From Cloeon dipterum (taxonomy: Eukaryota > Arthropoda > Insecta > Ephemeroptera > Baetidae), in NCBI RefSeq assembly GCF_949628265.1, contig NC_088789.1, positions 33,535,883 through 33,599,882 on the forward strand: a stretch of 64,000 nt of DNA, given 5' to 3'. Positions 1 to 64,000 of the stretch are shown piece by piece. Position numbers and translations under genes: made by a program. Under the pieces are notes generated by a model that saw only the letters and a list, made by a program, of their open reading frames with translations, was not told the DNA's origin and made no database searches. Every line of letters starts with the position of its first letter. The first letter of the stretch is position 1.

Positions 1-155
1 AATGCAAATTGTTGCGAATGCGCGAACCCCGATCGCGGGACGCACAACGAGACGTGCCATTTTGAGGAACAAATTCAAACGAGTTTTGATCGGCCGGTCC
101 GTTGCTCGGTTTGGCGGCCAACTTGGGCCGCGCGGTCAATCGGGGAATTGCCCTT
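1..155. repeat. Dispersed repeat fragment, paired with 10700-10855
   Basis: The first 155 bases recur almost unchanged at 10700-10855, beginning with the same GC-rich string aatgcaaattgttgcgaatg. Small ORFs across it are short, overlap in several frames and are not conserved, so I read it as non-coding repeat. The copy is cut by the window edge, so its true start is unknown. Confidence 0.75.
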
Positions 156-1799
156 CTCGCGAGCGGCTATCTTCACGATCGTGTTTTCATCGTCGATAAA
201 AGACGACGGTTGCAGTTTCGGGGCTGTCACCCCCATGGGTCCCAGTTCGCAACATCTGAGAAATTGGACACAAATGCTCGCCCTTCTTGACCTGACAATG
301 AGAACTGCGTTGCCTAAATATTGTAGACGCGTCTACGAAATAAAATAATAGACGCACCTTCTCGAGATAACATCGACGCGTCTCAATTTGAGCGGCGCCA
401 CGAGAACACGTTCAATTAATTTAAAACTTTGTAATTAGTTTGTTTTTTTAAATTTATTTATTTAAAAATATCAAGTCAAAACTCGAAAATATCTTGCCGC
501 CGCTCTATTTTTAAAAAAATGAACATAATAAAATTATATTTAGAGAGTTTTCAAGAGCTAAAAGAGCAACAGGGGCACGTGCGGGGTACTAATAAATTGA
601 GAATATTGTGAGATAACTTACCAAGAGTCGAATTACGCGGTTCTGATCAAAGCGCTATCGACGTTGCCGAGCTTGATGTTGTTCGTCACCTGAGAAAATA
701 AAAATGTAAAAAATTATTTAAACATAGATCACGTGTTTGAAACATTTTATCTTATTTTCTTCATGTTTATATTATTTATTATATTTTAAAATACGATTTT
801 TTAAAAAAAGTTTCCCACGATTAATTAAATCCGAGGACATTTCGAGTGAAAAACAAATTGGTTTGAAATATTGGCGCTTATTGAGGAATGTAACTTAAAC
901 CTCGTTATTCTGAACAGAGTGCCGTGGTTTACAATTAGGTCACGGCCTAGGTTGAAGTTTTGAGACTGAAAATCTGTTCAGAATAACGAGGTTTACGTCA
1001 GGATTCGCAGATTGCGTGTTGTCGTCTTTAATTTAAGTTTTGGGGGCTGTCATCCCCTGGGGCAACTGGGGGCGGCTCAAGTTGGCGCAATCTCAGACAT
1101 TATTTGACTTTAAATGCTCGCCATTCTTGACCCAGAAGCTGCGTGTCTGCTAAATAGTAGATGCGTCAACAAAAAAGTAAACGCGCGTCTACAAAAGATA
1201 GCGTCCGCCTCCGCCTCCGCCTGCGCCTGCTACCTCCGCAACTTGCAGGGCGATTCAGAGTCAGTGTTGTTCTTGTGGTTGGTCGGCACGCGCGATTTCG
1301 AACAAAAGTTGGCGGCCAGCTGATGCTTTGCATCCGAGACTCGACATTAGTCATCGGCGTGTTCATTTAAACGTAAATTCTGGCGTGGGCGCAGGCAGGG
1401 TCTCAATCCATTTCTTCAAAATCTGCAGTCGCGATTTTAATTAAATTATTTAAATCAGTTATGCGGCGGGACTCAAAAAACGGCTACAGTTACGATTTTT
1501 AATTAATTTAGAAAATTTAGCTCAAAAACAGCGTTTGTCCACAAGATATATGGCCGCTTGTTGCCTCGCCACTTCGCCAGGCCTGGAAAAGTGCAACTGG
1601 AAATGATAATGACGGTATTTCGGTCTAAATGTGACCGGTTAAAATTACCGTGGCTTAACTCGTGTCAAAAATCACCGGCTTATATGTACGTACACGCGGC
1701 ATTATGCGAGTTGAGTTTATTATTCAAAGTCGCCGAAGGATTTGGCCGATCTGCGTGCTGCTTGTTGACGCTCCTGAGAGAGAAATTGAAATGAAACCG
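156..1799. other. Non-coding stretch, no gene seen
   Basis: AT-rich sequence with short ORFs only, none with splice structure or recognisable protein features. A simple GC-rich cgcctc/cgcctg run lies near 1200-1230. The one clear structure is the foldback at 896-995, listed separately. Confidence 0.5.
896..995. mobile_element. 100-bp foldback (MITE-like) element
   Basis: Bases 896-918 and 973-995 are perfect 23-base inverted copies of each other (core cctcgttattctgaacag), separated by 54 bases. A perfect terminal inverted repeat on a 100-bp unit with no coding content is typical of a miniature inverted-repeat element or a hairpin relic. No convincing target-site duplication was seen at the ends. 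Confidence 0.6.
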
Positions 1800-2690
1800 C
1801 GCGCGTGCGACTCATTTTAAACCACCTCCTTACGCAACCCAGCCAAGTAAAAAGCACGATTTCTTGAAGCCACGCGTGTTTGTGCGTGTGCACCAGCCGT
1901 CCAATTATTTTTGCCAATTTTCCATTGCTGACACTTTGAACCGTCACCATTCACACTGACACATGGTAGAAAAAATTGGTCTCCCCACCTATTTCGACGC
2001 TGAGAAATAAACAAAGATTAATAATAGAGTTTCAGAGGGTATTGCGGCTACTCTAAACTCAAGATTTCTTCTGGACGTTTTCAGAATTTTCAAATATCGG
2101 AAATTGTTTCTTGACAGATTTTTCATTACTGATAAAAGACACATCAAAGGCTTGTTGGCTTATGAGGGACTTAATTTCCTCCTTAAATAGTCGATGCTCG
2201 CTGTATCAAAGCGTACAAACTTGGGAAGCCAAATTTGTATTGCACTGCCTTTGCTATCACGATACGCGCGCACTGCTGGCTCTTCTCTTGTCAAAATGTT
2301 GAACGCGCGACACGACAGAGAGCTTCCTGCGCGTTTCGAGCTCGACTCCAATTCGGCGACGCTTTGCCCAATTTCATCTCCAACTATATTCATTAATATC
2401 AGAGTCTTCAAGTATTGATTTTGAAATGTCAAAATTTTATCTTTTTATAATTTTCGTGTAAATTTTTCTCCGGATCGAAAGGAATTTTTTTAAATAACAA
2501 TTTCGAAAACTTTGATAAAATAACTAAAACCACGTGTGACCAGCTAGATGGGAACATAATCGTTGCTAAATTAGTTTAAAGAATTTGAGTCTCCAATATT
2601 TTACCTCGATTCCATGCCAAATTAATTTTTCTACCACCGAGACGAAGAATACTCTCATTCATGGTTTCTATGCAACTGGTTTGATTTATA
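1800..2690. repeat. Segmental duplication block A1 (pair of 12480-13430)
   Basis: This stretch aligns with 12480-13430 at high identity, with small indels; for example, accacctccttacgcaaccc occurs in both. The ORF at 2160-2432 (-) and its counterpart at 12889-13137 (-) look alike only because the DNA is duplicated, and indels disrupt the frames, so I do not call a gene. Confidence 0.8.
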
Positions 2691-3279
2691 TGCAGAGCGT
2701 GTGACTATAAAAATAAAAAATGGGATAATCGAGAAACAATGGGTATCCGATAATAACTTAAATTTGTCCACATCAGTCAACTTTCTTCCAAACAAAAACC
2801 AATGGCTCTCACCAAAGATATCTGTTACAAAAAATGTAAAAAATAATTGTGCGCCGTTGGTGTCTAATAATAAATATGTATTTGCCTAATTTGTCAAGAA
2901 ACATAGCTTAAAAAAGGAAATTTGACAATTTCCTTAGCTGACTCGTCATTGACTCGTCGTACTTTGAATGCGAAAACGTGATTCTAATTGCAAGTGGTGC
3001 GTAAATGTTTATTCCTTATTGTTAGATGCCCTTGTTAATTATTCCTCGAAGAAAATAATGATTTGTGCTTCCTTCTCGTTTTGTTACAAAAGCCGCCAAT
3101 TATAGAAACGGTGATTTGCAACCGTGTAGCACACAATTATACAGTTCGAAATAAACATTATGTTATTTTGAAGAGTGATATAATCATGGCATGAAATGTG
3201 AACGAATATCGCCAAAAGAGGTTTCGGAAATGCAGGTACATCCCTGCGCTGTTTGCTTTGCCAGCTTTAAAGAGATTCC
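2691..3279. other. Non-coding stretch, no gene seen
   Basis: AT-rich spacer between duplicated blocks A1 and A2. I see no ORF with a protein-like composition, no splice-flanked exon and no RNA gene. Confidence 0.45.
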
Positions 3280-4290
3280 TCGGATCTTTTTCGGTTTGTG
3301 GCGGCAACACGCCTCTCCATTCGATACACTCACTCGGCAAACATACACCAAGAGAATTGCGTAACTCCATTTTTTTTTGCTCGGCGGAAGAGGAAAAAGT
3401 GTGCGTTATTCCCCCGGGACGCATATCGGTACTCTCTCTCCTTCTCTCTCTCTCTCTCGCACTTTTCTCCGTTTCTTTTTCGGCGCTCGCGCGTATCGAA
3501 TTCTCTCTCGGCACGGCACTGGCAGAGATTGCTGTCAAATTCCTCGCTTAGATTATCCGAAGTGTTTGCACCGAGTGCTTCAAATTGCTTGCCTTTGCTC
3601 GGCAAACTTTGAAAAAAAAATAAAAAGGTCGAATCCAGGATCGAAGGTGAAGGGAATCATTTGCCCAAAAAACCAAAATGAGTTGAATTTCAAGTAGACG
3701 AGAGTTTAAACAATAAATTTCTTAGCCTAGACGGCAAATTGCCCGCTATGAGAGGCCAGAAAGTTAATATGCACTCTAAAAAAGCAATTATTTCGACAGC
3801 AGTTAATTTCCTGACTGTTTTCAAAGGGTATTTTGCCTTGCAGGGAAGCAAACTCAAAATCATTGGTCGGTTCAAAGTTAAATTAAAAATTTTTAAGCAA
3901 ATAATGAGCTTTCCGCTTGGGATTTATCAGAGAAAATTTCGTACTTTGGGCTCTAATTATTTCCATGGGGCGAAAATATTCCAAATTTAATTTAAATTAA
4001 TGTTTTAGTTTTGAAAAGCAATAATGTGAATTGTTCTTTCTTCGATAGAAATTTTCGTCTACTTGGAAACAGGCTTGTGAATGTACCAGTAATTTGGCAC
4101 GAAGCCGCTGCTTTAATTTGCACGAAACAGTGAAGGAAACGAGAGAGCTGCTCTCATCCCAGCTGAAATTACGACAATATTTCTCGTTGCTCCGGTTTTG
4201 TCCACTGTGAAGTCAGTCTCGAATCAGAAAAACGGAACGAGGCGAGCAGCGCGAGGACAAACGCCGTAATTTATTATCTGCAGCTTGATG
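3280..4290. repeat. Segmental duplication block A2 (pair of 15860-16830)
   Basis: Aligns with 15860-16830. Both contain a CT-rich run, the string cggcgctcgcgcgtatcgaa and a shared tail around ggaacgaggcgagcagcgcg. Relative to block A1 the order differs between the two copies, so the duplication has been rearranged. ORFs of 60-126 codons in several frames are shadows of this low-complexity sequence. Confidence 0.8.
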
Positions 4291-5489
4291 TGACAGAGCT
4301 GCAGGCTCGGAAAACACGGGAAAAATATATTGTGGGTCTGTGGTGACCTCGGAAGATGCGACCCGTGTTGAAAGGCCTCACGCACACGGTTGAGAAGCCG
4401 AATTCAACGGATTCTCCAAATTTCGTCACCGTCCGAGAGAAAAATTCAAGGAACGCAGCCAGCAAATCACACGCAACGAAATTCCGATCATTTTGTGAAG
4501 GAACAGTAATGTGAGAAATAATTTTTGAGTTGAAACCGTGCTGCTGCTGATTTTGCAGAATATGAGTTTGACTTGCGCCAGGGAGTGGCGGCAACTGCCA
4601 CAATTAAACTAACAAAGATTTTATAGATCTAAAGAATTAAACGTGCGTTTCAGTTAATTTGCCATTAATTGAGACAAACAATTGACTGCCAGAAGCTATG
4701 GAAAGTGCTTGATTGAGTAAATTTTTTGTTCAATTTAGCAACGACTGACTCGCCAGCAATCAAAATTAATCTAGGTAAGCAACCTTCAAAATCCAGTATT
4801 CACGTTGGGTTGCTGCTGCAGTTTCTTTGAAAATTTACACGGCAAAATGGCGCCGATTTCATTCGTCCCACAATACACCACATTTTCCCTTTTTCTAATA
4901 TTTATTTTAATTAAAAATGGCAGTTTGCAATACTATTGATGCCCCTAATTACAATCAAAATCTAGTAAAGAAACAAAAATATCAAAAAGACCGACTGGCA
5001 ACCATAAAAAAGTGATCTCTTTATTCTTAGGCATGTTTCATTTTAAACGACATCTTCCGTTGCCGAATTGCCGCATCACTAAATCATCTTACGTGATTTT
5101 ACGCCTTTTAATCACTCACAAAGAATTCCCGTCGGCAGCACAAAGTTATTTATGCGTGGCTTTTTCGTAATAACATTTCCGGGTGCGCTACAAAAACGGT
5201 CTTAATCAAGTTTCTCTTCTGGTCAGCGCATTCATAAATTCGTCCGAGAAAACGACATTTGCTTTGTCGAGCAATTGGCCTATTTTTCTCCTTTTCAGCT
5301 CTCTGCTCGCTCTCGCAAAGTTAACTTGTATGTCGTCGAGCAATTTGTTTAAACTCTTGCGCACTGCAGCTATTGCTACTCTCTGCTAGAGCCCCTCGCT
5401 GCAACAAATTTCGTCCTGCTTTCGAAGACCAACATCAAAGGCGGACCTTCCCCTTCATTTCTGCTAATTATTTTGCCCAATTACAATTT
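4291..5489. other. Non-coding stretch, no gene seen
   Basis: Mixed AT-rich sequence. The longest ORF (4274-4603, minus) has no recognisable domain, no flanking splice signals and no conserved counterpart, so it was not called. Confidence 0.4.
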
Positions 5490-6640
5490 GGAACAAATAA
5501 TTAATTAATCCAGTTAAATTTTCCTCGCATTAAATAAAATTATTAATTAACATCATTGTGAATGTTAATAGATAGTGACTTGGTTACGCCCCGCAAATCT
5601 GTCTTGCCGCTGCTTGCTGTTTCCCTTCCCTTCCCTCCCCTCCCCTCCCCTTCCCTTCCCTCCTGCTGCACTGCTGCGTGTGTTAAAAAGCAGACAACGC
5701 ACGCACGCTACTTACTTGCCTTTTCCCGGCTTTTTACCAATTTTGAATGACGCTATTTAATTGCTTATCACGCTCTCTTTGTCCTCTTTTTTACTTATCC
5801 AAGTATTTAATTTTGTTTTTGCTTTCAAAAACCCAAATTGGAAAATTAAACAACTTGGAATCTAAGAAGAGTTTCTGTCAAAAAAAATATTGCGATGCTC
5901 TAATAAACCAAATTAAAAGCATAGATTTTTTATGCGGAAATTAATTTTAATATTAATGAATAAAGTAAGAAAACGTAAGCAAAAAGTAAGCAACGGTGGA
6001 ATAGGCGCAAGAACAATTCAAAGCATCCAAGCCACCGCCACTTCTTCTCTGTCTGCGAATTTCTGGAATCCAAAATTTCAGGAATCCAGATTATCTCTCT
6101 GCAAGCACTGATTGTCAGGTGCGAGAAATTGTGTCAATTTCGCCTTTGCTTCTTTTATCATCGAGGCGGGCAAGCGCGCCCGCCGGCGACGTGAATTGCC
6201 TTAAACTTAAAATCAGCCTGCACCCTTAGCGGAAAATAAAGAATGCGCGGTTTCGGTAGGCAGCCCGCCCGCCGGCCGACATGGACGAGTCCGCCGTCGG
6301 CCTAATTCCCTCAATACATAATTAATTATATTCGTCTTCATTTTTTATTCTAAATCACAGCAACTTTGCCGAAATTTGATATTTTAGTTCAGTGATGCGA
6401 TATCTATGCTTTTAAATCGTGTTTTTAAATGAACAGCGCCGCTTTTTACTCAGAGAGGATCGATGTGTACATTTCTGGCGATTTTTTATCATTTTATTCA
6501 TGGAGCTTAAAATATAGGTAATTTCAAGAGGCGAGTGGTAACAATTTCTTTTGTTAATATTAAGTTTTGGTCAAAATATTTTGAGACAAATGCCTGATCT
6601 CGTCGGGATCCGTCCGACAGCGTTTGAAACCTTTTGTGGC
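5490..6640. repeat. Segmental duplication block A3 (pairs 13570-14560 and 17160-17730)
   Basis: Bases 5490-6470 align with 13570-14560, and the distal half (from about 6000) aligns again with 17160-17730, so this part is present at least three times. All copies share a pyrimidine tract, the GC-rich cgcccgccggcgacg core and the block gcagcccgcccgccggcc. The polypyrimidine run at about 5625-5665 differs in length between copies. Confidence 0.8.
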
Positions 6641-9060
6641 CAGTGGCGGATTTTGCCGCGATTCTTGCGTAAATGTATAATAAATTCGTTATTTATGGTG
6701 AGACCGAGAATCTGATAATTTGAGCAATTTCTTGGGGGTTTTTCGTTGATCTGCTGGTTGAAGAGACACCTTTTTGCGTCAATTTGCTAAATTGCAAGTA
6801 CGCGTCATTGGGAAAAATGGAACGAAACTGAATTTCTCGTGTTGCGCTTTTGAAACGAGTTTCTATTGCTTTCCAAATTTTAGTACTTGCTAGCTGGCGA
6901 ATCGATACAGAATCAACTTTTGCCTGTCTCGAGGCTAATTCTTTTTTTACTTCAGGGTTCTTCATCTAGTGCATCCAAATTATCCTTGTAAAAATGAGGA
7001 GAGCCAGAGAAAGGACAAAGCAACTCACAGCAGCGCAACAGATCTGTCAGTTTTGTAAATTAAAATTATTGCAGATTGTTAAATTAATTTTCTTCGAGTG
7101 TTAAGAGCCTGAAATTGCAGCAGAAGTGCCTTAAAATTAAATTCGAAAGTATGCGGCGACGCCATCTGTTAGCAGATCAAACACGAAGGGTTTTCAACAC
7201 TGGTTAATTCAAAATAATAATTTTGGCTCTCCCTCTTGTGCTAGAGACAAGATTGCGGCAAAAAATCAGTAACTTTTCTTCACAGATTGGAATACATAAC
7301 AACGCTGTTCTAAATGTTAACGTTTCCAAATCAATTTTTGTGCTCTTCAAATATAAAAGCTATGCAAAAAATAAAAAATATCGATATCTTCAGTTACGAA
7401 CTTGAGTTTAAATAAAAAATTCAATTTTTATAACGTAGACCTACGCGAAAGTTGGAATTGTGGTTTTTTTTCAACTGTTTTTTGTCGGTCAATTGGGGAA
7501 ATTTTAACGCGCACTCTTTTTTCATCAAAATACATCAACCGCTGGGGACAACAACTTGCTGTTTCGACAGATTCAGGCTTTGAAATAGTTTTCGTCACAA
7601 TTTAATAAATTTTGATATTCTTGACCGAAATTTCATTCGATTATACCAAGAAAAAAATTGAAGAAACCTTTTTAACTTTTTTAGAACCTTTACCAAGTAA
7701 GCAATTTGTTAAGACTGTCAACATTGCACTAAAAATTTGATTATTTCTAGAAATTGGATTATTTTTGCGAAATTACGAGTTTCTGTGTGTCACTCTACTA
7801 ATATTAGTCAAACTCAACGAGAGAAATGCAAAGATAATTAGACAAGAGTGGTGATATTTTTAGCTCTCAAGAAATAACATGTCAAAAATGAAAAAAATAA
7901 ACCACGGGCATATTTTAAAAATATTCGGCAGGTTGGAAAGAGTCTAATAATGGCGTGAATTTGTTAAATTTCTGATGGCGAATTAAAATCCGAGATTTTG
8001 AGTCGAGATTATTGGCCAAAACTTCAAATTTTGAAGTTAAAATACTCATCTCAAAATTGCCAGCACATTTTCAAAATTTATTTGGATTTCAAAAGTTCCG
8101 GACAGAAGTGACCTTTTCATAACTTGACCTTTGACACGTCCAAGTTGACGTTGTTGGTTCAATCGGGCCCGGCGAGAGGAATTTAAAACAAAACTAAATA
8201 TTTGAAATGGCAGTCTAATATACGATGAGATGAGCCATTCAAAGATCTCAAATTTTCCAACATATTCCGTAAAATTAATTTCATTTAATTTATTTTCAAT
8301 TCACTTACTTTCTTGTGAGTTTTAGCTCTGGTATAATTTGTCGAAATATTTGAATTGCAAGTAGTAAAGACCGTTTCCTGGTGTAAAATTTGGAGTTTGC
8401 CTTTCTCCCGTGGGTTTGAGTATCAAAATAAAGAGGCTTTTGCGCTGGAAATAGGGGCGAGCTCAGCTGAAAGCATGAATTTATTAACTGGCCCGCACCG
8501 ACTGTCTTCTATTTTGCCGCAAATTGAAAAGAAAACGTGTGTGTTCAGCCAATCGTTTAGATAAAAATGGACATGGCGGACGTGGATTTTACAAAATGTG
8601 GATAGCAAAAGGTGTGAAGTCGAGAAATGGCCGCAGAAGACGCTCAACGGAGCTCGGCCGAGCTCAAATAGACACTGCCCAGCCAGCAAAATTTGTTCAA
8701 GTAATATTTTGACATTAAAAGAACATTTTGCAGTCAGTGCGAGTGCGAGCGAGTGTCAAATTGAGCGCAGCGATGACACAGCGGCTACGATTTACGCGGT
8801 TGAGCGTTCCTGCTTCATCAAAATTGTTTTGTGTGACCGGCAAGCAGCAATAATACATTTGTTTTGTTAACTTATTTCCAACTTTTGGAACTCGTTTCCC
8901 AATTTTCGACATTTCTGGAGCCGCAAAAGAGAGTGGAATTTCTATTTGGGTGCGATATTTGATGTCTTTCGCTGACGGCATAGCTTCATCTCAGGCAGCC
9001 TTGCGATGACGAATTTATTTTAATTATTGCTCGCTCAAAGAAAGGAAACACGCCCACCTT
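6641..9060. other. Non-coding stretch, no gene seen
   Basis: Long AT-rich region with many stop codons. ORFs of 60-90 codons (for example 6693-6965 minus, 8423-8689 minus, 8598-8870 plus) overlap each other on both strands and show no domain or splice context. No transfer RNA or other RNA gene was recognised by eye. Confidence 0.4.
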
Positions 9061-10407
9061 TTACAATAAATTAGTTTGGCCGCTGCGGCCTGGCAAAGTG
9101 GAACTGGAAATGATCATGGGACATTCGAAACCCTTTCCAATTCCTTTAGGCCGATGAAAACAATATTTCGTGAAATTTTGAATTAGTTTCACCGTTCCTG
9201 GGCCGAGGAAATTAAGTAAAACTCCGGAAAAGGGCCAAAATTGAGGATAAAAAATTCTAGGGTGTGCTCCTGAGGGGAGTTCGGCCTCAAACCCCTTTCC
9301 AATTTATTTAAACCGACGAAAACAATATTTCCTGCGAGTTGCAGGCGTGCAATGTTCGTTTGGTTGTTTTGCCCATATCAAGATTTTTTCAGCTTGGTCG
9401 CCGGCGTCGCCGCATCGTCCGCTTAGGACACGAATTTTAGCATTGTGTTCCGCCTCAAAATAGAGTTTTGGCTTGGCGGCATAATCTCTCTCATCATCAT
9501 ATCGCAGCTTTCCATTGGTTCAATAATTTTAGGAACATTATTTTTTAAAACAGTCATGATTTCGCATGTTTGATTGCTTCCGTATTTCTAGGGAGAGCCA
9601 AATTCAGTATATATATGTGGTATCATTTTCGTAACCGTATTTTATATAGCTTTGCCTAATGTTCTTCCAGAACTCCACGCCAACCTGGCGGAGGGCTGTT
9701 TTTGCACGTTCAAAGTGTTCATCGCGTTGTGCAAGGTTTTCGCAATTTTTATAGGTATATTTGCGACTTGTCAGCCTTTTCCACTTGACTTTAACCAAAA
9801 GGATCACCCTTTACCGACATGCCAGCCTGCGTCCGTAGCCATTTACTTGATTTATTTTATAATTATCGTACTTTTCTTTAAATCAGCAGTGACGTGTCAA
9901 AACTTCAATTATTACGCGGCTCGCAAGAAACTCCAAATTCCCGGGAACCATCGTTTTTGCGAACATTACAATTAGAGTTGTGCGAAAACCGGCTGCAATT
10001 TTGGCCACAGAGATGCGACTTGATGGCGGCGGTGTTTCGGGATGTTACACTTCATTTTTTTAAGCCCCAGCGGCCCCAATTTTATATTTCTATTATTATT
10101 AAATTTCCATTCAAATTGCTGCGCCGACAGGACCTTGGTCAGGGTATTACCTGACGAAATTACGATCGCATTAATATTTGTAACGACGTGAATTTTAAAT
10201 ATTATGGGACAAATTAAGCAAAAAAATCATCGCGGCAGCTCACCTTTTCGACAGTGCGGTTCTAAATTCTGAAAATAAATCGCGGAAACCGAAAAATGTT
10301 GCTGTGGCGCTGCGCGGCGCCGCACCGTTGCGGCTCTCTGCCACTCGAAGGCGCCAATAATTCGCGACGATACCGACAAAACCACGTAAAAACAGTTCTC
10401 AGGTGGT
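9061..10407. other. Non-coding stretch with a short internal duplication
   Basis: Two similar 55-60-base stretches lie at about 9126-9180 and 9286-9340 (both contain gaaaacaatattt). The phrase ttttacaataaattagtttgg at about 9059 recurs near 15297. A charged 67-codon minus-strand ORF at 9604-9807 lacks an ATG, family resemblance and splice context. No gene is called. Confidence 0.4.
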
Positions 10408-10545
10408 GCGACCTGAGGAAGGTTGGTGACAGGCGCGCAGTGTTTCGTCAAATGTGCCAGAAATCGCAGAAAAAAAGCATTAAGAACGCGCCGCAGATAG
10501 GATTACCCTGAAAAAGGTCGTTTTGGTTGGTATTCCAGGTAAAAG
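10408..10545. repeat. Dispersed repeat related to 23868-24015
   Basis: Begins with gcgacctgaggaaggtt and ends with a gaaaaaggtcgttt-like tail. The same order of motifs occurs at 23868-24015, and related 'acctgaggaaggt' phrases appear in the GC-rich family further right (33180, 36270, 36420). This is probably one end of that repeat family. Confidence 0.55.
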
Positions 10546-10699
10546 CCGCTATTTTATTTGGTTTCTTGTGACATTGAATTAAAAATCGGACAAATGTGAA
10601 AAAATTAGTTGTTTTTGGTCGTTTTTTACGCAAAAAACCAATGCTGCAATTTTGCGCATTGCAATTAGCAAAATTGGCGAACCCTGATGATTGCGGAAA

Positions 10700-10855
10700 A
10701 ATGCAAATTGTTGCGAATGCGCGAACCCAGATCGCGGGACGCACAACGAGACGTGCCATTTTGAGGAACAAATTCAAACGAGTTTTGAGCGGCCGGTCCG
10801 TTGCTCGGTCTGGCGGCCAACTTGGGCCGCGCGGTCAATCGGGGAATTGCCCGGT
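10700..10855. repeat. Dispersed repeat fragment, paired with 1-155
   Basis: Near-identical to the first 155 bases of the window, with a few substitutions and a different right-hand junction. The abrupt end of homology at about 10850 marks a repeat or duplication boundary. Confidence 0.75.
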
Positions 10856-11189
10856 GCGCTCGATGAGCTATTCGAACCTATAATCTTCAACGAAGTAATA
10901 AATTATTATTGTTTTGAAATGCCACTTACAAAAAAAATGGAAAAATATCTTTGCTAGGATTGTCAAATAAATAAGGATCGACTTTGACCAAATAGTAAGA
11001 AGTGCTCTTATCAAATATTTTTCTATTCTTTTTAATACTCGATCCTGTGGTACAAAATCATATTAGCATTACAGCAAAGGGCTACTTTTCGAAAAACTTG
11101 TGTGAAATGTGATTAGAAATATAGAATAAAACTGGTATAAAGTCCTATAAATCTCAATTGTTATTGCTTGATCGCAACCAAAAATAAGT

Positions 11190-12067
11190 GCACCGCAAAT
11201 TTTGCAGCCTGCAGACGGCCTGGCGCCTCACCCTGGCCGCCAGCTGAGCCTGGACAACGCGTCCAGCTACAACACCCTCATCATCAACGCGAATGGTGAG
11301 CGAGGAGGGACTCGAACCTTGGGCCTCGCTCTCGCCCAACAGGTGCTCTAGCTCGTTTCCTTCGCCTTTCTAATTAATTTCTCCCTAAATTTGTGTGTGC
11401 AGATTGTCCAGTCTGCGCGACAGCTACATTTCCGCGGCGTCGAGCCACTCGAAGGCGACTCTTCGGCATCACCGACTCTGTGCGGCGGCGGGCTGGGCGG
11501 TCTGCAGGGCGAAACGCGCGAGATCAACGAGATTCCGGCCGACTACCTGAGCAAGTCGCGCGTCCTCAAGCACCTGGCCAAGGAGATGAAGCAGGACGCG
11601 AAAGGAGGCGGCTGCCGGTGCTCGACGTGTCGCCCGAGAGACACGCGCGCCTCCTGGCGCACAGGTACTCGACGCCGGCGCCGCTGCAGGGTCGGCTGGC
11701 GCTCAGCAGGTCGCAGTCCGACCTGACGCAGCAGCAGGACCAGGAGCAGAGGCCAAGCCGCGACGCCGCCTCGAACTCGGGCTGCCCGAGTCGGAAATGG
11801 TGCAGCTGCTGGTCAACGAGACCGCCACCTCAAGGCAGAGCTCGAGATGTGCCTCAGGAAGGTCGCCAAGAGCCAAAAGGTCCGTCCCGAATTAGTCTGC
11901 GGCCTCTGGCATTGATAATTTTGTCTGCAGTTGGAGGAAGAAGTGGCGAACATTCACAGACCTCACCGCAGGAGCTGATGCAGTCGTCGGAGCGGCGCGA
12001 AAAACTCGAACGCGCGGCAAGAGGACAACCGCCTCCTCAGGCAGCAGTATGAGCTCCTTCTTGCCCA
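11190..12067 (+). pseudogene. Decayed multi-exon coiled-coil gene fragment, angiomotin-like
   Basis: A GC-rich island with codon bias unlike its AT-rich surroundings. Exon-like blocks keep splice signals: one ends with AATG|gtgagc at about 11293, one starts after tgtgcag (about 11400), one ends AAAAG|gtccgt (about 11881), and one runs from tctgcag (about 11931) to GCCCAG|gtactc (12067). The readable protein pieces include EIPADYLSKSRVLKHLAKE, then SEMVQLLVNE, and LEEEVANIH followed in another frame by ELMQSSERREKLERA. The last two resemble the angiomotin-family coiled coil, in which a KLE-E-I stretch is followed by a SS-KRE-LEKA stretch. Several indels move the frame inside single exons, and no full ORF exists. 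Introns are retained, so this is an unprocessed duplicate, not a retrocopy. The family assignment is from memory and moderate at best. Confidence 0.5.
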
Positions 12068-12479
12068 GGTACTCGTTCAATCTTGACATCTCTCAACCTT
12101 ATATATTTTTTAATTAAAAAATTGATTAGATTTATTATTTCTCGTGAAAAATTCAACTTTAAATGGAACAAATAGCGTTAAACAGTGCAATCTGAGCGTA
12201 GGAATGGATTGAATAGTCCTGAAAATGACTAATAAGTCGGCTTGATTAATTAATTTAGAGGAAAAAGCGCGTTGAACCTCATTGCGCGTGCGTGTGTTGG
12301 TCTCATCTCCGCCGCCATATTGTCATTAGAGTTGGCGGGCGCTGTTGACGACGTGCCCATTTGCGATGAGGATATTTTGAGCGGAAAATTTGCTGGAAAT
12401 CGTAACAGAAGATAGAAATTCGCAGACCCGGCGGGAAAAATATTGTTTTGATGACGTAACACGGCACAACTCTCGCGCC

Positions 12480-13430
12480 ATCATTGATGCGACTGATTTT
12501 AAACCACCTCCTTACGCAACCCAGCCAAGTAAAAAGCACGATTTTTTTAACGACCGATGCGCCTTGAAGCCACGCGTGTTTGTGCGTGTGCACCAGCCGT
12601 CCAATTATTTTTGCCAATTTTCCATTGCTGACACTTTGAAGCGTCACCATTCACACTCACACATGGAAGAAAAAATTGGTCTCCCCACCTATTTCGACGC
12701 TGAGAAATAAACAAAGATTAATAATAGAGTTTCAGAGGGTATTTATGGAGATTAAAAGTAAATCATGGTATTGCGGCTACTCTAAACTCAAGATTTCTTC
12801 TGGACGTTTTCAGAATTTTAAAATATCGGAAATTGTTTCTTGGCAGATTTTTCATTACTGATAAAAGACACATCAAAGGCTTGTTGGCTTATGAGGGACT
12901 TAATTTCCTCCTTAAATAGTCGATGCTCGCTGTATCAAAGCGTACAAACTTGGGAAGCCAAATTTGTATTGCACTGCCTTTGCTATCACGATACGCTTTG
13001 CTCTTGTCAAAATGTGAGCGTATGTTGAACGCGCGACACGGCAGAGAGCTTCCTGCGCGTTTCGAGCTCGACTCCAATTCGGCGACGCTTTGCCCAATTT
13101 CATCTCCAACTATATTCATTAATATCAGAGTCTTCAAGTATTGATTTTCAAATTTTATCTTTTTATAATTTTCGTGTAAATTTTACTCCGGATCGAAAGG
13201 AATTTTTTTAAATAACAATTTCGAAAACTTTGATAAAATAGCTAAAACCACATGTGACCAGCTAGATGGGAACATAATCGTTGCTAAATTAGTTTAAAGA
13301 ATTTGAGTCTCCAATATTTTACCTTGATTCCATGCCGATCGAAGTGCCAAATTAATTTTTCTACCACCGAGACGAAGAAAACTCTCATTCATGGTTTGTA
13401 TGCAACTGGTTTGATTTATATGCATTCCTG
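12480..13430. repeat. Segmental duplication block B1 (pair of 1800-2690)
   Basis: Second copy of block A1, with several small insertions (for example near 12540 and 12745) and deletions relative to it. No ORF is maintained between the copies. Confidence 0.8.
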
Positions 13431-13569
13431 ACTGAAAATAAGATAATCGAGAAACAATGGGTCTTAACAACAAGGCCCTTTATTGCTGCTAATTCTTTTG
13501 CCCAATTTTGCACTTTCCAAATTCAAATGAACAGAATTTCTGAAAGCCTCACTTGGTTGCGTTGAATAA

Positions 13570-14560
13570 TTCAAAATTACAATTTGGAACAAATAATTAA
13601 TTAATCCAGTTAAATTTTCCTCGCATTAAATAAAATTATTAATTAACATCATTGTGAATGTTAATAGATAGTGACTTGGTTACGCCCCGCAAATCTGTCT
13701 TGCCGCTGCTTGCTGTTTCCCTTCCCTCCCCTCCCCTTCCCTCCCCTCCTGCTGCACTGCTGCGTGTGTTAAAAAGCAGGCAACGCACGCACGCTACTTA
13801 CTTGCCTTTTCCCGGCTTTTTACCAATTTTGAATGACGCTATTTAATTGCTTATCACGCTCTCTTTGTCCTCTTTTTTACTTATCCAAGTATTTAATTTT
13901 GTTTTTGCTTTCAAAAACCCAAATTGGAAAATTAAACAACTTGGAATCTAAGAAGAGTTTCTGTCAAAAAAATATTTTGATGCTCTAATAAACCAAATTA
14001 AAAGCATACGATTTTTTATGCGGAAATTAATTTTAATATTAATGAATAAAGTAAGAAAACGTAAGCAAAAAGTAAGCAACGGTGGAATAGGCGCAAGAAC
14101 AATTCAAAGCATCCAAGCCGCCGCCACTTCCTCTGTCTGCGAATTTCTGGAATCCAAAATTTCTCGAATGCAGACTATCTCTCTGCAAGCACTGATTTTC
14201 AGGTGCGAGAAATTCTGTCAATTTCGCCTTTGCTACTTTTATCATCGAGGCGGCCAAGCGCGCCCGCCGGCGACGCGAATTGCCAACTTAAAATCAGCCT
14301 GCACCCTTAGCGGAAAATAAAGAATGCGCGGCTTCGGTAGGCAGCCCGCCCGCCGGCCGACGTGGACGAGTCCGCTGTCGGCCTAATTCCCTCAATACAT
14401 AATTAATTATATTCGTCTTAATTTTTTAATCTAAAACACAGCAACTTAGCCGAAATTTGATATTTTAGTTCAGTGATGCGATATCTATGCCTTTAAATCG
14501 TGTTTTTCAATGAACAGCACCGCTTTTTACTCAGAGAGGATCGATGTGTACATTTCTGGC
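13570..14560. repeat. Segmental duplication block B3 (pair of 5490-6470)
   Basis: Copy of block A3, here following directly after B1, whereas in the left copy A2 lies between A1 and A3. Homology stops at about 14560, where a segment rich in the TGCGCATGCGCA motif begins. Confidence 0.8.
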
Positions 14561-14579
14561 GCAGTAAGAATCGATATAA

Positions 14580-15180
14580 GTAAAAATTCATTGTTTCACT
14601 GTCTTTACTAAACAGTAAAAGTTGTGGCGGCCAAAAAACATCTTCAGGACCGAAATTTTTAAAAGATCGCGCATGCGCATTAGAGTTAAGATCGGAGAAA
14701 CGATGAGCATTAGATTAATTTGCCGTACTGACTTTCCAAAATATCGAAATATGACTTTTGCGCATGCCTGAAAAGCCACCAAAGCTACTGCGCAGATAAT
14801 TTCAATTCCCTGGTTCATTAATAAAAAAGCAAGCCATATTCATCTGAACACGTGCTGAAGAAAGCCAAAAATTGAGCTGCGCATGCGTAGAGATCATAGA
14901 AACCGACTGCGCATGCTCAGGAGCACCACGCATGCATTTAAAAGTGCATTGCTGCTCTTCATTTCACTAAGCATAAAAAGTACACTAGCATAAACAAATT
15001 TTTCGACCTAAAAATATTTTTAAATTGCGCATGCGCAGTAGAGTTTTAATAGAAGAAACGATGCGCAGTAGATAAATTTGCTTAACTGTCTATCCAAAGC
15101 CTCCGAAAATTACTAGTGCGCATGCATCAGGAGTCACTAACACTACTGCGCATGCGCACCATCCATCCAATGAAAATTCT
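14580..15180. repeat. Cluster of TGCGCATGCGCA-type palindromes
   Basis: Around ten full or partial copies of a gcgcatgcgca motif occur in 600 bases, near 14669, 14760, 14789, 14878, 14908, 15026, 15061, 15117 and 15145. They sit in otherwise AT-rich sequence and alternate in orientation. The same motif recurs in the tandem repeat at the right end of the window and singly near 20762 and 21438. The core matches the known binding consensus of NRF1-type factors, but clustering inside repeats suggests a transposable-element arm or satellite seed rather than a gene promoter. Confidence 0.55.
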
Positions 15181-15569
15181 CACTGGCAGATATAGCGTTG
15201 GCGTGGGAGCTGCCTCTTGGCGGCGTGCGTGGCGCCACTGGCGGTAGCATTGGGGTCTGAAGGCGTTCGAGGGCGATGCCCCTGGTGCGCCCATCTTTTA
15301 CAATAAATTAGTTTGGCTAGCGTGGCGCACTAAAAGGCGGGAATTTGGCAGTCAGTGAAGAATTGTTACTGATTTTTTGCCGCAGTCTTTACAACAAAAG
15401 GGAGAGCGCGTTCACGTGCACTGCCAACGCCAAAAGTATTATTTTGAATTAACCAGTGTTAAAAATCTTTCGTGTTCAAAGTTCGAATCTGCCAACGGAG
15501 ATGGCATCGCCGTATACTTTCGAATTAAATTTAATTTAAAGAAACAATTTTGAGTGAAGAATGCACAGT

Positions 15570-15800
15570 GGCAGTCATCCAGGCGGCCAAGCGCGCCCGC
15601 CGGCGACGTGAATTGCCAACTTAAATCAGCCTGCACCCTTATTGTTAGCGGAAAATAAAGAATGCGCGGTTTCGGTTGCCAGCCCGCCCGCCGATATTGA
15701 CAACATCGACAAGTCCGCCGTCGCCCTAAAGCCCTGGTTCCACGAATACATAATTTTTGTCTAGAAATCACAGCAACTTAGCCGAAATTTGATATTTTAG
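15570..15800. repeat. Extra partial copy of block A3/B3
   Basis: The block with cggccaagcgcgcccgccgg and the following cagcctgcaccctta string repeats the sequence at about 6160-6390 and 14240-14470, adding another fragment of that repeat immediately before block B2. Confidence 0.65.
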
Positions 15801-15859
15801 TGCAGTTATCCGACGGGGACTTTCGCTCGCAGCCGAGAGGGCCGGAGCTTTTACTGCTC

Positions 15860-16830
15860 GCTGCAACGCACAGATACTGGCAAAAAAACGCTGCCACATT
15901 ACACCAAGAGATATACTACGCAAAATCGAATTACGTGACTCCACTTTTTTGCTCGGCGGAAGAGGAAAGTGTGCGTTATTTCCTAGGGACGCATTTCGAA
16001 TCTCCCTGCCTCTCTCGCACTTTTCTCCGTTTCTTTTTCGGCGCTCGCGCGTATCGAATTCTCTCTCGGCACGGCAGTGGCAGAGATTCCTGTCAAATTC
16101 CTCGCTTAGATTATCCGACGTGTTTGCACCGCGTGCTTCAAATTGCTTGCCTTTGCTCGGCAAACTTTGCCAAATAAAAATAAAAAGGTCGAATCCAGGA
16201 TCGAAGGTGAAGGGTATCATTGGCCCAAAAAACAAAAATAAGTTGAATTTCAAGTAGACGAGAGTTTAAAAAATAAATTTCTTAGCCTAGACGGCAAATT
16301 GCCCGCTATGAGAGGCCAGAAAGTTAATATTTTTTCGACAGCAGTTAATTTCCTGACTATTTTTGCCTTGCAGGGAAGAAAACTCAAAATCATTGGTCGG
16401 TTCAAAGTTAAATTAAAATTTTTTCAGCAAATAATGAGCTTTCCTTGGGATTTATCAGAGAAAATTTCATGCTTTGGGCTCTAATTTTTTCCATGGGGCG
16501 AAAATATTCAAAATTTAATTTAAATTAATGTTTTAGTTTTGAAAAGCAATAATGTGAATTGTTCTTTCTTTGATAGAAATTTTTGTCTACATGGAAACAG
16601 GCTTGTGAAATGTACGAGTAATTTGACACGAAGCCGCTGCTTTAATTTGCACGAAACAGTGAAGGAAACGAGAGAGGTGCTCTCATCCCCGCTGAAATTA
16701 CGACAATATTTCACGTTGCTCCGGTTTTATCCACTGTGAAGTCAGTCTCAAATCAGAAAAACGGAACGAGGCGAGCAGCGCGAGGACAAACGCCGTAATT
16801 TATTATCTGCAGCTTGATGTGGCAGAGCCG
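15860..16830. repeat. Segmental duplication block B2 (pair of 3280-4290)
   Basis: Copy of block A2, ending in the same ggaacgaggcgagcagcgcg phrase. The 161-codon minus ORF here is not conserved in the paired copy and is a by-product of the GC-rich repeat. Confidence 0.8.
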
Positions 16831-17159
16831 TGCGTGGCGCAATTTTCACTGTGCCGCAGATGCGAGCTTGATTTGAGTTTTAACGGGAGAAAATTATGGG
16901 AGAAATGTGCTGAAAAAAAAATAAATAAAAATGACTTACCCTACAATTAGTATGCGGGGGTTCGTAGGTGTACTTAATGCGCTGCTGCGGCGTCCACGCA
17001 AACACTTGATGACAAAATAATAGTTCAAAAATTCACACACGCCAGACACACAAGAAACCAACCACTAAAGGTGAGGGGCATAAGACGAATGAAAGTAAAT
17101 TTCAGAAAAAGAGAAGTGTAGAATTGTTGCTGGCAAGGCGAAGGAGTGGGGCAGTGGGG

Positions 17160-17730
17160 ACTTTTATTAAGCAACGGCGGAATAGGCGCGAGAACAATTC
17201 AGAGAATCCAAGCCACCGCCACTTCTTCTGTCTGCGAATTTCTGGAATCCAAAATTTCAGGAATCCAGAATCGGATTGTCTGGTGCGAGAAATTCTGTCA
17301 ATTTCGCCTTTCGTTTCTTGTCATTTCGATGCCAATTGCCAACTCAAAATCAGCCTTCACCCTGCACCCTGAGCGGAAAACAAACAATGCGCGGTTGCCA
17401 GCCCGCCCGCCGGCCTAATTCCCTGAATGCATAATTAATTATATTCGTCTTAATTTTTTAATCTAAACCACAGCAACTTAGCCGAAATTTGAAATTTTAG
17501 TTCAGTGATGCGATATCTATGCTTTGAAATCGTGTTTTTAAATGAACAGCGCCGCTTTTTATTCAGAGAGGATCGAAGTGTACATTTTTGGCGATTTTTT
17601 TGTATCAATTAATTCTTGGAGCTTAAAATATAGGTAATTTGAAGAGGCGAGTGGAAAAAATTTCTTTTGTTAATATTAAGTGTTGGTCAAAATAATGTGA
17701 GACAAATCCCTCGCGTCGGGATCCGTGCGA
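17160..17730. repeat. Third copy of the distal half of block A3
   Basis: Aligns with 6000-6640, including the gagaggatcga and ggagcttaaaatataggtaat phrases. It extends further into the A3 right-hand flank than block B3 does, so B3 may have been truncated by the sequence now at 14562-15290. Confidence 0.7.
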
Positions 17731-18040
17731 CAGCGTATGAATCCTATTAGGGAAACTCTATTGTTATGAAATATTTTCCTCACCATTTGACAGACACTTT
17801 ACACCAGAAATTAGGCCAATTCTGGTTTCAACTGAATCCAAAGGGGAAAGTTCACAGGAATTTCCAGGATTTTGTAAGCTGAAAGATTATAAAAATAAGA
17901 GAAAAACGAAATAAATTCCTTTATTATTTAGGATTTATTGTACTAATCTAACAACAATCAATATACAGACACTGTTGGACTATCTTTCATTTCACAATCG
18001 GAGCGAGTCGTTTTTATTGTATCAAAATTCAGTCTGTTGC

Positions 18041-18318
18041 TCAGGCGTTGACGGCGCGGTCGACGAGGCTGTGTCTGGTCTCGAGGTCGCGCACCAGCGC
18101 CGAGGCGAGTTCCTGCGGCGACACCTGCTTGCCGGCGAGCGCGGCGGCCACGAGCTGGCGCGGCTGGAGGCCGCCTCCGTGGGCCAGGCACTCCCGGCGT
18201 CGCCGCAGAACGGGTTCTCTTCCAAGTACTGCTGCCAGATCCAGGACGCGATCGCCCGCGACAGCAGGTACGAGCAATACTTGGCGCCGTACCCCACCAG
18301 GTGCGGCTAACCGCAGTT
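18041..18318 (-). pseudogene. Mitochondrial intermediate peptidase C-terminal exon, decayed
   Basis: Reading the minus strand from an intact-looking acceptor (tttttctag at about 18319), the pieces AWQLR, HLVGYGAKY, SYLLSRAIASWIWQQY and then, in another frame, RRECLAHGGGLQP and LASALVRDLE match the C-terminus of the M3 metallopeptidase MIPEP, which trims octapeptides from imported matrix proteins. The active-site HExxH lies in upstream exons that are not seen. Two disruptions are visible: an indel in the codons before HLVGYG that creates a stop, and a deletion of roughly 16 bases between NPFCGDAG and RRECLAHGGG that shifts the frame. The stop codon is at 18041-18043, followed by an AT-rich tail. 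Retention of the intron acceptor argues for an unprocessed duplicate. Confidence 0.65.
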
Positions 18319-19284
18319 GCCAAGCCTAGAAAAATCAGGAAATATTAATTTTCAAGGTTGCTGCATTTCATTATTTTTATGAAACGAAGCTTTAATTAAA
18401 TTATTTATTATGTAATCATCCTCGGGTGGCGCGACCTGCCTTCGGACAGGCAAAAATTGTATCGATGGAAAACTCGGGAATTTCAGAAAACAGGGCAGCG
18501 CGTTTAAATAATTCTTAATTTTCAGACAAGAACCAAAATATTTTCCACAATTTACTAGACTGAACGATACTGTTTGTCCTCATTTGGTCCTAAAGGATTT
18601 CATCGCATAATCTGGTCACTCTATTAAGAGGATTTATCTAAAAACAATGCAAGAGTTAATTTATTTTTCTTCTAGAGGCCTCAGCCGAAAGAATTTAGAC
18701 AGCGGCTAGCGGGATCGGCGTAGCAGAATTTTGTTTGAGGCGGCGATTGGCCAATTTCACCATTGGCTTGAAGGACCAGAAGACATTTCTCTGCCGCACC
18801 TTGCCAAAGATTCACTACGGCTGGCGGCTGCCTAAGTGACCAAAAATATGCCGGCTGACACAGCACGGCTGACTCAAACCTCAATTTTTTTTCTTTTTAA
18901 TTGTATCATTTTTGACTGCATTTATGCACTTTTCAAAATTATATAATTAAATAGAGCTCTTTAAACTTCATCCCATGCTTTTAATTTGGCCAAAACTCTG
19001 CGTAACCTGACTTCAGCAGGAGGCGTGAGGGATTGAGGTGCCGAGTGCGCTCAACACTGAGCATTTGTTTCAATCGAGGAGCGAATAAGAATAAACAGCT
19101 CGTTTTTAAAAGTGCACAACTCAACCAAACAATTGAATTGCCTCACCTTATCAAAGAGGTCGACGTGAGGAGTTGATTTTGGGAGAGTGGGAAAAGAAGT
19201 GAGTCCGAACGAGAACATCTGCGAACACGGCTCAAAATTTGCTCATTTAAAATTACAATTCCACTTTAAAATAATAATTATTAC

Positions 19285-19350
19285 CGTCAGAAAGTCAATG
19301 TCTGGCATGTTTTCAGGAGGAGCAGGCAGGCCAAGAGCGGCGAGATCGAT
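19285..19350 (-). other. Isolated exon-like block (22 codons)
   Basis: On the minus strand a ttggctgcag acceptor is followed by 66 bases in phase 0, then a gtaataat donor. The reading is IDLAALGLPAP followed by PENMPDIDFLT, a protein-like composition with no stop. I cannot link its phase convincingly to the blocks at 19657-20613 or to the peptidase remnant downstream, so it may belong to a broken gene. No family recognised. Confidence 0.3.
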
Positions 19351-19656
19351 CTGCAGCCAAAAATTCAAATTTTTAATTAATTCCTGACTTTACCGACATT
19401 CGGAGCCAGAGGAAAACTTGCTCAAAACGATGAAACCAGCTCTTATGATGATTATGCATGTTTGAACACATTGAAAGACAAATAAAATAATTAACACGTA
19501 ACTTCCTAGGTTATTACGAATTATTTTTGTCTTTTGTTTAAGAAATTCATAAAATTAAATAATAATTGCTGAGCTTTGGTTCAGTCTTCAAGACATACTG
19601 CAGGTCTTGCTCCACAGAAGGCTCAATCCTGAATAAAAATAAAAGCGACATTATTT

Positions 19657-20613
19657 AAACAAATTCCTCGGTCTCCTGAATTAAATTTCTCTTCGGCCTG
19701 GTGCGGTTGAGGGTCTTGCCGAGGTCTGCCTCGGTGGCCTCATGGGGCCGCCGCACCGACGGCGTGTTCTTCGTCAGGGCTTCCAGCTCAGGTATTCGCG
19801 TGAGAACGACGCGGCACTTGTCCACGCACGCGCAGACTGGCGCCTCTGTCGGCGGCCCGCTGGAACAGGCTTCGGCCCGAAGAACTCGTGCTCGCCACCG
19901 AGTCTTGCCGGAGCCACTGCGAGGAGCCACCAAACAAACGCTGCACGTGGCACCTGACAAATTAAAACATAATTATTTAATTCTGACGCAGCTGAAAGTT
20001 ATTCGGACGAAATAATTGATTTTTTGAGAAATTTATTTATAAAAATTGTATTTAAAGAATGAAATTATGATCACATGATAATTTTGTTTGTAATATTACA
20101 TGACATAATTTGTTAATAATTTTAATAAAAAATTTGTTTTACAGGTTGCACAGTTTTCAAAAAACACGACGTAATTTCACTTACTGTCATTGGCTGACTC
20201 CTGCCCGTTTTTTGGCTTGGGTCCAGAGACCATCACTACGTGCAGTGGCTAGAAGAGAGCAAAAACATCAGGAAACACGTTAAAATGTCTAAAATTCATG
20301 AACAGAGATGGAGTAAAAACAGACTGAAATGACCTGTCTGACAAAAAAGAAAGAAATCTGAGGCCCAGCTGGACATGAGGCCCTTTGCAGTTTTATCCCG
20401 CAGTAAAATAGCTCCAAAAGTACCCCTACAGTGTTTTAATTCCCCCCGTTTCTCATTAAAATCAATGTAATTAATCAATCAGCAATAGAGGTGGTCATTT
20501 GAAAAGATTGGACCGGCCGCGCGCACTTCTTCTCGCTGCTGGAGAATAAAATGGGACAATTCAGCAACTAAACTCACCATCAATGCAAAGAACAGATCCT
20601 CCAGATGCGGATG
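19657..20613 (-). CDS. Candidate unidentified minus-strand gene, three in-phase exon blocks
   Basis: Three blocks join in frame on the minus strand. The first (20578-20613) is HPHLEDLFFALM between a ttggcag acceptor and a gtgagt donor. The second (20185-20248) begins PLHVVMVSGPKP and ends in a consensus gtaagt donor. The third (about 19657-19957) follows a tttgtcag acceptor and reads to a stop through CRVVLTRIPELEAL and a basic tail. No upstream start exon is identified. The third block is GC-rich and another frame is also protein-like in its first half, which could mean a frameshift. I do not recognise the family. Nearby decayed peptidase sequence raises the chance that this too is a remnant. 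Confidence 0.3.
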
Positions 20614-20919
20614 CTGCCAAAATCAACTCCTACGCTTCTCTTAAAACCTTGCAAAATCGGTCATGCATAATAATTAAGCGGATTATCACCAAAACGACCA
20701 AAACAATAGCGAATGGCGGCTGGCGGCAGAGCAGGCAGCAGCAGAAGAGAAAGAAGCGTGGCGCGCATGCGTCACTTGCTGATTTTTCGCCTTCGGCCTG
20801 CCTGCAACTGCAAGTGGCGCCTTTGTTTCGCTAATCTGGCACGTATTTACGGCGGCAAAAGCTGTGTCACGTGACTGCCTTGCGAATGAGGAGAGATTAA
20901 AACACAGCGTAACACGGCA

Positions 20920-21050
20920 AGCGTTTTTAAAAAAGTATCGGTCAATACTGAGCGAGAAATCGATATTGCGCCGTGTTAAAGAGTAGGGAAGTATCGATAT
21001 ATCGCCCAGTATTGACAGATATTTTGTAAAACGCTTTCTGAAGCAAAATT
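20920..21050. repeat. Imperfect foldback
   Basis: The arm around gtatcggtcaatactgagcg (about 20935-20955) is mirrored by cgcccagtattgacagata (about 21003-21021), and the outer parts gcgtttttaaaa and ttttgtaaaacgc also pair. A short AT-rich inverted element with no coding capacity. Confidence 0.5.
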
Positions 21051-22052
21051 TTGTATTTTATGAATAATAATTACTCGAAATGACTGTTGTGCTATTATAT
21101 TATTGTTTATTTGTAGAGTATTTACAAGAATAAACACATATTAGGCAAAAATAAAGTATTTATTTGAAAGAACACCAACTATGCTGAGGAGGTACCAGCT
21201 GTTTTCGCCTGAAAATATGGAAGCATCACAATCTACCGTTAAAATCGTGATTTTGTATCAGGTACGCATGCAGCAAAAGGAGGTACTCGCACTGCTTGAT
21301 ACCTTCTACGATCTCCTACTGGCTGGATACACCACGCTCAATTTTTAATGTTAAACGGATCCCAATGCTAAAGCCGCTTTGATCGAGCTGATGTACGCGG
21401 TCAGCATGAGACGGTAGGAGGCATCAAAAGGAGTGTTCTGCGCATGCGCACCTCTTTCCACGCTATAAGCATCGCCATGCTCGCTTTTACTCTTCAAAAT
21501 TAGGCACTCGGTACCAGGATGGCACGCGATACAAGGAGGTACCTTTGATATCGTCTACTTTCCCCTTACCTGAGGTTGCGGCAGCTGGGAGGAGAGGAGA
21601 GAAAAGGAACGCAGTGACGCGGTGGCTGGAATAAAAAGCAGCGTCGAGAGGAGAAGGAGAGACGGAAGAAATACCGCATAGAAAATTGGCGCGTGATAAA
21701 TAAATTTATTGGAAGTATCGAGCAGCAATTAAAGGCGAACTGGCCTCAGCACGATGAGTGATTTGATTTTTTTAATTTAAAAATGGCAGGAAATAAATTG
21801 ACGCAAAAATTGCAAATTAAATTCGGTTCGAAAACGAAATGTGACGAGATTTTCGAACTTACTAGGATTTGAAAGTGCATTTTGGTGTAATAAAAATGAG
21901 ATATCGTCAAAGAATTCAACTAAAATCTTCGGAACTAAAAAAATCGGAAATTAAATCAAAGTTTTGTCTTCTTGGAGCTCTTGCTCCTCTCGGCAAAAAT
22001 AATTTTTTAAAAAAAAAATGCTCCCCTTAATTCGTTACCACGATTTTGTTAA
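21051..22052. other. Non-coding stretch with scattered GGTACC/GGTACT phrases
   Basis: Between about 21190 and 21545 the phrase aggaggtac recurs several times, and a gcgcatgcgca motif lies near 21438. No ORF, splice-flanked exon or RNA gene was recognised. Confidence 0.35.
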
Positions 22053-22214
22053 AATCAAGGGTCAAAGTTGGACTTGACACTGACGACTGTGTGGATCACC
22101 TTTTATTGGTTTCCGAGCGTCTACGCCAAACGCTCCGGAAGACTCTACGACGACCCCTGCGGAGCGTCCTGCTTGGTCCTCTGCCAGCAGGACGACGCGT
22201 GCATCTTCCATTAA
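22053..22214 (+). other. Possible terminal exon fragment, 53 codons
   Basis: An open stretch with markedly higher GC than its flanks and a strongly protein-like, Cys-containing reading: WITFYWFPSVYAKRSG, then DDPCGASCLVLCQQDD, ending in a stop at 22212-22214. There is no ATG, and the frame closes upstream at 22050. If real it would be the last exon of a gene whose other exons I do not find. No family recognised. Confidence 0.25.
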
Positions 22215-23237
22215 TTTCTAGAAATTAAAAAAAAAAAATTCTTCGTAGTAAAAATTAAATTAACTAATTTGAACGGGCTCGCGTGACTTTAAATTTTTGT
22301 ATCATTTTAATATAAATTTCCAGCGTCAAGATTAATTTAATTCAATTTGTTTGCTTTTTTCGTAAGTAAGAAAATTGCTGAGTTAGTTGAAAATTCGGAA
22401 AATTCATTGCTCGCACATTCTATAAAAAACCGTGCGTTCAAAACGTTTTAAAATAATAGCATAACATCCTAAAAAACGTAAATCTATTACAGTCTCTTCA
22501 GTGTATTTTTCTGTACCAAAGAGGCTGGCAAATTAAATTAGACTCTCTTCCAGACGTTTTAGGTCTGCGTCAGCACTGTTAGAAAAAGCGATCAATTTTT
22601 AACGGCAAACAAAAGGCGGATTTTCACACCATTTGAGAGAAGGAAGTTTGTTTTCCTCTCTCCAAATTGATTAGTTTTTTTCTTCTGAATTAATACAATT
22701 TAATTATGGTTCGGATCGATAAATTAATATTTTATTCAAAAAAAATTGGCGTTTATATGGAATGGCTGTTTAATATGTAGAAGTCTTGCTCGGTTTGGAA
22801 GCTTATTTTATTTCTACATTATTGAGAATAAATAGAATATCAATCCTCTGTCCACAAAGAGTGCAGAAAAATTGCTGGTTCGCAGACATGATTCATTGTT
22901 AACTCTATATTTGTGAACTAAAAACTGCTTTAATAAAGTTTAAAATTGCAGAACTTAAAAAGACAATGGAATTTTTATTCATTTTACCCTATAAAAAGAG
23001 CGAGCGAAAAAAGCCACCACAATGTTTCCAGAGAAATTATCTGTAGTTAAAGTTAGTGCCAACCGAAAAAAGCGACAATTTAAAGTAAACAACCTTGAGG
23101 ATTGTGGTAAAGAGAGCAAATAAAAAGAGGAAACGCGATGATGAGTTAAAGGAAACGCGAAGAATCATGTTAGTTTTAACCGATTTGATATGAAATTGAA
23201 AATAAAAGACTGTGAATTTCTCTTTAACGAATTCTAG
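22215..23237. other. Non-coding AT-rich stretch, no gene seen
   Basis: AT-rich with homopolymer runs. The 77-codon minus ORF at 23037-23270 is hydrophobic-aromatic, as expected from random AT-rich sequence. Nothing else was recognised. Confidence 0.4.
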
Positions 23238-23835
23238 ATGAAGGAGGGGCGACTCGTTTCTTCTGTGCAATTATTTTGTTCTTTTTTTCGCTGGGCACCT
23301 TCACAATACCGTCTGCAGTTGAAGAATTTCTCACTCAATTTTGTCCAATCGAACAATTTAATACATTTTTTTATTCGACGGTTTTTTTTTCTGAGCCTCC
23401 AAATCTTTGCCGGACCTTCGAAAGGAGCACGAAAATCTGCAGATGAAGTGCATCATTTGGCTTCGCTAGTACAAGTTATCGCAACAGTTTTAATTTTTCA
23501 TGCAGAGAGAATAAAAACGATGCTATTTTTCGTCACAAGCATGCCCGTTTATTTATTATTATTTCTTAATTTTTGTAAGATATTATTTTATAAAAAACGT
23601 GGTATATTCCTCCGAAAACTCACGCCTGCAGGAACTGCAGGAAGTGGAAGTAGGCAACCGGCGCAGATTTGTAGCTTTGCGAGTTGCAAACTGCTCGCCG
23701 CGGCGCGCACCGAAATTTATTCTCTGCAGGAAGCCAGCAAAAAGCGAGTTTTTTATTTTGTCAAGGCGTGTGTGTCGCTGTGAAACTGAAACACTCACTC
23801 GCGGCGGCAGCAAAAATAGCGCAAAAATGGTCTGA
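23238..23835. repeat. Dispersed repeat, paired with 39841-40420
   Basis: From about 23440 the sequence matches 40070-40420 closely, sharing catcatttggcttcgctagt, cacaagcatgcccgtttatt and ttctctgcaggaagcc. The matching plus-strand ORFs (181 and 186 codons) share a hydrophobic stretch, but frames differ before it and neither has a domain, so I treat the likeness as DNA repeat homology. A third fragment lies near 24690-24760. Confidence 0.7.
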
Positions 23836-24009
23836 AATCTTCAAATCGTCCTAAATTATCATTATTGCGACCTGAGGAAGGTTAGTGACAGACAAAAGGA
23901 TGAAAAATCACCGAGTATCGCTAAATGTGCTTGAAAAAAGCATTAAAAACCTGCTTGGGAACAGATCTCAGGTCGGGGGACCCTGAAGAAGGTCGTTTAG
24001 ATATTCTAG

Positions 24010-27000
24010 GTAAATGGCCAATCAAACACCTGTCCGAAGAGACGATAGATCAAACGGCCGAATTTTAATAAAAGCAAAACCATTTATTTTCGCCTTTTGC
24101 GTGAAGAGAAAAATCGTAAAAAAAATTAATTTTAATTTTTGTATGGGCGCGAAAAATCTCAAAATCAGTTTCCAGATCGACGTTGGTCCAGCACGTATGA
24201 AGGGATGTTTGGGAACCCTTTCTGGGCCCCCGTTCGGGAAAAAATGGGTTGGGCCGGAGTTGTTAGCTCGGAGAGGTTGCCCTTTTTTAAACTTTTCGTC
24301 AGGGCTTGCTCTGGCCCTTGGTAAAAAATTAAAAAAATTTCAAGAACGACAGTGCAAAATTTATTTGGCATCGTTTTAAGACCAAAAACGGGCCAATCGG
24401 ATCAAAATCCTAGGAATTTAAACTTTAAAAACCGTGACTTTTTCGCTTTTCCATAAGAATTACATTGGAAGTAATTTATTTGTTTTTTCTAGTTGTTATA
24501 ATTTTATTTCGACCATGGTTACTAGCCTATCCTTTTTTAATTGACGAATAATGATACGAAACCGAGTTTGAGAATTTTCCGGCCCATACGCAAATTATGG
24601 CGATTTTTTTAAAAATTGTGTTTCGCTCTTTTGGCGCACGGACAAGCAGCGTCAATCGTCAATGGGCGCCGCGTGTTTCCTTTGAAAAGGTGCGCCTGCA
24701 GCAAGTGGAAGTAGGCAACCGGCGTTGAGTTTTCGCTTAGCGAGTTGCATATTCTCACACATGGTATAAAAATAACTCAATCGTATTGTTGCGGAAAATA
24801 TTTGCAGCGAGCGAAGGTGAACAGATTGGTGGGAAGCAAATAGTGAGTTCGTAATTACTCTTCGTCAACATCCCGGGTCACCGTTTAAATTTTGGAAAAT
24901 CAAGTGGCGAGCTCTTTATTAAAAATCGTCATTTATTTCGAAAGAAAAATATTTAAAGTGTTCTTTGTTTTTCTAGAAATTCCCCGGATTTTTTAATCAG
25001 GCTCCTATTACGCCAATTCTTCGCTTAAAAAATAAATGTTCTTCAGGGTCGCATGACCTTGATATGTTTTTTCCCTGATTAGAGGAATTTCCGATTCACA
25101 AAAAGCAGACAACTTGGTTTGTTTGTTTTTTTCCTCCGCCACCAATAACCGTGCAGAAATCAATTTTAATGGATAGTACCTGTGCATGCGATCGACGCCA
25201 GAATTATTTAATTTGTTTTTAATAACATATTTGAAGGTGATTTGATGATTTCTCTTTGTCCTGCGCTGCACTGTTTTTTTTATAAATTTTAAAAAATCAA
25301 ATTGGTTTTAATTTTAATCATTGTCTTGCTGGAAATATACGTAGTTTAATTTCCGTGCTATCTTTTTTAACTAATTTGATGAATGCTGATCATTAATTAG
25401 AGACACCGCGTGTATAAAATGCGCCGGGAAAAAGAAAATGTGGGCCACCTGCGCTTTGAAGAAGTCAAACCGGTTGCATAGTCTCTAGGCTTTATCGAAA
25501 TAAAAGTTTAATCGTAGTAAACGTGCGGTTTGTTACTCCGCCGGCCTCAAATCGTGTCGTGCCTCCAACAAATAAATTACGATTCACACTTTTGCGCAGC
25601 TAAGGAACGCCGCCAGCTTCCTTCTCCAAAAGTAAATCGACGTCCCAGGGGGTATTCACCTCTGGGACACCCCAAAAAAACACGCTTCCCTATCTTCCCG
25701 AGTAAAAATATCGCAAAAAACGGGAATCCCGGTCAGTCGACGCGCGGTGGTGACTTTTTTGGGGGATTAGGGGTGGCGGGGGCGGCAATGGTGCCTAACA
25801 CTTGCAGAATTTGATGCCGAGTTTAGCTATAGCGTTGATTTTTCCCTGTGCGATCCATGGGAGCAGACCTATGATTTTTTTTAAGGCCGATAACCTCGGA
25901 TTGGACAAATTAATTATTTTTTTTTCGCGGCCCCCGCGCGGGGCCCTATGGGCCCAATGACGCGTCAATTACTCTCAAATAAAAGATAATCTGATGTCCT
26001 GCAACTCCATTGTTTATGACAATTTGTAGCGTAAAAAGCGCCCGAGATAATCAGGGTGAAAGGGTAAAAATGTGAAAAAATCAACACTACCCAAGTTCTG
26101 CCCTCCTCTCTTTGACTCACGAAAATTCCAAGATAGCCAAAAAATAAGTTTTTTTAATTCTAAGACTTCTCTCAGGGATTTTTTTTAGCCGTGTAACCTC
26201 CTCAGGTCTCAGGGCGATTTTTTTAAAGCTCAAACCTGCCCATTTTCGGTACTCTCGACCCCCGCGTGGGGGCCCTATGGGTCCCGGGGGATTAAAACTC
26301 GAGATTCGGTTAGTGCTCGCCGAGACGAAGCTAACGGTGTGCGGAAATCCAAAATCGAAACGATAGCGCTGGAGTTATTTACTGGGAAATGGTTGCCAAT
26401 TTTCACCCTGACTACCTTTCGTCAGGTATTGTGTCAGCCCTGGGCCAAAATAAAAATAAAAGCCACTTTAATCGATGCGCAATTTATCTGGGATCGTTTT
26501 AAGACCAAATTGGAGTTGATGGGATCGAAATCCTAGGAGGAAATAATTTTTTAAACTTGAAAACCATGATTTTGTCGTTTTCCCGTAAGCATAACATGGC
26601 AACTGATAATTTTGGGATTTAATTAGTTATAAATTGAATTAGGCAACGATTACTAGCCTATCCTCTTGCAATTTACGACCGTTGACATGAGACCGAGTTT
26701 GAGATTTTTCCGGCCCAAAGGCGAATTACAGCGCATTTTTAAAAATTCGGCTTTTGCTTTTGCAATGACGGCGCCGCGCACGCAACGACAACCGGCGCGG
26801 CACTGCATGGGCGCGGCCGACCCCCCGGGCTATTTCTTTCCATTTCGGCGATTGATTCACACCGGGGGCGTTGAAAGAAACTCAAATCTCGAGTTTAATC
26901 ATTGCGACTATGCTAAAAATTAATTTTTATGCAATTTTACCCGATTTTGCACTCGCGGAGGTGTTGCAAAAATGGTTTTATTTTTGTTAAAATTCGGCCG

Positions 27001-27600
27001 CTCATCCGATCGCCGACCACGATCCCTCGTTGGATAGGTCTTTTTATCGACTTTTACCTGGGATAACGTTACAACCTTTTTTCAGGGTACCCCTTTCCCA
27101 GGACGAATTTTAATGTTTTGTTTCTGCAGTTTCGAGCTCATTTGACGATACTTGGCGACGATTTTTCACCCCTTGCTCAGGTCGCATCACCTGAGGACTG
27201 TTTGTACGTGGTTTTGCCGGCGCCTCTGCCTCGGCTTTTGCGGATTTGGCATTCGCAGCAATTGTTTTTCTAATTTTCGTGATATTTTCCGAGCCGCATT
27301 GACACAGCCGACACCTCCTGCTTCGATTTTTTGCTCTTTGCTGGACCCGCGAAATGCTCCGCCGTGTCGTCCAAGCACACGGGCGTTCCGCGAATATTTT
27401 CTTTGCTTTTAGATTTTCTGCACACACGCAGTGAAGAAGAAAAGGGCTTCAAATCTATCCATAGGAAAATTAAAACTGTTTTTTTGGCGGTTTTGCCGGT
27501 GCTGTTCATCTCCAATTTTTGTCTTCTGACTTTATTTTACCCCCGCGGAGAGCACGGACGGGGAGCGGCGCTTCATCGACTTTTTTCTCATATCGCAGAT
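24010..27600. repeat. Long dispersed repeat region, GC-rich family copies
   Basis: Contains at least two copies of a repeat also found at 32470-33500, 34680-36580 and 40490-41000. Landmark phrases in matching order are tttaagaccaaa (24381, 26498), cctaggaggaa, gagtttgagatttttccggcccaaaggcg (about 26690), ggttttatttttgttaaaattc (about 26970) and cctttcccagg (about 27090). ORFs up to 121 codons are not shared between copies. No transposase or reverse transcriptase was recognised, so the class is unknown. Confidence 0.65.
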
Positions 27601-27871
27601 TAATTTTTTTCAATATTTCCACCTTCCTGATATAAAGCCATTATTTGTGTGTGCAGCGTTATCTGCCGCTGGCCGTTGATAAAAAAAGCACAGCAGCGAG
27701 TGTCGGTCGGTCGGTTCCTTCTTCTGGCCAGTTGCGTTGCATTAAAAAAATTAAATGCTCTCTTTTAATTATCTAATTGGTTTTACGCGATGGAATCAGC
27801 GTCATTTTAAATACAGATTAAAAAATAAATTGATCCAAAATCGTTAGAATATTTTCCACACTCAAAAATAT
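27601..27871. repeat. Left part of a repeat copy split by the 2.9-kb element
   Basis: The sequence from about 27650 (gcgttatctgccgctggccg, then gagtgtcggtcggtcgg) matches 33400-33620 and continues, after the inserted element, at 30784 onward. This gives the empty-site comparison for the element at 27872-30783. Confidence 0.7.
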
Positions 27872-28081
27872 CCCAGGTAGCACACAAAGTCACTCAGACA
27901 TCACTATGATGTCATAATTTGACTTTCGTGATATCAGAAAATGATATTTGCAATAAAATCCAAATTAAAAGTGAGAAATAATATCCAAGCAGGTTTTGGG
28001 ACTCTATTATGCTCTAAAAAGAACACCCAGTCAGAATTTTTCTAAAAATTAATAATTTATAAAAATCAATTTCTGACATCT

Positions 28082-28558
28082 GACTGACATCACTGTGATG
28101 TTTGTTTGACATCACTATGATGTCAGTCACTTGGAAAATAAAAATGGCCTTAAAAGTTCAGAAAATGTTTAATTCGCGCACATCCGAGACCAATTTTTCA
28201 AAATTTTAATTTTTTTGGCCCATCTCATTTTCTGACTTCTGACTGACATCACTGTGATGTTTGTTTGACATCACTGTGATGTCAGACACTCCAAAAATAA
28301 AAATGGCCTTAAAAGTTCAGAAAATGTTTATTTCGCGCACATCCGAGACAAATTTTTCGAAATTTTAATTTTTTTGGCCCATCTCATTTTCTGACTTCTG
28401 ACTGACATCACTGTGATGTTTGTTTGACATCACTATGATGTCAGACACTCCAAAATGAAAACTGGCCTCAAAAGCTCTAAAAATGTATAATTCGCGCTCA
28501 TTCAGAACAATTTTTCGAAAATTTTAATTTTCTGGCCCACTTGCAGGCCAAGATCTGT
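28082..28558. repeat. Three tandem 159-bp units with imperfect palindromes
   Basis: Units start at 28082, 28241 and 28400, exactly 159 bases apart, each beginning gactgacatcactgtgatg. Each unit contains two near-palindromes of the form gacatcactRtgatgtc separated by a short spacer. The same palindrome appears at the left end (27897) and in inverted context near the right end (30600-30765) of the enclosing element, so it is a characteristic subterminal repeat. Confidence 0.8.
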
Positions 28559-28559
28559 G

Positions 28560-29700
28560 CGATGGGGACTTTTAGAAAAATTTGACGCGCGCGGTTTCTC
28601 ACATTCAAGCGCTCGGTCACCAGGCGGCAGCACCGGCATCACTGATCATGCAGCGAGCTGAGCGAGCGAGCCTGACTGAAGTTGCGCGGCCATGTTTTTT
28701 GTGTGAAAGTGTTGTTTTCAACGGATAGAAGAATTTTTGCGGTTTAAAAAGTGACGGTTAAGACGCTTGGAGACCTTGGAGTTCTGAAATCGCAGCAACT
28801 ACAGACTGCAGGGTGTCAATTCTGGCCGTAAACATCTGGATTTTGTCCCAAGCAGTCACAAAAGGTGAGTTATGTAAGCGGCTCTAGCGATTATGTTTTG
28901 CAAAGTTGAACACCCGTTTTGGTGTCTAACTTTAAGATTTGATCGGGATTTTTTAGAATATCGTCACGTTGAGGCGTTTCTCTAGTGCGTGTGCATTTTG
29001 TTTTAGGCTGATTGTGAGACTGAGTGGCCCGAGATCAATATGTACTGGCGCTCGTCATGTCCACTTCTCATTTGGACAGCATCGAGCACACTACCCAGAT
29101 CCATTTCAACCTTTCAGAGGGATGCCACATGTGGACCAGGGAGCCAGTTTCCTATATCTCAGCGTAGACACCTCTGGAAATGTGATCGCACACAGCCGTC
29201 GTCATTTTCAACGCAGCTGTGAGTCAAATTTTTCGCATTTTTGACTGTAAATTAAGAATTTTAATGCAGAAAAAATGTTTATTTACATATTTCAGTGTTC
29301 AAAGAACTGAATTTAATTGTGTTTTTTTATTATTTTAAGGCTAAGACTGGCAACGTGACGAGCTACCAGTCATCAATGTCATCAACATTGACGCTGTCTA
29401 CCTCGTAAACCAATCGTGACTCGAGGAGCTCAAATATCCGGGTTTTTGAGTTTGATTTCTTACTTTTGGGTAGGGTAACCAAGATGTTTAAATCTGCAAG
29501 CACACTCACATGTTTTTTAATAATAAATATAAATATTATATTCAGAAAAAATTTACCTTCCATAGTTCGAAGAGCAATTTTAATAATTTCAACCTTTATT
29601 ATTATGTGGGGAAGCATAAAGGGAATTTCCTTAATCTAAAAAAGTTGTATAGAATGAAATTCCTGAAATTTGAAAATTGAACCAACTATAAAATTGAAAA
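28560..29700 (+). other. Unique interior of the element, possibly captured host sequence
   Basis: This interior segment lacks the palindromic repeats and contains two exon-like ends: cacaaaaggtgagtt at about 28864 and cgcagctgtgagtc at about 29221. The open 91-codon frame at 28969-29244 has no known domain, and alternative frames are equally open for part of it. The structure (promoter-like CpG sequence, donor, exon-like piece) would fit a captured 5' gene fragment, but I cannot name a source. Confidence 0.3.
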
Positions 29701-29803
29701 AAAATGCTGCATTTTATTCCGTCCCAAATTGTCACGCGTCACTTACGGAAGCATCGTTCGAGCTGCAATCGCAGGCTGCCATGGGCAAGAAGGCAATTTC
29801 TGG

Positions 29804-30560
29804 CAGCCGCCGCAAGTAAGGCGGTCACTACCAGCGGCCGCGGCAAGGCGGCCACCACTGGCCACCACGGGTGTGGCGGCCACGACCGGCGGCCACGGGA
29901 AAGGCGCTTCAGCTGCATATAGGGCGGCCATGGCGGAGGCGGCCACCACCCTTGGCCACGGGCAATGCGGCCACTACCGGTGGTTGCAGACAAGGCGGCC
30001 ACGGGTAGGGCGACCACCACCGGTAATTGCAGGCAAGGCGGCCACCACCAGCGGCCACGGGCAATGCGGCCACTACCGGTGGTTGCAGACAAGGCGGCCA
30101 CGGGTAGGGCGACCACCACCGGTAATTGCAGGCAAGGCGGCCACCACCAGCGGCCACGGGCAATGCGGCCACTACCGGTGGTTGCAGACAAGGCGGCCAC
30201 GGGTAGGGCGACCACCACCGGTAATTGCAGGCAAGGCGGCCACCACCAGCGGCCACGGTCAGGGTGGCCACCACCGGCGGCCACGGGCAAGGCGGCCACA
30301 ACCGGTGGTTGCAGGCAGGGCGGCCACGGGCAAGGCGGCCACCACCGGCGGCCACGGGCAAGGCGGCCACCACCGGCGGCCATGGGCAGGGCAGCCACCA
30401 CCAGCGGCCACGGGCGAGGCGGCCACCACCAGCGGCCATGGGTGGGGCGGCCACGGGTTGGGCGGCCACCACCGGCGGCCACGGGCGGGGCGGCCACCAC
30501 CGGCGGCCACGGGTGGGGCGGCCACCACCGGCGGCCACGGGCGCGGCCACCAACGGTGGC
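29804..30560. repeat. GC-rich minisatellite
   Basis: Degenerate repeats of about 27-30 bases built on ggcggccaccaccggcgg and ccacgggca occupy 750 bases. Three higher-order units of exactly 99 bases start at 29960, 30059 and 30158. Long ORFs on both strands (up to 285 codons) arise because the repeat lacks stop codons; their protein composition (Arg/Gly/His/Ala/Pro or Trp/Pro/Val/Ala) simply mirrors the repeat, so none is called as a gene. Confidence 0.85.
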
Positions 30561-30783
30561 CATTTGTCTATATGATATCTGGGTGATTTAAGGGAGGCAT
30601 CACCCTGACATCAGGGTGATGTCAAATAGATGTTAGAAAATGATATCAGAGTGACATGAGAAAAGTGGACATTTGTACCTAAAAATGATATCACTGTGAC
30701 ATATTCTGATGTCATACAGACATCATAGTGATGTTCGGTATGACATCACAGTGATGTCTGGGTGACATTTGGTGCTACCTGGG

Positions 30784-32300
30784 ATGGGATAGAAACTCTG
30801 CAAGAAAGGAGTTAATTAATAAATTTACCTGTTCTAAAATAATATTATGAGTGTGCACACGGAATATGTGCGTATGAGTGACAATTCCGTCTTTTTGTCT
30901 CGCTTTCAGGTTGCGTGGCGGCCGCGCATGCGTTAGTTTAACGAAAAAAATTATCAAAAATGATCATGAGAATGTTTTACACACCCTAAAATACGGGAAA
31001 AATACTCCGCAAGAGGAAGGGGTAGTTCTAAATTAAAAAAAAACAATCAGCGCTTGAATATGCTCACTTTATATTTTTCATTGGCGCCACAGCGACCGCG
31101 CCTGCGAGCTGCTTTCTGCGATAAAAGGCGTCGCTTTTTGTGCTTGACCATTTCAGACACATATTTTTCGCTTCACATTAAATAATATTGAAGCAAATTG
31201 ACTGATTAATTGATGAAAAAGGATTTTTCCCTGGATTATGGAGCATCCTTTGAACGCAGAACATATTTGTTGCTCATTACAATCGCCGGTTGCGTGCGTC
31301 TATGAAACCTTTGTCCAGCCGCTTGGTTTTATTTCTAATTAAATATAATAAATTAGGGAAATTGCGATGGGTCAAGGTCGGAAATCTGTGGGCTCAAAGC
31401 CTAGCTGCATTCTCCGAGGGATTTAAATAGGAAAATTAATTTATAGTCCTCAGATAATTAATAAGGGTGTGTGACGTTTAAAACTACTTAGAAAATGACA
31501 TAACAGTGCTAATTCAAATGGTTAAAATATTTAAAATAATTATTTATTAAAGTCGCCATAAAATAAGTTGATTGAGGAGTTTGAAGCAGAGGAACACGGT
31601 CCCAGATGCGTGAATTTGACGAGAGCTCGTTAACAACCCATCCAAAGATTAAATGGACCACGAAAATCTATATTTTATTCTGCTGTATAGAATCCAGTGC
31701 GGTGTACGTGACAAAAAGCAGCCAATTTGCGTGTGTGTTTGTGACACACACGCAACCAGGTTGTGCGGCGGCCGTGCGTGTTTTTCCTCCACCGCCGCTG
31801 ACAATTTTGTTAAAGCACTGCTTCCAGCATTTTTGACAGGAAAATTGTAATAATTAATTAAATCGGATCGTGAAGCGAAAAATCGTATTCAATAATTTAG
31901 AGACACTATTTAAGCAGTGAAAATAAAAAATCCTCTTGTCTTACGTGTGCTTTTAATTTTCAAATCTATGCAAATTCTATAATCCGATGTTTGTTTTGCT
32001 GTTTTTCGCCCTAAAATAAAAACTACAATAATTTTTGTTCCAAGTGCGCTTCATACCGAACGTGATAATTTTTCTTTTCTCGTACAATCAGTCAAAATTC
32101 CTCAATCAAGCGCAGTTTCGTTAGCACCGATGGATATTTTTAAAATACACTCATCTTCTTTAGTTTTTTTGTCTGTCGAAGTGTCGAATGCTTAAAATAA
32201 TTGATAAATTTCTAATCACTCGGTTGTTAATTCTGCAAGCTGTAACATATAAAATAATCTATTTAAATGATCAAGGATTTATAAAAAAATAGCTGGCTGT
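30784..32300. repeat. Right part of the split repeat copy (matches 33620-34680)
   Basis: Continues the homology broken at 27871. Shared phrases with 33620-34680 include ggatagaaactctgcaa, gataaaaggcgtcgctttttgtg (31120; 33940) and gtttgaagcagaggaacac (31580; 34420). No gene was recognised. Confidence 0.7.
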
Positions 32301-32469
32301 TTGCTGCAAGTGAAAATAATTGTCTCCCGAACGAGAAAGCCAGGAAAAAGCGGGACTGGTGTCCGCATGTGGGTGCGATGCGGCTCGCTGTAATTTTGAT
32401 AAGACCTCTGCTGGGTCGCTGTTCAACTCACACACTCACTCGCGGCAGCGTCGGCGGCCTAAATTTTTA

Positions 32470-34680
32470 ATTAAAAATAGGAGCCACGTTAATCGATGTG
32501 TAATTTATCTGAGAACATTTTAAGACCAAATTGGACTCGTTAGGATCAAAGTCCTAGGAGGAGAGGGAGAGTTGGCGCGCGGCCTGGAATTCATTTTGCC
32601 CTTTCCTTGGGAACTGATAATTTTGGGATTTAATTAGTTATAAATTTAATTCGACCACCATTACTATACTATCCTCTTGCAATTCACGAAAAATGACGGG
32701 AAACCGAGTTTGAGATTTTTCCGGCCCAAAGGCGAATTACGGCGATTTTTGAAAACTCTGCTTTTGCAGTGTCGGCGCGCATGCAACGACAACCGGCGCA
32801 AACGGCGGCACTACACCGACCCGCTGGACCATTTCTTCCCATTTCGACGATTGATTCACACCCCCCGGCGTTGAAAGAAACTTACATCTCGAGTTTTATC
32901 ATTGCGACTGTGCAAAAAATTTATTTTAAGCGTTTTTTCCGGGTTTTTCCATATTTGCACGCGCGGTGTTGCAAAAATGGTTTTATTTTTGTCAAAATTC
33001 AGCCGCTCATCCGATCGTCGACCACGACCCCTCGTTGGATAGGTCTTTTTATCGACTTTTACCTTACAACCTTTTTCAGGGTACCCCGCCCTGAGATCCT
33101 TTCCCAGTCCGAATTTAATTTTTATTTTTTTTTCGGCGGTTTCGAGCTTATTTGACGTTCTCTCAGCGTCACCGACCTTCCTCAGGTCGCACCACAGTTT
33201 TTTTGCGGTATTTGCCGGCGCTGTCTGATTGCCATTCTCATCTTATGGCGATTTTGCCCCCGCGGAGAGCTGCAATGAGCACACGGACGGGGTGCGGTGC
33301 TCTATCGGCTTTTTTCTTCTATCGCAAATTTATTTTTTCAATATTTCCAATATTTTTTATGGTCGGAGAATCACCTCCCTCGTAGCTATTATTTTTGTGT
33401 GCAGCGTTAGCTGCCACTGGCCGTTGATAAAAAACACACAGCAGTGAGTGTCGGTCGGTCGTTTACCTCTTCTGTTCATTTGCGTTGCTTTAAAAAAATT
33501 AAATGCTCTCTTTTAATTATCTAATTGGTTTTATGATGGAATCAGCGTTAGTTAAATTACAGGTTCACAAATAAATTAATCTAAAATCGTGAGAATATGT
33601 TACGCATGCAAAAATACGGGATAGAAACTGTGCAAACGACGAGTTAATAAATTTACCTCGTTCTAAATTATTAAATTGTGCACGGAATATGCGTGCGTGT
33701 GTGACAATTCTTTCCTTTTTGTCTCGCTTTAAAGTTGTGCATGCGTTAGCTTAAAAGAAAAAAATTGATCAAAAAAGATCAAAGCGCTAAAATACAGGAA
33801 CTATACTCCGCAAGAGGAAGAGGTAGTTCTTAAATAAAAAAATCTGGTACGGCGGCTCTTGCAACTAGCGCTTGAATGCTCACTTTGTATTTTTCATTGC
33901 CGCCGCAGAGCGACCGCGAGAGCGAGCTGTTCGCTGCGATAAAAGGCGTCGCTTTTTGTGCTGCGCGCTTGACCCTGGTCAGACACATTTTACGCTTTAT
34001 TTTAAATAATATTTAAGCAAATTGGTGAATTTAATGGCAAGAACCGATTTTCCCGCAGATTTTGGAGCGTCCATTGAACGCAGAACTTGTTTGTTGCTGA
34101 CCACAATCGCCGGTTCCGTGTGTAAGAAACCTTTTTCTCCTACCAATTGGTTTTATTTAAAATTAAAAGGATTGTTAAATATAATAAAATAGGGAAATTG
34201 CGATGGGCCGAGGTCGGAAATCTCGTGGATCTAAGCCTAGCTGCGTTCTCCAAGGGATAATTAATTTTTCTAGAGGAAAAAATCCTCAGAAAACTATCAA
34301 AGGTGTAAAATGCAAGGAAAACGTAAAAACTACATAGAAAATTGACAAAAAAATCTTCAAATGCTTCATTCATTTTAAGTAAGTAATTATTTTAGTCACC
34401 CGCAGAAACAATTGATTGCGGAGTTTGAAGCAGAGGAACACACGCTGCAGATCATTTAGGCCGCGTGAATTAAGAGCTCGTTAACAGCACATCCAAAGAT
34501 GAAATAAACGCCGCAAATCTATTTCTTTATTCTGCTGTAAGAGCCAGTGCGGTCTACGTGACAAAAAGCAGCCAATTTGCGTGTGTGACACACGCTAGCA
34601 GGTTGTGCGGCGTCGGCGGCCGTGCGTTTCTTTTCCCTCCACCTCCGCCGACAATTTTGTAGAGACGCTGTGGGACCTAC
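32470..34680. repeat. Second copy of the repeat pair (GC-rich family plus its right-hand partner)
   Basis: Bases 32470-33400 match the 26440-27550 part of the GC-rich family, and 33400-34680 match 27650-27870 joined to 30784-31830. The joint at about 33610 is the empty site for the 2.9-kb element. ORFs up to 128 codons are not conserved in frame. Confidence 0.7.
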
Positions 34681-36580
34681 TTATACAGTACCCATCGACA
34701 GGGGTGGGGGCGCAGTTAAGGGGTGCCGAGAGGGGCCCAAGAGGGTGCCATAGGGGCCCGGTGAGCCCCCTCTTTGCAAGCGGCATTCCTATGCTCCTGT
34801 GTAAAAAAATCGCCAAAACGGGGCGGATCGGGCCGAAACCCGGGTGGTCGACCGAGGGTCGCCCACGAACGCGTTTAGCGAAGAGGAACCCGCGATTCCT
34901 CCCATAGGCGATTTAAAAAAAATAAAACCAAAAGAGGCCTTTTGGAGGGTCTCTCCGGGGCAGCGGGGGGTGCGAGGGGGATGGGGGGTTGAAACCGGTG
35001 CCGTCGCCCGCAGAATTTAACGGCGAGTTCAGCTAACACCGGTTTTAGCCCGCAGGTTCCATAGCGGCCGAGATATAAAATTCGGAATGCCGAAAAACGT
35101 GGTTTGGACAATAATTATTTTTTTTGAGGAGCCCCTGCGAAGGCCCACGAGGCCCGACGGCCCGCCGCGACCACTCATTCGAAAGAGGCAGCAATTAGCT
35201 TCATTTTGACGGGTAGTACCGCCATCCTGCTCGAACGGCGCCGGAGCTGGAAGGGCCGAAAGGGTTAAAAACAGGCAAAAGTCGAAATCCCCATAAGATT
35301 AACACGGGAGCCCACTTTGTTTAGGATCAAAATTCCAAGATAGCCAATCTTTAAGTTTGCCCAAAAAACTAAGGCCCTGCGAGTATGAAATCCGGGTGAC
35401 CTCCTCAGGGTCAGCGGTGACCCTTCAAAGTTCGAAAACGCGATTTTTCGGTACTCCCCGCGCCCCCCCTGCGGGGTCCCTATGGGCCCCAGCGTCCCCA
35501 AACTCGAGATTCGTGCAGGCGACGAGTGGGCAAAGCCAACGGTGTGCGGAAAAGATTTTTCCGCCCCATACCGAAAAAGTTATTAAACGGGCAAATTTTG
35601 CCCATTTTCCACTTTGTACCTTTCGGCAGGTATATCTCCGGACATGGGCAAAAAATGAAAAAATGGCTCTAGAATCGATGCGCAATTTATCTGCGAACAT
35701 TTTAAGACCAAATTCGACCTGATCGGACCAAGATCCCCGGAGGAGTAGTCTTTGGCGCGCGGCGCGGAAAGGTTTTTCGCCTCCCATAAGCTTAACGTGG
35801 GAATTTCGAATTCGGATTTCGGGCAGAAAAAAATTCTTTTGGGCCGCGACTGCTGTATTATACTCTTCCACTCGGCGAACAGTCCCTGCAAACCGATTTT
35901 GGCGGAAATCCGGGCCATAGGCGAATTACGGCGGAGCATTGAAAATCCCGCATTTTGCCATCAACGCAAATGGCCAGGCTGAAAATACGCGCGGCGCCGC
36001 CGCGGAGCCGCCGGGCATTTAATCTCGAATTTGACCATCGGACACACACGACTGAGTTCGTGGGTGTCTGAAACCGAATTTTGAGTGGTCTAGCTCTGCC
36101 CAAATTCATTTTATAGGCGATTTTCGGTTTTGGTGTGCAAAACGCGTGCGGAGCGGCACCGAGCGAAATAGTTTTATTTTTGCCAAAATTCGTGTATTCG
36201 CCGCAGTGACGACCGCGACCCCTCATTCGAAAACGCCCGCCGAGCGCTTTAACCCGCCGTGACCGGCCGACCTTTCTCAGGGTCCCCTGACCTGAAATTC
36301 TCGGACGGCGCGCCACGGTCTTCGCTGCCCGATAACCGGACCGGCGGAGCGATTTTCACGCGCGACCCCTCCCCGGAGGCGTCTCGCCGGCGCGCGCACC
36401 CCCCAACCACCCCCGCGACCTTTCTCAGGGTGGCCGCCCCGAAATCTCTCAGCGAGCCGGCCTTCTCGGCGTTTCCGGCGCGCCTGCGCCCGCGACCGGG
36501 TTTGGGGGCGAATCAGAGTTGGCCCCCGCCCCCGAGGTATTTTTTTCAACCCGGGGAGGTAGGAAAGCGGTGAGATCGCA
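34681..36580. repeat. Least-decayed copy of the GC-rich dispersed repeat family
   Basis: A block with GC content well above the window average. It shares, in order, phrases with 25690-27200 (cccaaactcgagattcg, tatgggccc, tttaagaccaaa, ggcgaattacgg, ttttatttttgccaaaattc, cctttctcaggg) and with 40500-40980. Overlapping ORFs up to 152 codons on both strands have low-complexity Arg/Pro/Gly composition and no domain. Possibly a large non-coding element that accumulates GC or has been methylation-protected. Confidence 0.6.
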
Positions 36581-37397
36581 CGACCAAACGAAAAATCCGA
36601 TCCACTCCACATTTCGAACCAAAATCGCAGTTTTTTCATGCATGTGGCACAAAAGCTGCCGCCTCTTCAAATGAAACCGCACGTGTCGAAGAAACTCGTG
36701 CTGCTATCTGACACGAGGTCATTGCTTCTCGAACATTTCCATTTAATTGCTTTCTTGGTGGAAGCGATAAAAAGGTTTTTATCGTGAATGCGCTTCGTCC
36801 ACTCCACGAAAAATGAGGACAGTGGAAATAATTGCCTCGTGAATTGACGTCAGCAGCAGGTGAAATAAATATTTGATAAAGAAAAACGAGAGCCGAGAGA
36901 GACGTTCAAAAGAAGCAGGTGTACGTCCCGGAAAATCTGGACACATCTTGGCCAGAGCTTCTCTGCGGCCACTCGGCCTCGTGTTCTTGGTTGAGCTCAG
37001 AGTCCACGGCAAGTGCCGAGCTGGGGTTAAAATAATTGAGTTGAAAGCCAAACAGTAGCAATATAATATTATTAAATCCTTGCAATTTTTCTCGGACATA
37101 TTTGAACAGCAAAAAGCAGCACTGACTTGTGCTTTTTTATCGATGGCCTTCGCACGCGCATTTAAATTTCCACAACGCAGCGCAGTAGCCTTTTTTCCTA
37201 TCTGTTTTTTGATAACGACCCTCGCATTTTAAACATAAAATAGGAGGCCGAAGACGGAAACAGGCCGTGATAAAAAATATAGTTTTTCTAATGGAATCAC
37301 GTGTCCGTATAGTTTTATCAATGCAAGAAATTCAAACGCGGACGAACCTGATTCGTCCACGATTTTCTTCCTACCTATGCAGTGCCTTATCTGTGGG

Positions 37398-37432
37398 TAT
37401 AAAAAGGGCGGCAAAGCGTCGAGTGGCATAGT
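37398..37432 (+). promoter_or_regulatory. TATA box and initiator for the 37443 gene
   Basis: TATAAAAA at 37398-37405 is followed about 28 bases later by a tcacta initiator-like sequence near 37431. The first ATG of a signal-peptide ORF lies just after it at 37443. Spacing fits a classical TATA/Inr core promoter. Confidence 0.6.
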
Positions 37433-37442
37433 CACTACGACA

Positions 37443-38237
37443 ATGGCATCGAAAACGGTCATCCTTGGCTCTTGCCTTCTGCTCTGTCAGCTGCTCATCG
37501 TCGCAGGTATGACTTTCTCACCCGAGGTTGGACTCTCGCCTTTTTCCCCGATTTATTCTCTCAGCAATGAGCACGAACCACAAATCACTCAATCGCTTTT
37601 GATATAATTAAGGAATTTTTTGCAGATCATCAAATGTGGAAGTCACGGATCAATCTGGAAAGGTTCGGCCCGTAGCAATGATTCAATCCATCGTGGGAGG
37701 TGCTGCAGTTTATCTGAAAGTGTGCGACAAATTTCGAGGGGCGACCCTGCCGATGACGGGCTCCAGCTTCAACAACCTGACTGTTGACGTCAATACGACC
37801 GGCGTTATACTCTTCTACAATGCGTCTTCGGTTAGTTTCACCTTTTGCATTGAAACCTCCTTTTGACTCTTTTTTTTAAGCACGTCTTGAGAAAACTGCC
37901 TGCCTCCGCGAAGAGCACTGCAAGCTGCCCTGAATCTTCGGGAGGTGCATATATTTGCATGTATCAGGACACCACTCCTGGTTTTTGCTCAGTGAGTTCT
38001 CGTATATCTACGCAAGACTGAATAATTTATTTCCGTTATCTGCAGTTTCTTAAGGATGCAACGCCTACCTATTACAATAAACCGACAATTGCCTTTGGAA
38101 CTCAGGCTCAAGGAGGTTTGTACGAATATGCTTGTAATGCCGCGACTGGCGATATGGATGGAATGTGGCTGTTTTTAAACCTCGGCTACTACTACTCATA
38201 CATCATTGCTGCAATTCCCGAGGTTGACATAAAATGA
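37443..38237 (+). CDS. Small secreted protein, unrecognised family, four exons
   Basis: Exon 1 (37443-37506) encodes a signal peptide, MASKTVILGSCLLLCQLLIV. Exon 2 (ends 37830), exon 3 (37881-37991) and exon 4 (38046-38237, stop TGA) join in phase 0 with ttaag and ctgcag acceptors and gttagt and gtgagt donors. The mature product is roughly 165-170 residues, with Cys in VCDKF, SCPESSG, YICMY, GFCS and YACN contexts and a Tyr-rich end (NLGYYYSYIIAAIPEVD). An AATAAA signal lies at about 38269. One oddity is that the obvious exon-2 acceptor (ttttgcag, 37625) puts the downstream frame out by one relative to exon 1; an upstream acceptor at 37612 would restore it, otherwise the gene carries a frameshift. 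No domain recognised; an extracellular role is inferred only from the signal peptide. Confidence 0.65.
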
Positions 38238-38442
38238 TTTCTGGCGAAAACTCTGTGGAATTTCGTGTAATAAAGAAATCCTCAACCTTGTCAGACTCGT
38301 CTTTCATTTTAGTAGAAACATATATATTTACAAATTCCATTCAAAGACGATTTTTTTGCTTGAAATTAATTTTTCGGCGAGTAAAATATAATTTTGCTTG
38401 GATTAAATCGAAAACCTTTTGACAAACCCTCGAGATAAAAAA

Positions 38443-38570
38443 ATTGTTTTTGGCGCTTCGTGGACTTAAAGCGACGAGAGACAGATGATTCTGCTATCGA
38501 CAACTGCTTCACCCTGGCGGACCTGAAGAAGCTGGTCGTCGAGCGGACCCTGATTATCGACGTCTTCTAA
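38443..38570 (+). pseudogene. Short gene-fragment remnant
   Basis: A 40-codon open stretch ending in TAA at 38568-38570 reads RRETDDSAIDNCFTLADL then KKLVVERTLIIDVF. The composition is protein-like and GC content rises locally, but there is no ATG and no splice acceptor in frame. It is bounded on the right by repeat sequence starting at about 38580. Source gene not recognised. Confidence 0.25.
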
Positions 38571-38579
38571 ACACAAGGG

Positions 38580-39840
38580 GCGATGCTGCTATAAAACCCT
38601 GGCGGAGGTCTGCTGCTCGCCGTTGATAAAAAAACACTGCAGTGAGTGTCGGTGAGGTCGGTCGATTTCCTCTTCTGGTCATTTGCATGGCATTAAAAAA
38701 ATTAAATTCCCTCTTCTGCTATCCCAATAATTATCATGACGGCACAGCGTTAGTTTAACGAAAGAATGTAACAAAAGAAGTTCAGATCGTGAGGATGTTT
38801 TAAACACGCTAAAATATGGAAATTAACTCTGCAGAGGATTGAAAATTAATTGCGGACGGTTTGCTTTTGCTCTACATTTTTCAATGCCACCGCGCAGCGA
38901 CCGCGCGAGCTGTTTGCTGCGATAAGGCGTCGCTTTTTGTGCTTTGCACTTGACCTTGTGACACAATTTTACGCTTTATATAAACGAATCGGTACATTTA
39001 ATGGCACGAATTGATTTTTCCGCTGATTTCGGAGCTAATCCAACGTGAGCGTGCAATTCAGGAGCAAAGAATTTCAATACATGCCCGATTTTTATTCGCA
39101 AAAATTGAACAAAAATGTACCAAATGACCGCTCATGCTGAATAAAAGCTCCAATGAAACCGCTAAAGGCAGGAAACTGTTTAACAAAATCGTTTTGGTCA
39201 ACAGCCAGCCAGGAATCAGTCACGCGGCGAGGTTAGAAAAATCGCAGAAGGAATCGGCGTGCACATGGGAGCGCGCGCGACCTTCGCTTGCGTGTGCACA
39301 TACAGAAATCGAGCGAGCGAGAGTGTGGCGGCGCCTACCTGTACCTGACCAGGGTAAAGCCAGGTTTAGCAGTGTGCAAAACAAAAAGAGAGAGCCCTGG
39401 AAAATTGTGCAAAATGATTCGACACACCCGGACAACTCGCGTCTTTTTCCGAAGCGGACACACAGATTAATTTCAACGTGAGAGAGCGAGAATTATCGAG
39501 GGGCGTTCCCTGCGACGGACGATATTTTCTCGCTTTCTACCGAAGCGCCTTTTCATTCATGGTCTGCCTGGAACGACCTATGCCGATGCGTCGAACTTTC
39601 CCTCCGCGTGCGAGTAATTTTTATGGATTTATTTTTGACTGCGTACGTGTTTAATAAGTTAATCGGAGTTATGTCAAATGCGAGAATAACACGCTGCAGA
39701 CCATTTTGAATTAATCGAAAGCTCGCTATCGACACGACCAATAGAAAAACATAATTCCCACAAATTCATCTTTTATTCTGCGTGACAAAGTAGACGGAAT
39801 GTTGTTTGAAATGCTTCCGGCCCAGAGGCGAATTTAGACG
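38580..39840. repeat. Third copy of the 33400-34680 repeat
   Basis: Phrases such as gccgttgataaaaaaacactgc, gataaggcgtcgctttttgtgc and gatttcggagc match 33420-34070 in order, and 39715-39800 matches 31627-31690 more loosely. No coding sequence was supported here; ORFs at 39134-39481 lie in unique-looking sequence but have no domain. Confidence 0.6.
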
Positions 39841-40420
39841 ATGTTTTTTAAAAAAAAAAATACTTGCTTTTGCACTGTCTCGTCATACCAACGCACGAGA
39901 AGCGTAAATGGGCACGAAAAGGGCGTTGCCGACCTCCTTGCCAATTTTATCACACCGCGCAAGTTGAAAGAAATCAAATCTTTGCTAAAATTAATTTTCC
40001 GGCTGTGCACGAGCGTTGTCACGCGGCCGGCTCGCGCAAAAGTAAATTACTTTTGGTCCCTGCCTCGATTCATGCATCATTTGGCTTCGCTAGTACAAGT
40101 ATTTTCCACAGTTTTAATTTTTAATGCAGAGAGAACAAAAATGATGCTTTTTTTCGTCACAAGCATGCCCGTTTATTTATTATTATTTCTTAATTTTTTT
40201 AAGATATTATTATTTTATAAAAAATGTATAATATGCTTTCTAAAACACGCGCCTGCAGGAAGTGGAAGTTGGCAACCGGCGTTGATTTGTAGCTTTGCGA
40301 GTTGCAAACTGCTCGCCGCGGCGCGCACCGAAATTTATTCTCTGCAGGAAGCCGGCAAAAAGCGAGTTTTTTATTTTGATAAGGCGTGTGTGTCGCTGTG
40401 AAACTGAAACAACCAACGAC
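39841..40420. repeat. Dispersed repeat, paired with 23238-23835
   Basis: See the partner: the shared core runs from about 40070 to 40420. The 186-codon ORF over it lacks a domain and its first half has no counterpart in the partner. Confidence 0.65.
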
Positions 40421-40489
40421 CAACGCCAGAATTAATTGACGGTGATGATTTCTGTTTGTCCTGCGCTGAACTGTTTTTTATACATTGTT

Positions 40490-41000
40490 AAAAAATCAAA
40501 TTGTGTAAAAAAAATCGCCAAAACTAGGCGGATCGGCCCGAAACCCAGGTGGTCGACGCAGGGTCGCCCACAAACGCGTTTCAGGTGTGCAAGCCCGGAT
40601 TCCTCCCATAGGCGAATTTAAAAAAAATAAAACCAAAAAGGGCCTTTTCGACGCTCTCACGGGGGCAGCGGGGGGTCCGGGGGAGCTGGGCGGTTGAAAA
40701 CTAGCCCACCACCCGCAGAATTTAACGGAAAGTTCAGAAAACACCGGTTTTAGCCCGCAAGTCCCATAGCGACTGAGATATAAAATTCGGAAGGTGCGAA
40801 AACGTGGTTTGGACAATAATTATTTTTTTTTGAGGAGCCCTCGCGAAGGCCCACGACGCCCGACGGCCCGCCGCGAACTCTCATTCGAAAGAGGACTCAA
40901 TTAGCTTCATTTTGACGGGTAGCACCGCCATCCTGCTCGAGCAGCGCGGAAGGTGGAAGGGCCGAAAGGCTTAAAAACAGGCAAAAGTCGAAGCGCTTGA
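40490..41000. repeat. Partial copy of the GC-rich repeat family
   Basis: Matches 34800-35290 closely, with shared strings ggtcgaccgagggtcgcccac-like, cagaatttaacgg, acaccggttttagcccgc, ggacaataattatttttt and gcaaaagtcgaa. Truncated at about 41000, where the flank of the lectin array begins. Confidence 0.75.
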
Positions 41001-41379
41001 TAGCTTCATTATATTACCAGAAATCTAGAAAAACCTGGAGAACTCATATTTCTTTCCCAAATGGAACCAACCGCGATACATAATATTCACCAACCCTCTG
41101 AAAAGTAAGCAGCTGATGAGGAAGTTGGTCATCTGGACGCCTCCGTTACAATCCTTTGAAACACTTTAAAATTTTAATTTAATTTTTTCCTTCTTTTAAA
41201 TAGAAAACTGTCGGTTCATCAGTGATTTACTGCCACTGGATCAATAGATGCGCAAGACACACAACTACAGAGAATTAATCAGTGTTAAATTTATTTGATC
41301 TAAAACGACATGTTAAAGATATTTCTGATCGCTTTCCGTGAGCGTTTCTAAAAAAAAATGCTTAAAAACGTACACATTA

Positions 41380-41590
41380 TATTTATTATATTTACTTCTT
41401 GCTCCGTTATCAACAGATGGGAAAAACACAGGACAATTTTTTAAAAGAAGCGAATGCGAGTGGTCTAGAGGAAATTCAATGATTGTGGCAATTAAGAGGT
41501 CGATGGAAGAGAGTAATTATCTAAATGCTCTTTTACAATTTTCTCTTCACCGAAAGAAAGTGAAAGTCGACATTCGTGGAACATTGATCG
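41380..41590. repeat. Boundary repeat of lectin unit 1
   Basis: Similar sequence (taattatctaaatgctcttt, tttctcttcaccgaaag) recurs at 48360-48520, 55720-55880 and, more diverged, at 62330-62460. It lies downstream of each lectin gene and marks the period of the tandem array, about 7 kb. The 89-codon ORF across it is not conserved in the other copies. Confidence 0.6.
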
Positions 41591-41617
41591 CTTTTTTTTA
41601 TATATAATAATACCTCC

Positions 41618-42120
41618 AACTTAACCATGTTTTCTCAAAAAAGCCTTAGCACTGTCAAAATTTATGAAATCTAGACTAGGATATGAGCTTGCTGACACTG
41701 ACTTTTTTGTTGATGATCTTCTTAAGAAATTCTCTCTTTCAGAAACTGCTGCTTACAATAACTTTATTATTAATAGACTTTTCAAGCTCTCCCAGATCGA
41801 TGGGGATTTCTATGGCACCCCTGCAATGGGCGATCCGGGCTGGAAAAAGGCCTCTTTTCTAAATAGACATGTTTTCACCAGGCACGCCTGTCACGATTAT
41901 CATTGTGTTTACTGTACTAACAAGAAATATCATTGTAAGGCCGGTTTCGATTGCAAATGTGTATACTGTGATGAATATGTGAAGTTCTACCACTTTTTGG
42001 AATGCAAGAAGATCCCATTGACTCTCATGCGTGCTAGTGTACTGTAATATTTATGCATGTCTATGTCTGTTGTACACCATTGGTGTTTCTTTAAATAAAA
42101 TAAAAAACTTAACCATGTTT
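41618..42120 (+). mobile_element. Processed retrocopy bounded by a 15-bp target-site duplication
   Basis: The direct repeat AACTTAACCATGTTT occurs at 41618-41632 and again at 42106-42120. The body between (41633-42105) begins with a short 5' leader, contains one uninterrupted ORF and ends with an AATAAA signal (42094-42099) and an A-rich tail, right before the second direct repeat. Target duplication, A-rich tail and lack of introns are the marks of LINE-type reverse transcription of a cellular or element mRNA. The other lectin units lack this insert at the same place. Confidence 0.8.
41664..42047 (+). CDS. Cys/His-rich 127-residue ORF in the retrocopy
   Basis: ATG at 41664 follows a 31-base leader, and the frame is open to a TAA at 42045-42047. 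The N-terminal half is ordinary globular-looking sequence (SRLGYELADTDFFVDDLL); the C-terminal half has a dense set of potential metal ligands: RHACHDYHCVYC, then KYHCKAG, then DCKCVYCDEYVKFYHFLEC. The spacing suggests a zinc-binding module of two or three paired CxxC-type sites, but I do not recognise the family. Intact ORF inside a retrocopy means either a recent insertion or retained function. No introns; no obvious promoter of its own. Confidence 0.6.
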   Translation: MKSRLGYELADTDFFVDDLLKKFSLSETAAYNNFIINRLFKLSQIDGDFYGTPAMGDPGWKKASFLNRHVFTRHACHDYHCVYCTNKKYHCKAGFDCKCVYCDEYVKFYHFLECKKIPLTLMRASVL

Positions 42121-42469
42121 CACAATCCGGCTTTTTGCTGGAAGAATCGTCATTCTTTTATTCGCGATTTTTTAAATTAATTTTCGGACAAACATATAGA
42201 TGCAAAGCTGAATAACTTTTGGAGTAATAAAGTGATACAAATTTTGAACCCTAACCACGAAGACATATAGTTATTAAGTTTATACAATTTTATTTGTTTA
42301 AAATGGATTCTACAACGTAAAACAACTCTTGAATAGAGTAACAAAAGAATATTATGATTGGCCGAAATAAGACCGTTAACTAAACTGCAATCCCAAAAAG
42401 AAAACTCAAGTGGTCACCCAGAAAGAAATACACGTGCTCATTTAGATTGTTTTTTGAAATCCATTTTTG

Positions 42470-45400
42470 CTAAGGTTTCTCGCAGATAAACCGCTCTATT
42501 CTCGTAACAACCTCTGAAGCGGCAGGGTACACTTCTCCAGTGACCGCTATCTGAGAAGAGGTCTTGGGATCAGTTTTCTCCAGTCCTACGGCCTGAACAT
42601 AAAAATACTGCCCATTTGTATGCAATCTGAGGTATGACGGATTGCAGAGGTATCTTATATTGAAGAAGTTCGGGAAGAGGTTATCTGGCAACACGGTGCG
42701 GCTGCGACACCAAACCTCGTGCGTCTGGTTGATGAATTCGGAATCGCCCAACATCAGAAAATATTTGAAGCCTGCAAAAAATACAAGAAGATTATTTGTC
42801 AAATAATAAATGGTTATTTTTTAGTGTTTAGCATTATATAACGTGTTGATTAATTAATCGAAGTTGAAAAAGTTTAAATCAATTGCACGTACAAACGCCA
42901 ATATTTGCATTTTTATCTGATTTAAATAAAATTGAAAATCGCATACCAAAGACTGATGAAAATAATTCAATATCAGCAGCATTCTGAGGTTCTAAGAGAT
43001 GCATTCCACGTTCGCAGCAACGAGTGAAGGCAATGTACGGAGTCTAAAATTGATAGAGAGTGAATTCTATTTCGAAACAAGTCGGATATTTACATAATAG
43101 TAATATTCACTGGATACATAAAATGTCCGACTTCCATTTTTAATAATGTATCCGAAATCATCTGCGTATATGAGCTTTAAAATGAAAATTTCGATAACTT
43201 ATAAAAGGAATAAAATACCTTTCCCAGATTTATTCAATGCGTCAATCAAAGTTTGCTATAGAGAAAATCTTATTAATATTAATATATGTACATTCCTACA
43301 AACGACAAACTACACTTACGTTTTCCACGCAAGGAAGAGAGTTAAAAAGCCAACAAGATCGGCGAACCACAACGCAAGGAGTTGGTGGGTACAGCTTTCA
43401 GGAGACACAAAAATATAGATCTTTAATGAAGGATATGTAAATCAGACCATTGTGCCGTTATCGAAGTTGTTGGTGATGATTTTTGAGACCAAAGCAGGCG
43501 CTTTTTGCTGGCCGCACTTGTAAGTTTCGTGGGCAATCGCACACTCGTCGTCGGATTCTATTTTAAAAATGATTTTCTGACGAGTAATTAATAAAAACAC
43601 AGACTGATGCCGCTGCATTGATCGTAGGCCACAAATCCCGTCTCCATTTTCGCGGGTTCCTCCTGGGACACGAGTTCTATTTTTCGCAGAGTAGCTATCG
43701 CGTCCAATCCCCCAATGCCAAACTTCGGAATGATAGTTTAATTACTAAGCATATTTTTAATAAATAAAATTTATGATCAAATTTAAATAAATTCGATCCA
43801 ACTTTTAACTTTCTTTACAAACCATTCCAATTTCCACTCCGATGCATTTCAAAAAGCACTATGAACATTCAAAATTTCATTTATGAAATGGAAGAATTAT
43901 TAAGTCTCGACCGACCTTCAAGTTAAGCGAAATAGTTGCCGTGAGAAAAGCGCTCACGTTCATGAGAAGATCAATTTGTTCTGCGCAAAATTATCTTTGG
44001 ATTTGGTTATTCTCAATGATTTCCGAGCCTTACCAACGGTGATGTCCCATATTTCCGCACATTCGGTCTGCATTGCTCTTCCGAAGGTGCCCTTCTTTCT
44101 CACTTCGCAGAGAAAACTCTTGTTTTGGGCGCAGTCATCGGTGGCCAGCAACAAGGATTCATTCCTCACTTCGAGATAAACGCAGTCCAGACCGGGTTTA
44201 GGGTGTCCCTCCTTCCAAGTAAGCTCAGGGTGGACGAAGTCCCGGCTCAGGGTGCACCAGCGGAAGTTTGAATCACACCCTAGATCAGTGCCAGAGAGCC
44301 AGTAGTCTCCAAAGGTCGCCGGAGCGAATTCTTGAGGTGTTTGTACATATTAAGTCTTCATTCCATCGCTCTAAGATTATTTGCTTACTTGAGACTATTC
44401 TGGAAAAGCAACTCGACTTCCCCGCTGATTCCATGGAGGCCAAGGTCAAGCCAATATCACAGCAACGGTCACGGGCGGCTGCCCAGTCTGACTATTGATC
44501 AATTATAGGTTTCTCTGGAAAACTGAAAGAAAATTTGTTTGACGTCTCACCAATTTTGAGGTGTAAGTCAGAAAATTCCGACCACATCCATCATACCAGT
44601 TTCCGTAAAAGAAATAGTCTGGATGACAATACATAATCAGAGAAGATTTATTCTTTAACTATAGAAGCGAACAATACCACGTAAAAAGAACCGACTAATT
44701 GTAGAGTCATAGCCAAAGAAGGAAGTCTAGATTTTAAAAATTCCTCCATTACCGATTCATCTTTAGTAGATATAGGTCTTACATTTTTTTCGCAGCTTTT
44801 CATTGGGCAGAAAGCAACGCAAGGTTTTTGGGTGGTCTTCAATGCACTCTGAAAATTAAATTCATAGTCTTAGGGCCTATATAAATTTCAAGCAATACCT
44901 TGCACGCGAATATATATTTATTTGCGCAGTTGCGGTCCGTCATGATGGTTCCCGTGGAATTCAAAGTAAAGCGGAAATGCACGCAGCTCTCGTTGCCTCC
45001 AATATTGTCAGGCTGAGGGGATTCCCAAACTAGACCCTTTGCGAAAACAGTTGGTCCATTTGGCTCGCACCACGACCACTGCTTCTCAGGCGCACCCTTC
45101 CACGTGCCACTGGTCCAGTAATTGAAATTCGCAGTCCAGTTTGCTGAAATTTCAAAATGTCACTAAGTTTCCGTCATTCATAAGCAAATAACCTTTATTT
45201 GAACCGGCCAGGGCAGTAAGGCCCAATTGCTCAGCTACGTTGTCGATGTTGAGCGTCTCCATTCCCAAAGCGCAACATTGGTAGTAACTGTTTAACCACG
45301 TCATCTGTCAGACCAAAAAATCAGACATTGGAGCCATGCCTAGACTCGGATACAAACCGGCTTGTTGCCAAGGAGATAGGTAAAGGCACCGATGTCAAAC

Positions 45401-47372
45401 CAAATTCCGTAGGATTTTTTATCTTCACATATAATAAGATTAAACTTTTGATCATTCTTTAAACTGCCTATAAACCTTTCAAATTTCCTGATGAGTCAAA
45501 TAAGGAGTCCTGAAATGGGATTCATTTTAAAACTTTCTTTATAAACATGAATATTCGAACGTCTCGGATGCAGATCTTCGGGCAGTCGACGGAATACTGG
45601 CAGATGAAGGGCAGGGCGTCGTCGCACTTTCTGTGCACCAGACCCTGTTTCGTGGATACCGTGGATAGAGAAACGGCCAAACAACGGTCCGTGGCAGAAG
45701 GGCTGGTGTTGTTGGTTGGCAACCAGATTTTTTCCGATTCGATCAGTTTTTCCGAAATATTGAAGCCCGTCGAGCACCAAGCGTACTTATTTTCCAAATT
45801 GCAATTATCATCTTCGTTTGAGCCGCTCGTCCAGAAAGTTTTGGCTTAAATAAAAACATTTATATAAGATGACGTAAAACTTTAAAAGTTTAAACCTTCA
45901 AAATTGTTCATGCATTCCAATCCTTCGAGAGAGGTCACGGTCAAAAGGGTCATGTTTAGCGCCTTGCATCGAATTGCTGCTTCGTTTCTCGTTGCCTCAT
46001 GATTTAATGTTTTGATTTTGCTCGGAATTAGGGTTAATATAAACTTACATTAGAGCTGGAAACAAAATACTGCAATCCACAACTTGATATCTTCTTCTTG
46101 CCTATGGCTGAGATGAATTTTAAATAAAATTATGCTTAATTGTTTGTAAGTTCGTAAAAAACCTACAATCTTGGAATCCTGAGGCTTCATTCTTCTATAA
46201 ATAAAAATATATATCATGTAAGTTTTGATATTTGACTATGCATGGAGGTTCAAATTTGGGTAGGCAGCCGAATCGAACCGGTCGAAACTTTTTACGGTAT
46301 TTACATTTCCTACGATATCATAACATTCGATCGTGAGGAGTTGATAGATGGCACAAAACATGAATTAAATACATACCGCAAGAAAACTGTTGTACTCTGC
46401 ACAAGATAAACTGCACGGAATAGGCTGTGATTTTCTTCAAGTTAATTTTTACTTGGTTTAAAATAAAAATTCTTAAACGGACTGTGGTTGCTGTTGTTGT
46501 TGTAGACGTTGTGGTTGTCGTCCCTGTCGTAGTTGTTGTCGTTTTGGGCGTACTTGTTGTAGAAGTTGCTGATATTGAAGTAGTTACAACTTTTGACGAG
46601 ACCACGTCGATTGCGGTTGTCGTGTCTTGCACAACCTGAGTGGATGGAGTCAGCGATTCGGTGCCATCTTGCACCGTTCCGGTTTCTTTGGTTGTGACGT
46701 CAGTTTTGAGGTCAGTTGTGGCCTCATTTGGAACGCCAGTTGGAACTTCTGTCACGTCAAGGGGGCTAGGACTGGAATCGTGACCTGATTTTTCGTCCTC
46801 TGAGCATTAATTTATATTTGCAATGTTATTTATTTTACTCGGAATTGTGATGACATCCGTTGGTGCTGCTGACGATGACTCACCAGCAGAGCTTCCTGTC
46901 ATCATGGCTGCCGTCGTTGCCGTCGGCAACGTTGGCGTTGTTGTAAGAATGGTAGTGGTCTTTATTAAAACGCAATTAAATTATGATTCCAATGTCTTTC
47001 TTCAAAGCACATACCGTGCTCGTAGTTGTAGTCTTTTTTACAGTTACATTTGCGGGCGGCAGACATTTTTTAAAGCCGCAACACAGAATTATATGTTTTC
47101 TTCGCAAATTGTTTTGTACACGAATTTTGGGGATGTTCATCGGACCTGATTCAAATAAAAATTGCATTTTTTCTTTTTTTTAAACTTAATTTACCATAAT
47201 TCTGATTGTTGATTGTGATTTTGATGGATTTAATTTTGTTTCCCTATTAAAATTCATATTATTCAAAATATAATCCCATCAATCCATTAAAGAGACCACT
47301 TACTTGATTTTGTGCATGCCCAAGCGTCTGCAGAATAGCAATCAGAAGCAACGTCCAGAAACCGAAATTCAT
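42470..47372 (-). CDS. Copy 1: secreted mucin-like protein with four CTLDs and an internal OBP domain (27 exons)
   Basis: Exons in transcript order: 47304-47372, 47195-47243, 47015-47145, 46884-46959, 46483-46799, 46167-46194, 46049-46107, 45896-45995, 45561-45844, 45476-45509, 45358-45422, 45193-45304, 44899-45143, 44783-44848, 44678-44726, 44551-44618, 44389-44491, 44034-44330, 43916-43980, 43823-43858, 43605-43722, 43448-43557, 43320-43394, 43219-43255, 43094-43161, 42947-43043, 42470-42771. The total is 3060 bases, 1019 residues. Order: signal peptide (MNFGFWTLLLIAILQ), basic segment with KCC-type cysteines, Thr-rich stalk (to about 214), CTLD1 (about 223-371, ending CDDALPFICQ), CTLD2 (372-523, with PQPDN and NCANKYIFAC), CTLD3 (546-700, ending DDCAQNKSFLCE), OBP-like domain (Cys at about 709, 740, 744, 787, 796, 805), CTLD4 (828-1019, ending RFICEKP). 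No membrane segment after the signal peptide, so probably secreted. Splicing predicted by eye. Confidence 0.85.
43448..44060 (-). other. Copy 1 OBP-like domain (exons 18 end to 22)
   Basis: The domain runs from TECAEIWD (end of exon 18) through EQIDLLMNVSAFLTATIS, CFLKCIGVEIGM, FGIGGLDAIATL, AYDQCSGIKSDDECA and AIAHETYKC. Cysteine spacing is C-X30-C-X3-C-X42-C-X8-C-X8-C, within the classic insect OBP signature (PBP/GOBP family), including the diagnostic C-X3-C and final C-X8-C. Classic OBPs are small six-helix proteins that carry hydrophobic odorants or pheromones. Here the fold has no signal peptide of its own and sits between lectin domains. The length from first to last Cys, 97 residues, fits a whole domain. 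Confidence 0.75.
46377..46434 (-). other. Conserved intronic block, possible cassette exon (copy 1)
   Basis: Inside intron 5, this block is as well conserved among the three genes as true exons are, and it is flanked by an AG and by a consensus-like gtatg. In phase 0 it reads KITAYSV, then QFILCRVQQFSC. It ends in phase 1 whereas exon 6 starts in phase 0, so inclusion would shift the frame and in this copy hit a stop at once. It may be an alternative exon giving a short mucin-like product, or a splicing-control element. Confidence 0.4.
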
Positions 47373-47403
47373 TATGCTGCTATCCACATTGAAAGCTTTT
47401 CCG

Positions 47404-47494
47404 AACTAAAATTAATATAATATTTTTGATGCGCAGTGTGCGACTGTGCCTTGCCGAAGCAGTTCCATGCAGTGACGTCCTATTCTGTTTCCTG
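47404..47494 (-). promoter_or_regulatory. Conserved upstream block of copy 1
   Basis: Just 5' of the start codon the sequence aactaaaattaatataat, then gcgcagtgtgcgactgtgcc, then agtgacgtcctattctgttt is shared with copy 3 at 61670-61757 and partly with copy 2 at 55038-55112. Most surrounding intergenic sequence has diverged, so the block probably holds the core promoter. It includes a CRE-like tgacgtcc. Confidence 0.5.
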
Positions 47495-47749
47495 TTTAAA
47501 ATTAATAATTGTATCATTTCTGCTCTAAAACTCTCCACATTTGAATATGCGATGGTTGATTTTTAAATTTTCATATCATCCATATTTTCTGTGCTCAATT
47601 TTGCGCTGCCTTTTAAAAAGTCTTCTTTCAGCTCCTACATATCTTATATCTAGTTCTCATACTTTCGTCACTAAATTGAAGAATTAGTTGGCATCTTTTA
47701 GAATTTAATAATTAATATAATTATTTACAAACGCAATATCTTCTTTCTT

Positions 47750-47990
47750 GACATGGCATCAGTTATCATTCTCAGACTACGATTTTCAATAATGTCATAT
47801 ATGAAGCTGGGCATGATTTTTATAATAAAACAGAAAATTCTAGCTTGCTCTCTGCTGCTGACATCCGTTGCCAAAGAACCGTCCCCTTCAGCAGCGCAGT
47901 GCTTTCCAGGCCGTTGGTTTTACCGGAACTATAACCAAGGCCATGCCGGCGTATATTATTTTACTCTCGCAAATTTTTAGTTGAAATATT
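47750..47990. repeat. Upstream duplicated segment of unit 1
   Basis: The phrases gctgacatccgttgcc, gcagtgctttccaggccg and ggccatgccggcgta recur near 61985-62110 and, shortened, near 55435-55520. They show that several hundred bases of 5' flank were duplicated with each gene. Open frames here are not conserved. Confidence 0.6.
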
Positions 47991-49009
47991 TTTCTCATAT
48001 TTGTTCAAGATTCGGAGCTTCTTTTTTCCAAATACATTCTTTCAAACTTTCTGTTATCTATTTTTCATGAATTGTAAGAATTCAATGATATATCTCGTAC
48101 AAAAACTTTAATATCTGTAGTTCTGTGAACGTGAAAGTAATAATTTATTTCGATCAAATTAACAATCAGCTTAAATCTATTTAGTGTTATACTCCCGTTT
48201 TAGTTACCTCGATGTTAACTTTTCCAGCGGTTAAATCGGAGAATTAACATATTGAAAATTAAGTACATTCGATAATATTTTATTAATTCTTCCAAGGATT
48301 TTTTTGAGTCTTATATTTATTATCTTTCAATGCACTTCCCTCTTTTGAAGTGAGAAAATACGCGTAATAGAAGAGTTAAAGGGATATCGAGGGGAAAAAT
48401 ACGGCACTCTCTTTGAAGAACGGGATAAACAGAGGTCGAGATATAATTCAAAAAATTATCTACTTGCTCTCTTTCAATTTATCTTCACTGCAAGAAATTT
48501 GACGTTGACGAGAAACTTCGATTCAGCAGCAACTTTTTAAGAACCAAAATTAGGCTCGAACCGGATTTTGCAGTAGAATCGTGATTAGTGAATTGAATAT
48601 CATTCTTTTAAATGCGTAATTTTCATCACCATCGAGACAAAATAATTAATTCAAATAATTTTGACTTGCTATCAAAATTAGAAGCAAAAAAGGTTTGGTA
48701 AGAATGAAGTCAATGTACAATTTTTAAGCCTCCACCAAGAAATCAACTTTTTATTTCATCGCATATTGTGACATATATCATATTTTTTATCAATTCATTT
48801 GTTCAAACAAGTAGTTTATACAATTTAATGGTCACTCGGTCAGTGTATGTAAGGATGTGCATCGCTTATAAAGAGACAAAATATTGATTGCGGTCAAAAA
48901 ACAAACAAAACAAATTTCATCCACAAAAAGAAAACTCAAAAGTGGTCAGCCAGAAAAAAGTATGTGCTTTTTTTCAATATTGATTGCGTTTTTTTGGATT
49001 CTATTTTTC
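47991..49009. other. Intergenic spacer between units 1 and 2
   Basis: AT-rich. Contains the boundary repeat at about 48360-48520 (cgcgtaatagaagagttaaa, tacttgctctctttcaattt), which matches 55720-55880 closely, and 3' flank of copy 2 conserved with copy 3 (for example cgcatattgtgacatat and gtagtttatacaatttaatg). A ttttatttcatcgc string near 48750 gives a minus-strand AATAAA, a plausible polyadenylation signal for copy 2. Confidence 0.5.
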
Positions 49010-52000
49010 CTAAGGTTTCTCGCAAACATAATTGCCTAAAGACGAAACCACTTTGGAAGGGTCAGGGTACACTCCTCCATTGATTAACACCGGAGTATCG
49101 GTCTTGGGATCCGTTATTTGCAGTTCTGTGGCATACAATGATTTTTCAACATAATTCATTCTCAGGTTCGACGGACTGCAGTGGTATCTTGAAATTGAGT
49201 CTGGATAGTAGATGTCGTCTTTCAAAAGGGTGCGGCTGCGACACCAAACCTCGTGCGTCTGGTTGATGAATTCTGTATCGCCCACCATCCAATCATAGTT
49301 GACATCTGCAATTTACAAATGAATTTAAATTCCTTTTCTGCATCCATGTGTGTGTTTCTTTCTTTCTTTGTCAATAAAAACTGTTTGCTCGCATAAATTA
49401 TTTATAGATATGCCATCATTTTGTAAGAGTTTATTTTTTAAGGATAAAACATATAAAATCTCATACTATAGATTCCATAAATATGTTGAGCATCAGCAAG
49501 TGTCTGAGGTTCTGCGAGATACATTCCAATTTCGCAGCAATGAGTGTAGGCATCATAAGGAAGCTAAAATTGCAAGAGCTTATATATTTTCCATTTCTAA
49601 GTATGGTGACTGTATTTACTGGAAATGGGTCTAAATTGGAAAAATAAAACGTTCTGTTTTTGTCTAAAACGAGATTTCCATATGCATCTAAAATTTTGAA
49701 ATTTAAAACCTTTTTTTTCGTTAGCTAAAAGGGCAAAATACCTCTTCCATCTTTATTCAATGCGTCGATTAAAGTTTGCTATATATTTTAAAGAAAATCT
49801 TAATGTACCTTCTCACAAACAACAAACTAAATTTACGTTTTTTATGCAAGGAAGAGTGTTCGTAAGCCAGCAGGCTCTGCGCACAGGAACACAAGGAGTT
49901 GGAGGCATCAGCTTTCAGAAGAAAAAATAGAAGTCTTCAATATAAGATATTTAGATCAAACCATTGTATTATTATCGTAGTTCCTCGTGACGATTTTTGA
50001 GACCAAGTCCGGCGCTTTTTGCTGGCCGCACTTGTAGGTTTCGTAGGCAATCACACACTCGTTGTCTGAATCTGTTTCTAAAAATTAAATTTCTGCCAAG
50101 AATGTAATTATTAAAAATCAAACTAATGCCACTGCATTGATCATAAGCTACAAATCCCGTCTCCAATTTCACGGGATCGTCTTGGGACACGAGTTCTATC
50201 TGTCGCAGAGTTGCTAACGCGTCCAATCCCCCAATGCCAAACTTAAGAATATTATTTAAAATTAGGATTAAAATTTTTAAATGAATTAAAATAAGACAAA
50301 TTTGATCTAATTTTAATCTTTCTTTTCGTATACCATTCCAATTTCCACTCCGATGCATTTCAAAAAGCACTAAAAAGTGTTTATTTATTTTTGAAACATG
50401 CAGTATTAATGTATCTTCTCGACCAACCTTCAAATTTAGCGATATAGTTGCCGTGAGGAAAGCGCTCACGTTCAAAAGTAGATCGATTTGTTCTGCAAGA
50501 AAAATTAACTTATTTTTAGTCTTTCACAGCGGAATGATTTTTGCGGGCCTTACCAATTGTGATGTCCCAGGTTTCTGCACATTCGGTCTGCATGGCCCTT
50601 TGGAAAGTACCCTTCTTTCTCACTTCGCAGAGGAAACTCTTGTTTTGGGCGCAGTCATCAGTTGCCAGCAACACGGATCCATTCCTCACTTCGAGATAAA
50701 CGCAGTCCAGGTTGGGTTTAGGGTGTCCCTCCTTCCACTTGACCTCAGGGTTGACGAAGTCCCGGCTCAGGGTGCACCAGCGGAAGTTTGAATCGCACCC
50801 CAGGTCAGTGCCAGAGAGCCAGAAGTCACCATAGGTCGCCGGAGCAAATTCTATGTTTTTTTATATATTTATCTTTATTTCGTCGCTCTCTTAGATTTTG
50901 TTCGTACTTGAGACTATTCTGGAAAAGCAACTCGACTTTCCCGCAGATTCCATTGAGGCGAGAGTCAGGCCAATCTCACAGCAACGGTCACGGGCGGCTG
51001 TCCAGTCTGACTATTGGTCATTTTGTATATATGTTTCTTTTGTAATACTCGGAAGAACTGTTAAACGTCTCACCAATTTTGAGGTGCAAGTCAAAAAGTT
51101 CCGACCGCATCCATCGTACCAATTTCCATAAGAGAAATAGTCTGGATAAAAAGACAGAACTATACAAGATTAATCTAACAATAGAAGCGCATTTTATACC
51201 CAGTAAAACTTTCGTATTAGTGGAAGAATCAAAGTCAAAGAAGGAATCCTAGTTTTAAAATTAATGCCACATTTATCCTTTCATCTCTAATGGAAATGAT
51301 TTTATATAGATCTTACATTTTTTTCGCATGTCTTTACGGGGCAGGATGCAACACAAGGTTTTGGGGTGGTTATTATTGCGGTCTGAAAATTAAATTCATA
51401 GTTTTAGGGCCTATATAAATTTCAAGCAATACCTTGCACGCGAATATGTATTTATTAGCGCAGTTGCGGTCCGTCATGATGGTGCCCGTGGAATTCAAAG
51501 TAAAGCGGAAATGCACGCAGCTCTCGTTGCCTCCTTTGTTGTCGGGCTGCCGGTTTTCCCAAACAAGTCCTTTTGCGAACACTGTGGGTCCATTTAGCTC
51601 GCACCACGACCACAGCTTCTCAGGCGCCCCCTTCCACGTGCCACTCGTCCAGTAGTTGAAATTCGCAGTCCAGTTATCTGAAATCTCAAAATATTTCTAT
51701 GGACAGATTATTAAATTAAAAGTCTAACCTTTATTTGTGCTGGCCAGTGCAGTAAGGCCCAATTGCTCAGCTACGTTGTCGATATTCAGCGTCTCCATTC
51801 CCAAAGCGCAACACTGGCGGTAACTGTCCATCCACGTCATCTGTCAAGCCAAAAAATTAGACTTTGATATGTCATGCAAAACTCGGATACAAACTGGCTT
51901 GTTCCCCAAGAGATAGGTGTAGGTGCCGATGTCAAACCAAATTCCGAAGGACTTTTTATCTTTATTTTATGATTTTACTTTTTATCATTCTTTCAATGTC

Positions 52001-55000
52001 CTATATATATACCTTTCAATTTTCCTGAGGAGTCAAATAAAGATTCCTAAAATGTGTTCAACTTAGTTTAATGATATGATTATTCTGTAATTCGAACGTC
52101 TCGGATGCAGATCTTTGGGCAGTCGACGGAATACTGGCAGATGAACGGCAGGGCGTCGTCGCATTTTCTGTGCACCAGGCCCTGTTTCGAGGAATCTGTG
52201 GATAGAGAAACAGCCAAACATCGCTCCGTGGCAGAAGGGATCGTGTTTTTGGGCGGCAACCACATTTTTTCCGATTCGATCAGTTTTTCCGACATATTGA
52301 AGCCCGTCGAACACCAAGCGTACTTTTTTTCCACATTGCAGTTTTCATCTTCGTTTGAGCCGCTCGTCCAGTACGTTTTAGCTTGATTAAGAGTATTAAT
52401 ATTGTTTAAGTACAAGACAATAGTTTGAGTTAAAACCTTCAAAATTGTTCATGCACTCCATTCCCTCGAGAGAGGTCACGGTCAAAAGGGTCATGTTTAG
52501 TGCCTTGCATCGCAATGCTGCCTCGTTTCTCGTTGCCTAATTTGATATTTAAATGTTTACCAGAAATAAAATTGAAAAAATCTTACTGTAGAGCTAGAAA
52601 CAAAATACTCCATGCCACAATTTGATTTTTTCTTCATGCCTGCTTGGACTGAATAGAATATGTATCTTAATTAGATGTAATTCGTAAAAAAAACTCATAC
52701 TATCTTTTGATCCTGAGACTGGATTTTTCTATATTAAAAAAATTTAAATTATATGTTTGGAATTTGCTATGTTTGGAGGTGGAAATTTTATTTCGCAGCC
52801 CAATATCAAATATCAAGCAAACTTTGATTTAATTTAACGTGCTGAAAATACGCAGTGTTGTGCTCTGATTGGCTCTCAGAAATGACAGCGCCACAGCAAA
52901 TAGCTTTAATTATTGCTGTGTTGCTGTCATCTTGATTTGGCAATATTTTCTAAATACATGACATATACCAAAATTTAGTAAGTGGTAAAACGGTTTTTAT
53001 ATTTCGGCATGTCGAGTGCGAATCGTCCATCAAATCTAATTCCATCCTCAGGAGTTCATTGATGGAACAAAACATACCGCTAGAAAACTGTTGTACTCTC
53101 CACAAGATAAACTGCACGAAACTGGCTGTAATTTTCTTCTAGTTGCATTTCTAAGTTTTATTAATAGAAATATATAGAAACAGACTGTGGTTGTTGTCGT
53201 TGTGGTCGTAATTGTTGTTGATGAAAAGGTAGTAGTTACATCTTTTGAAGAAATCTTATCGATTGCAGTTGTTGAGTCTTGGACAGCTTGCATGCTGGGT
53301 GGAGAGGCCGCATCGGTCGAAGGAGATGGCGATTCGGTGCTATCTTGCACCGTTTCGGTTGCTTCGGTCGTGACGTCAGTTTTGAGGTCAGTTATGGCCT
53401 CACTCGGAACGTCAGTTGGAACAACTGTCACATCAACGGGGCTCGCAGTGGAATCGTGACCTGATTTTTCGTCCGCTGAGCATTGATTTTCATTTTCAAT
53501 ATTTTCATTTTACTCGGAATAGTGATTGCATCCGTTGGTGCTGCAGTTGATGATTCACCAGCAGAGCTTCCTGTCATCATGGCTGCCGTCGTTGCCGTTG
53601 GCAACATTGACGTTGACGTCAGAATGCCAGTGGGCTTTGATTAAAACGCAATTTTATTATGATTCGAACTTTCTAGTTCATTGAATAATACCGTGCTGGT
53701 GGCTGTGGTCTTTTTCACCGTCACATTTGCAGCTGGCAAACATTTTTTAAATCCGCAACACTTGATGATATGGTCCCTCCGAATTTTGTTCGGCAGACGA
53801 ATTTTTATAATTTTGATTGGACCTGAAATTAATTAATTTATGATCTATTAAACGCAATACTATACATGTTGTGAAATTTAGTTTTTCTTGAAAAACAACT
53901 CTCTCTCTCTCTCTCTCTGTTACTCATGCTTACAAATAATTATATTCGAAATCAATTATACTCTGACAAAGTTGAAGTTCAAGTAAATTTTTACAGGAAA
54001 AGAGAGAAAATAAATATAATATATAAATAAAAAAATAATATCTTCAGTTGAAAACCACTTTAATTTTCAGGTTAAAATTTCAATTTTGAGAATTTTTTCT
54101 CTTTTTATCGCTGTTCTCGGAGTGGGAAGGGCGCGCACTGCACTAGCACGAATGCTGAAACCCTGGTGCGAATAACACCGCGAACGGATATTATGGGCGC
54201 ACCAGGCAGCACAGGGACCCAGCCCACTCAAGGGCCACTTGCCTCCGCACCGAGGACTGCATTGAAACGCTGGACATTTGTCCCGTGAAGCCAAATCACG
54301 CATGCTGGAAAGGTGCAAACCAGCCCGTTGAGCAGTTTGAGCAATTCAAGTGACTAAACTGACCACTTTTTGCCATCTCTGACATTGGGTAGCCAGTATT
54401 AGATCTCCGAATTGCTCAAATACCTCCCATTGCCTTGACACTCCTGAGAGTGCCTTAACAATGCGAGCCAACGGGCTGTTACGCGTAGCGGGAACAATAT
54501 TTGGCTTTTCCCGCGCGAACATGAATCTCGATCTATTTTTAACTAGATGTTTCATACATTCCAGGATGTACGATGAAAATGTAGCTCCATAATTCGCCCT
54601 TCATACTGGATGGATCGCGAGCAAGCGAAATTTATTTGATAAAACAACAAAACATCAATGATATTATTTATTTAATTATTGTTCAAATCATCTGTTAAAT
54701 CCCCATTTTTTAAGAGAATCCCATTTAAAAAAATAAGAGCAAAAAGAACAGATTTTAATCCAGGAATGTGTTTATAAACTCCACTAACGGGATTGATTGA
54801 AATTAAAATTGCTATTTGATTTGCAAACTAAAACCTACCTGAATTCTGTTTGTTAACTGTGATTTTGATGGATTTCATTTTGTTTCCCTGTAAGGTATTT
54901 AAATCAAAACTTGATGCCGAAAATTAATTAAAGAACTTACTTGATTTTGTGCATGCCCAATTGTCTGGAGAATAGCTATCACGAGCAGCGTCCAGAATCT

Positions 55001-55009
55001 GAAATTCAT
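49010..55009 (-). CDS. Copy 2: CTLD/OBP fusion protein, intact (27 exons)
   Basis: Exons: 54941-55009, 54839-54887, 53692-53822, 53559-53634, 53186-53475, 52701-52728, 52587-52639, 52437-52536, 52098-52381, 52013-52046, 51895-51959, 51729-51840, 51433-51677, 51317-51382, 51200-51248, 51074-51141, 50908-51010, 50554-50850, 50428-50492, 50334-50369, 50124-50241, 49962-50077, 49837-49911, 49742-49778, 49620-49687, 49467-49563, 49010-49305. The total is 3027 bases, 1008 residues, with the same domain order and phases as copy 1. The stalk is the shortest of the three. CTLD2 keeps RQPDN and NESCV. The OBP-like domain reads CFLKCIGVEIGM, AYDQCSGIKTDSDNEC and VIAYETYKC, with two more residues between the fourth and fifth Cys than in copy 1. 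Intron 2 is expanded to about 1 kb by an insertion. About 7 kb separates equivalent points of copies 1 and 2. Confidence 0.85.
53079..53139 (-). other. Conserved intronic block, possible cassette exon (copy 2)
   Basis: Counterpart of 46377-46434. In phase 0 it reads KKITASFVQFILW then RVQQFSS, flanked by ctag and gtatg. Its 61 bases would shift the frame if spliced between exons 5 and 6. Confidence 0.4.
53850..54825. mobile_element. About 1-kb insertion in intron 2 of copy 2
   Basis: Intron 2 is 49-51 bases in copies 1 and 3 but 1016 bases here. The extra sequence begins after the exon-3 acceptor region and ends before the shared aaactaaaacctac. It contains a (CT) run at 53900-53918 and a GC-richer core (54100-54560) unlike the rest of the gene. 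I recognise no transposase, terminal repeats or target duplication, so the element type is open. The 83- and 69-codon minus ORFs in it are not supported. Confidence 0.6.
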
Positions 55010-55037
55010 TGCTCTCTGCCTTGCTGGCTTATCCGAA

Positions 55038-55112
55038 CTAAAATCTAGAATTTTATGCTCGGTGGACGGCGGAGCAGTGAATCATTTTCATTGACGTCCT
55101 ATCCTGTTTCCT
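55038..55112 (-). promoter_or_regulatory. Partly conserved upstream block of copy 2
   Basis: Shares aactaaaatctaga and ttgacgtcctatcctgtttcc with the equivalent positions of copies 1 and 3, but the middle (gcgcagtgtgcgactgtgcc in the others) is replaced by unrelated sequence. Copy 2 may therefore be regulated differently. Confidence 0.4.
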
Positions 55113-56331
55113 CTTTTCCAGTTAATCATTTCTATCATATATGCGCTATAACTCTTGGTGTTTGAAAATCGAAAAATTTCCGATTGATCATTTTCAAAAC
55201 GGATTTTTGCCCTGCCTTAAAGTAAAATTTATTCGATACTCTTTTACTTTGATTCAATCTAAATCTTGAAATATTTTTAACGTCTTTTAAGAATTGTTAA
55301 ATTACAAACAAGCATTGCCTTCTATTTTGTCTCGCCTTCAAATCTGAACCTGCGATTTACAATAACAATTAATTACATAAGCGCTTGTATTTAATTTACA
55401 ATATAGAAAATTCTAGCTTTTGCTCTCCTCTCTGCTTCTGCGATCCGTTGCCGTCAGCATTTCAGTGCTGCCCGTTTCACCGGAAATAAAAAAGGCCTTG
55501 CTGCTGTATGTTTTTCTCGGAAAATTCATTAGTCGCTGTTTATTGACGTCATCCTGACTGCTTTCGCATTTTTGGTATAGAGGGCACTCAAACACATGCG
55601 TGGTTCTATCGAATATTCAATTTAATTTTGTTGAATTCGATTAAAAAATTACCAGTTCTTAATTTTGGGTGTTACTCACGTTTTATTCGCCTCATTTTAC
55701 CAACGGAAAATAAGTACGTAATAGAAAAGATAAAGGGTTATCGAGGGGGAAATACGGCACTCTCTTTTTGAAGAACGGGATATAAACAGAGGTCGGGATA
55801 TAATTCAAAAAATTATCTACTTGCTCTCTTTCAATTTATCTTCACTGCAAGAAATTTGACGTTATCGAGAAACTTCGATTTGGTAACTTTTTAAAAACAA
55901 AAATTAGGCTCGAATCGGATTTTGCAGTAGAATCGTGATTAGTGAACATCATTATTTTAAATGCGTCATTTTCATCACAGTCGAGACAAAATAATTAATT
56001 CAATTAATTTTGACTTGCTATCAAAATTAGAAGCAAAAAGGTTTGGTAAAAATAAGTCAACGTACAATTTTTAAGCCTCCACCAAGAAATTAACTTTTTA
56101 TTTCATCGCATATTGTTACATATCATATTTTTCATCAATTCATTTGTTCCAACAAGTAGTTTATACAATTTAATGATCACTCGGTCAGTGTGTGTATATT
56201 AAGGATGTGCATCGCTTATACAGAGACAAAATATTGATTGCGGTCAAAAAACAAACAACAAATTTCATTCACAAAAGTGGTCCCCAGAAAAAATAATGTG
56301 TGCTCGTCTGGACTGTTTTTTACATCCCATT
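55113..56331. other. Intergenic spacer between units 2 and 3
   Basis: Contains a shortened version of the upstream duplicated segment (about 55435-55520), the boundary repeat at 55720-55880, nearly identical to 48360-48520, and the conserved 3' flank of copy 3. A tttttatttcatcgc string near 56098 provides a minus-strand AATAAA for copy 3. No separate gene. Confidence 0.5.
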
Positions 56332-59300
56332 TTAATAAATTTGCTCGCAGATATACCGCTGTACATCCGTAACCACTTTAGAAGGGTCAGGGTACACTCC
56401 TCCAGTCACTACTGTCTTTACAGAGCTCTGAGGATCTATTACTTCCAGTTCTTGGGCAAATATTCTTGGCTGAATTGGATTCATTTTGAGGTACGTCGGG
56501 TTGCAGCTGTATCTTGTGTTTCCCGCCCAGTACATGTTATCTGTCAAAACGGTGCGGCTGCGACACCAAACCTCGTGCGTCTGGTTGATGAACTCTGTCT
56601 CGCCCACCATCATGTTAGAATCATCGCCTACAAGAAAAGTCATGAAGTTTCTGAACACACGAATCGATTGTTGAGGGTCGAATTGTGGGTAAAGTGGATA
56701 TTTTTTCCAACCAAAAAACAGCGCGACGTGTGAGCATTTTTTGGCTGCACTTTTTGGTTGGAAAAATATCCATTTTATGTAGTTCGACCGTCAAAAATCG
56801 AATAGTCTGTTCATCTTTAATTAATCTGAAATTTGAATCAACTTTGTTCTTTACTAACGCAATGTTTCTTTAAGTTGCATGAATGCTTTCCGATCGAAAA
56901 AAATACAATTAAAATTACGTACCAGTGAATGATCCAATGAGATCAGCATCATCAAGAGTCTGTGGTTCTGCAAGATACATTCCAATTTCGCAGCAATGAG
57001 TGAAGGCATCATAAGGAGTCTAAAATTTCAAGAGCGTAAATAATTTCTCAATTGCAAAACATGGGTGACTATTTACTGCATCTGTCAATGTGTTGATGGT
57101 TTCATAAAATGTCCTGTTTCCAATTCTCTTAATATATCCAAATTGATCTATATTGATTAAAAGTAAAACAGCAATTTTCCTTAGCCTTAAAGTTATGTTA
57201 CCTTGTCCAGTACTAAAAAGTGAGTCGGTTAAAGCTTGCTATCAAAGAAAATTTTTAAATCAAATATGCCATGCTAAAACAACGAACTAAATTTACGTTT
57301 TTTACGCACGGAAGAGAGTTCGAAAGCCAACAAGTTCGGCGCACCGGAACACAAGGAGTTGGTGGTATCAGCTATTTAAAAGCAAAAATTAAAATTCTTC
57401 AATAAAATATTTTTAAATCAGACCATGGTCTGGTTATCGAAGTTGTTAGTGATGATTTGTGAGACCAAATTTGGCGCTTTTTCCTGGCCGCATTTATAAG
57501 TTTCATGGGCAATCACACATTCATCGTCAGAATCTTAATTCAAAATGAATTTAGGCCAACTATAATTAAAATTCATACTTATTCCGCTGCATTGATCGTA
57601 AGCCACAAATCCCGTTTCCAATTGCACGGGATCATCCTGGGACACGAGTTCTATTTGTCGCAGCGTTGCTATGGCGTCCAATCCTCCAATGCCAAACTAA
57701 AGAAAAATAATTGTGAAGATTATATCATATGAAGATGAATTTTGAAAATCTTTATATACCATTCCGATTTCCACTCCGACGCATTTCAAGAAGCACTAAA
57801 AATGTGTATTTTTGTTAATAAAATGTAGTGATTATAAATTCTCGGCCCCACCTTCAAATTTAACGAAATAGTTGCCGTGAGAAAAGCGCTGACGTTCAAT
57901 AGAAGATCGATTTGGTCTGCATAAAATGAAATTTCCGTTTATATAGCAACTATCATCAGAATGATTGGTGGGCGTTTACCAACGGTGATGTCCCAGGTTT
58001 CTGCACATTCTGTCTGCATGGCCCTTCCAAAGGTAGCCTTCTTCCTCACTTCGCAGAGAAAACTCTTGTTTTGGGCGCAGTTATCGGTGGCCAGCAACAC
58101 GGATCCATTCCTCACTTCGAGATAAACGCAGTCCAGACCGGGTTTAGGGTGTCCTTCCTTCCAAGTGAGCTCAGGGTGGACGAAGTCCCGGCTCAGGGTG
58201 CACCAGCGGAAGTTTGAATCGCACCCAAGATCAGTGCCGGAGAGCCAGAAGTCTCCAAAGGTCGCCGGAGCGAATTCTTGAGTTGTTCGTATATTTTAAG
58301 TCTTTATTTCGTCGGTATCAAATTTTATTCGTACTTGAGACTATTCTGGAAAAGCAACTCGACTTCCCTGCTGATTCCATTGAGGCCAGAGTCAGACCGA
58401 CCAATATCGCAGCAACGGTCACGGGCGACTGACCAAGTTGACTTTTGATCATTTTTATTTGTATCTTTAGGAAAACTCTAAGACAATTTGTCGATGTCTC
58501 ACAATATTTGTGGTGTAAGTTAGAAAATTGCGGCCACATCCATCGTACCAGTTCCCATACGAGAAAAAGTCTGGAAAAAGCAGAATCTCGAGATTTATTT
58601 TTAAACAATTTAATTGAACTATACCTCGTAAAACTTGCTCTCCAGAACCAATGATATCAAAGAAGGATTCCTGGATTTAAAATGGATGTCACATCATTTA
58701 TCGATTCATCTTTATTCTAGGTTTTACATTTTTAACGCAGCTCTCTATAGGACAGGACGCAACGCACGGTTTTGGGGTGGTTTTCAATGCACTCTAAAAT
58801 TTAATAATCATAGTTGGTTCTTAAAGAAATTAAAAGCTATACTTTGCACGCGAATATATATTTATTTGCGCAGTTGCGGTCCGTCATGATGGTGCCCGTG
58901 GAATTCAAAGTAAAGCGGAAATGAACGCAGCTCTCGTTCCCTCCCTTATTGTCCGGCTGGAGGTTTTCCCAAACAAGACCCTTTGCGAAAACTGTGGGTC
59001 CATTTGGCTCGCACCACGACCACTGGTTCTTAGGTGCCCCCTTCCACGTGCCACTGGTCCAGTAGTTGAAATTCGCAGTCCAGTTGTCTAAAAATCCATA
59101 TTGTTCCATAGTTCCTTATAAATTACCAATATAACCTTTATTTTTTGTTTCGGTCAGGGCAGTAAGGCCCGATTGCTCAGCTGCGTTGTCGATGTTAAGC
59201 GTCTCCATTCCCAAAGCGCAACACTGCCGGTAACTGTTTATCCACGTCATCTGTCAAGTTAAAAAACTAGACTTTGGAATCATGTGAGACTCGGATACAA

Positions 59301-61642
59301 ACTGGCTTGTTGCCCAAGAGATACGTGTAGGCACCGATGTCAAACCAAATTCCGTAGGATTTTTTATCTTCAATGATAGATTTTACTTTTGATTAATATG
59401 TCAATATCCTTTATACCTTTCAAATTTCCTGATGAATCGAACAAGGAGTCCTGAAATGGGATTCATTTTAAAAATTTATCTCATGATATGTACGATAATT
59501 GAACGTTTCTGTTGCAGATCTTTGGGCAATCGACGGAATACTGGCAGATGAAGGGCAGAGCGTCGTCGCACTTTCTGTGCACGAGACCCTGTTTCGTGGG
59601 TACCGTGGATAGAGAAACGGCCAAACATCGTTCCGTGGGAGAAGGGATCGTGTTGTTGGTCGGCAACCACAGTTTTTGCGAATTGATCACGTTTCCCGAC
59701 ATGTTAAAGCCCGTCGAGCACCAAGCGTACTTTTTTTCCAAATTGCAATTTTCATCTTCGTTTGAACCACTCGTCCAGAAAGTTTTTGCTTAAATATGAG
59801 TATTAATATAAGTTCACGTGACTCATTTAGAATGTAATACCTTCAAAATTGTTCATGCATTCCAATCCCTCGATAGAGTTAACGGTCAAAAGAGTCATGT
59901 TTAGCGTCTTGCATCGCAGTGCTGCTTCGTTTCGCGTTGCCTGATATCTATATTATATATTTTCGTTAAATTAGAACTGAAAAAATCTTACATTAGAGCT
60001 AGAAACGAAATACTCCATGCCACAATTTGATTTCTTCTTCGTGCCTTTGGCCGCTGAGTTGAATTTGAAATAAAATTACTGAATTGTTTGTAAATTTCGG
60101 AATAAAAACTCCTACTTTCTTGTAAACCTGAGGCTGGATTCTTCTATATTAAGAAAGCAGTATATTATAAGTTTGGTTTTTTGGTTGGAAGTAGTAATTT
60201 TGTTAGGCAGACGAATCAATATAGTAGACCGTGCAGAAAATTCGCGGAAAAGTAAAAACATCATGGTCTGAAACTAGCAGAATTACCACCATAGTGACAC
60301 TATCAGAGATATGATTGCGTCTTGCTAACTTAGGAGCAATGGCAGCGCAAGAGAGTAATAGACTATAATCACTTAATTGTTATGTAACTGCCATCTCTAT
60401 ATAAAGCACATTTTGATAAGAAGGTATAGACCAAAAATCACTTGTATTCTAGTAAACATTTTTAGATTTCGGCTTATGTTAAGTGAATCTGCAACCTAAC
60501 CTTATTTGATCTTCAGAAGTCAATCGATGGAACAAAACATGAATTTAAAACATACCGCTAGAAAACTGTTGTAATCTGCACAAGATAAACTGCATGGAAC
60601 TGGCTGTAATTTTATTCTAGTTGCATTTCTATTTTTTTTTTTAATAAAAATGTAGAAACAGACTGTGGTTGTTGTGGTTGTCATCGTCGTAGTTTTTGTT
60701 GTTATTGGCATTGCTGTAGTCATCGTCACCTTGGGCATTGTTGTTGTTGTTGCCTTTATTGTGGGCGCAGTTGTCGTCATCCTGGGTGTTGTTGTTGTGG
60801 TCACCGTTGGCATATTTGTTGATGATAATGAAGTAGTTGCAACTTTTGATGAAATCGCATCGATTGTAGTTGTCTTCTGGAAAACCTGCGTTGGTGGGAA
60901 GGCCGCATCGGTCGAGGGACTCGGTGATTTTATGCCATCTTGCACACTAACGGTCGTTTTGGTCGTTACGTCAGACTTAAGGTCAGTTATGACCTCTCGC
61001 GGAACGTCAGTTGGAACAACTGTCTCATCAAGGGGGCTAGGACTGGAATCGTGACCTGAATTTTCGTCCGCTGAGCATAGATTTTTATATTTTCAATTTT
61101 ATTTTACTCGTCTCTACAGTGATGGCATCCGTTGGTTCTGATGCTGATGATTCACCAGCGGAGCTTCCTGTCATCATGGCTGCCGTCGTTACCGTTGACG
61201 TAGTTGTTCGAATGCTAGTGGTCTGTTTTAAAACACAATTTAAATACATATGATTTCAAGTTTCTAGTTTAAAGCATATACCGTGCTGGTTGGTGGAGTA
61301 GTGTTTTTTATGGTTACATTTCTGGGTGGCAAACACTTTTGAAATCCGCAACATTTAATGATATACTTTCTCCGGTAATTGTATTGCAGGCGAATTTTGG
61401 GAATTTTTAAAGGACCTGATAATAGAAGCTAATGTCACTTGTGTTCTCTTTAGAACTAAAACCTACCAGAATTCTGTTTGTTAAATGTGATTTTGATGGA
61501 TTTTATTCTGTGGTTCTATGAGACATTTTAATCAAAGCTTTATCACGGAAATTTTATTACAAAATATACTCACTCGATTGTTCGCATGCACTAATGTCTG
61601 AAGAATCACAATCACAAGCAACGTCCAGAAACCGAAATTCAT
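56332..61642 (-). CDS. Copy 3: CTLD/OBP fusion gene with a frameshift in CTLD3
   Basis: Exons: 61574-61642, 61467-61515, 61282-61415, 61156-61222, 60664-61070, 60116-60143, 59992-60053, 59841-59940, 59505-59788, 59417-59450, 59303-59367, 59136-59250, 58843-59087, 58728-58793, 58625-58670, 58503-58570, 58335-58441, 57980-58276, 57852-57916, 57760-57795, 57579-57696, 57424-57533, 57297-57371, 57202-57238, 57077-57147, 56923-57019, 56332-56627. Exon 17 is 107 bases instead of 103 because gacc is tandemly duplicated (58395-58402). The frame then meets a stop at 58231-58233 in exon 18, losing CTLD3, the OBP-like domain and CTLD4. All later exons still read cleanly in the ancestral frame, so the event is very recent or a sequencing/assembly error. 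The Thr-rich stalk is the longest of the three (exon 5 is 407 bases). As read, it is a possible pseudogene or a truncated two-CTLD form. Confidence 0.75.
56652..56813. mobile_element. 162-bp foldback element in the last intron of copy 3
   Basis: The arms tgaacacacgaatcg...ttgagggtcgaa and ttcgaccgtcaaaaatcgaatagtctgttca are inverted copies, and the inner parts ggatattttttccaaccaaa and ttggttggaaaaatatcc also pair. It belongs to the same family as the larger foldback at 62877-63227, sharing the gcgcgacgtgtg core. Absent from the same intron of copies 1 and 2. Confidence 0.7.
60556..60616 (-). other. Conserved intronic block, possible cassette exon (copy 3)
   Basis: Counterpart of the blocks at 46377 and 53079. 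It reads NKITASSMQFILC then RLQQFSS in phase 0, with a ctag acceptor and gtatg donor. Conserved length (61 bases, as in copy 2) supports a function, coding or regulatory. Confidence 0.4.
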
Positions 61643-61669
61643 TGCTATTGCCGCTTTGGTGGTATTTTC

Positions 61670-61757
61670 CAAACTAAAATCTGTATAATATTTTTGCTGC
61701 GCAGTGTGCGACTGTGCCTTGCCGAATCAGTTCCAGTGACGTCCTATCCTGTTTCCT
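61670..61757 (-). promoter_or_regulatory. Conserved upstream block of copy 3
   Basis: Nearly identical to 47404-47494 upstream of copy 1: gcgcagtgtgcgactgtgcc, ttgccgaa and agtgacgtcctatcctgttt are shared. No clear TATA box at a standard distance; the AT-rich tataatattttt is a candidate. Confidence 0.5.
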
Positions 61758-61979
61758 TTTTGAAATTGAAAATTTCATCATTTCTGCTCTATAATTTTTC
61801 ATATTTAAAATGTCGATATTCTGCGCAGTTTCATAAAATCTATGTGCTTTTTAAGCCTTTCAACATGACGATGTTTTGCATCATTCTACTTTTTTTCTAA
61901 TTCTCATTCTTATTCTATGATTTTAAATGAATGCATCTTGATCATTTTTCTCTTGATAATAATTCTCTCTCTCTCTTTC

Positions 61980-62876
61980 TCTCTGCTGACATCCGTTGCC
62001 GAAGAACCGTCCCCGCACGTCAGCAGTGCAGTGCTTTTCAGGCCGCGTTCGTTTTACCGGTACCATATTCTAGGCCATGCCGGCGTGTACTATTCTCGGA
62101 AATATTTTAGTAGTGGCAACGTTTGCATTTGTGGTCAAGATCGAGTTCCTATTTTTTCTAAATTTCAAACTTTCTTTTATTTATTTCATGGATTATGTGT
62201 AAGACAGTAATTCAATTAATTAAAAACCCAAATGTTTGTTTTTCTCTGAACGTGTAAGTGATAATTTATTTGGATAAAATAAAAAATCTGCTTTAATCTT
62301 TTTAGTGTCACTCACGTTTTAGCTTTCTCAATTTTCCGACGCTAAGAAGTTGGTCATCCGGAAACCTAGACTCGAGAAAGAAATTATCTGCCTGCTCTTT
62401 GATAGAATTTTCTGTTTATTGCAAGAAATTGAAAGTTTACGATACATTTCGAATCATTCATTTCTTATTAAACAAAGTCCATATAAGTTTCTCCTAAAAA
62501 GTGGAATATTCGGTGATAACACTCTGATAAGAACATATTTAATCGCAGCTTCTGAGCAGATTTGATATGAGGATGATTTGTATGAAAAGAACACCATTTC
62601 TTCACGGACGGAACAGAACATGAAAAAGTGACTTAGTTTTGATTCAAATATTGGATGGAAAATCGTATGCAATTAAGCTTACAAAATCTTTGGAATAATT
62701 ATATAATTAATCAATACATATTACGCCTCCACCACAAAATGAACTAATTCAGATAAGATACTTATTATTTTGTATCAGTTTATTTGTTTAGAAATAAAGT
62801 GTCTACCATGTGAAAAAACAAAGCACATAAAAAAACAAAAACTTGAAAGTGGTCACCCAAAAAGAAAAACATTTTA
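61980..62876. repeat. Upstream duplicated segment of unit 3 and 3' flank of a fourth unit
   Basis: Bases 61985-62110 match 47865-47980; 62330-62460 is a diverged boundary repeat (attatctgcctgctctttga). At 62820-62876 aagtggtcacccaaaaagaa matches the 3' flank of copy 1 (42408-42430), so a fourth gene unit starts here. Its expected last exon is missing, see 62877-63227. Confidence 0.6.
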
Positions 62877-63227
62877 AACACCGTCCTTGACGAAGATTCT
62901 GAGCACACTAATCGATTCTTGAGGGTCAAATTATGTAAAGTGTCTATTTTTTCCGACCAAAAAGTGCAGCGCGACGTGTGAACTTTTTTCCCGCCAAAAC
63001 AATATGAACTGCGCATGCACGAGATAGCTGGCTGGGTGTGACAAACAAGCCATTCATCTCTTTGCCAGTGCTCTTCATGCACACTTCTCACATTCACATT
63101 GTTTTGGCGGGAAAAAAAGGTTCGCACGTCGCGCTGCACTTTTTGATCGGAAAAAACATCCATTTCATCTAATTCGACCCTTAAGAATCGATTGGTGTGC
63201 CCCGATACTTCGTCCAAGACGGTCTTT
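62877..63227. mobile_element. 350-bp foldback element in the fourth unit
   Basis: Long inverted arms of about 140 bases: accgtccttgacgaag (62880) pairs with cttcgtccaagacggt (63208), and gcacactaatcgattcttga (62903) pairs with tcttaag...gaatcgattggtgtgc ending at 63200. The core gcgcgacgtgtgaac matches the smaller foldback at 56652. No ORF with a domain; the 155-codon minus ORF over it is created by the arms. Confidence 0.75.
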
Positions 63228-63265
63228 AGGAAAAAATACGCGTTCATCTTGATTGTTTGTAAGAT

Positions 63266-63286
63266 TTTGCTAAAGCTTCTCGCGTT
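63266..63286 (-). pseudogene. Scrap of the last lectin exon of a fourth copy
   Basis: After the foldback, ttttgctaaagcttctcgcg matches the end of the last exon in copies 1 and 2 (ttttgctaaggtttctcgca, encoding the C-terminal CEKP and stop), then homology ends. The fourth gene is therefore truncated within a few dozen bases of its 3' end, at least in this window. Confidence 0.4.
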
Positions 63287-63667
63287 CTACTAATTCTTCT
63301 AAAGAGTGTTGCATTAAGTGTGCAACAGGTTCTACTCCAATGAAGCGCAGGTTGCATAGTTTTGCTTTTTTAAACTCCGCACAGGAACAGAGCTTCGGCA
63401 ATATTATTCAAAACCTACAGGCTGCATGCATTTTGTAGGACCTTTTTTAAGAACCAGGAGGTTGGTGTCGAAATAATGGAGGCCAATCAGAAGCGTCTAA
63501 GAAGGGACCTATAATTTCTTTCCCGCGTATTTTGTGGAATTTATTCCATTAGCCTGTTGTGCCATCTAACGGTTGATTCGCCAATTAGCGGGGGCTAATC
63601 AGCTGTTCGGAAAGAAATAACAACAAAAATATTCATTGTGCTGAAGATATTTTCATGATAAATCAAT

Positions 63668-64000
63668 GAAGTAATTATTGAGGCTTTCAAAATGCTTAAA
63701 TTAACTTTTTTATAATAGTTGTTTGAATATTCGCCCATGTTGAAGCTGCGCAGTAAACTTGTGTGCATCTTAAGCATGCGCAGTATGCTCAAACCGCTTC
63801 TTCATCTCCCAGGCAGGCTGTAAACCATCACTGCGCAGGCCTGACTCAAATCAAAACCTTCTGCGCAGTCGTATTACCCACCGGTCAGAAGTCAATATAG
63901 CGTCGAAATAATTGAGACTTTCAAGGTTTTTAAATTAACTTTTTATTGCCCATTTTGAAGCTGCGCGGTAAACTTTTGCGCATCTTAAGCATGCGCGGTA
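63668..64000. repeat. Tandem repeat of about 234 bp with TGCGCATGCGCA-like motifs, cut by the window end
   Basis: Unit 1 starts at about 63668 and unit 2 at about 63902, both beginning with an aattattgaggctttcaa-like phrase and containing gaagctgcgcRgtaaact and catcttaagcatgcgcRgta. The array continues past the window end. The motif family is the same as in the cluster at 14580-15180. Confidence 0.65.

Follow-up and report, generated by a model that had tools for sequence, protein, structure and literature searches.

Three tandem genes in the window

The window analyzed here comprises 64,000 nt of contig C4 (33,535,883-33,599,882) from the 190-Mb genome of the mayfly Cloeon dipterum (Baetidae). 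It harbors three tandem genes, which are located on the minus strand and lie 6.5-7.5 kb apart. Copy 1 (42470-47372) was modeled by hand from a three-way alignment of the window copies, with GT-AG introns. The model consists of 28 exons and encodes 1050 aa in a single open frame from the ATG to the end of the fourth C-type lectin domain (CTLD4). An initial annotation of this DNA had described one continuous frame of about 1010 codons; copy 1 is indeed open throughout, but its length is 1050 aa. The encoded protein starts with a signal-like sequence, followed by a CC motif, a Ser/Thr-rich stretch, CTLD1-3, an odorant-binding protein (OBP) domain, a linker, and CTLD4.

The individual parts, all on the minus strand, can be assigned to defined exons. 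By eye, exon 1 (47304-47372) encodes a signal-peptide-like start, MNFGFWTLLLIAILQTLGHA, and similar starts are found at 55009 in copy 2 and at 61642 in copy 3. Exons 3-5 (46483-47145) contain the CC motif (IILCCGFKKCL) and the mucin-like stretch, in which Ser and Thr account for 46% of the residues over 165 aa. CTLD1 is encoded by exons 8-10 (45561-46107) and CTLD2, which carries the motifs QPD and TDRNC, by exons 12-14 (44899-45422). Exon 19 (44034-44330) is an intronless open frame that holds the end of CTLD3 together with the first cysteine of the OBP domain, which begins in the last part of exon 19 and runs through exon 23 (43448-44100). This region had been placed precisely, at 43448-44330, by the initial annotation; the exons numbered 18-22 there are exons 19-23 in the new model of copy 1. 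A Cys linker (PPTPC...CWL...PC; exon 24, 43320-43394) precedes the fast-evolving CTLD4 (exons 25-28, 42470-43255). The CTLD modules have an exon pattern in common, namely a Cys linker exon, short exons, a CC exon, and a W exon, and the OBP domain is positioned between the W exon of CTLD3 and the linker of CTLD4.

In copy 2 (49010-55009, minus strand), exons 3-28 are open throughout, with the OBP domain at about 50620-49962; exons 1 and 2 were seen in the sequence, and the joined frame covers exons 3-28 only. Copy 3 (56333-61642, minus strand) has an open OBP domain (about 58046-57424) and open exons 19-28, but its CTLD3 is frame-broken in exon 18 (58441-58335), where 4 nt are inserted, so that the intact frame postulated for all three genes is retained in copies 1 and 2 (exons 3-28) and lost in copy 3 as modeled. 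The latter is either a pseudogene or spliced differently. A comparison of the window with 81 retrieved proteins revealed no stretch of more than 25 aa above 94% identity to the window genes. Therefore, these proteins do not include a public model of the window genes themselves.

Outside the three genes, the window contains several repeats. These include GC-rich tandem repeats with spacings of 99 and 28 nt, in which several frames on either strand remain open (29681-30583), a 159-nt unit in three tandem copies 82-94% alike to the reference (28066-28542), dispersed pieces of 94-148 nt present at three to four places between 24325 and 35744 (families D12 and D15), and a 215-nt direct repeat with 85% likeness (34911-35125 and 40616-40830). 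The open frames 23238-23780 and 39838-40398 have a long similar stretch in common (e.g., MLFFVTSMPVYLLLFLNF) and probably represent a repeated element. On the plus strand, a 140-aa open frame that is Cys-rich near its end (41625-42044) gave no Pfam match at E 0.01. No Rfam family matched at gathering scores anywhere in the window.

An odorant-binding domain between lectin domains

The six-cysteine spacing of OBPs, which had been reported for all three tandem genes, was measured as C-X30-C-X3-C-X42-C-X8-C-X8-C in each window copy; the X10 given earlier between the fourth and fifth cysteines of copy 2 is actually X8. The OBP pieces of copies 1, 2, and 3 matched the Pfam family PBP_GOBP (PF01395) at E 1.4e-9, 3e-9, and 1.8e-9, with bit scores of 38.5, 37.4, and 38.1 against a curated cut-off of 22. 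As the initial annotation had proposed, we also compared the whole spliced protein of copy 1 with Pfam, and it matched both PBP_GOBP (E 1.3e-7) and Lectin_C (E 1.8e-9). In the PDB, the copy 1 OBP domain matched OBP1d (E 6.7e-6). A profile built from ten OBP domains of the family retrieved 21 sequences from the PDB (E up to 0.01); 19 of them are named odorant- or pheromone-binding proteins, with OBP1d as the best match (8.2e-8) and LUSH at 1.5e-5. Within the family alignment A4, all 21 members matched PF01395 at E up to 0.01, and 19 of the 21 matched PF00059.

The latter profile, Lectin_C, scored 38.7 bits (cut-off 22.6) with copy 1 and covered three stretches. When the domains of copy 1 were inspected by eye for an EPN or QPD motif, QPD was seen in CTLD2, and neither motif in CTLD1, CTLD3, or CTLD4. 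The Q, P, and D of CTLD2 are invariant in 21 aligned family proteins, and this domain resembles the carbohydrate-recognition domains (CRDs) of langerin and Mincle (E 1.7e-4 and 6.2e-4). Based on the QPD motif, CTLD2 is the only one of the four domains for which sugar binding is plausible.

Since the last part of CTLD3 shares exon 19 with the first OBP cysteine, the CTLD3-OBP join does not depend on any assumption about splicing. Separate lectin and OBP genes are rejected on this ground.

At the other end of the OBP domain, the continuation into CTLD4 does depend on splicing. Directly after exon 23, the window copies read ATG GTC TGA or ATG GTT TGA. The exon 23 donor (GTYTGA) is weak and contains an in-frame TGA, which would act as a stop if the intron was not removed. 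We therefore considered that the protein might end with the OBP domain, the TGA being a true stop and the CTLD4 exons either restricted to an isoform or decaying. To survey the donor, we used 30 family loci including the three window copies, 29 of which were readable. The in-frame TGA directly follows the OBP domain at 19 of these 29 loci, the window copies among them, and the fast evolution of CTLD4 would also agree with such an end. But the GT was kept in 29/29 cases, while the other ten loci have codons different from TGA; some of them encounter a stop later in the intron, and four have none within 20 codons. Likewise, exon 24 could be located in 29 family loci, again counting the window copies, and in these it is preceded by the acceptor AG. 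The unusual donor is not peculiar to this position, since non-GTRA donors are frequent among the 77 donors of our hand-made models, and GTYT or GTTC occurs at other introns as well. In 60 public models, the OBP match extends to the end of the profile; 59 of these run on by 25 aa or more, and 50 by 90 aa or more. The sole exception, P0036 (LOC135943870), stops at this TGA and points to a possible isoform that lacks CTLD4. Moreover, when the CTLD4 segments of 22 copies were aligned, they proved free of stops and had kept their cysteines (a 23rd copy, L050, had no match to exon 28 and is not part of this alignment). A stop after the OBP domain is thus unlikely as a general rule, and we regard a protein that ends there as improbable. 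CTLD4 probably belongs to most transcripts.

The older C. dipterum annotation made use of RNA-seq splice-junction hints, according to the available text of the genome paper (PMC7250882), and the retrieved records named 'Hypothetical predicted protein' appear to derive from that annotation.

Family size and distribution

We searched the genome with the fused exon (exon 19). Among the best 150 of 355 candidates, at least 97 places matched strongly (E of 1.3e-26 or better, 59-100% identity) and at least 53 others less strongly. At 96 of the 97 strong places, the match extends past the OBP cysteine. A query with the OBP exon identified 100 places, and 96/97 fused-exon places are followed on the same strand by an OBP-exon match at a distance below 2 kb (median 508 bp), compared to about 0.05 expected.

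Matches were then pooled with those of queries derived from divergent loci. All rows were taken for the fused-exon query (150), the OBP-exon query (100), and one divergent-locus query (150 of 150 returned); for the other divergent-locus queries, only rows at new places were added (27/90, 26/150, and 29/150). Because only the best 150 of 355 (fused exon), 402, and 601 candidates (two divergent-locus queries) were scored, the locus counts are lower bounds; and since fused genes supplied the queries, distant free OBPs are under-counted. The pool yielded at least 176 OBP-exon loci from 277 rows. At least 158 of them are preceded on the same strand by a CTLD-exon match at a distance below 2.5 kb, whereas 200 shuffles, in which the sizes of C2 and C5 were taken from protein records, averaged 0.275 such pairs and never exceeded 2. 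The 18 OBP loci lacking an upstream CTLD match among the matches listed may be free OBPs or fusions with a missed CTLD. Conversely, an OBP exon lies downstream of 157 of 205 CTLD places; the 48 places without one among the matches listed may be plain lectins. The OBP domains of nine relatives are 44-68% identical to that of copy 1.

Four divergent loci, L052-L055, were fetched, and all four run from a CTLD through OBP pieces to a CTLD. This is a biased sample, since they were selected because earlier matches pointed to an OBP part there. Three of them (L052-L054) initially looked like plain lectins owing to weaker CTLD matches and proved to be fusions, while L055 was found by the OBP exon. In L052 (C3:1457900-1460400), L053, and L055, the end of CTLD3 and the start of the OBP domain seem to lie in different frames or pieces, as if split by an intron. 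The fused CTLD3-OBP exon may therefore not be universal. Related CTLD-exon clusters with no downstream OBP-exon match occur at C2:942259-987970, C2:8297596-8334485, C3:1398686-1420577, and C4:34598498-34613552; these four are possibly lectin-only relatives that might reflect the state before the fusion. When the Pfam OBP family was compared with the genome exon by exon, a single match was obtained (C3:3625495), and the compiled match lists contain no CTLD match near it.

A profile of 21 family proteins retrieved 76 public proteins from a collection that may lack other mayflies. They all belong to C. dipterum or Neocloeon triangulifer, both Baetidae. The OBP profile is present at least partly in 78 of the 81 proteins retrieved overall (in 14 of them over fewer than 60 profile positions), and the full six-cysteine pattern is present in 52 of the 78. 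A CTLD match ends at most 60 aa before the OBP domain in 75 of the 81, and a CCxxG CTLD-like part follows it in 45. Neocloeon contributes 13 of the 78 OBP-bearing proteins, and 12 of these 13 have the OBP end as well as a continuation. The six Neocloeon proteins that were scanned all exceeded the PBP_GOBP cut-off, and three of them also the Lectin_C cut-off. Judged by these gene models, the fusion architecture is common to C. dipterum and N. triangulifer. The domain order that was to be sought in other insects hence recurs in a second genus, but no member of the family was found outside Baetidae among the proteins searched.

A search with an OBP-only profile against proteins of about 72-228 aa gave five matches, all from C. 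dipterum. P0036 and P0038 begin in the CTLD3 exon, and P0037, P0039, and P0040 run into the linker. None of these five short matches thus resembles a classic free OBP, in a search that free OBPs too distant in sequence would escape.

Could the fusion be an error of gene models that merged neighboring lectin and OBP genes? Some public models are fragmentary or merged, such as P0004, which contains PF00884 (sulfatase). But a single exon holds both domains, nearly all strong matches of this exon pass the OBP cysteine, and two public model sets as well as a second genus agree. We therefore consider a merging error very improbable. Taken together, the sequence, the exon structure shared by the paralogues, and public gene models of two baetid species support a real CTLD-OBP-CTLD fusion, the architecture first read from the window. 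Its genes form, as far as can be judged from the genomic and protein sequences, a tandem-duplicating family that is found only in baetid mayflies among the material searched. In a literature search of open-licence papers, none of the titles and abstract openings listed described a CTLD-OBP fusion.

Selection among copies and a possible role

Nei-Gojobori mean dN/dS values were determined for 22-23 copies, namely the three window copies and 20 fetched ones, of which 18 belong to the C4 cluster and two lie on C1. We obtained values of 0.30 for CTLD1, 0.16 for CTLD2, 0.27 for CTLD3 (including the frame-broken exon of copy 3), 0.19 for exon 19, and 0.17 for the OBP exons 20-23, with dS ranging from 0.31 to 0.48. 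A decaying pseudogene cluster is rejected for the OBP domain and CTLD1-3, given their dN/dS of 0.16-0.30, even though copy 3 carries a frame break. The conservation of the OBP domain applies to mostly recent copies, largely of the C4 cluster; across the family, OBPs do vary. CTLD4 reached 0.86 (95% 0.67-1.03), with 0.55 for its first part and 1.13 (bootstrap 0.86-1.28) for its C-terminal half, which is not significantly above 1. Among 18 close pairs, the respective values were 0.48 and 1.29 (0.94-1.72). An alignment error could inflate the dN of CTLD4. When dN of sub-windows was divided by the dS of the domain, values between 0.07 and 2.3 resulted, and CTLD4 retains a near-unchanging core at GDSEFINQTHEVWCR (0.07) beside sub-windows of 1.5-2.3. 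The ligand loops of CTLDs lie in the second half of the domain. The pattern in this half would agree with diversifying selection, but, since dN/dS is not significantly above 1, a loss of constraint fits as well.

Indeed, the variation of CTLD4 could reflect nothing but relaxed constraint, the family then being a secreted coat or mucus protein of dosage type that has no recognition function. The CTLD4 value, which does not exceed 1, and the mucin-like N-terminal part speak for this explanation. It is weakened by the conserved CTLD4 core next to rapidly changing segments, which is unlike plain decay, and we rate it as rather unlikely.

On balance, we lean slightly toward a secreted, mucin-like multi-CTLD capture protein of baetids with an OBP domain between CTLD3 and CTLD4, to which most of the counted C. 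dipterum OBP genes would belong. Secretion is suggested by the signal-peptide-like N-terminus read by eye. The initial annotation had likewise envisaged a secreted protein that would combine sugar binding with the binding of small hydrophobic ligands, perhaps a chemosensory or immune capture molecule anchored to cuticle or mucus. In the present reading, the mucin stretch and CTLD2 would tether the protein to a glycan layer or to a target that bears glycans, the OBP pocket would carry a hydrophobic ligand differing little among recent copies, and CTLD4 would provide the changing recognition face. Such a capture protein might act at a surface or in the humoral compartment, and defence would be a likelier task than odour coding. 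The latter predicts that the OBP pockets are the most divergent parts, yet the OBP domain is among the most conserved ones, which favors capture or defence over chemosensation. A more far-reaching idea, which we put forward tentatively, is a variable lectin repertoire of 150 or more baetid genes, with a constant scaffold (mucin stalk, sugar-binding CTLD2, and lipid- or odorant-holding OBP) and a diversifying CTLD4. The 191 published 'OBPs' would then represent defence or self/non-self recognition miscounted as olfaction.

The published interpretation is different. The genome paper reported 191 OBP genes for C. dipterum, the largest insect set at that time (Almudi et al. 2020, PMC7250882), and proposed that the expansion serves sensing, with the gills read as chemosensory. 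Accordingly, the fusions could be carriers in the mucus of gills or antennae, and their expansion would widen the range of water-borne chemicals sensed. In the available text of that paper, OBP genes are expressed in gills and heads (82 of 167 OBP genes in gills), and three of them (OBP219, OBP199, and OBP260) in HRP-stained cell clusters of the gill (PMC7250882). The strong purifying selection on the OBP domain among recent copies indicates that the domain matters, which is also in line with a carrier function. Diversification for odour tuning predicts the opposite of the observed pattern, in which change is concentrated in CTLD4 and not in the OBP domain. Besides neurons, anti-HRP staining also labels certain glycans, which is relevant if the stained gill cells secrete glycoproteins. 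We consider the chemosensory explanation possible, though doubtful.

OBPs are usually read as free carriers, and OBP gene counts are used to infer smell. The available main text of the 2020 paper treats the C. dipterum genes as OBPs and does not contain the word 'lectin' (PMC7250882). The published set (191) and our paired loci (at least 158) come from the same species and are of the same order. These numbers make it likely that most of the published C. dipterum OBP genes are fusions, and probably not free odour carriers. Because OBP domains adjoin lectin domains at 158 or more loci, the proposed expansion of olfactory carriers in the gills (PMC7250882) needs to be rechecked gene by gene. Counts based on domain profiles alone can thus mislead. 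In other insects, four OBPs have been described in the damselfly Calopteryx (PMC5381652) and ten, of up to 252 aa, in the heptageniid mayfly Parafronurus youi (PMC13205551). Neither 'lectin' nor 'fusion' occurs in the available text on the latter (PMC13205551).

Compared to known systems, the family combines features of two protein classes. With multi-CTLD C-type lectins (PF00059) it has in common the three Lectin_C stretches of copy 1 and the langerin- and Mincle-like CTLD2 with its QPD motif, and it differs from them by the OBP domain and by a diverging fourth CTLD, in which no sugar motif was seen by eye. With the OBPs of the PBP/GOBP family (PF01395) it shares the six-cysteine spacing, a profile score above the cut-off, and the resemblance to OBP1d, LUSH, and others in the PDB. 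A classic OBP is a free carrier of about 120-170 aa, whereas the complete-looking public models of the OBP-lectin fusion comprise 567-1592 aa. Because it sits between CTLDs in a 1050-aa model, the domain of copy 1 is an internal OBP domain and not a classic OBP, and the family would provide a natural example of an OBP pocket at work within a large lectin-like protein.
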